DNA from: Microcaldota archaeon
GTDB lineage: Archaea > Micrarchaeota > Micrarchaeia > Micrarchaeales > Micrarchaeaceae
DNA length: 47,204 nt
NCBI GenBank assembly: GCA_028866905.1
Contig: JAGWHI010000005.1
Coordinates: 1-47,204 of the forward strand
Direction: 5' to 3'
Every line of letters begins with the position of its first letter. Within the stretch, counting starts at the first letter, position 1. Shown here one piece after another: positions 1 through 47,204 of this stretch. Below the pieces are notes generated by a model. The model was given only the letters and a program-made list of their open reading frames with translations. It was not told where the DNA came from and made no database searches. Made by a program: the position numbers and the translations under genes.

Positions 1-185
1 AGAACGGCGAAATTCCTGTGGCAGTTCCCCTTCAGCCCCCAGAGGACGTCCTCGCAGTATCTCTCGTCCCTGAAGCACGACTCCCAAAGGTTGGCGGCGA
101 GCATGACTCCCTCCCTTGTAACCAGGGTCTTGAAGTTGACCCTGTCCATGCGTTTTGTCAGCTCCTCCTTTATGTCTTCAGCCAT
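1..185 (-). CDS. Unknown protein, N-terminal 61 residues only (cut by window edge)
   Basis: An open frame on the minus strand starts at an ATG at 185 and runs off the left edge without a stop. The start is supported by a good ribosome binding site, GGAGATGA, about 8 nt upstream (near 193-200), and by an AT-rich TATA-like stretch on the minus strand near 222-232. The visible peptide begins MAEDIKEELTKRMDRVNF and goes on to a Trp/Cys-containing stretch (NLWESCFRDERYCEDVLWG). It has no signal peptide or membrane segment in this part. I do not recognise the family. It is transcribed in the same direction as the transporter gene at 255-1121, with 69 nt between them. Confidence 0.6.
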   Translation of the reverse strand, partial: MAEDIKEELTKRMDRVNFKTLVTREGVMLAANLWESCFRDERYCEDVLWGLKGNCHRNFAV

Positions 186-254
186 CAGAATTCATCTCCG
201 AAGGGGAAATGTCGCTGCCTAGATATTTATCTTTATCTTCGGCCCAGCCCCAAC

Positions 255-1121
255 CTATGCGATGTAGGAGAGCACGACAACCCCGGCAACGGCGAGCAGG
301 ATGCCTAGCCACTGGCTGGGCTCGGGCCTCTCCTTGAGGAGGGCAAACGCATAGATTGCGGTCACTCCGCCCGCAAATCCTGCAAGCGATGCCACTATGG
401 GGAGCGTGGAGCTCGCCACTATCCCGTATACGAAAGCAAGCACCCCGAACGCATCCGTTATGCCGGCCATGACGATGGACGGCAGGTATTTTCTCTGTGG
501 CACAGAGACATCCTGTCTTGTCGCATAACCCGCAACGAATCCGATCCCCGCGCTTATGCTGCGCCACATGAGGCTAAGCAGCACAACCCCTATCACCACT
601 GCGTACGCGCCTGCGAAGATGGCGGTTCCGCCAAAAAACAACATGCTCAGAATGGCGCTGCCTATCCCAGACGCCACTATTTTCTTCCTGCGCCGTAAAG
701 CGCTCAGCCTTGTGGACAAAAGGACTATTCCCGCTATTATCGCAGCAATTGCAGCGGCCTCTGGGCCCGAAATGGTTTCCCCCAGTATGAATACCGCACC
801 TATGGCGGCTATCGCCGGATATGTGCCTACTATCGGGGCGGTTATGGTGAGGTCCCCGTATCTGAACGCTCTAAACGCAAATAGGAATGCAAGGAATGCG
901 ACTATCGATGACAATGCGGCAAGCAGTATGACCGACGCATCTGCCTTGGTGCCGATTCCGGTGTAGAGCGACACGAGCAGGAGGACTATGGCGCTGAAGC
1001 CCAGCACATAGGTGGTCGCCCTCCACTGGCCGATAGCCCTCGACGGCTTGCCCACCAGGTAGTCCGAAGTCCCCCAGAAAAACGCCGCAAGCAACCCCGT
1101 GATTATAGGAAGGAATGTCAC
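255..1121 (-). CDS. EamA/DMT-superfamily membrane transporter
   Basis: This 288-residue protein is almost entirely hydrophobic, with about ten membrane helices arranged as two EamA repeats. The first repeat opens with ITGLLAAFFWGTSDYLVGK and the second with IGSAILSMLFFGGTAIFAG. Each repeat ends with a Gly-rich last helix (for example QWLGILLAVAGVVVLSYIA). This is the drug/metabolite transporter fold; members move small metabolites, amino acids or nucleotide derivatives across the cytoplasmic membrane, and the substrate cannot be read from sequence. The start is GTG at 1121. No Shine-Dalgarno is evident, and a minus-strand TATA-like element (CATAAAAGTATTAAG, about 1144-1158) lies close enough for a leaderless transcript. 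That promoter overlaps the 3' end of the phosphoesterase gene. Confidence 0.85.
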   Translation of the reverse strand: MTFLPIITGLLAAFFWGTSDYLVGKPSRAIGQWRATTYVLGFSAIVLLLVSLYTGIGTKADASVILLAALSSIVAFLAFLFAFRAFRYGDLTITAPIVGTYPAIAAIGAVFILGETISGPEAAAIAAIIAGIVLLSTRLSALRRRKKIVASGIGSAILSMLFFGGTAIFAGAYAVVIGVVLLSLMWRSISAGIGFVAGYATRQDVSVPQRKYLPSIVMAGITDAFGVLAFVYGIVASSTLPIVASLAGFAGGVTAIYAFALLKERPEPSQWLGILLAVAGVVVLSYIA

Positions 1122-1153
1122 GCTAAGTATGCTTTGCCAGCCTCTTAATACTT

Positions 1154-1897
1154 TTATGGCCGCGCGCTCCTCAGCTTCCCAACACTGCCGAAACTCATCG
1201 TCGACCCATAGCCTAAGGCTATCGCCTCCATCCTGTCTATGTCTACGTGCTTGAATATTGGCGATAGCAGGTTGCCCTTCGGCTCAAGGTTCACGTCTGT
1301 GCCCTGTGCAAAGTATCCCATGGCCGGAAGCACAAGCAGGGGCTTCCTCTTGTAAGAACCGTATAGGAAGCAGCGCACCTTCTCCTTCCTGGCGGTTGTG
1401 TATATGCCTATGGATGGGTGCTCGTGCCCCATTATGAGCATCCTTGTGTCCTTCTTGACATCGGGCAGCTCCTCCCCATGGAAGAACAGGTAGCCGTTGA
1501 TCTCGGCCTGCTGCCTGAACACCTTTATCCCGAAAGGCTCTCTGTAGCGCTCTATGAAATTGTCGTGGTTCCCCTTTATCAGTATCAGCGACAGCCCGCG
1601 CTTCTTTATCAGCTGCACTATGTCGTAGAACTCGTTGAACTCGTCCTCCTCCACCCTGGAGAACTCGTTCTTTATGTCGCCGTCTATTAGTATCGTCTTT
1701 GCCCCTGTGGTGTCGATGGCCTTGCCAAGGTCCTTGACTATGCGCTTCAGGTTCACCTTTGGTATGAGGGTGCCCCTCTTCGCCATGTGGCTCTCGTACC
1801 CCAGGTGCAGGTCAGAGACCACAATCATCGACAGGCTCCTTATGTGCGCTATGGGCATCCCGTCAAGAAGCTCAACATCGCTGTTAAGTCGCATCAT
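1154..1897 (-). CDS. Calcineurin-like metallophosphoesterase, Lhr-associated (COG1407 type)
   Basis: The 247-residue protein carries the ordered metal-binding motifs of the calcineurin-like fold: SDLHLGYE near residue 28, GDIKNEF near 73, GNHDNF near 110 and GHEHPSIG near 157. The family hydrolyses phosphodiesters with two metal ions. The COG1407 branch is commonly found next to, or fused with, Lhr-type helicases and is thought to act with them in nucleic acid repair. Here the ATG start (1897) overlaps the helicase stop codon in an ATGA junction, so the two are translationally coupled and probably form one functional unit. The precise substrate is not known. The C-terminal 25 residues, rich in Gly/Ser, look divergent. 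Confidence 0.87.
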   Translation of the reverse strand: MMRLNSDVELLDGMPIAHIRSLSMIVVSDLHLGYESHMAKRGTLIPKVNLKRIVKDLGKAIDTTGAKTILIDGDIKNEFSRVEEDEFNEFYDIVQLIKKRGLSLILIKGNHDNFIERYREPFGIKVFRQQAEINGYLFFHGEELPDVKKDTRMLIMGHEHPSIGIYTTARKEKVRCFLYGSYKRKPLLVLPAMGYFAQGTDVNLEPKGNLLSPIFKHVDIDRMEAIALGYGSTMSFGSVGKLRSARP

Positions 1898-4569
1898 TTC
1901 TTCCTGTTTATGTTTTCCAGCACCATCTTGTGCAGCGACTTGAGGTACTCGTGCCTCTCCTTCATCAGCACCACGTCGGCGTGGCCGAAGGTTATCATGT
2001 TGTGCGCGAACGGCGACGGGTAGATGGTGTTTATCATCTTGTAGGATATCTCCCCGGCCTTAATCCCGCGAAGCACCTGCTCCGCCCGTGGCAGGTCCAT
2101 GACCTCGTTGAGTATCTCCCTGTACGTCTCCTTTATCAGCGGGAAGTCAGGGTCTATCTCCTCGGCAGCGTTGAGCAGAAGCTGCGCGTTTATGTGCTGC
2201 CTGCCCACCTGCATGCGCCTGCCCTTGTAGTTCCTGAGTATCATGAACGCCCTGCCGGCAACGTACCTGAACCTGCGCTTCATCATCTCCGTCCTTCGTA
2301 TGTTCTCCTTGAGCATAGGCTCTATGCTCTTCGCCGTTATCGAGCCCATTATCTCCTTCACCATGCGCTCGGTCACGTTCACCCTGCCGTCCAGCACGAG
2401 CACGAAGCCGTTGTCGTTTACCATCAGGCCTATCTCCCTGTTCAGCATGTCGCTCAGCTTTATCGCCACAGCCCTGGACAGCGCGTCGTTCGCCCTCCTC
2501 CCGTACAGCGAATGGAATATAACGTAAACCTCCTTGCCGTCAAGGCTCTTCGACTGCTCTATCAGCAGCAGCCTGTTGTTCGGCACCAGGTCCGCGTAGA
2601 GTATCTGTTCGAGGAAGTATCCGAATATCGCGAACTTCGAGTTCTCGTCGACCGGGAGCCTGCCCAGGTACTCGTCTATCTCCTCGGGCAGCTTGTCGAA
2701 CTGCACAAGCGATTTTATCCTGTTGGATTTTATGTACGCCCTCACCACATCCGCGAACTCGCTCCTGAACTCGCCGATCTGGTTTGCGAGCTCGAAGCTC
2801 AGTGGCAGCTGCTCCGAATACCAGGGCGGTATCGTCGGCGCGTTCGTGTTAGCGTCGCTCACGTAGCATTTCATCTCCTTGGCGTACTCGAACTTGTAGA
2901 GCTTGCCCCCCAATGTGAAGATGTCGCCCTCCTTCAGCCTTGACAGGAACTCCTCCTCTATGTTGCCTATCCACTTCTTGTCCTTGACGTTCACTACGTT
3001 TATCGCAACCTGGTCCGGTATTGTGCCGAGGTTGAGCATGTATATAGCCTGCGCAAGCCTGCCCCTCTTCCCGAACATCTGCGTCTCCTTGTCGAACCAA
3101 ATCTTCCCGTAGACGTGCCTGCTCTCAAGGCCTACGTAATCGCCAGCCAGATAGCCTACTATGGACTCGAAGTCCTCCCTTGGCAGGTCGTGGTACGCAT
3201 ACGACGACCTTATGACATCGTACGCCTCGTCAATGTTCCATTTCTTTGTCAGCGACATCCCCACCACGTGCTGCGCGAGGACGTCGAGCGGGTTCTTCGG
3301 CACAGAGAACGTGTCGATCCTCCTCTTGAGCGCCGAGTCGAGCATTATCGCTGTCTCTACCATGTCGTCCCTGTTCAGCACTATCATCTCGCCCCTCGCG
3401 ACCGCCTTGTACGAATGGCCAGACCTTCCTATTCGCTGCACCGCCCTTGCGACGCTCTTCGGCGACCCCAGCTGTACCACGTTGTCGATAGTCCCGATGT
3501 CGACCCCGAGCTCCAGGCTCGTCGACGAAACAGCGCACTTCAACGAGCCCTTCTTCAGCAGCTCCTCTACGTCCAGTCGCGTCTCCCTGGACAGCGACCC
3601 GTGGTGCGCCGCTATGTCCTCGCCGTAGTGGAACCTCCTCTTGAGGTTGAACACCACCCGCTCGGTCCCGCTCCTAGTGTTTGTGAATATAAGCGTGGTC
3701 CTGTTGTTCTCTATTATGCTGTTGAGCCTCTTGTACGTCTCGTCCTCTATCACGTTGTCCGGCGTGTTGATAAGGTCCTTCGCAGGGCTCATGGCCATGA
3801 CCTCCAGCTTCTTGCTCCACGACGCGTCGACAATCGTACAGTCGCGCAGCTCGTCTCCCCTGTAGCCGACAAGGTACTTCGCAGCCTCGTCGAGCGGCGC
3901 AACAGTGGCCCCGAGACCGACCCTGGCGAAATCCTTGTCAGACATCGCAGCCAGCCTCTCTATCGAGAGCGACAGGTGGACCCCGCGCTTGTTGTTAGCG
4001 AGCTCGTGTATCTCGTCCACTATGAGGAACTCGACGCCCTTCAGCGACTCGACGAACCTCTGCGAGTTTATCATTATCGCCAGGCTCTCCGGGGTCGTGA
4101 CAAGTATGTTCGGCGGCCTGGCGAGCTGCTTCGCCCTCTCCTTCTGCGGCGTGTCCCCGGTCCTGACCCCTATAGTGACGTTCTTTATGCCCTCCTTTAT
4201 GACATTGACGCCCTTCTTCTTGAGCACCATCTTGTAGATCTCCTCCAGAGGCCTCTGGAGGTTCCTGTGTATGTCGTTGTTGAGCGCCCTGAGCGGGCTT
4301 ACGTATATGCAGTAGACCCTGTCCTCCAGGGTGCCGGCCAGCGAGTAGTCGAAGAGCTTGCTGATTATCGAGAGGAAGCCGGACATAGTCTTTCCAGATC
4401 CGGTCGGCGCTGTTATGAGTATGTTCCTGCTCTCGCTTATCAGCTTGAACGAGAACTTCTGCGGAGGGGTCAGCTCGTCGAAGTTCTTCCCGAACCACTC
4501 CCTAACGTAGGGGTTGAGCACGCCAAGGCTCTGTTCGTCGTCGAAAGGCTTGTCTGTTATCTGAATCAT
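1894..4569 (-). CDS. lhr: Lhr-type superfamily 2 DNA/RNA helicase
   Basis: An 891-residue ATP-dependent helicase. Walker A is APTGSGKT at residues 54-61, motif II is DEIH near residue 185 (VDEIHELANN), motif III follows as GLGATVAP, and motifs IV-VI include IFTNTRSGTERVVF, the SSTSLELGVDIG stretch and QRIGRSGH. The region beyond about residue 430 matches the winged-helix and Lhr-core C-terminal part. It lacks the long extra C-terminal extension of bacterial Lhr, so it is a core archaeal form. Lhr enzymes translocate 3' to 5' and unwind branched or RNA:DNA duplexes in repair and replication restart. The downstream phosphoesterase gene overlaps by 4 nt. An ATG at 4569 gives a normal N-terminus; the preceding bases form a short inverted repeat (CTAGG/CCTAG). 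Confidence 0.92.
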   Translation of the reverse strand: MIQITDKPFDDEQSLGVLNPYVREWFGKNFDELTPPQKFSFKLISESRNILITAPTGSGKTMSGFLSIISKLFDYSLAGTLEDRVYCIYVSPLRALNNDIHRNLQRPLEEIYKMVLKKKGVNVIKEGIKNVTIGVRTGDTPQKERAKQLARPPNILVTTPESLAIMINSQRFVESLKGVEFLIVDEIHELANNKRGVHLSLSIERLAAMSDKDFARVGLGATVAPLDEAAKYLVGYRGDELRDCTIVDASWSKKLEVMAMSPAKDLINTPDNVIEDETYKRLNSIIENNRTTLIFTNTRSGTERVVFNLKRRFHYGEDIAAHHGSLSRETRLDVEELLKKGSLKCAVSSTSLELGVDIGTIDNVVQLGSPKSVARAVQRIGRSGHSYKAVARGEMIVLNRDDMVETAIMLDSALKRRIDTFSVPKNPLDVLAQHVVGMSLTKKWNIDEAYDVIRSSYAYHDLPREDFESIVGYLAGDYVGLESRHVYGKIWFDKETQMFGKRGRLAQAIYMLNLGTIPDQVAINVVNVKDKKWIGNIEEEFLSRLKEGDIFTLGGKLYKFEYAKEMKCYVSDANTNAPTIPPWYSEQLPLSFELANQIGEFRSEFADVVRAYIKSNRIKSLVQFDKLPEEIDEYLGRLPVDENSKFAIFGYFLEQILYADLVPNNRLLLIEQSKSLDGKEVYVIFHSLYGRRANDALSRAVAIKLSDMLNREIGLMVNDNGFVLVLDGRVNVTERMVKEIMGSITAKSIEPMLKENIRRTEMMKRRFRYVAGRAFMILRNYKGRRMQVGRQHINAQLLLNAAEEIDPDFPLIKETYREILNEVMDLPRAEQVLRGIKAGEISYKMINTIYPSPFAHNMITFGHADVVLMKERHEYLKSLHKMVLENINRKK

Positions 4570-4633
4570 GGCTAGGACCTAGTGCGCCTGCGTCCAAAAA
4601 GGAAAAGAGAAAGCCCCGAGGGGCCCAAAAATG

Positions 4634-4981
4634 TCACTTGTAAATCGAGATGTACTTCTGTCCTGACGTGTCCGTTATGTGTATGCATTCGCCCTCGCAC
4701 TCTATCAGGCAAGCCTGGCAGAGTATGCAGGCGGAGCCGTTGACCGCCACTGACTTCTCGGTGAAATGCGTGTGGCCGTCCGGCATGTCCTTGAACTTCG
4801 CTACTACCGCCGGGTCGTCGGTGCCCTTCCACTGCTTGTCGGCGGGGGCGGTGTCGGCGTTGACGTTACCCCCGTCCTTGGGGTGCATCTCGAATACCGC
4901 CACAGGGCACACGTCGAAACAGTGCCTGCAACCCGTGCACTTGGGCTTGTCGACGAAAACGTCCATTCCTCCATCTGCCAT
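4634..4981 (-). CDS. Two-cluster [4Fe-4S] ferredoxin-like protein
   Basis: A 115-residue protein with two four-cysteine clusters: C15-x2-C18-x2-C21-x3-C25-P, and C85-x2-C88-x2-C91-x3-C95 without the usual Pro. About 60 residues separate them, longer than in compact bacterial-type ferredoxins, and Cys99 is an extra cysteine. It is a soluble electron carrier; the partner enzyme is not in the neighbourhood. The start is placed at the ATG at 4981 because GTGAT lies just upstream in the Shine-Dalgarno position; a GTG at 4990 is also in frame but is part of that site. A minus-strand TATA-like element (CAATATATAG, about 5020-5030) and a palindrome (CGACCGGTCG, 4990-4999) precede it. It may be involved with the radical SAM protein at 17390, but only because both need Fe-S chemistry. 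Confidence 0.87.
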   Translation of the reverse strand: MADGGMDVFVDKPKCTGCRHCFDVCPVAVFEMHPKDGGNVNADTAPADKQWKGTDDPAVVAKFKDMPDGHTHFTEKSVAVNGSACILCQACLIECEGECIHITDTSGQKYISIYK

Positions 4982-4989
4982 TGGTATCA

Positions 4990-4999
4990 CGACCGGTCG
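4990..4999. promoter_or_regulatory. 10-bp palindrome in the ferredoxin leader
   Basis: CGACCGGTCG is a perfect palindrome placed between the TATA-like element (about 5020-5030 on the minus strand) and the ferredoxin start at 4981. The position, near the expected transcription start, suits a repressor operator. A 10-bp palindrome in GC-rich DNA can also arise by chance. Confidence 0.25.
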
Positions 5000-5086
5000 A
5001 TAGGATAGCGCAGTTAAGCTATATATTGCTTTTTGTTTTTCATGCCCCCAAACGGGTAAAAACTGGCAGGAAAACGCAAGCTGAGC

Positions 5087-5389
5087 TCAACCGAACAGGC
5101 TTGCAAGACCTCCTGCGGCCTCTTCCTCGCTCTTCTTCTCTTCCTTCTGCTCCTTCTTCTTCTCGCCAGCGGCCGGAGCTGCTGCGGCAGGGGCGGCAGC
5201 GGCAACCTGCACGGTCTGCGCGTTCTTTATGACATCCTTTATGTTGATGCCCTTGAGCGACGCGACCATCGCCTTTGCCCTTGCCTCGTCGGGGTGCAGG
5301 CCTGCGGCCTTCACAATCTCCTCGAGTCCCTTCTCGCTTATCTCCTTACCTGCGGCGTCCAGAAGCAGCGCAGCGTATACGTATTCCAT
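5087..5389 (-). CDS. rpl12: Ribosomal protein L12 (P1 / bL12-equivalent stalk protein)
   Basis: About 100 residues, with the archaeal/eukaryotic P1 layout. An N-terminal helical dimerisation domain ([18 protein letters not shown]) is followed by a long Ala/Pro-rich hinge, a Lys/Glu run ([17 protein letters not shown]) and the conserved tip GLASLFG, which recruits translational GTPases. It binds in dimers to L10/P0 to form the ribosomal stalk. The start is the ATG at 5389, with AGGTG 7 nt upstream; a longer in-frame reading beginning at 5413 would add a non-conserved peptide. It is the last gene of the L1-L10-L12 operon. After the stop there is a T-rich tract on the minus strand (GTTTTCCTGCCAGTTTTT), a plausible terminator. 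Confidence 0.95.
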
Positions 5390-5414
5390 ACATTTCACCT
5401 TTAGCGTAAACAAT

Positions 5415-6263
5415 TCATGATTCCGTCTTTGTCTCCCCGGCCATGCCGTTGAGCGCTGATGCGGCGTTGGCCGCCTCTGCTATGAGCCTCTCGACTATGC
5501 CAGGCTCGTAGACCTTGGCCTCGGTGCCGACGGCGATGGCGCTCCTGACGGCCTTCGCTATCAGCGGCTCCACGGTGTAAGGCGTTATCGTGCCCGTTTC
5601 CATGCAGATCGCAATAGCCGACTGGAACCCGTGCGCCAGCTGGCCCACCATGGCGTTGACATCTATGTCAAGCAGCTCCTTGGTGAACCTCATGCTGCCG
5701 GCAAGCTCGACAGCCGGAGCGATGTAAGCTACGAACGGCATAACGTTGAGGGTGTGGAGCGCCTTTGCGACAGGGGTCGTTATCACATCTCCCTTCTTGA
5801 CTATCACCTTGTCCTTGGCTATGACCACCTTGCCCTTCTGTATCTGTACGTCTATGCCGGCCTGCTTCAGTTCTGTCACTGCCTGGCCAGGCTGCAGAGT
5901 GGTCTCGGCTGCCTGCACTACTATGTCGTCAGGCGCTATCTGGTTCGGCTTCGCAGCCAGCTTTATCGCGCCCGCCTTGAACATCCCGAACAGGTCGAAC
6001 GGATCCTCGTTGCTCATCACTATAGCCGAGGTGCCCTGCAGGTCGTTCGCGAGCTCCTTGGTGCGCGCGTCAGACTCGAGTATGCGCTTGAGCATGGTCT
6101 TCCTGCCCATTATGAGGTGCACCTTGCCCTTCAGCCTGTTCCTTGACGACTGGAGCAGCCGGTCCGGTATCCCGTTTGTGTGTATTATCCCGACCAGGCT
6201 GTACTTCTTGAGCTCCTTGGAGCCGTCCTGGACGAACTTCGTTTTCTGATCCTTGCTAAGCAT
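5415..6263 (-). CDS. rpl10: Ribosomal protein L10 (P0)
   Basis: A 282-residue protein with the L10/P0 core: residues 1-100 bind 23S rRNA ([31 protein letters not shown]), an inserted domain lies around residues 105-180, and C-terminal helices that hold L12 dimers follow. It anchors the stalk to the large subunit. The C-terminus (MAGETKTES) lacks the acidic GTPase-binding tail (GLxxLFG) seen in many archaeal P0 proteins, so the stalk tip function may rest on L12 alone. A clear AGGTGA site precedes the ATG at 6263. L1 ends 8 nt upstream and L12 begins 25 nt downstream, which fits one transcript. Confidence 0.95.
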
Positions 6264-6271
6264 GATTTCAC

Positions 6272-6904
6272 CTATATCAGTCGCACCGGGGCGCTCATAG
6301 TCAGCTTCACGTAAGCGGACTTTATCGTGTGCCTGCCGAGCTTCTTCGCGATCGCGCCTATTACCTCGTCTATGTTGGCGGCCAGCTGCTGCGCGTCCAT
6401 CTTCTCGTTGCCGACCACGCAGTGCACTGTCGGGAGGTACTTGCCCTTGCTCCTTATCGAAGTGGACTTGCTGATGCTGTTGATCACCGACTGAACGTCA
6501 CCGCCCACAAGGGGCTTAGGCATCTTGTTCCTGGGTCCCAGGAACTGACCCAACGACTTCGCTATCTGGGGCATGAGGCTGGCCTGTGCGATAAGCTCGT
6601 TCTCCAGCAGCTCGTTCATCTGCGCCTTGTCCGTGGCGATCGATGGCAAAGACTTTCCGTCTATGACCTTCGCGCCTGCGGCCTCCGCCTTGGACTTTAT
6701 GTTCAGGTCGTCAGCGAATATGATCACGGAGCTCACCTTCCCCTTCCCGTTCGGGAGCGCCACCTGCAGGTTCAGCCTGTTGTCCTGCTTTGTGAAGTCT
6801 ATGCCAGAGAAATTCACGGCGAGCTCGACGCTCTGGGTGAACTTCCTCTGGCCCTTATTCTCCTGAATGAAGGCAGTAAGCTTATCCAATTGTTCCTTGT
6901 CCAT
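6272..6904 (-). CDS. rpl1: Ribosomal protein L1 (uL1)
   Basis: A 210-residue protein of the usual L1 length, with family signatures in the middle domain (MPQIAKSLGQFLGPRNKMPKP) and the C-terminal RNA-binding strand (KSTSIRSKGKYLPTVHCVVG). It forms the mobile L1 stalk at the ribosomal E site and in several archaea represses its own operon by binding its mRNA. The ATG at 6904 has a strong GGAGGGAT site 7-13 nt upstream. It is the first gene of the L1-L10-L12 operon, with a TATA box at 6984-6992 giving a leader of roughly 55 nt. I did not recognise a clear L1-binding mimic in that leader. Confidence 0.95.
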   Translation of the reverse strand: MDKEQLDKLTAFIQENKGQRKFTQSVELAVNFSGIDFTKQDNRLNLQVALPNGKGKVSSVIIFADDLNIKSKAEAAGAKVIDGKSLPSIATDKAQMNELLENELIAQASLMPQIAKSLGQFLGPRNKMPKPLVGGDVQSVINSISKSTSIRSKGKYLPTVHCVVGNEKMDAQQLAANIDEVIGAIAKKLGRHTIKSAYVKLTMSAPVRLI

Positions 6905-6983
6905 GAGTATCCCTCCTGCACCGTTGCAGTATCGCGGGAAAATCAGCCCGAATGACCGACTTACATAGCTATTCTATCGGAAG

Positions 6984-6993
6984 GCTTTATAAG
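6984..6993. promoter_or_regulatory. Near-symmetric TATA box shared by divergent rpl1 and CAP genes
   Basis: GCTTTATAAGG reads as a TATA box on both strands (TTTATAA on plus, CTTATAAAG on minus). It sits about 80 bp upstream of the rpl1 start on the minus strand. On the plus strand it lies 32-38 bp upstream of the position where the CAP-domain protein must begin. One central box may serve both directions, or a second, weaker box may be hidden nearby (ATAGCTATT around 6967). Confidence 0.5.
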
Positions 6994-7023
6994 GCTTTTG
7001 GAAATATTACCTAACGTGGTTGC

Positions 7024-8118
7024 ATCGCAAGCGCTGCCGGTGGGATCGTACTTATACTTCTGATAATAGTGGCAGCGCTGCTGCTCCTTAACATCGGCGG
7101 CTTCAGGTCCACGCTCAACCAGGTGATAGGCAACTACAGGACGCCAACAGTGTACAACAACACCAACTTCCCGCAGAACTACACCACTGTGTCCACCACG
7201 TCAACATCGACAACATCAACGATAAACTACAGCCAGCAGTACCTTGACAACTACATGCTCGGCCTGATAAACCAGGATAGGAACAAGTACGGCCTCTCAA
7301 ATGTAACGCTGTCGCTCGAGCCCTCGGCACAGCAGCACTCGCAGAGCATGCTCCAGTACGGATACTTCAGCCACTGGGACATATTCGGCATGAAGCCCTA
7401 CATGCGCTACACGCTTCTCGGCGGCACTCAGGGAGTTTCAGAGAACGTCGCATACAACCAGTCCACAGAGAAGTCGTGCATAGGGCAATCATGCACCGTC
7501 AGCGGCGCTCTGAACATAACCGAAGCGCTGAAGGCCATGGAGTACAGCATGATGTACAACGACCTGGCGTGCTGCAACAACGGCCACCGCGACAACATAC
7601 TCGACCCGCACCACAACCAGGTGAGCATAGGTATAGCGTACAACGGCAGCACGGTCTACCTGACGCAGGACTTCGTGGACAACTACATCAACTGGACAAG
7701 CGGCACGCCGACGTTCCAGAACAGCAGGATTTATCTGAAGGGCACAATGCTCTACGGGATGAACATCACGCAGGTAGAGATAGGCTACGAGCCGACGGTG
7801 TCAACAATGACGATAGGCCAGCTTGACAACACGTCGCACTACGGTTACCCGGACACAGTTGCGGGGGTTGTGAGCAACAGCAGGTACTACTACCCCAACC
7901 TCACCACAATAACCGCTAGCGCCTATAACATAGCCGGGACCACATTCGACATAGAATTCGGCCTGGGCAATCTGACCCAGAAGTACGGCGCAGGGGAATA
8001 CACCGTCCTGCTGTTCATGCAGCCGCTTGCGGCGTCCTCGAGCAACCCGTTCGTAGGCGCATCCTACACGATATTCATCAACGCGAGCGGCTCATCGTAC
8101 GTGCCGTTCAACATCTGA
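7024..8118 (+). CDS. Secreted or membrane-anchored CAP/SCP-domain protein (5' end abnormal)
   Basis: The protein has an N-terminal hydrophobic helix, a short Thr/Ser linker (STTSTSTSTTST), a CAP domain with the family's core (LINQDRNKYGL, HSQSMLQYGYFSHWD, NGHRDNILDPHHNQVSIGIAY), and a C-terminal beta-rich extension of about 120 residues. CAP proteins (YkwD-like in bacteria) act outside the cell; their biochemical role in archaea is unknown. The hydrophobic segment (IVLILLIIVAALLLLN) is only complete if translation begins upstream of the first usable codon in frame, a GTG at 7069. The in-frame codons from 7015 to 7068 contain no ATG, GTG or TTG. I place the start at ATC 7024, because CGTGGT sits 3 nt upstream, the same spacing as before the ATG at 24443. 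The alternative is a one-base frameshift near 7041 joining a TTG at 7020 (Leu-His-Arg-Lys-Arg) to this frame. Confidence 0.8.
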   Translation: MASAAGGIVLILLIIVAALLLLNIGGFRSTLNQVIGNYRTPTVYNNTNFPQNYTTVSTTSTSTTSTINYSQQYLDNYMLGLINQDRNKYGLSNVTLSLEPSAQQHSQSMLQYGYFSHWDIFGMKPYMRYTLLGGTQGVSENVAYNQSTEKSCIGQSCTVSGALNITEALKAMEYSMMYNDLACCNNGHRDNILDPHHNQVSIGIAYNGSTVYLTQDFVDNYINWTSGTPTFQNSRIYLKGTMLYGMNITQVEIGYEPTVSTMTIGQLDNTSHYGYPDTVAGVVSNSRYYYPNLTTITASAYNIAGTTFDIEFGLGNLTQKYGAGEYTVLLFMQPLAASSSNPFVGASYTIFINASGSSYVPFNI

Positions 8119-8694
8119 TCATTTCATCTTGAACGACAGAAGCGAGCTGGCAGCGCTCTCTATCTGCATCCTTGCGACATCCTGCTTCCTCCTGAACCCG
8201 TTGAGCACCGACTCTGCGAACCTTATCCCGCGTGTGCTGTCATAGATGTCGCTCATGGTATTGTAGTATCTCTCGGCATCCTTCACCCTGCCCCTCCTGA
8301 GCGCATCAATCACCTCCCTCTTCAGCTCGCCCACAGCATCCATGATCCCAAGCAGGTATGCCTCCGGCTCGACCTTCAGGTCGTTGCATGAGGGCACACT
8401 GCCCTTTGTCTTTATATCGAAAAGCACGGAAGCCTCCACGAACTCCTGGTACGCCTGAAGCGTGTGGTACCTGTAATCAGAATCGGTCTGCCTGAGAGAT
8501 TTGACGAGCTTCCTTATCTCAGCCATGCCTCCGCGGTACCTCTTCGCGTCGTTGTTGTGGAGCGCGGTTATTATCAGCGACGCCGACCGTATTATGTCCC
8601 GCGATCCCGACATCACCGAGTCGAACCTCTCCTGCTTCCCTATCAGGTACTTCGATATGCCCTCTATCTCCTTCACGCTTATTCCATTTTTCAT
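8119..8694 (-). CDS. Translin-family RNA/DNA-binding protein
   Basis: A 191-residue all-helical protein beginning MKNGISVKEIEGISKYLIG. Matches to the translin family include RDIIRSASLIITALHNND, YQEFVEASVLFDIKTKG, the EAYLLGIMDAVGELKREVID stretch and the C-terminal FRRKQDVARMQIE. Archaeal translins form oligomers related to eukaryotic translin/TRAX (C3PO), which bind single-stranded nucleic acid and, in the TRAX branch, cleave RNA. I could not decide whether the TRAX-type acidic catalytic residues are complete. The start is the ATG at 8694, which overlaps the glycosylase stop in an ATGA junction; a longer frame from 8838 only repeats glycosylase sequence in another frame. It is the last gene of the GlyRS operon. 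Confidence 0.85.
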   Translation of the reverse strand: MKNGISVKEIEGISKYLIGKQERFDSVMSGSRDIIRSASLIITALHNNDAKRYRGGMAEIRKLVKSLRQTDSDYRYHTLQAYQEFVEASVLFDIKTKGSVPSCNDLKVEPEAYLLGIMDAVGELKREVIDALRRGRVKDAERYYNTMSDIYDSTRGIRFAESVLNGFRRKQDVARMQIESAASSLLSFKMK

Positions 8695-9548
8695 GCCATC
8701 ATCCTGCCTCCCCAGAAAATATACTGCTGCGCATAGCCCTTCATGTCGCCGAACCTTTCGTCGACGAACCTGTGCAGCTGCTTTACCGGCCTTTTCCTGC
8801 CCTTGAAATAAATCCTTTCGAGCGTCCTCTTTACCCACACGTCTATAGGGAAGGCCTCTAGCCTTCCATACCCCATCAGCGCTATGCAGTCAGCCACCTT
8901 GTCGCCAACGCCGCTTATGGTCATGAGCTCCTCCTTCAGCGCGTGGTAGCTCTTTCCCCTAAGCCTGTAAAGGTCAAGGTTGTTGGTGCAGTATTCAGCC
9001 GCGGACCTTATGTACTTGTCGCGGAACCCGGCGTTGCACTCCCTCAACTCCTTTTCCGTCGCCTCCATCAGGTCCTCGCTGGTCGGGAAGCTTCGCGCAA
9101 CAACCCTGCCGTCCTCATCCTTTATCGGAGTTCCGAACCTCTCTATGATGTTCCTTGTTATCAGCCTTATCCTCTTCAGGTTGTTGAGCTGGGATATTAT
9201 GAAGACCAGCGTGGTTTCCCATGGGTCGTTCACTGTGAGCCTCATCCCACTATAGCGCCTTATCGCCCTGTCCATGAAAGGGTCCGTGTTTATCCTTCCG
9301 TAGATCCCCTGCATGTCGTCGTCGAGCCTGAACCTCCTCCTTACGCCGTCGGCCTTGCCAGCATTCAGCACCAGCCTTCCCTTCTCGGCGCTGCCCACCA
9401 TCTTTATGTCGAACATGCTGTTACCCTCCTGGTAGGAGATGGCGTTCCTCGAGCGGTTGTAGTCCGCGAAGAACGTCAGCGGCTGCCCGCTCTCGAAAGT
9501 GTGGCGGAGCGAGAACAGGTTCGTGTTTATCACTGAGCCGCCCATCAC
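8691..9548 (-). CDS. ogg: 8-oxoguanine DNA glycosylase/AP lyase, OGG1-like (HhH-GPD)
   Basis: A 285-residue protein with the OGG1 layout: an N-terminal beta domain (residues 1-105), then the helical HhH-GPD domain. The helix-hairpin-helix is ISGVGDKVADCIALMGYG (about residues 211-228), with the catalytic Lys at 217 (GVGDK) and the activating Asp at 236 (FPIDVW). It would remove 8-oxoguanine opposite C and nick the strand, acting in base excision repair. The start is either GTG 9548 (GTGA overlap with the GlyRS stop) or ATG 9545. Its stop overlaps the translin start. A full N-terminal domain places it in the OGG1 group; it is not a minimal AGOG or Ogg2 type. Confidence 0.9.
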   Translation of the reverse strand: MMGGSVINTNLFSLRHTFESGQPLTFFADYNRSRNAISYQEGNSMFDIKMVGSAEKGRLVLNAGKADGVRRRFRLDDDMQGIYGRINTDPFMDRAIRRYSGMRLTVNDPWETTLVFIISQLNNLKRIRLITRNIIERFGTPIKDEDGRVVARSFPTSEDLMEATEKELRECNAGFRDKYIRSAAEYCTNNLDLYRLRGKSYHALKEELMTISGVGDKVADCIALMGYGRLEAFPIDVWVKRTLERIYFKGRKRPVKQLHRFVDERFGDMKGYAQQYIFWGGRMMA

Positions 9549-11041
9549 AGGCCCCCGATGCCCTTCCTTACCTGCTTCGCGTCGACTATGTTCCTTACCG
9601 TTACCGTGTCGTCTTCCAATGTCTGGTAGTCAACGGTTATGGCGCTGTTTATCCCGACCTCGTCCGCCCTTGCGTAGCGCTTTCCTATGCTGCCCGCTGC
9701 GCTGTAGAACGTAGCGATGCCCCTCTCCGTCAGCGTCCTGTTTATCTCGAGCGCCTTGTCCATAAGCTTCTCGTCCTTCTGCAGCGGGAAGATCGCATAC
9801 CTGTATGGCGATACCTCATTGTTCAGAGCAAGCATGTCCCATCCCCTGCCGTCGTCCTTCACGAGCGAATTTGCCAGAAGGGTCCAGACTAGCCTGTCGA
9901 GCCCGAAACTCAGCTCGACAACGTGGGGCAGAACCTTCTTCTCGTTGTTGAGCACGCTCATGTCCTCCTTGGAATGCAGCTGGTGGTTCTTCAGGTCGAA
10001 GTCAGTCCTGTAGGCGTTGCCTATCACCTCCTCGAACTTGCTGCCGATATCCACCTCGAGATCTATGGTGCCCCCTGAGTAATGGGACAGCTCCTCCACC
10101 ATATGCTGCCTGAACCTGAAGGCGCTGTCCTTGAACCCCAAGCGCCGCATGAACTCCTGTTCTATGGTGAGCATGTACCCGAAAAGCTCGTTCGGTATGT
10201 AGCCCTTATTTATCGCATCCTTGACTGTTATGGGCTCAAAGTCCACCTTGCCGTCTGTCTGCTGTTCGCGTGTCAGGAAATTTATCTTCGTCTGGAAAAT
10301 CTTTCCAGTATCTATCCGCTGGTTGTTTATCCTCAGCTCCTTCTCCTCAGGATCGAAGAAGAACTCCAGCTCCATCTGCAGGAACTCGCGCATTCGTATG
10401 AGCACCTGCCTAGGCGAGATCTCGTTCCTGAAAGCCTTGCCCACCTGGCCTATGCCTATGGGCAGCTTCAGGCTGTAGATGCGGAATATGTTCTTGAAGT
10501 CCATGAAGATTCCCTGGGCGGTCTCCGGCCTGAGGTACCCGGTGACCGCGCCCATTGGCCCTATCTTAGTGCCCAGCATAAGGTTGAAGGTCGACACATC
10601 CGCAGGAAGCACATTCCCGCACTTCTCGCATTTGAGCTTCTGTTCCGCGAGAATCTTCCCCAATTCCGCAGGCTTCATCTTCTTTACCGCGGACGACCGG
10701 TCCTTCTCGCCCTTCTTTGCGAAGTGCTCCTCGAGTATCTTGTCCGCCCTGAAGGAGGCCTTGCACTTCTGACACACTACGATCGGATCGACGAAGTTCG
10801 CTATGTGTCCGCTCGCGTCGAATACCGCCTCGGGCCCCACGATAGTGGTGTCGACCTCCAGGTTGTTCATGCCCGTTATGAACACCTTCCTCCATATGTC
10901 CTCTATGTTGTGGCGTATCGCGGTGCCTATCGGCCCGTAGTCGTAGAAGCCGGCAAGGTCGCCGTAGATGCCGAACGCCGGTATTATTATGCCGCGCCTT
11001 GCGGATAGGTTCGTTATACTCTCCAATGCCTCCTTGTCCAT
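9545..11041 (-). CDS. glyS: Glycyl-tRNA synthetase, class II dimeric type
   Basis: A 498-residue enzyme charging tRNA-Gly. It shows the family's opening (RRGIIIPAFGIYGDLAGFYD), motif 1, the zinc-ribbon insert with CQKC and CEKC pairs (near residues 90 and 140), motif 2 (RPETAQGIFMDFKNIF, KAFRNEISPR) and motif 3 (FGLDRLVWTLLA). The anticodon-binding domain ends with the ARADEVGI stretch. I chose the ATG at 11041; an in-frame TTG at 11062 would add seven non-conserved residues. A TATA-like sequence (TTTATTAATA, minus strand, about 11089-11098) lies in the 66-bp space shared with the divergent Nop5 gene. It heads a three-gene operon with the OGG1-like glycosylase and translin. Confidence 0.95.
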   Translation of the reverse strand: MDKEALESITNLSARRGIIIPAFGIYGDLAGFYDYGPIGTAIRHNIEDIWRKVFITGMNNLEVDTTIVGPEAVFDASGHIANFVDPIVVCQKCKASFRADKILEEHFAKKGEKDRSSAVKKMKPAELGKILAEQKLKCEKCGNVLPADVSTFNLMLGTKIGPMGAVTGYLRPETAQGIFMDFKNIFRIYSLKLPIGIGQVGKAFRNEISPRQVLIRMREFLQMELEFFFDPEEKELRINNQRIDTGKIFQTKINFLTREQQTDGKVDFEPITVKDAINKGYIPNELFGYMLTIEQEFMRRLGFKDSAFRFRQHMVEELSHYSGGTIDLEVDIGSKFEEVIGNAYRTDFDLKNHQLHSKEDMSVLNNEKKVLPHVVELSFGLDRLVWTLLANSLVKDDGRGWDMLALNNEVSPYRYAIFPLQKDEKLMDKALEINRTLTERGIATFYSAAGSIGKRYARADEVGINSAITVDYQTLEDDTVTVRNIVDAKQVRKGIGGL

Positions 11042-11127
11042 GCGAAATACCCGAAGCAGCAACAGCCGATAATTAATCTCCTACTAATATTAATAAATAG
11101 CTCGCCAATAGCTAACAAAGTGATTGC

Positions 11128-12069
11128 TTGGCAGATTCTTTCGAGAAGGCAAGGGAGCGAATGCTCAAGGGCACAAGGGCCGAGATAAAGGAGACATACT
11201 CCAACGAGGAGCACGCCCTGATGCAGGCGATAAACGCATACCTAGACACATCCAAGTCGTTCAACCTGGCGTTCGAGCGCCTGAGCGAATGGTTCGGCAT
11301 ATACTATCCCGAGGTTAAGGTGCAGAACCCTCTGACTCTGGCAAGGCTCGCCCACATAATCGATGCGGGCATCAGCGAGGAATCGGTGAAGGCCGCCGTA
11401 GGTGATGCAAAAACAGGGGACGAGATATTCAAGGAGATGTCATCCGCGATGGGCAGGAAGCCGAACGATGACGAGAAGCGAGCTGTCAGCATATTCGCTG
11501 AGACCTGCCTGCACCTCGCCAACTCTTTGGAGTACATGGACGCTTACCTCAAGGTGGCCGCAGAGAGGATACTTCCCAACACCACCTACCTTACCGACGA
11601 GAAGATAGCAGCGGAACTCCTAGCAAAGGCTGGCTCTCTGGAGAGGCTTGCGACAATGCCTGCCAGCACCATACAATTGCTCGGCGCGGAGAAGGCGCTA
11701 TTCAAGCACATAAAGTTCGGGAGCAAGCCGCCCAAGTACGGCGTGCTGTTCAAGCTCCAGGAGGTGAGCGGCGCGCCAAAGGAGATGAGGGGAAGGATCG
11801 CAAGGGCGTATGCGACCAAGATAAGCATAGGCCTGAAGGGCGACTTCTACAGCAAGAGGTTCATAGCAGAGAAGCTTAAGGCAGACCTTCAGAAGAGCAT
11901 AGAGAAGATAAAGGCCTCCCCGCCGAGGGAGAAGAAGCCCGAGCCGCCGCAGGAAAGGCGCCAGTTCAGAAGGCCGGGGTTCCAGCAGAGGCAGCAGCAT
12001 GGAAGGCCCCAGGGCGGCAGGGGCCGCAACAGCGGCAGGGGCGGAGCGCGCTTCAGAAATTCCGCATAA
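11128..12069 (+). CDS. nop5: Nop5 (Nop56/58-like) C/D-box RNP core protein
   Basis: A 313-residue protein with the central coiled coil (about 90-180) and the Nop domain signature LLAKAGSLERLATMPAS followed by GAEKALFKHIKFGSKPPKYG. The rest of the Nop domain (GRIARAYATKISIGLKGDF) precedes a basic tail with RGG/RG repeats (GRPQGGRGRNSGRGG) that may contact RNA. Nop5 holds fibrillarin and L7Ae on C/D-box guide RNAs that direct 2'-O-methylation of rRNA and tRNA. The N-terminal fibrillarin-binding domain is short compared with other archaea. Fibrillarin is not in the window. The start is a TTG at 11128 with AGTGAT 4-9 nt upstream. The next gene begins 9 nt after the stop and may be co-transcribed. 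Confidence 0.92.
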   Translation: MADSFEKARERMLKGTRAEIKETYSNEEHALMQAINAYLDTSKSFNLAFERLSEWFGIYYPEVKVQNPLTLARLAHIIDAGISEESVKAAVGDAKTGDEIFKEMSSAMGRKPNDDEKRAVSIFAETCLHLANSLEYMDAYLKVAAERILPNTTYLTDEKIAAELLAKAGSLERLATMPASTIQLLGAEKALFKHIKFGSKPPKYGVLFKLQEVSGAPKEMRGRIARAYATKISIGLKGDFYSKRFIAEKLKADLQKSIEKIKASPPREKKPEPPQERRQFRRPGFQQRQQHGRPQGGRGRNSGRGGARFRNSA

Positions 12070-12077
12070 AACGCAAT

Positions 12078-13826
12078 GTGATATTGTTGCATGCAAAACA
12101 GCAGTCAACGATGGAGTACCTCCTTACGTACGGATGGTCTCTCATAGTGATTGTTGTAGTGCTCACCGCGCTATTCTCGCTCGGAATCTTCAACAAGTCA
12201 CAGGTCTTCGCAAGCGCCTGCCTGGCGCAACCCGGCTTCTTCTGCAGCAAGCCGGTACTCAACACCACAGGTTCGCTTGTCATAACCGTAGGCCACGTCG
12301 GCGGCGGTCCAATAACTGTGACATCGCTTGGATGCACCAATTCCTCCGCAACGCCTAGACTGCAGGGGATCAAGAGCATAGTGCTGGTCTCGGGCGAATC
12401 CGTGCCTGTAGTGGTCAACTGCCCTGTGCAGTCCAATTCTATAGGCACCCAATTCACAGGTTCGGTATGGATAGGGTACAACCAATCAGGGTTGGGGGGC
12501 CAGGAAGCTAACATCGCCACAATATCCACGGCAGTGGCAACCGCAGCGCCACTTGGCCAGACCGGCACCGGCAGCGCAGGTGGCGGCACCACGTCCACAA
12601 CCACATCCACCTCAACGACATCCACCTCGACATCCACGACCAGCACCAGCACGACATCGACGACCTCTACCTCAACCAGCACCACCTCCACTTCAACAAG
12701 CACTACCACCTCAACTACCTCAACAACATCGACATCGACCTCAACAAGCACATCTACTACATCAACAAGCACCAGTACATCGACGACATCTACGTCGACA
12801 TCTACCTCCACGTCTACGTCAACGTCAACCACCACTTCCACTTCCACCACCAGCACTATACCAATGACCTACAACCCGACATGCGGTTCGTATCCTGGCC
12901 CTGTAACGTTCTCATCTACAACGACGCTCACGTGCAGCGTGGTCAGCTCGCAGTCGATAACGATAAATTCCGGCGTCACTGTAGATGAGCACGGCAACTA
13001 CATGCAGGCGAACACCATATTTACCAATGCGGGAACAATCACCGACACGTACGACGGCGGCACTGGAGGAGCGGCAGGGCAGGGGACTAGCGGCAGCGGC
13101 GGCTCGGGAGGTTCAGTCGCCACAAGCCCGACAAGCAGAGCCGCCCACTATTATTCAGGGACGACATTGAAGGGAGGTAATGGCGGTGTCGGCGGAGGTG
13201 CTGGAGGCGCAGGTCCGAGCAACGGCGGCAACGGAGGAGCCGGCGGCAACGGAGGTGGAATCGTTGAGATATATGCAGGAACATTCAACAATCAAGGGTC
13301 CATAACCGTGGCAGGCTCCAACGGCGGCAACGGGCAAAACGGACCGAGCGGCAACTCCTGTGGCGGTGCGTATGGCTGTAACAGCGGCGCTGGAGGAGGA
13401 GGAGGCGGCGGCGCAGCCGGAAGCGGAGGCACCATATTCATAGCATATTCAAGTTCCATAACTCCCGGTACGCTGACGGCTATTGCAGGAACTCCGGGAA
13501 CTGGAGGAGGCGGAGGCGGCGCTGCATACGTGTGCTCCAGCTATTATGGTGTCTGTGGCTATAACGGCGGCGGAGGCAGCGGCGGGAACGACGGAGGAGG
13601 CGGAGGCAGCGGAGGCGGGTCGATAAACCTTTGCTGCCATCCGAACTATTGTTATAGCTCGCTCACAGGCGGCAACGGTGGAGCTCCTGTGCCTCCAAGC
13701 GGTGTCGGCGGTGTGGATAGCAACAACTATGTAAACTACTGCGGCCTTTCAGCTGCATCGGGCACCTCTGGTACATGGACCGCTACGGCCGGCCAGATCA
13801 CAGAGGTAAGCGGATGGGTGCCATAG
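12078..13826 (+). CDS. Pilin-like surface protein, divergent short head with Thr/Ser stalk and Gly-rich tip (paralog C)
   Basis: The 582-residue protein starts at GTG 12078, 9 nt after Nop5. Residues 1-30 form a class III signal peptide: a short pre-peptide ending in Lys-Gln, then QSTMEYLLTYGWSLIVIVVV, with Gln as +1 and Glu at +5. A compact head (about 35-165) has four cysteines and is unlike the head of its four paralogs in this window. Residues 171-260 are exclusively Thr and Ser. The tip (261-582) begins NPTCGSYPGPVTFSS and continues as Gly-rich repeats with GGGIVEIYAGTFNNQG, ending GWVP. Class III peptides are cut by an EppA/PibD-type peptidase and assemble pilus-like fibres or anchor in the membrane. 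The tip fold is inferred to be a beta-solenoid. Function is unknown; adhesion or host-cell contact is a reasonable guess. Confidence 0.82.
   Translation: MILLHAKQQSTMEYLLTYGWSLIVIVVVLTALFSLGIFNKSQVFASACLAQPGFFCSKPVLNTTGSLVITVGHVGGGPITVTSLGCTNSSATPRLQGIKSIVLVSGESVPVVVNCPVQSNSIGTQFTGSVWIGYNQSGLGGQEANIATISTAVATAAPLGQTGTGSAGGGTTSTTTSTSTTSTSTSTTSTSTTSTTSTSTSTTSTSTSTTTSTTSTTSTSTSTSTSTTSTSTSTSTTSTSTSTSTSTSTSTTTSTSTTSTIPMTYNPTCGSYPGPVTFSSTTTLTCSVVSSQSITINSGVTVDEHGNYMQANTIFTNAGTITDTYDGGTGGAAGQGTSGSGGSGGSVATSPTSRAAHYYSGTTLKGGNGGVGGGAGGAGPSNGGNGGAGGNGGGIVEIYAGTFNNQGSITVAGSNGGNGQNGPSGNSCGGAYGCNSGAGGGGGGGAAGSGGTIFIAYSSSITPGTLTAIAGTPGTGGGGGGAAYVCSSYYGVCGYNGGGGSGGNDGGGGGSGGGSINLCCHPNYCYSSLTGGNGGAPVPPSGVGGVDSNNYVNYCGLSAASGTSGTWTATAGQITEVSGWVP
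12588..12857 (+). repeat. 90-codon Thr/Ser coding repeat (stalk of paralog C)
   Basis: All 90 codons are Thr (ACN) or Ser (TCN/AGC), giving an imperfect 3-6 bp tandem repeat at DNA level. It is the longest of the five stalks (others 41, 39, 32 and 46 codons). Repeat-driven slippage would change length in whole codons, and the region could serve as a recombination point between head and tip modules. Confidence 0.9.
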
Positions 13827-13841
13827 GGCTAAAAATGGAGT

Positions 13842-14759
13842 TCAGCGGTTCCTGAGCTTCCCGTACTCCTTCCTCCTGTGGGAGATGCTCTGCTGCACCT
13901 GCTCGGTTATCGCATTGAACGAATCCGAGGAGCGGAGCATCGATGGCGGCGCCCTGTGCCATATCCACTTGAGGAATTCCTCGTTGCTGCTGGATATCGC
14001 TTCCAACAGGTTGGCCGGCTTGCTCACATCTATCCCAACGTCCCGCGCGCAAGACAGCCTGTTGTTTATGGATTCCAAGGAGTGCGATAGCAGGTTCCTG
14101 TCGTCCGTCATGCCGAAGGTGAGTATGTTGTGAAGCACGTAGTCCGGGTCTATGGATGCGTGCTCCTCATAGCTGCGCAGCTTCCCCATTAGGTCCTTTA
14201 CCACAAGGAGCTCGTCCACGTTTGGGAATGTACCGCACTTGTAGTGCATGTATTCCTTGCCAAGCTTTATCTCGAGCATGCCGAACTTCCATAGCCCCAT
14301 CGAGCTCATCCAATCGAGCATGACGTCGACCTTGCCGCCGATTTCGGGCATCTTGAGCTGTGGCTTGCCCGCTATGGTTATCAGCATCCGCACCTTCTCG
14401 CACGAGCGGCTGTGTATGTTCTCGAAATCCCTGTCGCCGCTAAGAATCCCGAAATGCTTCTCCAAAGCGTGGTTGTATATGTGCTCATCGGAGTGCTGCT
14501 GTATGTTGTTCACGTGCTCGGCGACGAAGCCGTGCTTTTCGAACGACTTCCCAAGGCTCGGGGTCAGGTTCTCGTCGATCAGAACCTTCATCCAGTCCTG
14601 CTCCACTTCCACGGAATTGACGCTGAACATAGCATCGAGATCCCTGTAGCTGTCGACTACCACGCCATTGAAGCCGTGGCCGCGGCCATCCAGGAGCTGG
14701 TACATGATAGGCTCAGCGCAAGCGCTGGGAAACGGGTCCTCGCCTATCAGGAACTTCAT
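13842..14759 (-). CDS. PIN-like (DUF5615/Mut7-C type) nuclease domain protein
   Basis: A 305-residue protein. Residues about 58-130 match the DUF5615 PIN-like fold: MKVLIDENLTPSLGKSFEKH, then EHVNNIQQHSDEHIYNHALE and FGILSGDRDFENI, supplying the acidic residues (DEN, DE, D-x-D) expected of a metal-dependent nuclease. DUF5615 proteins are usually short and often toxin-like partners of small antitoxins. This one has a 57-residue N-terminal extension and a 170-residue C-terminal region I do not recognise. An alternative start at the ATG at 14588 would give a typical DUF5615 N-terminus, but the longer frame has normal codon use and an upstream promoter region. No antitoxin gene is adjacent. The gene ends 16 nt from, and convergent with, paralog C, and is divergent from paralog A. 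Confidence 0.7.
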   Translation of the reverse strand: MKFLIGEDPFPSACAEPIMYQLLDGRGHGFNGVVVDSYRDLDAMFSVNSVEVEQDWMKVLIDENLTPSLGKSFEKHGFVAEHVNNIQQHSDEHIYNHALEKHFGILSGDRDFENIHSRSCEKVRMLITIAGKPQLKMPEIGGKVDVMLDWMSSMGLWKFGMLEIKLGKEYMHYKCGTFPNVDELLVVKDLMGKLRSYEEHASIDPDYVLHNILTFGMTDDRNLLSHSLESINNRLSCARDVGIDVSKPANLLEAISSSNEEFLKWIWHRAPPSMLRSSDSFNAITEQVQQSISHRRKEYGKLRNR

Positions 14760-14821
14760 CCAAAAGCCCCTATTCTCATTTCATATTCCTACATAGTCTA
14801 TTAAAGCCTTTCCTGTAGAAA

Positions 14822-14841
14822 CAAAATAAAGCTTTATTTTG
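14822..14841. promoter_or_regulatory. 20-bp perfect palindrome between divergent PIN-like and surface-protein genes
   Basis: CAAAATAAAGCTTTATTTTG is a perfect 20-bp palindrome, 9 bp before the TTG start of paralog A and 63 bp before the start of the divergent PIN-like gene. On the minus strand it can provide the TATA box for the PIN-like gene. For paralog A it lies between a likely TATA (CTATTAAAGC near 14797) and the start, where a repressor or an RNA hairpin would act. The core AAAGCTTT recurs upstream of paralog B (31469-31476). Confidence 0.5.
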
Positions 14842-14849
14842 GGGAGTAG

Positions 14850-17198
14850 TTGGCAGAAAGAACAAATGATGCAAAGCTCCAATCAGCCCTCGAGTATCTG
14901 GTCACCTACGGCTGGGCTCTTGTTATAATCGCTGTTGCGGCAGTCCTGCTTTACGCTTACATAAACTCTCCAGGCCAGGTCACTTCGTCGTCGTGCAACT
15001 TCGTGCAGGGAGCGTACTGCAATGACATGGTTCTGGGAACCAACATAACCACCCACCAGACCGTGGTTGCGTTCTACCTGACGAACATACAACAGTACCC
15101 GATAGAAAGCCCGACGATATACGCGAACGTGAACGGCACGAACTCCACTGGCAATGCATGCAAACCAAACTTCGTTCTGGCAGGCGGCTCCATCATTTGC
15201 ATACTCAACCTTCCAGTCACGACGACACTCGGCGCATTGGTGTCAGGGAACGTGTACCTTAAGGCGAAATACTGCGGGCTTGTGAACATACCGAACTCTG
15301 CTGCATCGTGCGCAGCCGCGCCGTACCAGACATTCCTTGGCAGCTTCGTCGGCCATGCGCAACCCGTAGTCAATCCCAATGTTACTCTCTCCATAACCGC
15401 CAATACACTGAGGCCACCGGCCAACAACCAGAAGGATGCGCTGTTCGTTCATGTAAAACTGCTGGGGTATCCTCTGAACGCAGCGACTGTGAATCTCACA
15501 ACAAACAATTCAGGCTACACCGTATCGCCGAACCCTGTAAGATCAAACACCACAGGCATCGCTCTTTCGTACATCAACAGCACAATCGTAGGGAATGTCA
15601 TCGTGACCGCAAACTATTCCGGTACACTTGCCAACATCACCCTCGACTTCCTTCCCGTGTCGTACATAGGCTTCGGGCTTCCGAGCTATTCCAGCAGCGT
15701 CTGCGGCACGTCCCCAATAATAACAATAGACGGAACAAACTACGACTATGCACAGCTTACGTCACAACTGTCATTCGCAACCGGTTCGTCGCACAACTAT
15801 TGCATAATATCCCCCGCATGCTCGAACGGCAATACCCAGTACATCTTCAACAGCATAGTGATCGGAGGCGTCACCTACACCAACCAGTGCGGGATAATAA
15901 ACGTAAACGGAAACACGACCATAGTGATACTGCCGACCGTCCAATACCACCTGTCGGAATCGGCCAACCCGAACTTCGGTGGCACTGTGAGTCCCGGCAG
16001 CGGATGGTTCGACAGCGGGAGCCCGGTCACGATAAACGAGATCACGAACCCCGGCTGGTTCTTCAACGGATGGACCGGCAGCCCATACTCCGGCGCGTCG
16101 ACATCGGACACCTTCACGATAACAGCCCCTGCAACAGAGACCGCTGGCTTCTACAGCACTACTACAACCACGACGACTTCAACATCAACCAGTACTTCCA
16201 CAACCACATCGACATCTACTTCGACCTCCACCTCTACAACTACATCGACTTCAACATCTACAACAACCACATCAACAATAGCCCAGACCTACAACCCACC
16301 AGGCGGGAACTTCAACGGAGACATAATATACAGCTCAAGCACTCAGCTCACAAGCTCGGCTATAGCTTCAAATATGATACTGGTTGAAACCGGTGTAACG
16401 GTAAACGAAAATGGAAACTATCTGGAAGGCAACGTATCATTCTATAACTACGGAACAGTGACTGACGACTACGATGGCGGTGCAGGCGGAGCAGGCGGAT
16501 ACGTCAATGCAGGCAGTGTTTGCTACGAAGGAACAGGGTACGTTAGCAGCGACTATTCTCCAAATGGCGTTGGAGGTACAGCTGGCAGGTCAAGGACCTC
16601 ACGCTACCTTTCTACAACTTTAACTGGTGGAACCGGGGGCACCGGCGGCCAGACTGGCCAATGGTCATGCTGGGCGATCCAAAATGGCGGTCCAGGCGGC
16701 CTTGGCGGAGGTATTGTTGAAATCTACACCTACAATCTTGTAAACTCAGGGTCAATAAGCGCAAGCGGTTTCAATGGCGGAGCCGGGGGCAACGGATTCT
16801 ACATCCAAAGAAATTCTTTTGCACTTTCCCCCAACGGAGGCGCTGGTGGAGGGACAGGGGGAAGTGGTGGAACAGTATTCATAGGGAACACTATACCAAT
16901 AAGTAATACTGGAACTATACAAGCAAATGGCGGTGTAGGTGGAAAAGGGGGTGAGGGTGGCTATGACACAGGGAGCGGGTGCATTACTTATGGCGGTGCC
17001 GGAGGGACAAACGCAGGCGGAGGCGGCAGCGCAATAGCAAGTTGTGGTGCTGGCAACTGCCTTACACAGAATACAAACGATTGCAGCGGCGGCGCAGGTG
17101 GCGGTGGAGCAGCTGGCGGTGTTGGTAGTGGTAACGGGGCTAACGGAAGCGGAACTGGAAGCAGCGGTCAAGTAATAGAAAAATATTGGGTCAGTTAA
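14850..17198 (+). CDS. Giant pilin-like surface protein with Big/InlB-like head, Thr/Ser stalk and Gly-rich tip (paralog A)
   Basis: A 782-residue protein starting at TTG 14850, with GGGGAG just upstream. The class III signal peptide has pre-peptide AERTNDAKL, then Gln11 as +1, Glu15 as +5 and the hydrophobic helix YLVTYGWALVIIAVAAVLLY. The head (40-435) includes a Cys-rich beta domain, an invasin-like Ig segment (about 190-270: VHVKLLGYPLNAATVNLTT), and a divergent InlB-type repeat (about 365-435: GGTVSPGSGWFDSGSPVTIN, WFFNGWTGSPYSG). The stalk (436-476) is only Thr and Ser. The tip (477-782) is Gly-rich, with a GGGIVEIYTYNLVN repeat, and ends KYWVS. Many N-x-S/T sequons suggest N-glycosylation. 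The head is nearly identical to that of paralog B. Expected location: cell surface, as adhesin or fibre subunit. Confidence 0.85.
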   Translation: MAERTNDAKLQSALEYLVTYGWALVIIAVAAVLLYAYINSPGQVTSSSCNFVQGAYCNDMVLGTNITTHQTVVAFYLTNIQQYPIESPTIYANVNGTNSTGNACKPNFVLAGGSIICILNLPVTTTLGALVSGNVYLKAKYCGLVNIPNSAASCAAAPYQTFLGSFVGHAQPVVNPNVTLSITANTLRPPANNQKDALFVHVKLLGYPLNAATVNLTTNNSGYTVSPNPVRSNTTGIALSYINSTIVGNVIVTANYSGTLANITLDFLPVSYIGFGLPSYSSSVCGTSPIITIDGTNYDYAQLTSQLSFATGSSHNYCIISPACSNGNTQYIFNSIVIGGVTYTNQCGIINVNGNTTIVILPTVQYHLSESANPNFGGTVSPGSGWFDSGSPVTINEITNPGWFFNGWTGSPYSGASTSDTFTITAPATETAGFYSTTTTTTTSTSTSTSTTTSTSTSTSTSTTTSTSTSTTTTSTIAQTYNPPGGNFNGDIIYSSSTQLTSSAIASNMILVETGVTVNENGNYLEGNVSFYNYGTVTDDYDGGAGGAGGYVNAGSVCYEGTGYVSSDYSPNGVGGTAGRSRTSRYLSTTLTGGTGGTGGQTGQWSCWAIQNGGPGGLGGGIVEIYTYNLVNSGSISASGFNGGAGGNGFYIQRNSFALSPNGGAGGGTGGSGGTVFIGNTIPISNTGTIQANGGVGGKGGEGGYDTGSGCITYGGAGGTNAGGGGSAIASCGAGNCLTQNTNDCSGGAGGGGAAGGVGSGNGANGSGTGSSGQVIEKYWVS
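16155..16277 (+). repeat. 41-codon Thr/Ser coding repeat (stalk of paralog A)
   Basis: An uninterrupted run of Thr and Ser codons between the InlB-like repeat and the Gly-rich tip. The 52 bp at 16108-16159, just before and into this run, are identical to 36589-36640 in paralog D, although the rest of the two heads differ at many synonymous positions. Confidence 0.88.
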
Positions 17199-17250
17199 TC
17201 CTGCAGGACTGAACACCGTGTAACTGTTTCATATTCTGTACACATAAAGT

Positions 17251-17297
17251 AATAAGGATTAATTATTCCATCACGATGGAATAAAACCATCCTTATT
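17251..17297. repeat. Nested inverted repeat (19 bp of stem) upstream of the radical SAM gene
   Basis: Outer arms AATAAGGAT (17251-17259) and ATCCTTATT (17289-17297) enclose inner arms TTATTCCATC (17263-17272) and GATGGAATAA (17275-17284), separated by only two bases. All pairs are perfect, with a 3 by 4 nt internal bulge between the two stems. It lies 53 bp after the stop of paralog A and about 40 bp before the TATA box of the radical SAM gene. It could be a terminator, an mRNA-stabilising hairpin, a small structured RNA or a dimeric operator. The rest of the 191-bp gap (17199-17389) is AT-rich and holds no gene. Confidence 0.6.
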
Positions 17298-17337
17298 GGG
17301 ATACAAATTATGAAAGAAGGTAAAGCGTTGGATAGCA

Positions 17338-17350
17338 AATATTTAAATAC
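17338..17350 (+). promoter_or_regulatory. TATA box of the radical SAM gene
   Basis: ATATTTAAATACT is a strong archaeal TATA box. Transcription would start near 17365, giving a leader of about 25 nt that contains the GGTGA ribosome binding site at 17380-17384. Confidence 0.6.
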
Positions 17351-17389
17351 TTTCGAACCGCCCTTCCTAGCAGATACTTGGTGAAATTG

Positions 17390-19351
17390 ATGTCTGGAAA
17401 CGAGATACAGATAGAGGTTGGCGTGGACCAGAACCTGATTAACAACATTAACAACAAGAGGCCGGAGATAAAGGAGGAGACAGAGGCCGCAAGATCCTTG
17501 GATCCGATACTGGCGCCATACCACAGGACCATAGAGGAAATGGAAAAGATGCCTGTGATAGAGAAGACGATGACCGTCTGCCCGGAGTGCAAGCTCATAG
17601 TCCAGGGCATAATCTACAAGGACGGGGACAACGTGATGATAAGGAAGTTCTGCCCAGAGCACAAGTGGAATGTCGAGAAGTATTGGGAGGACTACGACAT
17701 GTACATGAAGATGCGCAGGTACAACTACTACGGCAGAGGCTTCGACAACCCGAACTACCTCAACAAGGGGGCGATGTGCCCGTTCGACTGCGGAATGTGT
17801 GAAAGGCACAAGTCGCACACAGGTCTTGCCAATGTGGTTGTCACCAACAGGTGCCACCTCAGCTGCTGGTACTGCTTCTTCTACGCCAAGGAGGGAGAGT
17901 CGATATACGAGCCGAGCGTGGACGAGCTTGACAAGATATTCAAGAACCTCAGGAACCAGAAGCCGATCCCTGCGAACGCCATCCAGATAACTGGCGGAGA
18001 GCCGACAATGCACCCGAAGATAGAGGAGATTATACTGAAGGCCAAGGAGGCCGGCTTCGACCAGATACAGCTCAACACCACAGGCATAAACCTCGGGCTC
18101 GATCAGGAGTTCGCGAAGAGGCTCAGGCACGCCGGCGCGGGAACGCTCTACATGAGCTTCGACGGCGTGAGCGCGAGGGCCAACCCGAAGAACCACTGGG
18201 AGGCGCCGCTCGCGATCGATGCGGCTAGGAAGGCAGGCATAAACATAGTGCTTGTGCCTACAGTCATAAGGACGATAAACGACCATGAGCTCGGCTCGAT
18301 AATCAACTTCGCGCTGAACAACACGGACGTGATAAAGGCGGTGAACTTCCAGCCCGTGTCGCTGGTGGGTCGCATGCCAACAAGGCTGCGCGAGAAGCAG
18401 AGGATCACGATACCCGGCGCCATAAAGCTCATAGAGCAGCAGACCAACGGCGTTATAGCGAAGGAGGATTGGTTCTCAGTGCCATACGTCGGAGGAATAA
18501 ACAAGTTCATAGAGGCGCTCACAGGCCAGTACAAGTACGACCTCTCGATACACTTCGCTTGCGGCGCAGGGTCGTACATATTCCTGGACAAGGACAACAA
18601 GATAATACCGCTGACAAGCTTCGTCGACGCGGCCGGTCTCCTGGAGCACCTGCAGCGTGCTGTCAACGAGATGCAGGACAAGAACAAGTTCGACAGGCGC
18701 ATGATAGCCATAAAGTACATGCTGTCGATCAACAAGTTCATAGACAAGAAGAACCAGCCAAAGTCGCTGAACTTCGGAAAGATGCTCATGTCGCTCTTCC
18801 TGAAGCACGACTTCTCTGCGTTGGGCGCCTTCCAGCTGAAGACGCTGTTCCTCGGAATGATGCACTTCCAGGACGAGCACACCTACGACATACACAGGGT
18901 GGAGAAGTGCGACATACATTATGCCCAACCGGACGGGGAGGTTCTCCCGTTCTGCACTTTCAACGTGTTCCCGGAGGTATACAGGGACAAGATCCAGAGG
19001 CAGTACAGCATCCCGTCGAGGGAGTGGGAGTCTATGCACCCAGGCTGGAACTACCCGAAGGACAAGTACACCAGGAACATAAAGGAGCTCACGGCCTCGC
19101 AGGTCTACAGGAAGACCTACGGCGAGATGATCGACTACTTCGCGCTGCCGATAAACGGGAGCAAGCCGGTGTCAAACTTCGCCAACCTTAAGTTCGAGGA
19201 CGCGCCCAAGATGGCTGCAGCCCCGAAGCAGGAGAAGCACGAGGAGCACGACGGATGCGGCTGCGGAGGAAACTGCGGCTGCGGCGCAGAGGCGTCCGAA
19301 TCCGATGGCTGCGGATGCGGTTCCGGAGGATGCGGCTGCGGAGGCCAGTGA
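17390..19351 (+). CDS. Radical SAM protein of the tetraether lipid synthase (Tes, COG1964) family
   Basis: A 653-residue protein. It has an N-terminal rubredoxin-like site (C64-P-E-C67, C88-P-E-H), a second cluster (C130-x3-C134-x2-C137, CPFDCGMC), the radical SAM triad C155-x3-C159-x2-C162 (CHLSCWYC) and the SAM-binding ITGGEPTMHP. This cysteine layout matches the family of MJ0619, which couples two lipid chains to form the tetraether (GDGT) core. A different C-C bond-forming or methylating reaction cannot be excluded within COG1964. The last 35 residues are unusual: a Gly/Cys tail with eight cysteines in C-G-C pairs. The start is the ATG at 17390, preceded by GGTGA; an upstream in-frame TTG at 17378 overlaps that site. 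An unknown gene follows after 28 bp and is probably co-transcribed. Confidence 0.82.
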   Translation: MSGNEIQIEVGVDQNLINNINNKRPEIKEETEAARSLDPILAPYHRTIEEMEKMPVIEKTMTVCPECKLIVQGIIYKDGDNVMIRKFCPEHKWNVEKYWEDYDMYMKMRRYNYYGRGFDNPNYLNKGAMCPFDCGMCERHKSHTGLANVVVTNRCHLSCWYCFFYAKEGESIYEPSVDELDKIFKNLRNQKPIPANAIQITGGEPTMHPKIEEIILKAKEAGFDQIQLNTTGINLGLDQEFAKRLRHAGAGTLYMSFDGVSARANPKNHWEAPLAIDAARKAGINIVLVPTVIRTINDHELGSIINFALNNTDVIKAVNFQPVSLVGRMPTRLREKQRITIPGAIKLIEQQTNGVIAKEDWFSVPYVGGINKFIEALTGQYKYDLSIHFACGAGSYIFLDKDNKIIPLTSFVDAAGLLEHLQRAVNEMQDKNKFDRRMIAIKYMLSINKFIDKKNQPKSLNFGKMLMSLFLKHDFSALGAFQLKTLFLGMMHFQDEHTYDIHRVEKCDIHYAQPDGEVLPFCTFNVFPEVYRDKIQRQYSIPSREWESMHPGWNYPKDKYTRNIKELTASQVYRKTYGEMIDYFALPINGSKPVSNFANLKFEDAPKMAAAPKQEKHEEHDGCGCGGNCGCGAEASESDGCGCGSGGCGCGGQ

Positions 19352-19379
19352 TCCTCGCTAACGATTATAGGTTGTCACA

Positions 19380-20081
19380 ATGGACCATAGGGAAGTAGTC
19401 CACGAAAGCCAGTACCAGAAGGACCTCAAGCAGCAGGCTGAGGCCGAGGAGAAGGAGTACGACGACTACGTTGTGGAGGATGGCAAGAGGTTCAGGGTGC
19501 CGTACAAGATGATAAAGAGGGTCGTGTTCCGCGATGTCAGCCAGAAGGAGATGGTCGACCTCGAGCACGCAGCAAGGCTCCAGTACAGGCTCATGCTGCA
19601 GGATCCGATAATCAAGGCCAGCATAAACTACGTCAAGTCCACGATAACGGTACTGTTCAACCCTGACACGGCCGAGAATAGGAGGGAGAAGATCAGCGTA
19701 GACCAGCTCATAAAATTCCTCGCGGACGAGGGCGTCCATGTCGACAGGTCCAAGATGGATCTCGAGGACTACGACTATTACAAGAACTTCTACTCATACG
19801 CTTTCAACCCCCCATCGATAAGGGAGCGCCCGCCTTATGGGTACAGCATGAAGCAGTGGAAGGACATGAAGGACGAGTACCTGAAGAAGTACGAGGAGGG
19901 CAACGTAAAGAAGCTCGAGAAGTTCCAACAGTGGCGCAAGGAGTACGAGGCCACGCACTGGAATGCAGAGCAGGCGGAAGGCCAGAATGATAATGGAAAG
20001 AAGCCGCTCCTTGCCGGGATATTCTCAAGGAAGAAGCCGAAGGCGAACAAGGACAAGGGCTTCTGGTTCCACGGTGTCTGA
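19380..20081 (+). CDS. Unknown protein downstream of the radical SAM gene
   Basis: A 233-residue soluble protein. The middle (about 45-115) reads as alternating helix and strand, with SINYVKSTITVLFNPD followed by VDQLIKFLADEGVHVD. This resembles the ferredoxin-like beta-alpha-beta pattern of heavy-metal-associated domains, but it lacks their Cys-x-x-Cys. The N-terminus is charged and the C-terminus is a Lys/Glu-rich helix followed by a basic tail ending KGFWFHGV. No signal peptide or membrane helix is present. It starts at ATG 19380, 28 bp after the Tes-like gene, so a role as a partner or substrate-delivery protein for that enzyme is possible. I do not recognise the family. Confidence 0.75.
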   Translation: MDHREVVHESQYQKDLKQQAEAEEKEYDDYVVEDGKRFRVPYKMIKRVVFRDVSQKEMVDLEHAARLQYRLMLQDPIIKASINYVKSTITVLFNPDTAENRREKISVDQLIKFLADEGVHVDRSKMDLEDYDYYKNFYSYAFNPPSIRERPPYGYSMKQWKDMKDEYLKKYEEGNVKKLEKFQQWRKEYEATHWNAEQAEGQNDNGKKPLLAGIFSRKKPKANKDKGFWFHGV

Positions 20082-20083
20082 GG

Positions 20084-20431
20084 CTAGTAAGCCCCAGTGC
20101 CCCGCTCCTCTTTCTTGTACTTCTCCCAGTTAACAATGTGCAATATCTCCAGTATCTGGGTGGCGTCCAAGTTGACCTCCTTTCCACCGATCTCGAACTT
20201 GAACACCTTTGCATAAGCGCTTGTCCTCTCGGACTCGTTCACCTCCCTCGGCCTGTCGTGGTGGTAGCCCTTGATTATGAACTTCGCCTGATCCTCAAAT
20301 TTCGCGACGTTCTGTATGTCGGCGAACCTGAAACTGACCGTATCGTACACAAGCATAGATTTCTCGTGCACCACGCTGCCAGCTCCCATCACGCTCTGCT
20401 GTCCATGGCTCTTGTTTTTGTTTCCGCTCAT
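20084..20431 (-). CDS. Small unknown protein at the end of the pheST operon
   Basis: About 115 residues. A polar N-terminus (MSGNKNKSHGQQ) is followed by a beta-rich central part (SMLVYDTVSFRFADIQNVAKF, QAKFIIKGYHHD) and helices at the C-terminus (DATQILEILHIVNWEKYKKE). The start is set at the ATG at 20431, because GTGAG lies immediately upstream in the Shine-Dalgarno position; the GTG at 20440 is part of that site. The gene begins 16 nt after the pheT stop in the same direction, so it is likely co-transcribed. The function is unknown. It converges with the unknown gene at 19380, with 2 bp between the stop codons. Confidence 0.72.
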   Translation of the reverse strand: MSGNKNKSHGQQSVMGAGSVVHEKSMLVYDTVSFRFADIQNVAKFEDQAKFIIKGYHHDRPREVNESERTSAYAKVFKFEIGGKEVNLDATQILEILHIVNWEKYKKEERGTGAY

Positions 20432-20446
20432 TTTTCTCACATATAT

Positions 20447-22093
20447 TTACTCGTATTTAACGTTAGGGTTGATGACGAATTCGCCCGCTACCACGGGCTC
20501 CTCCATGCCGAAGTTGACCAGCACGTTAGGGTGTATCTCCCCGAAATAGCATAAGAGGTTATCGCCGGAGTATGCGGCCGCCGCCCTGCCTTCTATGAAA
20601 GCCGGGTCCTTATAGCCCTCTATCCTGAAGTCCTTCACCCCCATCTGCCTAAGCACAGTTTCGGCATGGGCCTTGGCCTCTGCGAAGTTCGCCTTGGAGT
20701 GCTCGCTCACGAATGCCATCCTGGTCTGCTCGACCACCTGCCCGCCGTCGATGCTGAAAACGGAGCCCACCTCGAACAGCTTCTGTGGCATGCGTTCGTG
20801 TGTCGCAGCGCCGAGATTGGCGAGCAACCCCGGTAGTATCCTGGTCCTGAGCATCGTGGCCGATTCGCTCTTGGAATATTCTATCCTGACATGGTCCGCC
20901 CTTGCGCGGGCTCCCATTTTTGCGTAATTGGTCTCCTGGCCCGTAAGCAGCGTATTGAGCGCCTGCGAGAATCCCAGGCCGACCATGAACATCGAGAGCC
21001 TCCTCTCCCTCTCTATGTAGTCCTGCGGTATCCCGATGGAGAAGCCGACCACGGGAAGCGGGTTTATCCTGTCGTAGCCGAAGGCGATCGCAACGTCCTC
21101 TACAAGATCCTGGTCGTTGAGCAGGTCTATCCTGTACGGCGGGACATACGCGACAACGTCCTTGCCGAACCTGGCTGCGTAATATCCCATCTTGTTGAGC
21201 ATCCCTATAAGGCCGTTCTGCGTCAGCGGCACGCCGATCGTCCTTTCCGCGCCGATCACCTTCAGCTTCATCTCGGTGTCGGGCAGCTCCGGAGTCACTG
21301 AGGATTCGCCGTTCGCGTACTTTATCCTGCAGGGGTAGACCTTTGCCCCAGCGTCCATGAGCGAGCATGCGACCAGCCGGGCGGCCGCCTCCATAGACGG
21401 CCGGGACGTTCCCGTGAGCTCTATGAACAGGCTCTTCGTCTGTTCCTGCACCGCGGTCTGGTTGCAGTTTATTATCGGGACCAGCGCGAGCACCTTCTCC
21501 GAGTCCTTTATCACGGGGAATGGGCCCTTCTCGCCGACCATGCCGGCGTACTCCTGCCCCTTCCTGCTCCCTATAGCCACGCTTGAGAGGTCGGCCTCCG
21601 CCCTCCCGCCCAACGGCACCATCCTGCCCTCCTTCTGCATCGTGTACGTTATCGCGCCCTTGACCTTTGAGAGGTCGTGTATGCCTATCGCGAACTTCTT
21701 CCTGCGCCTCCCGTAAGTGTCGCTCAGCTTGTCTGTGAAGTTTATAAGGTATTTCAGCATGTTGCCAGCAAGGTTGGCGTTCTCGACCACCATCGCAGCC
21801 ATGTAGGGCCTTGCCTTCTGCAGCGATGCGTCTACCGTTATGTCCAACCTCGGCACGTCAGTCAGCTTGTACCTGCCCTCCCGCGCCTCCAGCGCGCCAG
21901 TGAAGTACTTTACGGCGCGGACGAACCCGCGGAAGCTGAGCATGTCAGGCCTGTTGTTGGTCACGTCTATCATTATGTTCTCGGCGTCCCTGGATTCTAC
22001 GGACATGCCTATCGCCGAGACTATGTCCTCGAGCTTCGCGTAGTCTATCCCCTCGGCCTTGAGGTCCTTTGCTGCGAAGGTAACGGTTGCCAT
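20447..22093 (-). CDS. pheT: Phenylalanyl-tRNA synthetase beta subunit
   Basis: About 548 residues, the archaeal/eukaryotic length (bacterial PheT is about 800 and carries extra domains). Visible parts are the B3/B4 region with ARPYMAAMVVENANLAGNML, the B5 domain (about 270-340) and the catalytic-like module (EDVAIAFGYDRINPLP, LSMFMVGLGFSQALNTLLTG). The C-terminus is FGEIHPNVLVNFGMEEPVVAGE. It pairs with PheS to form the heterotetramer that charges tRNA-Phe, and provides tRNA binding and, through B3/B4, editing. The ATG at 22093 shares one base with the PheS stop (TGATG), while a TTG at 22096 would give a 4-nt overlap; both imply translational coupling. Confidence 0.95.
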   Translation of the reverse strand: MATVTFAAKDLKAEGIDYAKLEDIVSAIGMSVESRDAENIMIDVTNNRPDMLSFRGFVRAVKYFTGALEAREGRYKLTDVPRLDITVDASLQKARPYMAAMVVENANLAGNMLKYLINFTDKLSDTYGRRRKKFAIGIHDLSKVKGAITYTMQKEGRMVPLGGRAEADLSSVAIGSRKGQEYAGMVGEKGPFPVIKDSEKVLALVPIINCNQTAVQEQTKSLFIELTGTSRPSMEAAARLVACSLMDAGAKVYPCRIKYANGESSVTPELPDTEMKLKVIGAERTIGVPLTQNGLIGMLNKMGYYAARFGKDVVAYVPPYRIDLLNDQDLVEDVAIAFGYDRINPLPVVGFSIGIPQDYIERERRLSMFMVGLGFSQALNTLLTGQETNYAKMGARARADHVRIEYSKSESATMLRTRILPGLLANLGAATHERMPQKLFEVGSVFSIDGGQVVEQTRMAFVSEHSKANFAEAKAHAETVLRQMGVKDFRIEGYKDPAFIEGRAAAAYSGDNLLCYFGEIHPNVLVNFGMEEPVVAGEFVINPNVKYE

Positions 22094-23538
22094 CAATCTC
22101 CCATGTTAAGCTCGGACCTCGCCCTAAGCCAGTCCGGGTCGTTCTTGTAAAGCGTTATGAGCGAGTCTATGTCCATGCAGTTGAACATCAGCCTGTCGAT
22201 TCCCCCGCCCCAGGCGAGCACAGTCTTGTTCGTGCCCATGGCCTTGGTTATCTCCTTCCTGATTACTCCGCCGCCGTTGAGCTCCATCCATTCCTTGTAC
22301 TTCTCGTTGTAGTAGAACACCTCGAGGCCGGGCTCCACGAACGGGAAGTACGCGGGCTTCACCCTTATCTCTATGCCGAGCGCGGAGTAGAACTTCCGCA
22401 TTATGTATATCAGGTTCGCCAGTGTGAGGTTGTCGCCCATCACTATGCCGTCGTGCTGGTAGAGCTCGGCAACGTGCTTGTAGTCTATGCTCTCGTTCCT
22501 GAAGACCTTGCCTACGGAGAAGAGCTTTATCGGGTAGCTGGTCTGCATCTCGTTTGCGAACCTCCTTATGTACCTGACGGACACGCTGGTGGTGTGCGTC
22601 CTCAGCACGGCCTGCTTGGCCAGCTCCTCGCGCCATTTCTCGCCCCAGCCCTTCTCCTGCATGCGCTTGACGCTCTTCAGCAGCTCCATGTCCTTCACAT
22701 CGAGCAGCTTCGGGTTCGCCAAGTAGAACGTGTCCTGCATCTCCCTCGTCGGGTGGTCCTGCGGCGAGAACAGAGCATCGAATGTCCAGAAGGCCGGCTC
22801 GATTATCGGGCCGGATATCTCGGAGAAGCCCATGCGCAGCCATGTGTTGCGCACAGCGTCTATGAGCTCGGTGAGCGGATGGAGCCTTGCTGGCATAGTG
22901 CGCTCCGACGGCGCCGATATGTCGTACGCGCGAAGCCCTTTCTTCTCCCACTCACGGCTCTTTATCATCTCCTTGCTCAGCTGTCCTATCCCGAAGTCCT
23001 CCCTGACCTCGAGCTTCTCGCCTGCCGGGGTTATCGTTATGGCCCCTGTGGCTTTCTTCTCTACGGTCTGTATCAGGTGCCTGGACTCGAGCAGCGAGAC
23101 CATCTTGCGGTCCACGGCCTTGCCCGACCTGATGGCGTTGAGCGATTCCCTCTGAGGATAAGAATCGCCGGACGCGGCCTTCTCGCCCTCCTTTGTGAGA
23201 ATGAGCTTCCCAGCCTTTATGATCACCCATCCGTTGTTCTTCGCCCACGTTATCGCGATTTGGCTGCCAGCCTTGCCTATGTCGATCTGGCCTGCCTTCC
23301 TTATCTCCCTGGCCAGCCGCTCCTCGGGGAAGCCATCGGTGTAGCGCTCCCCCTCCTCGGTAAGCGTTGCATCGACCCGCGTCTCCTTGGATACCTTGAC
23401 CGCGCCCCTCCCTGACAGGTTCTCGAGCGCCCACATTATCTGGTCCTGGCCAAGGCCCACTTCCTCCTTGAGCTCCTCCATGGTCGAGCTCTTCCTCTTC
23501 TTCAGGAACGCAAGAACCAGGGCCTCGTACTCATGCAT
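22093..23538 (-). CDS. pheS: Phenylalanyl-tRNA synthetase alpha subunit
   Basis: A 481-residue archaeal-type PheS. The N-terminal 200 residues hold winged-helix modules that bind DNA/tRNA (MHEYEALVLAFLKKRKSSTM and EELKEEVGLGQDQIMWALEN). The catalytic class II core follows, with motif 1 (RLHPLTELIDAVRNTWLRMG), motif 2 (SVGKVFRNESIDYKHVAEL) and motif 3 (KTVLAWGGGIDRLMFNCMDI). It forms phenylalanyl-adenylate and transfers Phe to tRNA. The ATG at 23538 is preceded by GGGATCAC. The gene follows a membrane-anchored protein by 9 nt and overlaps pheT at its end, giving a four-gene operon. Confidence 0.95.
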   Translation of the reverse strand: MHEYEALVLAFLKKRKSSTMEELKEEVGLGQDQIMWALENLSGRGAVKVSKETRVDATLTEEGERYTDGFPEERLAREIRKAGQIDIGKAGSQIAITWAKNNGWVIIKAGKLILTKEGEKAASGDSYPQRESLNAIRSGKAVDRKMVSLLESRHLIQTVEKKATGAITITPAGEKLEVREDFGIGQLSKEMIKSREWEKKGLRAYDISAPSERTMPARLHPLTELIDAVRNTWLRMGFSEISGPIIEPAFWTFDALFSPQDHPTREMQDTFYLANPKLLDVKDMELLKSVKRMQEKGWGEKWREELAKQAVLRTHTTSVSVRYIRRFANEMQTSYPIKLFSVGKVFRNESIDYKHVAELYQHDGIVMGDNLTLANLIYIMRKFYSALGIEIRVKPAYFPFVEPGLEVFYYNEKYKEWMELNGGGVIRKEITKAMGTNKTVLAWGGGIDRLMFNCMDIDSLITLYKNDPDWLRARSELNMGD

Positions 23539-23547
23539 GTGATCCCG

Positions 23548-24312
23548 CTAATACACCGCCTTGAGGTAGGTGTAGACTATGAAAAGCACGATTATCGCAG
23601 CTATTATCACGTAGGTGAACCCCCCGAGCGCGTTGTACGCGCTGTCCAGGAAGCCGAGCACCTCGTCCTGTATGCCCTCGTTGGTGGTGTACACCAGCGC
23701 GAACTTCGAAAGCGGCTCGCCCTTGTCCCACGTCAGGCTCGTCACGTTGGTGTAGTTCTTCTCGAAGCCGTACGCTGGGATGTCCGCCAGGGGGTAGACG
23801 CTCTTTATCGTAGCGCCAGCAGGCACATCTATGTTGAGCGTAGTGTTCGGGCTGAGCACCCCTCCGCTCGCCCCCTGCTCGAAGTTGAATATCGCCGGGT
23901 TTAGCGAATACACGAACGTGCGCGGCGCTGTCTGGTTGACCGTTGTGACATTAGGCACGGTGTAGCTCATGAAGAGCTCCGCAGTCTGTATGTCGCCGTA
24001 TCCCGTCACCGGGCCGGGCAGGAACTTGAAGTTGTAGCTCGGCGCGCGGGGGTTTATTATGTGCTGGGTAAGCACCGGCCCTATCAGCAGCTGCCAGTTG
24101 CTAAGCGTGAGGTTGAACGCCACCCTGTCCGTAGAGTACTGGTTTATGGACACGTTGCTTATCTTCAGCGTGAGGATCTCGCTCACCTGCGCGCTAGTGT
24201 TCTTGTTCAGCGCCACGGTGGCGTTGAGGTTAGTAACGGTATAGGATGCGCTCGCGAGGGTCGGAGCCGCGATAAGGACTAGCAGGGCAAGCGCGCAGAC
24301 TATCCTATTCAT
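23548..24312 (-). CDS. Secreted protein with C-terminal membrane anchor, unknown function
   Basis: A 254-residue protein with a Sec signal peptide (MNRIVCALALLVLIAAPTLA, likely cleavage after ASA near residue 23). An extracellular beta-rich domain of about 190 residues with many N-x-T/S sequons follows, then one C-terminal membrane helix (FTYVIIAAIIVLFIVYTYL) and a short inside tail. The topology is type I, with the domain outside the cell. The family is not recognised. It is the first gene of the operon leading into pheS and pheT, which is an odd combination. The TATA-like CTTTTTATTAG (minus strand, about 24340-24350) is 28-38 bp before the ATG, so the mRNA should be leaderless or nearly so. 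Confidence 0.82.
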   Translation of the reverse strand: MNRIVCALALLVLIAAPTLASASYTVTNLNATVALNKNTSAQVSEILTLKISNVSINQYSTDRVAFNLTLSNWQLLIGPVLTQHIINPRAPSYNFKFLPGPVTGYGDIQTAELFMSYTVPNVTTVNQTAPRTFVYSLNPAIFNFEQGASGGVLSPNTTLNIDVPAGATIKSVYPLADIPAYGFEKNYTNVTSLTWDKGEPLSKFALVYTTNEGIQDEVLGFLDSAYNALGGFTYVIIAAIIVLFIVYTYLKAVY

Positions 24313-24315
24313 TGC

Positions 24316-24423
24316 AATCTTAGTTAGTTTGCAAGATTACTAATAAAAAGCCTCTGTGGGGGATCCTCCGACGCCAAAGGCCACCGCCCGAAGGGTTAAA
24401 TACCTTCCCGATAAACAGGTATT
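24316..24423. promoter_or_regulatory. Divergent promoter region with two inverted repeats
   Basis: This spacer holds the minus-strand TATA (about 24340-24350) for the membrane-anchored protein and a plus-strand TATA (GGTTAAATACC, about 24394-24404) for the gene at 24443. An inverted repeat AATCTT/AAGATT (24316-24321 and 24333-24338) covers the minus start site. A second, AATACCT/AGGTATT (24399-24405 and 24417-24423), overlaps the plus TATA and likely start site, where a repressor would act. Confidence 0.4.
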
Positions 24424-24442
24424 GAAGTAAAGTCGTGGTCCT

Positions 24443-24865
24443 ATGATAACAGGATTTACAATATCAACGATCGAGGGTAAGGTAGAGTCCATAGACTCGC
24501 TGCAGAAGCAGAGGTTCCCAAGGCTTAACATAAACCTTGAGAAGGTCACGTCCGAGCAGGACAAGGTGAAGGTGTTCTACACATTCGTGGCGGACTACTT
24601 CGACGGCGATGCCAACTCAAAGGCGTCGAAGAGCGTGGGCCAGCTGAAGATAGGCGGCTTCGTGGAGGTGAAGGACTCCAAGGACGCGATCGGCACCATA
24701 ATGAAGAAGTGGGACGACACCAAGACGCTGCCGATAGAGCTGGCAGAGGAGATAATAAACGGCCTCAACTTCAGGTGCAGCGCGACTGGCACTCTGGTGG
24801 CGTACGGCCTTGGGCTCATACCTCCGATGGTCATAAGCCAGACAAAGATACAGGAGCAGAAGTAA
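24443..24865 (+). CDS. Small cytoplasmic protein, unknown (possibly SecB-like fold)
   Basis: A 140-residue protein starting at ATG 24443, with CGTGGT 3 nt upstream. The sequence alternates strands and one or two helices: ISTIEGKVESIDSLQKQRFP, then LNINLEKVTSEQDKVKVFYT, a Gly-containing turn (SVGQLKIGGFVEVKDSKD), a helix (LPIELAEEIINGLNFRC) and a conserved-looking end (TGTLVAYGLGLIPPMVISQ). The order of four strands and a long helix recalls SecB-like chaperones, but I see no decisive motif. It stands alone, on the strand opposite to both neighbours, under its own TATA box (24394-24404). Confidence 0.72.
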   Translation: MITGFTISTIEGKVESIDSLQKQRFPRLNINLEKVTSEQDKVKVFYTFVADYFDGDANSKASKSVGQLKIGGFVEVKDSKDAIGTIMKKWDDTKTLPIELAEEIINGLNFRCSATGTLVAYGLGLIPPMVISQTKIQEQK

Positions 24866-24902
24866 TTCCTGTATTTTCCCTTTTTCTTTCCTGTTTTAAA
24901 CC

Positions 24903-26393
24903 CTAGAATAGCCACGGCAATGCGTTGATGACTATTGTCAGTATGACTATAGCCTGCAGCGCCTTTACCACAAGGCTGCCCGGCTTCATGTTAGACCGGT
25001 ATATGCGCCATCCGTCAAATCCCGGCACAGGCAGAAGGTTTACCACGGCAACAAGGAAGTTCAGTATGAAAGATAGCGCGACAACCGAGTAGACGAAATA
25101 CCAGGCGTTGCCCCCGAACCCTATGACCTGCGCGGTCTGCCCTATCCCCACGCCTATGACCCCGTGGGAGCTGTTCGTCGGATCGGCTACCGCCTTAAGG
25201 CTGAACGTGCCGTTCGTGGTTCCGACCACCACTGTAGAGTTCGGCCTGTCCTGCGCTCCGAGCGCCTCGAAGCCAGAGAGGTTCCTTATCTGGTGCCCGT
25301 TCCACGATACTAGCTGCATGCCAGCTGCAAGTATCCCGTTTGCCGGCATGCCCGGCGCTACCTGTGCTATCGTGAACTTCGCGGTGTATATCCCGGGAAG
25401 CACGTATAGGAACATCAGGACAGTCAGGACGAAGAAGACCACCATAGCTATGAGGTTGGCGGATATCCCTGCAGAGAATATCTGGGTCTGCCTAACCCCG
25501 TCCAGCTTGTTAACCTGCTTCTCGTCCGGCTCCACGAAAGCGCCCACAGGTATCATACCGAAGAGCAGCAGGCCTATGGACTTCAGCTTGACCTCGGCCA
25601 GCCTTGAAAGGAAGCCGTGCGAGGCCTCGTGTATGATGAGGAGGAACGCAAGGGATATTATACCGGCAGCGAAGGGTATGTCTATGCCGGGCAGTATGGG
25701 CGCTATGCCAGGGATCTGGCTGGTGAGCGACGAGGTCTGAGGGTGGCCAGCAACGCTGGTCACAAGGAAGGTCCCTATCCCGTTCAGTATGATTCCGGAG
25801 CTGAAGAGCAGCTCGCCGAACATCAGGCCCGTGAGCCCGAAGACGAAAGTCACAGCGTCGATCGCGTACTGCAGCGGGGTGCTAGCGCCCCATCCCAGCG
25901 AGACCGGGGCTCCGCCCAGCACTGCGCTTATCTTCGGTATGTTTATGAACTGGAACGGTATTCCCAGGTTGGGTATTATGAAGAGCATCATGGCCACGAG
26001 GGACAGCATGCCGAATGCGTATGTCCTGATGCCTATTCGGCCCCTAATGAATGGGTACGAAAGCAGGCCGAAGCCCAGCACGAACCCCCAGTCTGCCATG
26101 CGGAGCCAGAAATCCGGGTGTTTCCTAGCTATGTTGTCTATGGTCTGGAGCCCCTTCTCGCTGCCGACGAGGTAGAGGCCGTATCCCCCGTTCAGCGAAG
26201 CGGCCCTCTGCACCACGACCCCGACGCAGAACAGCGACACTAGCGCTAGGGCTGCCCTGTTTATGACAGAGGTGAAGCCATAGGTGTAGAGTGCGTATAT
26301 CAGTGCGGCCTCGCCTATTATGAGGAGCCAGAGCAGCGCCTTTGCAGGCGCGCTCAGTTTCGCTTTGGGCTTGCCGCCCGTTTTTGTCGCCAT
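24903..26393 (-). CDS. Membrane-embedded M50 (site-2-protease type) zinc metalloprotease with PDZ domain
   Basis: A 496-residue polytopic protein. The zinc motif HEASH is at residues 255-259 inside a membrane helix (IISLAFLLIIHEASHGF). A PDZ-like segment follows (about 345-385: AQVAPGMPANGILAAGMQLV, SWNGHQIRN), and the third zinc ligand Asp is in NLLPVPGFDGWRIYRS near the C-terminus. These enzymes cut transmembrane substrates within the bilayer, often releasing regulators or clearing signal peptides. Several extra N-terminal helices (residues 18-210) are present compared with the minimal S2P core. It is preceded by a small Ig-like gene 19 nt upstream, probably in the same transcript. The archaeal substrate is unknown. 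Confidence 0.9.
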   Translation of the reverse strand: MATKTGGKPKAKLSAPAKALLWLLIIGEAALIYALYTYGFTSVINRAALALVSLFCVGVVVQRAASLNGGYGLYLVGSEKGLQTIDNIARKHPDFWLRMADWGFVLGFGLLSYPFIRGRIGIRTYAFGMLSLVAMMLFIIPNLGIPFQFINIPKISAVLGGAPVSLGWGASTPLQYAIDAVTFVFGLTGLMFGELLFSSGIILNGIGTFLVTSVAGHPQTSSLTSQIPGIAPILPGIDIPFAAGIISLAFLLIIHEASHGFLSRLAEVKLKSIGLLLFGMIPVGAFVEPDEKQVNKLDGVRQTQIFSAGISANLIAMVVFFVLTVLMFLYVLPGIYTAKFTIAQVAPGMPANGILAAGMQLVSWNGHQIRNLSGFEALGAQDRPNSTVVVGTTNGTFSLKAVADPTNSSHGVIGVGIGQTAQVIGFGGNAWYFVYSVVALSFILNFLVAVVNLLPVPGFDGWRIYRSNMKPGSLVVKALQAIVILTIVINALPWLF

Positions 26394-26412
26394 GCAGCTA
26401 CCGCAAAAGCAG

Positions 26413-26826
26413 TCAGACGACGTTGACAGTCGTCCTCTTCTTCACAGCGTTGAGTATGTGGCCGTAGTCCCTGTAGTGCGCCATCGCCGTAATCGAGAGC
26501 GTGTACTCGCCAGCGTCGGCCTTTATGCTGTTGTAGAGCTCTACGCCAACGTTCTTCTCCTCGCCCGGCGCTATCTCTCCCATGCGCACCTCGCGCTGCT
26601 TGCCCATGTTCATGTTGTCGAATCCCAGCTGCTCCGGGACCTCCACTACAACCGAGGTGAGCAGCGGCTCGCCTGTGAGGTTCTTTATCCTTAGGTTGAG
26701 CGTCGCCGAGCTCTTCTTGTTGGCGTACAGCCTGTACGGGACAAGCTCTGTGGATATCCTGAACGGCGAGTTCTTCACGAGCTCGTTGCCAACGTCCTTC
26801 TTCCCGAATAAGTTGAATATCGCCAT
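26413..26826 (-). CDS. Small Ig-like beta-sandwich protein, cytoplasmic
   Basis: A 137-residue protein with no signal peptide. After a short charged N-terminus (MAIFNLFGKKDVGNELVKN), the rest reads as an Ig-like/NEW3-type sandwich: ISTELVPYRLYANKKSSATL, LRIKNLTGEPLLTSVVVEVP, a Pro-Gly-Glu-Glu turn (EIAPGEEKNVGVELY) and a last strand TTVNVV. No enzymatic motif is present. It lies upstream of the M50 protease in a likely two-gene operon and may bind or regulate it. A TATA box (AGTATATAAATTC, about 26857-26869 on the minus strand) lies right after the end of the methionine synthase gene. The start is ATG 26826. Confidence 0.75.
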   Translation of the reverse strand: MAIFNLFGKKDVGNELVKNSPFRISTELVPYRLYANKKSSATLNLRIKNLTGEPLLTSVVVEVPEQLGFDNMNMGKQREVRMGEIAPGEEKNVGVELYNSIKADAGEYTLSITAMAHYRDYGHILNAVKKRTTVNVV

Positions 26827-26870
26827 GGTCTCGCCTGGGCAATAGGATTGCTCAACTAGAATTTATATAC

Positions 26871-28016
26871 TTATTCCCCGAACTCCCTCCTCGCAAGCTC
26901 CGCTCCCTTGACCATGCTGCAGAGCTTGGCGTAGGCTATCTCTGGCCTTCTCGTCCTCAGTCCGCAGTCGGGGTTAACCGACACGAGCGACGGATCGCCC
27001 AGCATCTTGGCTGCCATCAGTATGTCGTCGCGTATCTTCTCCGGCGATTCTATCGCGTCGGTGTGGATGTCGACCACCCCGACCCCGATCTTCGCCTTTA
27101 TGCCATACTCCCTGAACAGCCTTAGCGCCTCGAAGGTGTTTGTCGCATGGTTTGTGAACTCTATAAGGTAGAGCGTCGCCTTGCTGTCGGCGATGTGCGG
27201 GAAGAGCCTCCTGTAGTCGCTGTAGCAGAGGTGCACAGCCTTCTCCATGCCGTTCCACGCCCCCTCGAAGGAGCGGTTCAGCGACTCGACGAAAATCCTG
27301 GATTCGGCCTCGTTCGTGGCTGCGGCCGGCTCGTCGATCTGCACCATGGCCGCGCCCTTCACTGAAAGCGTCCTTATCAGCGGCCTGACAACGTTGTCTG
27401 CAAATGAGATGACCGCGGATTCCTTGGCCTTCTCCATGTCGGCCCTCGGCGAGCCGTTGCGCCTCATGTAGTGCTCGAGGTACGACCAGTCCACCATGGT
27501 GTATGCGCCGGTCAGGCAGGGCTTCAGGGTCCTGCCGGTGTGCTTCCTGGCGAAGGCGAACTCCCTGGCGAAGAAGGCATCGCCCCTTTCCGATACCGAG
27601 ACGTCGCCGTCTATCGAGAACTTGGTGAAGTAGTTGGCGTCGAACGCGTTGAGCACCCCGGCTTCGCTCATGCCGTTCACGAAGTTCGCCATGAAGCTGT
27701 ACATTTCGGTCCGCTGCTGCTCGCCGTTGAACAGTATGTCTAGGCCTGCCGATTCCTGCATACGTATCGCGTATATCGTGGCTATCTCCTTGGCGCGCTC
27801 CCTGTCCGCATCGGTTATCGAGCCCAACGGCTTCTGGAGCAGGCCTGTGCCGGACCCATTGGCAAGCTCGCCTACCTCATCGACCCTGAGCCTCTTGCCC
27901 CAAGCGACCGCATCCTCCACAGTGCGCTGCTCCTGCCTCTGCCTTCCGAATCCCTGCAGCCAGTAAGGCCTCTGAAGGCTGCCGACCTCCTGCGTCGGGA
28001 AAAGTCTATCTCTCAT
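26871..28016 (-). CDS. metE: Cobalamin-independent methionine synthase, catalytic (MetE C-terminal) subunit
   Basis: A 381-residue protein matching the C-terminal barrel of MetE. The zinc ligands are H262-x-C264 (AVHLCYSD), E286 (YLIEFTNH) and C351 (SVNPDCGLRTRR). The homocysteine/zinc site is therefore complete, and the enzyme should methylate homocysteine to methionine. The methyl donor in archaea lacking folate-linked MetE chemistry is uncertain; several archaeal forms use a corrinoid protein or another carrier. The start is ATG 28016, because a perfect GGAGGTG lies 6 nt upstream, inside the end of the preceding gene (11-nt overlap). An in-frame start at 28031 would bury that site. Confidence 0.9.
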   Translation of the reverse strand: MRDRLFPTQEVGSLQRPYWLQGFGRQRQEQRTVEDAVAWGKRLRVDEVGELANGSGTGLLQKPLGSITDADRERAKEIATIYAIRMQESAGLDILFNGEQQRTEMYSFMANFVNGMSEAGVLNAFDANYFTKFSIDGDVSVSERGDAFFAREFAFARKHTGRTLKPCLTGAYTMVDWSYLEHYMRRNGSPRADMEKAKESAVISFADNVVRPLIRTLSVKGAAMVQIDEPAAATNEAESRIFVESLNRSFEGAWNGMEKAVHLCYSDYRRLFPHIADSKATLYLIEFTNHATNTFEALRLFREYGIKAKIGVGVVDIHTDAIESPEKIRDDILMAAKMLGDPSLVSVNPDCGLRTRRPEIAYAKLCSMVKGAELARREFGE

Positions 28017-29046
28017 CCAAAACACCTCCAACCTCCGACAGGGCCCCTATCTTCCTAAGCGCGATGTCGAAAGGGACATCGTAAAGCCTGTCGTTAGTGC
28101 CTATGTAATACCTCGCTGCAGAGGCCGACTTCACCAGCGCCTCTATGTCCGCCTTAAGGTCCGCTACGTTCTCCACCCTTATGTTGGACGAGTCCACAAC
28201 CCCGAGGAGCAGGTCCTTCTCCGTGCGGAACCTGAGGTCTTCCGTGTACAGCGCGTCTATCCCGACGAAATCCGCCTCGGTCCCGTCCGCCAGCCCAACA
28301 ACCCGCCCGGCCTCTGCCTTCGGGAAGCTTATCCCGAGCGTCGTGCCGCTATCCTTGACCGCAGATATCGCGCTTCCGAACCAGTCTGGGCTCTTGAAAG
28401 TGCCCGTCGACATGTCGAATCCCACCGAATGCTCGACTAGCAGGATGCACGAGTACCCCTTCTTCCTCAGCGCCTCCGAGCTCTTCGCTATCGCCTTGGA
28501 GTAGTCGATCGCAAGCGCCTCGTCGCTGTTGTAGAAACTGTTGTCGACTAGCCTGGCGAAGGAGTACGGCCCCGGCAGGAAGAGCACGGCGCGCCCTACG
28601 TCCGGCATTATCTCCGCCAGCTCGTATCCCGCGCAGTCTATCCTGAAGTCCACGTGCGGCTTCCTGTAGAACGTGTTGGTGCGGAACCATCGTGTGACCG
28701 GCCCTACCGACTCGTTGGCTCCGTAGCTGTAGTTGAATGCGCCGCTCTTCCTCGAGGAGTTCCTGAACCCAGTAAAGCATTCAGTAATCGGCCTGAACAG
28801 GTCCAGCCAGTCGAGCTGGCCGCCGGAAACGAAGGCGAAGCCCTTCTGCGCAGCGACGATCTTTTGGGTATCAAGCGCGATCTCGGAGCGCAGCTCCCTC
28901 TCGCTCGCCTTGCCGTCCCTGAAAAGCCTGTGCACCTTCGCCGTAGTCGACGACCGCGATGCTATGCCTGTGAGCATAGCCCCAAGGAATTCAGGTTTGT
29001 CATTAGAAATTCTATCCCCGGCCCTCTTCTTCTCGAAATCTACCAC
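28006..29046 (-). CDS. MetE N-terminal-domain-like protein, partner of the methionine synthase
   Basis: A 346-residue protein with a barrel resembling the first half of MetE. Examples are GSTPR-like AMLTGIASRSSTTAKVHRLF, the QKIVAAQKGFAFVSGGQLDW stretch (where MetE-like proteins bind substrate), and an LPGPYSFARLVDNSFY loop. The catalytic zinc triad is absent, as expected for the N-terminal domain. The gene ends inside the catalytic subunit gene (11-nt overlap), so the two halves of MetE are made as separate, coupled proteins. Split MetE pairs are known in archaea. The start is GTG 29046 in a CTGGTGGTAG context, with a TATA-like TATTTTTAAC about 30 bp upstream. There is no transport or SAM-riboswitch gene nearby. 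Confidence 0.8.
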   Translation of the reverse strand: MVDFEKKRAGDRISNDKPEFLGAMLTGIASRSSTTAKVHRLFRDGKASERELRSEIALDTQKIVAAQKGFAFVSGGQLDWLDLFRPITECFTGFRNSSRKSGAFNYSYGANESVGPVTRWFRTNTFYRKPHVDFRIDCAGYELAEIMPDVGRAVLFLPGPYSFARLVDNSFYNSDEALAIDYSKAIAKSSEALRKKGYSCILLVEHSVGFDMSTGTFKSPDWFGSAISAVKDSGTTLGISFPKAEAGRVVGLADGTEADFVGIDALYTEDLRFRTEKDLLLGVVDSSNIRVENVADLKADIEALVKSASAARYYIGTNDRLYDVPFDIALRKIGALSEVGGVLDER

Positions 29047-29120
29047 CAGCGTATAATTCTGTGGTGCAAGTGTTAAAAATAGGTATCAGGCAAAAAATTT
29101 ACAGGACTGCAGGGACTGCG

Positions 29121-31430
29121 CTACGGGATCCATCCTGATTTCCAATAGACATTTCCACTAGACCCTGTGCCAACCGCGTAGCAACCGGCCGATGAGGTCG
29201 ATTGGTATGTGATACCGCCGCACGAGCCCCCACCGCCCTGCCCGCCGTAGCCGCAGTAATCGGTACTGCACACGTTGCCTCCGCATGTGTACGGTCCGAA
29301 GCTTCCGCAGCCTGACGGGTTCGAGGTGCATGCGGTTCCTCCAGTTCCCGCCGCGCCGCCAGAATAGCTAACCGTACCCTGCGAAATTAGCGTGCCGTAA
29401 CCTACCAATATCGTGCCACCGCTGCCCCCAGTGCCAGCGCCTCCGCCACCGCTTGGATAAGGCGCCCCTCCAGGAGCACCAGACACGTTCAGCAGTCCTG
29501 CATTATTGAAAGCGCCTGCGTATATCTCGACTATACCACCTCCAGCCCCACCAGGTCCGCCGCCTCCGGCGCAATACTCACTGCCCGCGCCACACCTTCC
29601 ACTGGACGCAACCGCATCGCCCCCGCCCTGGCCTCCGCCGTTGCCGCCGGGGCCTCCAGCTATCGCCAAGCTAAAGAATGCGCTTATCCTCGATATGCCG
29701 GAAGCGCCATCTCCACCGGCTTGTCCAGTAATGCAGGCTGTGGAGAAGCCGTAATAGGAGGTAGGCGCGCACCCCTGGCAGCCTCCAGAACCTCCAGATC
29801 CGCCATCATGACTGTCGGTTACGGTGCCGGAATTTGCGAAGGTGCCGTTTGCCTGCAGGAAGTACCCGTTCTCGTTTATCGTGATTCCTGAGTTGATTGT
29901 TATGTCTGAAGACGCAATCACATTGCATGTCAGCGTAGTGCTGGCACTGTAGGTTATGCTGCCAGAGAACGTTCCGCATGACGGGTTCGCAGGTATGGTG
30001 GTGGTTGTCGAAGTAGATGTCGACGTGCTAGTCGATGTTGAAGTACTGGTCGAGGTCGACGTGCTTGTAGACGTACTGGTAGATGTGGATGTAGTTGTGG
30101 TAGTGGTCGTACTGTAGAAACCTGCAGTCTCAGTGGCAGGGGCTGTTATCGTGAAGGTGTTCGATGTCGATGCGCCTGCGTACGGGCTGCCGGTCCACCC
30201 GTTGAAGAACCAGCCGGGGTTCGTGATCTCGTTTATCGTTACAGGGTTCCCGCTGTTGAACCACCCGCTGCCGGGACTTACAGTGCCTCCGAAATTCGGG
30301 TTGGCAGATTCCGACAGGTGGTATTGGACGGTCGGCAGTATCACTATGGTCGTGTTTCCGTTTACGTTTATTATCCCGCACTGGTTGGTGTAGGTGACGC
30401 CTCCGATCACTATGCTATTGAAGATGTACTGGGTATTGCCGTCCGAACATGCTGGGGATATCACGCAGTAGTTGTGCGACGAACCGGTTGCGAATGACAG
30501 TTGCGATGTCAGTTGGGAATAGTCGTAGTTAGTGCCGTCAATCGTTATTATCGGTGATGTTCCGCAGACGCTGCTGGAATAGCTCGGAAGCCCGAAGCCT
30601 ATGTACGACACAGGGAGGAAGTCGAGTGTGATGTTGGCAAGTGTACCGGAATAGTTCGCTGTCACGATGACATTCCCTACGATTGTGCTGTTGATGTACG
30701 AAAGAGCGATGCCTGTGGTGTTCGACCTCACAGGGTTAGGCGATAACGTATATCCCGAATGGTTAGTTGTAAGGTTCACTGTGGCCGCATTCAGCGGATA
30801 ACCAAGAAGCTTAACGTGCACGAAGAGCGCATCCTTCTGGTTGTTGGCCGGCGGCCTGAGCGTGTTTGCAGTTATTGATAGGGTTACGTTTGGATTTACC
30901 ACTGGTTGCGCATGTCCAACGAAGCTGCCTAGGAAAGTCTGGTACGGTGCGGCTGCGCACGACGCAGCAGAGTTCGGTATGTTCACAAGCCCGCAGTACT
31001 TCGCCTTAAGGTATACGTTCCCCGACACCAATGCGCCGAGTGTCGTCGTGACTGGAAGGTTGAGTATGCAAATGATGGAGCCGCCTGCCAGAACGAAGTT
31101 TGGTTTGCATGCATTACCTGTGGAGTTCGTTCCGTTCACGTTCGCGTATATCGTTGGGCTTTCTATTGGATACTGTTGTATGTTCGTCAGGTAGAATGCA
31201 ACCACTGTCTGGTGGGTGGTTAGGTTTGTTCCCAGTACCATATCGTTGCAGTAGGCACCCTGCACGAAGTTGCACGACGATGAAGTGACCTGGCCCGGAG
31301 AGTTTATGTAGGCGTAAAGCAGGACTGCCGCTATCGCTATAATGACCAGCGCCCAGCCGTATGTGACCAGATACTCCAGCGCAGACTGCAGTCTCTTTCC
31401 CGATTCTTTGCTATTGAAGCTAATCACCAA
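29121..31430 (-). CDS. Giant pilin-like surface protein, near-twin of paralog A with a different tip (paralog B)
   Basis: About 769 residues, starting at TTG 31430 (or GTG 31427). The class III signal peptide has pre-peptide VISFNSKESGKRL, Gln15 as +1, Glu19 as +5 and the helix YLVTYGWALVIIAIAAVLLY. By eye, the head (to residue 439) differs from that of paralog A at only about a dozen positions over roughly 420. The Thr/Ser stalk is residues 440-478. The tip (479-769) begins NPSCGTFSGSITYSAST, is Gly/Cys-rich, shares GGGIVEIYAGAFNNAG with the others, and ends KSGWIP. In contrast to the head, the tip differs strongly from that of paralog A. A TATA-like CTTTTTATTTATTAG lies at about 31457-31472. 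Role: surface adhesin or fibre, inferred. Confidence 0.85.
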   Translation of the reverse strand: MVISFNSKESGKRLQSALEYLVTYGWALVIIAIAAVLLYAYINSPGQVTSSSCNFVQGAYCNDMVLGTNLTTHQTVVAFYLTNIQQYPIESPTIYANVNGTNSTGNACKPNFVLAGGSIICILNLPVTTTLGALVSGNVYLKAKYCGLVNIPNSAASCAAAPYQTFLGSFVGHAQPVVNPNVTLSITANTLRPPANNQKDALFVHVKLLGYPLNAATVNLTTNHSGYTLSPNPVRSNTTGIALSYINSTIVGNVIVTANYSGTLANITLDFLPVSYIGFGLPSYSSSVCGTSPIITIDGTNYDYSQLTSQLSFATGSSHNYCVISPACSDGNTQYIFNSIVIGGVTYTNQCGIINVNGNTTIVILPTVQYHLSESANPNFGGTVSPGSGWFNSGNPVTINEITNPGWFFNGWTGSPYAGASTSNTFTITAPATETAGFYSTTTTTTTSTSTSTSTSTSTSTSTSTSTSTSTSTSTTTTIPANPSCGTFSGSITYSASTTLTCNVIASSDITINSGITINENGYFLQANGTFANSGTVTDSHDGGSGGSGGCQGCAPTSYYGFSTACITGQAGGDGASGISRISAFFSLAIAGGPGGNGGGQGGGDAVASSGRCGAGSEYCAGGGGPGGAGGGIVEIYAGAFNNAGLLNVSGAPGGAPYPSGGGGAGTGGSGGTILVGYGTLISQGTVSYSGGAAGTGGTACTSNPSGCGSFGPYTCGGNVCSTDYCGYGGQGGGGSCGGITYQSTSSAGCYAVGTGSSGNVYWKSGWIP
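29997..30113 (-). repeat. 39-codon Thr/Ser coding repeat (stalk of paralog B)
   Basis: Only Thr and Ser codons, mostly alternating Ser-Thr, between the InlB-like repeat and the tip. It is followed by ATA-CCG/CCT-GCG-AAC-CC (Ile-Pro-Ala-Asn-Pro), the same junction as in paralog E at 47164. Confidence 0.88.
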
Positions 31431-31608
31431 CTGATCTAAACAACAACTAAAACCATCTAATAAATAAAAAGCTTTGTCAAATTGTTGGCCACAGCGCCCC
31501 AAAATGCAAAAACGGAATACCAAAACAATGTTGGAAGAAAACATAATACTTAAAAGGGTTCACCGCAAAGCATTTATTGGGACCAGGGTTTGTTCTAATA
31601 GTGTGGCA

Positions 31609-32076
31609 ATGCCGATAAGGTACAACCTTACAAAGTATGATACACTTGCAACTCGCATCCACAAGCTCGCTGTAAAGAACAACGGGCGCGCATCTCTTCC
31701 TCCCAACAACGGTTCCGGCAACGACGGCGATGACAGGCACGTTGTCAACATCGCAATCCTGATAGCATCGTTCTCGTCCAGCCACTCCTGGCAGACCAGC
31801 AAGATAATAACCGACCCCATATCGGACATGAAGAATCCCGACGTGCGCCAGGAGTACGTGACCGCCGCGTCTGGAGGATGGAAGAGCATATCGGCGCACG
31901 ACATAAACGAGGTCTACAACCGCAACATCCCGGAGCCTGCATTCAAGAGATGGCTCTTCTCCCATGTCGACAAGCAGCTCCACGACGGCTACACCAGCGC
32001 ATGGTCCTCCTTCAAGTCTATGCTCGAGGGAGACTGCGACGATGTCGAGACGATTTCCGCTACATCGAAGCGCTGA
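31609..32076 (+). CDS. Unknown small protein
   Basis: About 155 residues from the ATG at 31609 (MPIRYNLTKYDTLATRIHKL). The frame is open further upstream to 31474, but that part has poor codon character and overlaps promoter-like sequence. The protein has a polar, Asn/Gly/Asp-rich patch (NNGSGNDGDDRH), a hydrophobic segment (VVNIAILIASFSSSHSW) too short and polar-flanked for a sure membrane helix, and a helical C-terminal half (DINEVYNRNIPEPAFKRWLF, HVDKQLHDGYTSAWSSFKSM). No family is recognised. It stands alone between paralog B (divergent) and the ribonucleotide reductase gene. A TATA-like CATTTATTGG near 31571 is suitably placed. Confidence 0.55.
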   Translation: MPIRYNLTKYDTLATRIHKLAVKNNGRASLPPNNGSGNDGDDRHVVNIAILIASFSSSHSWQTSKIITDPISDMKNPDVRQEYVTAASGGWKSISAHDINEVYNRNIPEPAFKRWLFSHVDKQLHDGYTSAWSSFKSMLEGDCDDVETISATSKR

Positions 32077-32086
32077 AAGCGGTTTT

Positions 32087-32113
32087 AGCGGATGTCCGTC
32101 GGACGCTTCCGCT
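32087..32113 (+). terminator. Stem-loop after the unknown gene
   Basis: AGCGGA (32087-32092) pairs with TCCGCT (32108-32113), and inside it GTCC (32094-32097) pairs with GGAC (32101-32104) around a 3-nt loop. It begins 11 bp after the stop codon, a place suited to a terminator or 3'-end protecting hairpin. No T-run follows, so a structured RNA is an alternative. Confidence 0.35.
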
Positions 32114-32164
32114 ATTCGCATTCCAGCATTTGAGCCCCAAAAACCGCAGCGAGGACACTCTGCG

Positions 32165-32240
32165 AAATGTATAAATACGCGACCATCCGCGCCTTCACCT
32201 TTTGGATAATCGCAACTTGGTCAGGGTATATAAACCTTCT
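32165..32240 (+). promoter_or_regulatory. Two successive TATA boxes upstream of the ribonucleotide reductase
   Basis: ATGTATAAATACGC (about 32167-32180) and GGGTATATAAACC (about 32226-32238) are both strong archaeal TATA boxes. The second is correctly placed for the reductase gene (start 32279). The first would start RNA near 32200, giving either a longer reductase leader or a short separate RNA. The 202-bp gap 32077-32278 holds no other gene that I can see. Confidence 0.55.
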
Positions 32241-32278
32241 CTTAAAATTAGTTAGGCGCAGTTTTGTGTGGTGATAAA

Positions 32279-34558
32279 ATGGCGACAAATCTAGTTGTGA
32301 TAAAGAGGAACAAGGACAGGGTGCAGTTCGACGAAAGCAAGATAACTACCGCAATATCGAAGGCGATAGCGAACGTATACTCCGACAGGGACGACGAATC
32401 CAAGCTGAACGAGGCCAGGCAGGCGACCTCAAGGGTTGCCGAGGCTGTTAGGAACCTAGGGAAGGAGGAGGTCCAGGTAGAGGAGATCCAGGACATAGTG
32501 GAGAAGGCGCTCATGGAGACCGATCCCAGCGTAGCCAAGGCCTACATACTATACAGGCAGAAGCGCTCCGAGATCCGCGCGTTCAAGGCATCATTGGGCA
32601 TAGGTGAGGACGACCTCAAGCTCCCGATAAACTCGCTCATAGTTCTCTCTGCAAGGTACCTGCTCAAGGACGCCAACGGCAAGATAATAGAGACGCCCAA
32701 GCAGCTGTTCGAGAGGGTCTCGAAGGCGATATCCGCTCCGGAGAGGAACTACGGCAAGAGCGAGGAGCAGGTCAACGCGATAGCCCAGGAGTTCTACGAC
32801 GCGATGACCTCGTTCAGGATAATGCCCAACTCCCCGACGCTGATGAACGCCGGCACGAAGCTGGGCCAGCTCAGCGCATGCTTCGTACTGCCCCTAGGCG
32901 ACTCGCTAGAGGAGATATTCGACACGGTAAAGCACGCAGCGATAATCCACCAGTCTGGCGGAGGCACAGGCTTCGCCGCGTCAAGGCTGAGGCCGGCAAA
33001 CGACATAGTAAAGTCGACCGGAGGCGTTGCATCAGGGCCCATATCCTTCCTCAAGGTGATCGATTCCGCTACAGAGCAGATAAAGCAGGGCGGCAAGCGC
33101 CGCGGAGCCAACATGGGGATACTGCGCATAGACCACCCGGACATACTCAACTTCATAGTAGCCAAGGAGAACGAGAGCGTGCTGAAGAACTTCAACATAT
33201 CCGTTGCCGTGACAGAGGAGTTCATGCGCGCCCTGAAGGAGGACCGGGAGTACGCGCTGATAAACCCGAGGAACAACAAGCCGGTCGGAAAGCTCAACGC
33301 AAAGGCGGTCTGGAACCTCATAGTGACGATGGCATGGAAGACAGGCGATCCAGGCCTTGTGTTCATAGACAGGATCAACTCGAGCTTTGCGAACCCGGTG
33401 CCGTCAAGGGGCCCTGTCGAATCGACGAACCCGTGCGGAGAGCAGCCGCTCTACCCGTACGACTCGTGCAACCTGGCGTCCATAAACCTGGCCAAGATGG
33501 TCAAGCCGGTCAACCACCACTTCGAGGTCGACTGGGACGAGCTCAAGGCCGTGACCAGGCTCGGGGTCAGGTTCCTGGACAACGTGATAGATGCGAACAA
33601 CTACCCGCTCAAGCAGATAGAGGAGATAACCCACTCGATAAGGAGGATAGGGCTCGGGGTGATGGGCTGGGCTGACATGCTGATAAAGCTCGGCATAAAG
33701 TACGATTCCAACGAGGCGCTGGTGCTGGGCGAGCGCATCATGTCCTTCATAAGCGAGAACGGAAGGAAGATGAGCGAGGAGCTCGCAGAGGAGCGCGGGC
33801 CGTTCCCAGAATTCAAGAACAGCGTCTGGTACAAGCTGGGCAACAAGCCGCTCAGGAACTCCACGGTAACCACGATCGCCCCTACCGGAACGATAAGCAT
33901 AATCGCCGGGGGGACATCCCAGGGCATAGAGCCGATATTCTCTGTGGTCTACATGCGCAACGTCCACGAGAGCCTGGGCTACAACCTCATAGAGGTGAAC
34001 AACGAGTTCGAGAGGTATGCGCTGGAGAACAAGTTCTACTCCGAGGAGCTGATGAAGCAGCTCGCCAACATGACCTCGATACAGGAGATAGAGGAGATAC
34101 CGCAGAAGGTGCGCGACCTCTTCGTCACGGCGTACGACATAAGCCCGGAATGGCACGTCAAGATGCAGGCCGCGTTCCAGAAGTATACGGACAACGGCGT
34201 GTCGAAGACGATAAACTTCCCGAGCTGGGCAACGCCGGCCGACATAGACCAGGCGTACAGGCTTGCGTACGAGACCGGGTGCAAGGGCATAACCGTCTAC
34301 AGGGACGCGAGCAAGAGCACGCAGGTGCTGCAGGCTGTCAACAAGGACGCGGCCAAGAGGAACAACCTCAAGGATGTAAAGGACAGGCACAACAACACGG
34401 CCCCCAAGGAGATTACCATGGAGGCGGTGCGCGCCGGAGCTTCGACGTACGTGCTGTCGGCGAACAAGGAGAAGAAGTGCGACGAGTGCGGCACGGGGAT
34501 GGTCGCGGGCGCCGGATGCTTCACCTGCCCGAAGTGCGGCTTCAGCGAGTGCGGCTGA
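32279..34558 (+). CDS. nrdJ: Adenosylcobalamin-dependent (class II) ribonucleoside-diphosphate reductase
   Basis: A 759-residue enzyme reducing ribonucleotides to deoxyribonucleotides. An N-terminal ATP-cone (VVIKRNKDRVQFDESKITTA) is followed by the barrel with MNAGTKLGQLSACFVLPLGD (first redox Cys), HQSGGGTGFAASRLRP, and the finger-loop TNPCGEQPLYPYDSCNLASI carrying the thiyl-radical Cys and its Asn/Glu neighbours. The TTIAPTGTISIIAGGTSQGI phosphate-binding segment comes next. The C-terminus ends in a zinc ribbon (CDECGTGM, CPKCGFSECG) typical of NrdJ; class Ia enzymes do not have it. The ATG at 32279 has GGTGA 5 nt upstream. Cobalamin must be imported or made elsewhere; no B12 gene is in the window. 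A hairpin follows the stop (34568-34598). Confidence 0.95.
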   Translation: MATNLVVIKRNKDRVQFDESKITTAISKAIANVYSDRDDESKLNEARQATSRVAEAVRNLGKEEVQVEEIQDIVEKALMETDPSVAKAYILYRQKRSEIRAFKASLGIGEDDLKLPINSLIVLSARYLLKDANGKIIETPKQLFERVSKAISAPERNYGKSEEQVNAIAQEFYDAMTSFRIMPNSPTLMNAGTKLGQLSACFVLPLGDSLEEIFDTVKHAAIIHQSGGGTGFAASRLRPANDIVKSTGGVASGPISFLKVIDSATEQIKQGGKRRGANMGILRIDHPDILNFIVAKENESVLKNFNISVAVTEEFMRALKEDREYALINPRNNKPVGKLNAKAVWNLIVTMAWKTGDPGLVFIDRINSSFANPVPSRGPVESTNPCGEQPLYPYDSCNLASINLAKMVKPVNHHFEVDWDELKAVTRLGVRFLDNVIDANNYPLKQIEEITHSIRRIGLGVMGWADMLIKLGIKYDSNEALVLGERIMSFISENGRKMSEELAEERGPFPEFKNSVWYKLGNKPLRNSTVTTIAPTGTISIIAGGTSQGIEPIFSVVYMRNVHESLGYNLIEVNNEFERYALENKFYSEELMKQLANMTSIQEIEEIPQKVRDLFVTAYDISPEWHVKMQAAFQKYTDNGVSKTINFPSWATPADIDQAYRLAYETGCKGITVYRDASKSTQVLQAVNKDAAKRNNLKDVKDRHNNTAPKEITMEAVRAGASTYVLSANKEKKCDECGTGMVAGAGCFTCPKCGFSECG

Positions 34559-34567
34559 TTTTTCTAT

Positions 34568-34598
34568 GGGGTTAGCCATTTACCGAAGTGGCTACCCC
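34568..34598 (+). terminator. Strong hairpin downstream of nrdJ
   Basis: GGGGTTAGCCA (34568-34578) pairs with TGGCTACCCC (34589-34598), leaving one bulged T and a 10-nt loop. A second small inverted repeat, CTCTA/TAGAG, follows at 34598-34609. It sits 10 bp after the nrdJ stop. It probably ends or protects the nrdJ mRNA, or acts in the leader of the next gene. A GTG in its loop (34588) is in frame with the next gene but is an unlikely start. Confidence 0.5.
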
Positions 34599-34629
34599 TC
34601 TATTTAGAGCCCGTCGGCAAAAAGGGTAT

Positions 34630-35271
34630 ATGCGCCTATTCGGTCCGATAGGCAAAGCGATATCCTCAATGCGCGACGGCATGCGCGCCAGCTCTGTGAA
34701 TGGCCTCACCGAGCAGATAAACCAGTTCGACACCGAGCTCGGCGCCGCCTCGTCGCCGCCAGGGGGCGGCTCGCTCGAGGAGAACCTGACCATGGAGATA
34801 ATAAGGATATACAAGAGCACCTACCAGAAGGAGCTGAAGAGGCTGAGCGAGATCCGCGAGGCCATAGAGAGGGACAAGCACACCCTCTCTGTGGTCGGCT
34901 TCCAGGTCGCAGGCGAGAGCGACATGCGAACCCTGTCGAGGATAAATACCCAGTACAAGATGAACGCTGACATGATGGACCTTAAGAAGCAGGAGCGCAT
35001 AGTCTCTGACAAGGGACGAATAATGGAGATGGCGGTGTCGGAGCTGTCGAGGAACCTGTCGCGGCTTGGGAAGAAGATAGAGTACCTCGCTACCAAGAAC
35101 ACCACAATGCTCCACAACGAGAAGGACGTGTCGCGCAGGGACCAGCTGAACAGGAACAAGATCAAGATAAGCGAGATGATATACATACACAGGTCCCTGA
35201 GCAACTCGCTGATGAAGGCCGCGGAGAGGGCGCGCGAACTGGTCGGCGAGCAGAGGATAGCGAGGACCTGA
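34630..35271 (+). CDS. Helical coiled-coil protein, unknown function
   Basis: A 213-residue protein from the ATG at 34630 (MRLFGPIGKAISSMRDGMRA), chosen because AAAGGG precedes it and the upstream in-frame GTG at 34588 lies in a hairpin. After a Gly/Pro-rich turn near residues 40-47 (SSPPGGGSLEE), the rest is almost all charged helix (KSTYQKELKRLSEIREAIER, LKKQERIVSDKGRIMEMAVS, RNLSRLGKKIEYLATKN), compatible with long coiled coils. The size and all-helical character recall Snf7/ESCRT-III-like proteins, but the C-terminus is basic and I see no MIM motif, so that is only a possibility. It is on the same strand as nrdJ and paralog D. Confidence 0.7.
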   Translation: MRLFGPIGKAISSMRDGMRASSVNGLTEQINQFDTELGAASSPPGGGSLEENLTMEIIRIYKSTYQKELKRLSEIREAIERDKHTLSVVGFQVAGESDMRTLSRINTQYKMNADMMDLKKQERIVSDKGRIMEMAVSELSRNLSRLGKKIEYLATKNTTMLHNEKDVSRRDQLNRNKIKISEMIYIHRSLSNSLMKAAERARELVGEQRIART

Positions 35272-35288
35272 CAACTAACTTTTTATTA

Positions 35289-35311
35289 CTTGGTTGCCAA
35301 GGTAAGCCAAG
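35289..35311 (+). promoter_or_regulatory. Short inverted repeat in the leader of paralog D
   Basis: CTTGGTTGCCAAG is a 5-bp-arm hairpin with a 3-nt loop, followed by a second CCAAGG that could pair alternatively with the first arm. It lies between a TATA-like CTTTTTATTAC (about 35278-35288) and the start at 35328. The two competing pairings could form a small switch, but this is speculative. Confidence 0.3.
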
Positions 35312-35327
35312 GAACAAAACCGGCGAT

Positions 35328-37619
35328 ATGATAGGCGACCACACACCAACCGGGAAGCTCCAATCGTCCCTGGAGTACCTCATTACGTACAGTTGGGCGC
35401 TCATAGTCCTGGCCATAGCTGTGGTGCTGCTCTACGCCTACCTGCACTCCCCCAGCCAGATCGCACCGTCATCGTGCAACTTCGTGGACGGCGCGTACTG
35501 CAACGACCTGATAGTGGGAACGAACATCACCACGCACGGCACGATAGCGGCGTTCTACCTGACTAACATACAGAGCTACCCCCTAGAGAGCCCGACCCTG
35601 TACGCCAACGTCAACGGCACCAACTCCACTGCATCGCCGTGCAGGCCCAGCTTCGTCCTATCTGGCGGGTCCATCATATGCATAATCAACGTCCCGCAGA
35701 GGAGCACCATAGGCGACCTTATGAGCGGCAACCTCTACCTGGCGGCAAGGTATTGCGGATTCGTTTCTATACCTAATTCAGCGTCATCTTGCGCAGCCGC
35801 GCCATACCAGACGTATGTCGGAAGCTTTGTGGGCCATGCAGAGCCCGCGATAAACCCCAATGTAACCATCTCGATAACGGCCAACACGCTAAGGCCCCCG
35901 GCCAACAACCAGAAGGATGCGCTCTTCGTGCACGTTAAGCTCCTGGGATACCCTCTGAACGCGGCTACCGTGAACATAACGACCAACAGGTCCGGATACA
36001 CCATAGCGCCCAACCCGCTAAGGACAAACACTACGGGCATAGCGCTTTCTTACATAAACAGCACCCTGGTGGGCAACGTGCTGGTCACTGCCAACTATTC
36101 AGGCACCATTGCAAATGTAATCCTCGACTTCCTTCCTGTGTCATACATAGGGTTCGGCCTCCCGGGATACTCGTCAACCATATGCGGTACGTCTCCCATA
36201 CTCACTATTGACGGCTCCAACTACGACTACCAGCAGCTTTCGCAAAGCATAGCGTTCCCGACTGGTGATTCGATATCGTACTGCGTGATATCCCCCGCAT
36301 GCTCCAGCGGCGGCACGCAGTATGTCTTCAACAGCATCGTAATAGGCGGCGTCACATACACCAACCAGTGCGGGATAATAAACGTAAACAGCAACACGAC
36401 TGTGGTAATCCCCCCGACGACCCAGTACTACCTGACTGAATCTGCCAATCCGAATTTCGGCGGTACTGTAAGTCCCGGCAACGGTTGGTTCGACAGCGGA
36501 AACAGCGTGACGATAAGGGCGGTGAACAACCCTGGCTGGTTCTTCAACGGGTGGAGCGGCAGCCCTTACGCAGGCGCATCGACGTCCAACACCTTCACGA
36601 TAACAGCCCCTGCAACAGAGACCGCTGGCTTCTACAGCACCACGACCACAACCACTAGCACGACTTCGACAAGCACATCGACATCGACATCCACGTCAAC
36701 CACCACTTCGACGTCTACGTCTACAACATCCATACTTCCGCCCGTATACAATCCCAGCTGCTCGACGTCCGGAGGCACATTCACGACTGCTGCGCCAGTG
36801 ATATTCTCTGCAAGCAACACGCTCACATGCAACGTGATATCCGGCCAGAGCATAACCATACAGGCGCAGGCAACGGTAAACGAGAACGGGTATTTCATGC
36901 AGGCAAACACGATATTCAGCAACTACGGCGCGGTTACAGACACGAAATACTCCGCCGCTGGCGGAACGGCATGCCATGAGTGCTATGGTGGCGCGGGGGG
37001 CATAGGACAAACCAAATACAGCGCGTATACTAGCACCTACATCAGCGGAGGCGGTGGCGGCGGTGGCGGCGGCTCAGGCGGAAACGGCGGCTCCGGATGC
37101 GGCGGCTCAGGAGGATCGGGCGGAATCGGCGGCTCAGGCGGGGGGATAGTCGAGATATATTCATACAGCTTCGCAAACTACAATACGATAACAGTGTCTG
37201 GCGGAAACGGGGGCAACGGGTATTCGGGCTCTAGCGGTTCAGGCGACGCCTGCGGATCGTGCGGTCCAGGCGGAGGCGGGGGAGGAGGCGGCGGTGGCGG
37301 CGGAGGAACGATAATGCTTGGCTACACCAGCGACGTTTCTACCGGCACGCTCCTATATTCCGGCGGCTCAGCTGGCGGCGGAGGGAGCAGCGTAGGAAAC
37401 GCTGGATACTCAAGCTCTGGCTCTGGCGCGGGCTCTGGAGCCGGAGGATACGGCGGAGGCGGAGCATACGGGGGCGACAGCGAAGTCCAATGGTGGAACT
37501 GCTGCTGGTACTACACCTGCTACTATGTCTACGGGCAATCAGGATTCGGAGGAGGGACAGGCGGAACAATCCCATCGGGGACCGTCGGAGGAGTCATAGT
37601 CCAGTCCTGGACTCCTTGA
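35328..37619 (+). CDS. Giant pilin-like surface protein, diverged head (paralog D)
   Basis: A 763-residue protein with ATG start at 35328. The class III signal peptide has pre-peptide IGDHTPTGKL, Gln12 as +1, Glu16 as +5 and helix YLITYSWALIVLAIAVVLLY. The head (to residue 436) aligns throughout with those of paralogs A, B and E but has many substitutions, for example in IAPSSCNFVDGAYCNDLIVG. The Ig-like segment (VHVKLLGYPLNAATVNITTN) and InlB-type repeat (GGTVSPGNGWFDSGNSVTIR) are conserved. The Thr/Ser stalk is residues 437-468, the shortest of the five. The tip (469-763) is extremely Gly-rich (GGGGGGGGGSGGNGGSGCGG) with the shared GGGIVEIYSYSFAN repeat, and ends VQSWTP. Surface adhesin or fibre role inferred. 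Confidence 0.85.
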   Translation: MIGDHTPTGKLQSSLEYLITYSWALIVLAIAVVLLYAYLHSPSQIAPSSCNFVDGAYCNDLIVGTNITTHGTIAAFYLTNIQSYPLESPTLYANVNGTNSTASPCRPSFVLSGGSIICIINVPQRSTIGDLMSGNLYLAARYCGFVSIPNSASSCAAAPYQTYVGSFVGHAEPAINPNVTISITANTLRPPANNQKDALFVHVKLLGYPLNAATVNITTNRSGYTIAPNPLRTNTTGIALSYINSTLVGNVLVTANYSGTIANVILDFLPVSYIGFGLPGYSSTICGTSPILTIDGSNYDYQQLSQSIAFPTGDSISYCVISPACSSGGTQYVFNSIVIGGVTYTNQCGIINVNSNTTVVIPPTTQYYLTESANPNFGGTVSPGNGWFDSGNSVTIRAVNNPGWFFNGWSGSPYAGASTSNTFTITAPATETAGFYSTTTTTTSTTSTSTSTSTSTSTTTSTSTSTTSILPPVYNPSCSTSGGTFTTAAPVIFSASNTLTCNVISGQSITIQAQATVNENGYFMQANTIFSNYGAVTDTKYSAAGGTACHECYGGAGGIGQTKYSAYTSTYISGGGGGGGGGSGGNGGSGCGGSGGSGGIGGSGGGIVEIYSYSFANYNTITVSGGNGGNGYSGSSGSGDACGSCGPGGGGGGGGGGGGGTIMLGYTSDVSTGTLLYSGGSAGGGGSSVGNAGYSSSGSGAGSGAGGYGGGGAYGGDSEVQWWNCCWYYTCYYVYGQSGFGGGTGGTIPSGTVGGVIVQSWTP
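36636..36731 (+). repeat. 32-codon Thr/Ser coding repeat (stalk of paralog D)
   Basis: Only Thr and Ser codons. The upstream bases 36589-36640 are identical to 16108-16159 in paralog A. Bases from about 36567 to 36608 (TACGCAGGCGCATCGACGTC and following) also match paralog E near 46958-46998. Confidence 0.88.
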
Positions 37620-37622
37620 CGG

Positions 37623-38540
37623 CTAAACCTTTGCGATTATCTCGCAGCCGCCTTTTTGGACGACCATTTCTGCCTCTGCCTGTGCGACAGTGCCACCTCC
37701 CAGCTCTGTGAGCACTGGATACGGGTTAATCGCGCCTGCCTTCACAAGCTCGCTTATCGCAGCGTAAAGCCTGAACTTAGAATTGATGACATTGGACAGC
37801 CACCTGACAGCGAAAGGCTCTGAGGGGTATTTCCCCATTATCTCTGCCAGTATGTCGCGCGCGTCGCGGGACCTGATCTGGACATCGGAAACAAAATCGT
37901 ATATCTCGCAGCTGCCTCCCTCAGAAACGACACCCCTGCCGTCCGTGACGAATGGCTCTATCGCTATCACCATCCCCTCCTCGAGCTCGGTGTCGTCGCC
38001 GTTGTCGAAGTTGGGCACGAAAGCTCCCGTGTGCAGGTCTCCGGATTCGATTCCGTGCCCTCCTAAGTTCTGTATGGGCCTGAACCCTGCAGCGGAGACT
38101 ACCCTGTTTATCTCTCTGCCTATCTCCCTGACCTTCACCCCGGCCTTTGCCATCGATATCGCGCCATCCAGCGCTTTCTCCGCAGCTTCGACCATCTTGA
38201 GGTGCTTCCCGGACAGGTCGACCGTTACTGCGCAGTCGCCCAGTATCCCGTCCTTTGCTGCGCCGAAGTCCAGCTTAACTACATCCTCCGCAGTGAAGAC
38301 CCTGTCCTCCATGTATGACGGGGTATAGTGGGCAGCGTCTGACCCTATCGAGAGGTTTATCGGGAACGCGAGGTCAAAGCCCCTGTCGCGGAGGAACCTC
38401 TCCGATTTTTCCGCCACATCCAACAGCCTTTCGCCGGGCTTTGTTATCGACTTGGCATACCTGAGCGCCTCTATCGTTGCGGATCCGACAAGCTTCATCT
38501 TTCCTATGTCCAATTCATGAGTGTGTTCGTGTCCCTCCAT
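37623..38540 (-). CDS. map: Methionine aminopeptidase, type II (archaeal)
   Basis: About 305 residues. The five metal ligands of the pita-bread fold are visible: Asp in VKLDFGAAKDG, Asp in GDCAVTVDLS, His in NLGGHGIESG, Glu in VIAIEPFVTDG and Glu in QAEAEMVVQKG. The helical insert typical of type II enzymes lies at about residues 215-275. It removes the initiator Met from new proteins in the cytoplasm. The ATG at 38540 follows GTGATTTG, with the Shine-Dalgarno overlapping the PolB stop (38545-38547); the two genes are 4 nt apart and surely co-transcribed. It converges with paralog D. Confidence 0.93.
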   Translation of the reverse strand: MEGHEHTHELDIGKMKLVGSATIEALRYAKSITKPGERLLDVAEKSERFLRDRGFDLAFPINLSIGSDAAHYTPSYMEDRVFTAEDVVKLDFGAAKDGILGDCAVTVDLSGKHLKMVEAAEKALDGAISMAKAGVKVREIGREINRVVSAAGFRPIQNLGGHGIESGDLHTGAFVPNFDNGDDTELEEGMVIAIEPFVTDGRGVVSEGGSCEIYDFVSDVQIRSRDARDILAEIMGKYPSEPFAVRWLSNVINSKFRLYAAISELVKAGAINPYPVLTELGGGTVAQAEAEMVVQKGGCEIIAKV

Positions 38541-38544
38541 CAAA

Positions 38545-41500
38545 TCACATAAGTTTCTTCTGCTTTCCCGAGTCCTTCAATTGCTCCTCGCTGAAATCCA
38601 GCTCCTTGAGCAGCTTCATCGTTGCTGGAAGCACCTGGTGGTCTATGTAGTATTCAGGGTCGTAGTCCTTCGCCATCCCCTCGAGCTGCGCCTTCTCCGA
38701 TATGCTCGACCCGCTCCTGGTTATTATGTAGTTTATCACCGAGTGCTCGACCTCGTACTTGGTCTTGAATCCCGCTTCCACGGCCTTCCTTGCGGCTCCG
38801 AGCTCCGGGGACTTCGAATCGTACCTGTCCATGCCCTTCCTGAGCTGCGTGCTTATAACAAGGTCCGATAGCGGGACTTTCCCGCCGCGCAGCCTCTGCA
38901 CAACATCCTTCACTATGGCCGCAGCCTTCTCCGGGCTGCCCTCCTCCAGTATGGTCTTGAGCACCATCCTCTGTGTGTCCCTGGCGATCCTGGACCAGTC
39001 CCTCCTCACAAGCTCGAAGCCGCGTATTTTTATGCGGCCGGCCTCGTTTATCAGCGCGTACTTCTTCTTCGCGCCTGTTGCGTCCTTAGCTGATTTCTTT
39101 CCTACGAACACCCCGCGCCTGTAGAAGTCCTCAAGTTCCAGCTCCATGCCCGCAGGGAGGACAGCGTTAACGGTCTTAAGGAAGTCGTACGCGCTGTCCC
39201 TGCTCTTACCTGCAAGCATCAGGAAAATGCTGTCGGTGTTGTGGACAAGCACCCCATTGGCAAAGAACCTGTGGCATCCCCTGACCCCAAGGTCATATAC
39301 GTAGCCGTCGTAGCTGATCCTCTCGACCTTCCTTACCTGGCTTATATCGAAGTCTAAGTTTCGTATGTGCCTTTTTTGGAAAGACGTTTCCTTATAGCCC
39401 GATATCCTTTTTGTTTTGGCTTTGGTAATAAAACCAATATCCTTAACGAACCTGTCGTTGTTCTTTACATGAATATGGTAACTAAACGTTCCGCTGCCTT
39501 TTCCTCCATACATATTTTCATTATTCTCCCTAAATACGGAGCTTGATATCCCAACTTCCCAAAGTAGCCTGTGTATCTGGTCTGCAAGCCCTCGGTCAAT
39601 AGTCGTATATCTAATTATCGGTTTACCGCCCCTAATAATTACAGTACCTTCAGAAGAAAATAAGCCCCTCAAGAAACTGATCACATTCTCCTTCTTCTCA
39701 CGGAACACGAAATCCGGTATCCTTTTTTTGCCGTCCTGCAGAATCTCTTTTTCAAAAAGCCTAACCATTTCAAGGCCATTGATTAAAAAGTCACCCCTGC
39801 CCTTATCAACAATGTTCCTTATCGCCCCCGCCCTTTTAAGTGGTTCCAAAAGATTTCCCAGTATTTCGTCACCCTCTTTACCCGCGGCTATACCAAGGTA
39901 ATAAATCCGATACGGTTTGCCTCTGTATTTAACTCTGTGGAATGAACCATCTCCTATAAAAAAGCCCATAAGCTCGTACAGGAGCCTATTATAACCACGA
40001 GTAACTTCCCCACATGGGTACGACTTCTTCTTTACGACCAGCGAATTTGAAATTCGCCGGAGTTCCGTGGGTTTGACTTGAACAAGCCGTTCATGCACAG
40101 GGCCCTTCATCTTTGCCAGGCCTACGAACCCTATTAAAGAGTGGTCCTCAGTGGCGTCGATATACAGTGTATTCGTGAGCCATACGCGGTACATCGGCTT
40201 CTTCGTCTTATGTCTCATCACGTAATTAACTTTCCTAAGCGCAACAGAACAGTTCCCATCAAGCGTTTCCACATAAAGATCCTTAGGGAAGTGGTATTCT
40301 TTTCCCTGCGGCCCCAGCTCGTCAATGCTGGAGAACAATCCCTCTATCCTCTTATATTCCATTCCGCGCCTCCCTACTCGTACTCTAACTATGGAATCCC
40401 TGCCTATGCTGTCGCCGTAGAGCACTTTGAATCCAGCTTTCCCTGCCTGCTCTATGGTATCGGCTATGTATTGTCTTCCGTAGGCTGTTACGCTGCCTGC
40501 GCATTGCCTAGAGTACCACCTGGACCTTGCATAGCCCAGGTATCCGTAGAAGGAATTCGCTACTATCTTGAGCGCCTGCGACCTAGCGCCGAGCATTACG
40601 TTGTCTGGATCCTTCTTGTACTGCTTCTTTATCGATGTCCTCTGTTCTATGAAGAGCCCCAGTATCGTCGGCGTTATCGCCTTAATCTTCTTGTCGAACC
40701 TGTCGCCGGTCGGCGATTCGAAATAGTCTGTGCAGTCTGTGCAGAGCGAGGACGGGTCTATGTTGTGGGATATGATTATCGAAGGGTACAGACCACGGAA
40801 GTCGAATACCACAATATTGTCGTAAACTCCAGCCTCTGGCGTCTTGACATAGGCCCCCTCTATCGGGTTGTACTGCCTGTTCCTTATTTCCGTGTCGTCA
40901 GGCTTGTTGGGTATGACTTCACCGAACGACCTTGCGAACCTCATGAGCGTAAACTCGACGAGCTGGCCTGCAGTTGACACGACCACATCGCTCAGCATAT
41001 CGCCGGTTATCCGCGAGAGCTCTGCCATAAGGGGCATCAGCGTATCGTATACGAACTCCAGCGCATCGGAGTCGCTCAGGTTGTATCTCACGAGCTCGTC
41101 GAAGGTCTCCTGCGGGCCGTCCCACATTTTCCAAATCTCCTGCTTGTTCTCTACTGTTACCTTCTTGCCGCCGCTGAGCGCCTCATAGACAGTCTTGAGC
41201 TTGTAGTCCGCGAGCTTGAGTATGTTCTCCTGAGCGCCCACTACCTGCACGAACCTCACTACAGGATACATGTCGACATGGACGCGGCCCGGCATCTTCA
41301 CCATGTCCACTAGGCCATGCCTCTCTATGCGCGTCGTTCCCGAGTATCTCCCGAAATTGCATTCGATGCCGATGGCCTTGGCCCTTTCGAGCATATACTT
41401 CACGTCGAAATTGGCTGAGTTGTAGCCCGAAACTATGTCTATGTCAAGCTCGTTTAATTTTTTTATGAACTCCTTGAACATCTGCTTCTCGTCCTTGACC

Positions 41501-42150
41501 ACAAGTGTTGAGCCCTCGTCAGTATCCCTGTAGGTTATCACCTGATGCCCTGACTTTCCATTCGAGACATAGGCGTAGCTTATCATTATCACAGCGTCCT
41601 TGTCAGGCCTGGGTATGTTCAGCGGATTGTAGGTCTCAATGTCGAAGCAGAGGACGTTGAGCGCAGGCATGGAGGAGTCTTCAGATTTGGCGTAAGATTT
41701 TATCGCGTTGATCTCGCCATCACGCTCTATCTCAAACGAGTACTTGGTCAGCGGGACTATGCCCGTATCTATAACGTACCTCTTCGCAAAGGGTATGTCA
41801 GATTCGTAGGCCTGGCCGTACCTGGCCAAGGCACCCGACAGCTTCGGCACGTCGGTGGGCGTAGCGACAGTTATCCTGAAAAACGTTACAGTCTTGCCGA
41901 AGAGCCTTCTCTTCTCTTCATCCACCTGGACGGCCCTTATCATAGTGTCTCTTTCAGGGAAGGAGAAATCCATTACCTCGCCTGCTGTTACGCCTTCCTT
42001 AGGAAGCAGGTAGAAGTAGGGCCTGAATCCCTTGTCTACAAGCTCGTACGACTTCCCTTCGCCAGACTTCGCAGTAACCCTTATGTAGACCTGATTATCC
42101 TTTGTGGTGTAATCAACGTCTATAACGAAGCACTCGATTCTTACAGCCAT
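38545..42150 (-). CDS. polB: Family-B DNA polymerase interrupted by an intein
   Basis: A 1201-residue precursor; 810 residues remain after the 391-residue intein is removed. The 3'-5' exonuclease shows FDIETYN (D170, E172), GYNSANFDVKYML and YNLSDSDALEF. The polymerase has motif A (DFRGLYPSIIISHNIDPSSL), motif B (ANSFYGYLGYARSRWY) and motif C, split as YGD (to residue 580) and TDS (from 972), which splicing rejoins to YGDTDS. It is the replicative or repair polymerase of the cell, with proofreading. The ATG start at 42150 has a TATA (ATTTATAACC, about 42190-42200 on the minus strand) overlapping the aminotransferase stop. MAP follows it in the operon. No polymerase residue appears lost. Confidence 0.96.
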   Translation of the reverse strand: MAVRIECFVIDVDYTTKDNQVYIRVTAKSGEGKSYELVDKGFRPYFYLLPKEGVTAGEVMDFSFPERDTMIRAVQVDEEKRRLFGKTVTFFRITVATPTDVPKLSGALARYGQAYESDIPFAKRYVIDTGIVPLTKYSFEIERDGEINAIKSYAKSEDSSMPALNVLCFDIETYNPLNIPRPDKDAVIMISYAYVSNGKSGHQVITYRDTDEGSTLVVKDEKQMFKEFIKKLNELDIDIVSGYNSANFDVKYMLERAKAIGIECNFGRYSGTTRIERHGLVDMVKMPGRVHVDMYPVVRFVQVVGAQENILKLADYKLKTVYEALSGGKKVTVENKQEIWKMWDGPQETFDELVRYNLSDSDALEFVYDTLMPLMAELSRITGDMLSDVVVSTAGQLVEFTLMRFARSFGEVIPNKPDDTEIRNRQYNPIEGAYVKTPEAGVYDNIVVFDFRGLYPSIIISHNIDPSSLCTDCTDYFESPTGDRFDKKIKAITPTILGLFIEQRTSIKKQYKKDPDNVMLGARSQALKIVANSFYGYLGYARSRWYSRQCAGSVTAYGRQYIADTIEQAGKAGFKVLYGDSIGRDSIVRVRVGRRGMEYKRIEGLFSSIDELGPQGKEYHFPKDLYVETLDGNCSVALRKVNYVMRHKTKKPMYRVWLTNTLYIDATEDHSLIGFVGLAKMKGPVHERLVQVKPTELRRISNSLVVKKKSYPCGEVTRGYNRLLYELMGFFIGDGSFHRVKYRGKPYRIYYLGIAAGKEGDEILGNLLEPLKRAGAIRNIVDKGRGDFLINGLEMVRLFEKEILQDGKKRIPDFVFREKKENVISFLRGLFSSEGTVIIRGGKPIIRYTTIDRGLADQIHRLLWEVGISSSVFRENNENMYGGKGSGTFSYHIHVKNNDRFVKDIGFITKAKTKRISGYKETSFQKRHIRNLDFDISQVRKVERISYDGYVYDLGVRGCHRFFANGVLVHNTDSIFLMLAGKSRDSAYDFLKTVNAVLPAGMELELEDFYRRGVFVGKKSAKDATGAKKKYALINEAGRIKIRGFELVRRDWSRIARDTQRMVLKTILEEGSPEKAAAIVKDVVQRLRGGKVPLSDLVISTQLRKGMDRYDSKSPELGAARKAVEAGFKTKYEVEHSVINYIITRSGSSISEKAQLEGMAKDYDPEYYIDHQVLPATMKLLKELDFSEEQLKDSGKQKKLM
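39238..40410 (-). other. Intein with LAGLIDADG homing endonuclease in PolB motif C
   Basis: A 391-residue in-frame insertion from Ser1 (SIGRDSIVRVRVG) to the C-terminal His-Asn (FFANGVLVHN), followed by extein Thr. Splicing blocks visible are block A with Ser as first residue, block B (TEDHSLIGF) and blocks F/G (YVYDLGVRGCHRFFANGVLV). The homing endonuclease has two LAGLIDADG-like helices: ELMGFFIGDGSF and FLRGLFSSEGTV. Both keep the acidic residue, so it may be active. The site is the well-known one inside YGDTDS of B-family polymerases. The core of the intein (about 39360-39960) is clearly more AT-rich than the surrounding gene, which points to horizontal arrival. Confidence 0.95.
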
Positions 42151-42199
42151 CGAACCAAAACAAGAAGTAGCTATTATTGGTCCGGCAGGTTATAAATTG

Positions 42200-43525
42200 C
42201 TATTTGTGCCTTAGCGATTTGTCCGCCTTCGCAACAGCCTTCTCGAATATGTCCAGGCCCTTCTCGAGGTTCTCCCTGCTTACCGTTATCGGCGGTATTA
42301 TCCTTATTGTGGACTGGCCTGCAGGAAGCAGCAGCAGCCCGTTCATGAACGAATCCATGATGACCTGTTCCTGTTCCTTAGCCGCGGGCTCCTTGCCCCT
42401 CTTGCTCTTCACAAGCTCTACGCCTATCATCATCCCGAGCCCGCGGACGTCCCCTACGATGTCGTAATCGTCCTTCATCTTCATGAGCCTCCTGAGTATA
42501 GCCCTGCCCTTATCGCTAACCTGCCTCTCCAGCTGCTGCCTGTTCTTCTCCAGATACTTGAGCTGCGCGTGCGCACCGGCCACAGCCGCGAGGTTGCCGC
42601 CGAAAGTGTTTGCATGCGCCCCTGCCGGTATGTCCCCCAGGCTGCTCCTGGTCACGGTCGCCCCGAACGGCAGCCCTGCGCCGAGCGACTTTGCCATCGT
42701 GTAGATGTCCGCAGCGACGCCGAAGTTGTCAAGGGCGAGGAATTTTCCAGCCCTCATGTAGCCCGCCTGCACCTCATCCGACACGAGCAGTATGCCGTGC
42801 TCCGTAGCCAGCTTCCTGAGCTCCCTGACGAAATTCTGTGGCGGGACTATGTAGCCGCCCTCCCCCTGCACTGGCTCCAGGAATATCGCAGCGACCTCTT
42901 CCGGCGAAACCTCCTTGGAGAGAACGTAATCCTTGAGATATTCGATGTAGTCCATACCGCATTCGGCGTGGTCGTGGCTGAATGGGCACCTGTAGGGGTA
43001 CGGATACGGCGCGTGTATCACGCCGCTGAAAGGCCCGAAGTGCTCCCTGTGCACGCTCTTCGCTGCGGTCAGGCCAAGCGAGCCCATGGTCCTGCCGTGG
43101 AAGGCGTTGTAGAAAGATATTATGTACGGCCTCTTCGTGAATATCCTGGAAAACTTTATCGCCGCCTCGTTGGCCTCTGTGCCCGAATTCGACAGGAATA
43201 TCCTGCCGAACCCCTTGGGGAACATCCTCAACAGGTCCTCGCCGAAACTGACCGGCAGCTCCGAATAGTAGTCCGTGAACGCCGCGTGCATCAGCCTGTC
43301 GACCTGCGACTTTATCGCGCGCCTGGCGTCGTCGGTGGAGTTCACGCCCAGGTTGTACACGGATATGAAGCTCGAGAAGTCTATCAGCCTGTTCCCCTCT
43401 ATGTCATATGCGAAATCCCCGTCGCCGCTCGAAGCTACGAACGGTATGGAGCCGCGGGTGGTAGTCAGGAACACCTTCCTGTCGCGCTCTATTATCCCCT
43501 TTATCCTGTTGGTTACCTTTATCAT
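42200..43525 (-). CDS. Class III PLP-dependent aminotransferase (or archaeal amino acid racemase)
   Basis: A 441-residue fold-type I enzyme. It has FLSNSGTEANEAAIKFSR (cofactor phosphate loop), SFYNAFHGRTMGSLGLTAAK, LVSDEVQAGYMRAGKF (the DEVQ Asp contacts the PLP ring) and the Schiff-base Lys in YTMAKSLGAGLPFG. Relatives include 4-aminobutyrate and ornithine aminotransferases and, in Thermococcales, broad-range amino acid racemases; sequence alone does not choose between them. It overlaps the acdA stop (ATGA), so its product is coupled to ADP-forming acyl-CoA synthetase. This suggests amino acid breakdown, with 2-oxoacid-derived acyl-CoA yielding ATP, if the intermediate 2-oxoacid oxidoreductase is encoded elsewhere. 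Confidence 0.9.
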   Translation of the reverse strand: MIKVTNRIKGIIERDRKVFLTTTRGSIPFVASSGDGDFAYDIEGNRLIDFSSFISVYNLGVNSTDDARRAIKSQVDRLMHAAFTDYYSELPVSFGEDLLRMFPKGFGRIFLSNSGTEANEAAIKFSRIFTKRPYIISFYNAFHGRTMGSLGLTAAKSVHREHFGPFSGVIHAPYPYPYRCPFSHDHAECGMDYIEYLKDYVLSKEVSPEEVAAIFLEPVQGEGGYIVPPQNFVRELRKLATEHGILLVSDEVQAGYMRAGKFLALDNFGVAADIYTMAKSLGAGLPFGATVTRSSLGDIPAGAHANTFGGNLAAVAGAHAQLKYLEKNRQQLERQVSDKGRAILRRLMKMKDDYDIVGDVRGLGMMIGVELVKSKRGKEPAAKEQEQVIMDSFMNGLLLLPAGQSTIRIIPPITVSRENLEKGLDIFEKAVAKADKSLRHK

Positions 43526-44928
43526 AGAGTACCAACCCTGTGCCTGTACTGGCCGTACCTGATCAAAGCTGCGAGCGAGCTTGCCGCAGAGCCGGGCGAA
43601 TCGTAAACGGGCACGCCGGAGCTCTCTATCATGTTCTTGTGCGCCAGGGTGTAGCTGCCCCCGATGCTGACCACCACGAGCGGCTTCGGCGACTGCGTCC
43701 CGTAGTGTATGAGCGTCTCCGCTACCCTGGAGTCGGCGCCCGGCGTCTGGAAGAGCGCGATCACCATCAGCGCATCGACGTTCGGGTCAGCGCTGACCAC
43801 GCCCAGCGCGTCGCTGAACCTCTTGTCGTCCGCGTCGCCGACAAGGTCGAGCGGGAGTGTTATGTTGACCGTGCTCGGCATCATCCTCTTGAGCGTCTCC
43901 TTGGACTCCTTGCTGAGCTCGGGCAGAACAAGGCCGTTCCTGTAGAGCGCGTCCGTTGCAAGCACGCCTGTACCGCCGCCGTTGGTTATTATAGCGACGC
44001 GGTTGCCGGTCGTCGCCGGCTGCGTGTCAAGTACCTTGGCGTAGTGGAGCACGTCGCTTATGTCGTCCGCCTGCACCACCCCGAACTGCCTGAACACAGC
44101 GCTGTACGCCTCGTTGCTTCCCGCCAGAGCGGCGGTGTGCGAATGCGCCGCGGTCGCGCCGGCAGGCGTGGTGCCTCCCTTGATGACTATTACTGGCTTC
44201 ACCCTGGTCGTGCGCTTGACCATCTCTATGAACTCCCTGCCGCGCTTCACGCCCTCTATGTAGAACACTATTACCTTGGTGTCCTTGTCGTTGGCCAGGT
44301 AGTGGAGTATGTCGACCTCGTCCACCACTGCGGCATTCCCGTACGATATGAAGCGCGCGAGCCCGAAACCCTCGTTGCTTATCAGGTCCAGCACCGTGCT
44401 CCCTACGGCCCCGCTCTGCGCAGCGAAGCTCACCCCTCCGATTCTTGGCTTGTCAAGCTTGAACGATGGCAGGAAGAGGGTGTCGCTCCTCGACCTTGGA
44501 TCCATCACCCCAAGGCAGTTCGGCCCCAGGGTGGGCATGTTGTACTTCTTAGCGATGGCTGCCAGCCTGTCCTGCAGGTCGGTCGCGCCGACCTCCGAGA
44601 ACCCGCCGCTCACCACTATCGTGCTCTTGACTCCGGCCTTGCCGCACTGCTCCATAGCCATCGGAACACCCTCCGCCGGTATGGCTATAACCGCAAGATC
44701 GATGTTCGCCTTGATGCCGAGCACGCTCTTGTAAGCCTTGATGCCGAGTATCTGCTTGTCCCCCTTTATGTTTACCGGGTACAGCTTGCCGTCGAAGCCC
44801 GCATCAAGATAGTTCTGGAGTATTATGTGCCCGACCTTCCCGCGAGTGTTGGACGCCCCTATTATCGCTACGCTCCGCGGGTGCATCATGTGCCTGAGGT
44901 CGAAAATCCGGGTTCGTTCGTCAATCAC
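43522..44928 (-). CDS. acdA: Acetyl/acyl-CoA synthetase (ADP-forming), alpha subunit
   Basis: A 468-residue subunit. It has an N-terminal CoA-binding Rossmann domain (VAIIGASNTRGKVGHIILQN), a succinyl-CoA-synthetase-like domain (LGPNCLGVMDP, FAAQSGAVGSTVLDLI), and the phospho-His segment AAHSHTAALAGSNEAYSAVF. With the beta subunit it converts acetyl-CoA, ADP and Pi to acetate, ATP and CoA, the main substrate-level ATP step of acetate-forming archaea. The GTG start (44928) overlaps the beta-subunit stop as GTGA, and the stop overlaps the aminotransferase start. The two-subunit form is the Pyrococcus type; many archaea have alpha-beta fusions instead. Confidence 0.93.
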   Translation of the reverse strand: MIDERTRIFDLRHMMHPRSVAIIGASNTRGKVGHIILQNYLDAGFDGKLYPVNIKGDKQILGIKAYKSVLGIKANIDLAVIAIPAEGVPMAMEQCGKAGVKSTIVVSGGFSEVGATDLQDRLAAIAKKYNMPTLGPNCLGVMDPRSRSDTLFLPSFKLDKPRIGGVSFAAQSGAVGSTVLDLISNEGFGLARFISYGNAAVVDEVDILHYLANDKDTKVIVFYIEGVKRGREFIEMVKRTTRVKPVIVIKGGTTPAGATAAHSHTAALAGSNEAYSAVFRQFGVVQADDISDVLHYAKVLDTQPATTGNRVAIITNGGGTGVLATDALYRNGLVLPELSKESKETLKRMMPSTVNITLPLDLVGDADDKRFSDALGVVSADPNVDALMVIALFQTPGADSRVAETLIHYGTQSPKPLVVVSIGGSYTLAHKNMIESSGVPVYDSPGSAASSLAALIRYGQYRHRVGTL

Positions 44929-45551
44929 TTCAACACCCTTATGTCGACTGCGACGTAGCGCTTCCCGTCCATCACCATCGGGTTCAGGTCAAGCTCGCCG
45001 ATCGATCCGTTGTTGTAAAGCATCTTCGAGACCCTCATCAGCACGCCCTTCAGCATGCTCCTGGACTGCTCGTCCTTTGCTATTATGTGGCTCGCGCGCA
45101 GCTGGTCTATCATGTCCCCGGCGTCGAAGTCCGTTATCGGGCAGACCCTGACGGCGAAGTCCCTGAACGCCTCGACGTATATCCCGCCAAGCCCCAGAAG
45201 CATAATCTTGCCGAACTGCGGATCCTCACGCCCGCCGACTATTATCTCGACGTCGTGGGGCAGCATCTTCTGCGCAAGTATCCTGTATGGCTTGAACTTC
45301 GCGGCCCTTTTCGAAAGCTCGTCGTAAGCCCTCCTTGCCTTTTCAGCAGTGTCCAGGTTGAGCATCACCAGGCCGCTCCTCGACTTGTGCAGCGCCTTCT
45401 CCGATATCGCCTTCATCACTATCGGGGACTTAACGTACCTGAAGAATGAGATCGCGTCGGTGGGGCTCTTGACATAGGAGCTCTCGACCGCGGAGATCCC
45501 GTACCTTTTCAGGAGCCGGTTCGCCTCCATGTAATCCATAAGCTCTGCCAT
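44925..45551 (-). CDS. acdB: Acetyl/acyl-CoA synthetase (ADP-forming), beta subunit (ATP-grasp)
   Basis: A 208-residue ATP-grasp subunit. Visible features are LLKRYGISAVESSYVKSPTD, the beta-subunit His segment KALHKSRSGLVMLNLDTA (second phospho-His), MLPHDVEIIVGGREDPQFGK, the MLLGLGGIYVEAFRDFAVRV loop and the metal-binding LGELDLNP-like end (GELDLNPMVMDGKRYVAVDI). It accepts the phosphate from the alpha subunit and passes it to ADP. The start is ATG 45551, because the TATA box TTTATATACC (about 45578-45588 on the minus strand) is just upstream, leaving a very short leader. A longer frame to 45578 would overlap the promoter. It is the first gene of the acdB-acdA-aminotransferase operon. Confidence 0.92.
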   Translation of the reverse strand: MAELMDYMEANRLLKRYGISAVESSYVKSPTDAISFFRYVKSPIVMKAISEKALHKSRSGLVMLNLDTAEKARRAYDELSKRAAKFKPYRILAQKMLPHDVEIIVGGREDPQFGKIMLLGLGGIYVEAFRDFAVRVCPITDFDAGDMIDQLRASHIIAKDEQSRSMLKGVLMRVSKMLYNNGSIGELDLNPMVMDGKRYVAVDIRVLK

Positions 45552-45577
45552 TCGCCCACGCTCTAAATGCGATGGCA

Positions 45578-45720
45578 AGGTATATAAACGATGACTGGAT
45601 ACGTGGAGCTTCCCGATGGGCGTATCTAGGGGATCAATCGGCGATGCTGTGGAGAAAAGGTTTTTATTGGCTCCTGGAGTAAGTCATACCAGCGCGGGTA
45701 CGTCCGAGTAGTGAGAGCCT
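45578..45720. promoter_or_regulatory. Divergent promoter region of acdB and paralog E
   Basis: A minus-strand TATA (TTTATATACC, about 45578-45588) serves acdB. A plus-strand TATA-like GGTTTTTATTGG (about 45659-45670) serves paralog E. The 169-bp gap holds no tRNA or small gene that I can see. GTGAGAG at 45711-45717 is a Shine-Dalgarno-like site immediately before the ATA codon at 45721. Confidence 0.5.
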
Positions 45721-47204
45721 ATAGAAATATCAACCGGAAGAGCTAGGCAGCAGTCCGCTATGGAGTACCTAATAACGTACGGATGGGCGCTCGTGATAAT
45801 AGCTATTGCCATGGTGTTGCTCTACGCCTATATTAATTCACCGGGCCAGGTAGCGTCATCCTCCTGCAATTTCATCCATGGGGCATACTGCAACGATATG
45901 GTACTGGGAACAAACATAACCACCCACCAGACCGTGGTGGCGTTCTATCTCACCAACATCCAGGAATATCCAATAGAAAGCCCGATGATATATGCGAATG
46001 TGAACGGCACAAACTCTACAGGCAATGCATGCAAGCCGAACTTCGTGCTGGCTGGCGGATCCATAATCTGCATACTAAATCTCCCGGTAACCACCACCCT
46101 TGGCGCATTGGTGTCTGGGAACGTCTACCTCAAGGCCAAGTACTGCGGTCTGGTAAACATACCTAACTCTGCAGCCTCATGCGCAGCTGCGCCGTACCAG
46201 ACGTTTCTCGGAAGCTTTGTCGGACATGCCCAGCCTGTGATTAATCCCAATGTTACCATTTCGATAACAGCCAACACCCTAAGACCGCCGGCCAACAACC
46301 AGGGGGATGCGCTCTTCGTGCATGTGAAGCTCCTGGGATATCCGCTCAATGCCGCAACTGTGAACCTCACAACTAATAATTCGGGGTATACTGTATCTCC
46401 TAATCCCGTAAGATCGAATGCTACAGGAACTGCACTGTCGTACATCAACGGCACTACAGTCGGCAATGTCATCGTGACAGCAAACTATTCGGGGACCGTC
46501 GCCAACGTAATCCTTGACTTCCTGCCCGTGTCCTACATAGGAATCGGCCTGCCCGGATATTCGGCAAGCGTCTGCGGAACGTCGCCGATAATAACGATTG
46601 ACGGCACTAACTACGACTATGCCCAACTGACATCGCAACTGTCATTCGCAACCGGTTCGTCGCACAACTACTGCGTGATATCTCCTGCATGTTCGGACGG
46701 CGATACGCAGTACATCTTCAACAGCATAGTGATAGGCGGAGTGGCATACACCGACCAGTGCGGGATCATAAACGTAAACGGAAACACAACCATCGTGATA
46801 CTGCCAGCTACCCAATACCACCTCTCAGAATCGGCAAACCCGTCGTTCGGCGGTACTGTTAGCCCGGGCAATGGGTGGTTCAATAGCGGGAGCCCGGTCA
46901 CAATAAATGAGATTACGAACCCAGGCTGGTTCTTCAACGGGTGGACCGGCAGCCCGTACGCAGGCGCATCGACGTCCAACACCTTCACGATAACAGCTCC
47001 CGCCACAGAGACGGCCGACTTCTACAGCACCACAACGACCACTACGACATCAACATCGACCAGTACCTCTACTTCCACATCGACTTCTACGAGCACCTCA
47101 ACATCAACATCGACCAGTACATCCACCTCCACTACAACCAGCACTTCGACTACTACGACCACAATACCGGCAAACCCCTCATGCGGTACCTTCTCGGGCA
47201 GCGT
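45721..47204 (+). CDS. Giant pilin-like surface protein, truncated by window edge, with no standard start codon (paralog E)
   Basis: An open frame runs from after a TGA at 45712-45714 to the window end. The class III motif is present: Arg-Gln, then Gln-Ser-Ala-Met-Glu-Tyr-Leu with Glu at +5, and helix YLITYGWALVIIAIAMVLLY. Upstream of the ATG at 45760 (which is Met +4 of the motif) there is no ATG, GTG or TTG in frame. An ATA at 45721, following GTGAGAG, would give pre-peptide EISTGRARQ, the same length as in the paralogs. The head is intact, with no stop or frameshift, and is close to that of paralog B. Its stalk is residues 436-481. The tip begins NPSCGTFSGS exactly as in paralog B. It could be a silent donor copy, or use a non-AUG start. 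Confidence 0.8.
   Translation, partial: MEISTGRARQQSAMEYLITYGWALVIIAIAMVLLYAYINSPGQVASSSCNFIHGAYCNDMVLGTNITTHQTVVAFYLTNIQEYPIESPMIYANVNGTNSTGNACKPNFVLAGGSIICILNLPVTTTLGALVSGNVYLKAKYCGLVNIPNSAASCAAAPYQTFLGSFVGHAQPVINPNVTISITANTLRPPANNQGDALFVHVKLLGYPLNAATVNLTTNNSGYTVSPNPVRSNATGTALSYINGTTVGNVIVTANYSGTVANVILDFLPVSYIGIGLPGYSASVCGTSPIITIDGTNYDYAQLTSQLSFATGSSHNYCVISPACSDGDTQYIFNSIVIGGVAYTDQCGIINVNGNTTIVILPATQYHLSESANPSFGGTVSPGNGWFNSGSPVTINEITNPGWFFNGWTGSPYAGASTSNTFTITAPATETADFYSTTTTTTTSTSTSTSTSTSTSTSTSTSTSTSTSTSTTTSTSTTTTTIPANPSCGTFSGS
47026..47163 (+). repeat. 46-codon Thr/Ser coding repeat (stalk of paralog E)
   Basis: An uninterrupted run of Thr and Ser codons, 7 codons longer than in paralog B although both flanks code for nearly the same residues. 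This shows stalk length changing between close copies. Confidence 0.88.

Follow-up and report, generated by a model that had tools for sequence, protein, structure and literature searches.

The window, that is, the whole stretch of 47,204 nucleotides analysed here, corresponds to contig C2 of a genome of 885,590 bases in 31 contigs (90% complete). Gene C, the subject of this analysis, is accompanied in it by four paralogs, and Table 1 compiles the coordinates of these genes and of their features. The four paralogs follow the plan of gene C with Big_1 and InlB-like segments added between head and stalk; their Big_1 matches (E 1e-4 to 1e-5) lie below the Pfam cut-off, and Flg_new_2 was also matched. 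Paralog E reaches the edge of the contig, where window positions 47056-47202 are identical to C19:1-147. Given this exact overlap of 147 nucleotides, contig C19 very probably follows the window contig and holds the rest of paralog E, whose tip probably continues on C19:1-1059. The same contig carries, at 18302-20293 on the minus strand, a single open frame with a tandem pair of Gly tips behind a stalk, which is cut by the contig end.

Table 1. Coordinates of gene C and its parts, of the other window paralogs and the flanking genes, and of a pilin pair from genome G024.
Feature	Position	Strand	Description	Basis
Gene C	12078-13826	+	GTG start; 582 aa	
Gene C leader, VILLHAKQ	12078..12101	+	class III (prepilin) signal; register common to all paralogs	sequence
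Gene C mature N-terminal pilin helix, QSTMEYLLTYGWSLIVIVVVLTALFSLGIF	12102..12191	+	Glu at +5; helix 11-34 in the model	sequence; model
Gene C short pilin head	12192..12563	+	beta-sandwich in the model	homology; model; PDB matches
Gene C GTGSAGGG linker	12564..12587	+	residues 163-170; own short heads match until here and diverge after	
Gene C Thr/Ser stalk	12588..12857	+	residues 171-260	
Gene C Gly-rich tip module	12873..13823	+	317 residues, 30% Gly; predicted glycine-looped beta-solenoid	
Paralog D	14850..17198	+	long head (pilin, Big_1, InlB-like), stalk, Gly tip	
Paralog B	29121..31544	-	long head; Gly tip, its sister (100/100) on a short head in G192	
Paralog A	35328..37619	+	long head; Gly tip pairs with that of G012 C7	
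Paralog E	45715..47202	+	long head and stalk; ended by contig edge	
Upstream neighbour, Nop5-like	11128..12069	+	near a radical SAM-like gene in several relatives	sequence
Downstream flank, radical SAM-like	17378..19351	+		sequence
G024 pilin pair	L104:3238-4485 and L105		identical heads, different C-terminal parts	

Translation of gene C may begin at GTG 12078 or, alternatively, at a TTG further in. Its N-terminus bears the signature of a type IV pilin (QSTMEYLLTYGWSLIVIVVVLTALF), with a charged leader, Q-S-x-x-E and Glu at +5; the mature protein starts at residue 9 with QSTMEYL, a hydrophobic helix of about 20 residues follows the leader, and invariant positions are held in common with the paralogs. 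An earlier note on this DNA had described a head of about 135 residues without the Ig and InlB segments of the other four proteins, a Thr/Ser stalk of the same kind and a tip with common features. This anatomy is confirmed: the head measures about 130 residues, a Pfam search found no Big_1, InlB-type or Flg_new_2 domain in gene C, the stalk of 90 residues is about twice as long as those of the window paralogs (27-46 residues), and the tip contains NPTCG (266-270), INSGVTVDEHG (296-306), GGGIVEIYAG (392-401) and GWVP (579-582). Gene C combines a pilin module with an extra C-terminal module, the Gly tip that occurs on long and short heads, which is the composition of a modular pilin. It lies outside the long-head family, having no Big_1 or Flg_new_2 match and a head whose union with the long heads is rejected (see below). 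Elsewhere in the window, positions 7069-8118 of the plus strand encode a secreted-looking protein of another architecture, in which a Thr/Ser linker of the same kind as the gene C stalk is combined with an apparent CAP/SCP-type domain.

Gene C, paralog D and a gene at 13842-14759 lie between the Nop5-like and the radical SAM-like genes. In the flanks fetched for six relatives (G001, G002, G015, G027, G031 and G034), radical SAM motifs come after the nop5 gene and the site showed no pilin signal; G030 and G032 have there one pilin, named LamG-like from its sequence. The nop5/radical SAM site has thus received different modular pilins. The genome has three matches to T2SSE-type ATPases over the cut-off, one of them inside the pilin cluster of contig C19, and a match to Peptidase_A24 (prepilin peptidase) scores 21.7 bits against a cut-off of 26.5. 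Also in the window, at 38545-42150 on the minus strand, is a frame of 1201 aa that resembles family B DNA polymerases and has an apparent intein insertion at the YGDTDS motif (...LYGDS/IGRDS...VLVHN/TDS...).

The head of gene C had been called unrelated to those of the paralogs in the earlier note, and this description does not hold. In a search of its own genome, the closest matches to the head are C8:13498, C8:9547 and C19:11434 (59-65% identity), followed by about 20 more distant pilin-like matches that include the long paralogs at about 30% identity. Compared without the helix, the gene C head scores higher against three own long heads than all 500 shuffles (z 6-7), although the similarity is weak; an hhalign comparison of helix-less short-head and long-head profiles gave a non-significant E 0.05 with a probability of 1%. 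The two Cys following the helix are invariant in short and long heads. The head model, with pLDDT mostly 85-90, combines the helix with a beta-sandwich and has eight strands. Its two top PDB hits are the archaeal type IV pili 8fk7 and 8q30, with probabilities of 1.00 and 0.97 but E 1.5e-3 and TM 0.26-0.43. Taken together, the homologs, the shuffle scores, the invariant Cys and the PDB matches argue against an unrelated head: it is a pilin module of the type IV kind and probably distantly related to the first domain of the long heads.

One clade of the head tree unites the own long heads (100/100) and another the own short heads (99/99), among which gene C is the outgroup of its three relatives. 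Heads cluster by genome, with 17 label changes against 39.8 when shuffled. The head data reject a union of gene C with the own long heads (p 7e-5), and its union with the heads of G018 and G057 stays above rejection (p 0.087). The signal helix travels together with the head, since its identity is 66-69% to the short-head relatives versus 34-41% to the long paralogs. Protein identity within the genome is 92-99% for five of the six long heads and about 72% for paralog A; several long-head pairs are at or near saturation at synonymous sites (dN/dS about 0.01-0.1), and dS is near or above 1 for most head pairs. Runs of identical third positions are unexpectedly long, reaching 32 codons in B/E (p<0.0005) and occurring also in B/D and A/D, which suggests that gene conversion among the long heads is likely. 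Such conversion can contribute to the clustering by genome and to part of the tree incongruence described next.

The tip of gene C is 45-46% identical to the other window tips, and its scores against them lie 17-20 SD above those of 20-residue block shuffles, by which a compositional artefact is ruled out as the source of the similarity. Its closest relative is 53% identical. The Gly tip was found in 11 of the 301 genomes of the phylum, belonging to 6 of the 126 genera. A scan of the GTDB r220 collection that required the peptide GGGIVEIY found it at 12 loci, which all come from Micrarchaeota. Its carriers are long heads in G006, G012, G193 and G194 and short heads in G018, G057 and G192; both types of carrier occur in the genome of the window. 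One Gly-tip pilin of 876 residues is the same (99.96% DNA identity) at L083:397-3024 of G012 and L088:1132-3759 of G051, which are different listed species of one genus, pointing to recent transfer or shared contamination. In the tip model, a beta-solenoid-like core with loops rich in glycine is predicted confidently, and confidence is low for a stretch close to the end. No solved structure resembling it was found by sequence or fold, nor any sequence relative in PHROGs or viral contigs. Its fold resembles BFVD models (Foldseek E down to 2e-10, probability 1.00; TM-scores mostly 0.3-0.44) of collagen-like proteins of giant viruses and of unnamed proteins of uncultured phages, a likeness confined to the predicted fold.

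The tip tree is not clustered by genome (19 label changes against 19.5 when shuffled), and forcing the own tips to be monophyletic is rejected both without gene C (p 1.3e-4) and with it (p 3e-11). Three cross-genus tip pairs have a support of 100/99 or better: A/G012_C7, C5:26725/G006_C22 and B/G192_C14. The last of these (100/100) also crosses head types, as B has a long head and G192_C14 a short head of another family, with 23% head identity. Around gene C the tip tree is poorly resolved; the best grouping, with G018 and G057, is without support (30/13). The earlier note had proposed that the tip is mobile and that swapping would show in incongruent trees of helix, head and tip. In a reciprocal topology test (AU test) on 24 genes with both modules, the tip data reject the head topology (dlnL 506, p-AU 2.8e-8) and the head data reject the tip topology (dlnL 1632, p-AU 1.3e-5), so that the disagreement is found between head and tip, the helix going with the head. 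In cross-genus pairs, tips are 60-75% identical versus 23-49% for heads; in paralogs within a genome, heads are 77-99% identical versus 44-56% for tips.

The architectures of the own genes can be set beside these trees. Past GTGSAGGG, the four own short heads, which form one clade, carry four different C-terminal parts: a stalk and the Gly tip in gene C; a stalk followed by two apparent additional modules in C8:8119-10152; DUF2341 (E 6e-19), with no Thr/Ser run, in C8:12466-14058; and, in C19:10432-12198, a different part in which DUF2341 is at best a trace. The heads of C5:14510-16702 and paralog D are nearly identical (dS 0.65) and their tips differ, Gly_rich_2 versus Gly tip; by eye, similar Gly-rich ends are found on short heads in G012. 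The reciprocal AU rejection, the cross-genus and cross-head tip pairs and the four C-terminal parts on one head clade support the proposed mobility: the tip is an exchangeable module, and outer ends have been traded between carriers. Tip replacement occurred within the head clade of gene C, whichever member is the recombinant.

The Thr/Ser run had been nominated as the crossover point, and for this the one-contig genome G024 provides direct evidence. Two of its genes, 246 kb apart, share 80 identical nt ahead of the reading frame and 731 identical nt within it; divergence starts inside the Thr/Ser run, and the C-terminal parts differ, so that the pair illustrates cleanly a break of recent date. 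In the genome of the window, identity drops at the stalk (D/B and D/C5:14510) or at the end of the head (the C8 pair). C8:12466 joins its head to the DUF2341 part directly after GTGSAGGG without a Thr/Ser run, so the run is not required as a junction and is not the sole one. In this family a low-complexity stalk serves as a seam for recombination.

These results have to be weighed against other histories of gene C. A contender of some substance, which we regard as rather unlikely, is an old full-length lineage, in which short head and Gly tip are ancestral to gene C and G018/G057 and the C8 and C19 relatives had their tips replaced. Neither the head data (p 0.087) nor the tip data reject the grouping of gene C with G018/G057, and gene C branches outside its three own short-head relatives; yet the grouping has no positive support (30/13 in the tip tree), and swapping is needed anyway to account for the B/G192_C14 tip pair and the three remaining own short heads. 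Gene C may be the conservative member, with its own-genome relatives as the recombinants. Concerted evolution, by which the tips would be vertical and the heads homogenised per genome by gene conversion so that head trees follow genomes, seems to us improbable. It accords with the high identity of five of the six long heads and with the third-position runs, but dS near or above 1 for most head pairs speaks against it, and it leaves unexplained the sister tips on different head families (B and G192_C14), the different tip families on near-identical heads (C5:14510) and the G024 break.

The remaining explanations carry very little weight. Contigs C2 and C19 end in or near stalks, as might be expected if gene C were an assembly chimera joined within the low-complexity stalk; however, no exact string of at least 20 nt is shared between gene C and any of 12 sampled paralogs, and no 18-mer is repeated inside it. 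Since there is no overlap through which it could have been mis-joined, and the combination of short head and Gly tip is found again in G018, G057 and G192, a chimera is highly improbable and was rejected. We give as little credence to programmed variation by a shufflon or a diversity-generating retroelement. The constant N-terminus and variable C-terminus are like those of PilV shufflons (PMC9045228), but neither the tyrosine recombinase/phage-integrase family nor reverse transcriptase was matched in the 90%-complete genome, and neither silent tip cassettes nor inverted repeats of good quality were seen around gene C; the shufflon was rejected on the missing recombinase and inverted cassettes, and the retroelement on the missing reverse transcriptase. 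Least credible of all is an internal deletion of the Ig/InlB segment from a long paralog: tip and stalk are the same as in the long paralogs, but with its head and helix gene C falls in the short-head clade, and the head tree rejects this origin at the p-value given above for the union with the own long heads.

We consider it likely that gene C, from a Micrarchaeota archaeon, codes for a modular type IV pilin belonging to a family in which the carrier is conserved within each genome and tips have been recombined onto it at the carrier/stalk boundary or in the Thr/Ser run. This reading builds on the computed domain anatomy, homology, tree incongruence and stalk breakpoint of G024. In the proposed mechanism, a small beta head with its helix and class III signal would make up the carrier, which undergoes processing, stays anchored in the membrane and is built into a type IV filament. 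Between carrier and tip, the Thr/Ser stalk would serve as a flexible spacer; that it may be O-glycosylated is a guess from its composition. The Gly-rich beta-solenoid tip would be the exposed end and may bind ligands. The gene C product would accordingly be a candidate for filament assembly, adhesion and glycosylation. Carriers would stay conserved per genome because all parts must fit the same filament, and tips would form families that span genera and are recombined onto resident carriers, with joins at either of the two places. Gene C would represent a short carrier with a tip that is otherwise found on long (Ig and InlB) carriers in the genome of the window. We infer that recombination, rather than old shared descent, shaped the present gene C; its own event is old.

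More tentatively, Micrarchaeota may possess a genus-crossing pool of interchangeable pilus-tip adhesins, moved between co-occurring species and fixed on the carriers of each genome by recombination in or beside the stalk. If this is true, the tip pool could reset host or surface specificity. Within a single family, the exposed tips can be exchanged and the filament carrier is conserved apart from them, so that the part that possibly decides which partners or surfaces small host-associated archaea choose can be named, expressed alone and tested.

Modular type IV pilins have been described for PilB and PilC of Streptococcus sanguinis, where many architectures were listed and the grafting of modules onto pilins was proposed (PMC8179133). 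Like gene C, they combine a class III pilin module with an extra C-terminal functional module, and by this precedent the head would probably serve in the filament, with the tip as the functional module on the outside. In contrast to PilB and PilC, gene C is archaeal and has a long Thr/Ser stalk and a tip family without a Pfam match, and the exchange of tips rests here on incongruent trees, there on architecture lists. Archaeal pilins with class III signals and T2SSE-type ATPases have been surveyed, and DUF2341 proteins were predicted to be tip adhesins (PMC4858521); here DUF2341 rides on a close relative of the gene C head. In that census, modularity is emphasised for entire systems and not at the level of the individual pilin, and the terms ARMAN and Micrarchae are absent from its main text. 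In the PilV shufflon of I-complex plasmids, a constant N-terminal pilin part is joined to alternative C-terminal adhesin ends (PMC9045228), whereas in the gene C family separate genes hold the variants, and no invertible cassettes or recombinase were found. For the ARMAN-2-related Mia14, a role in contact with the partner has been proposed for type IV pili and LamG-like proteins (PMC5498576).
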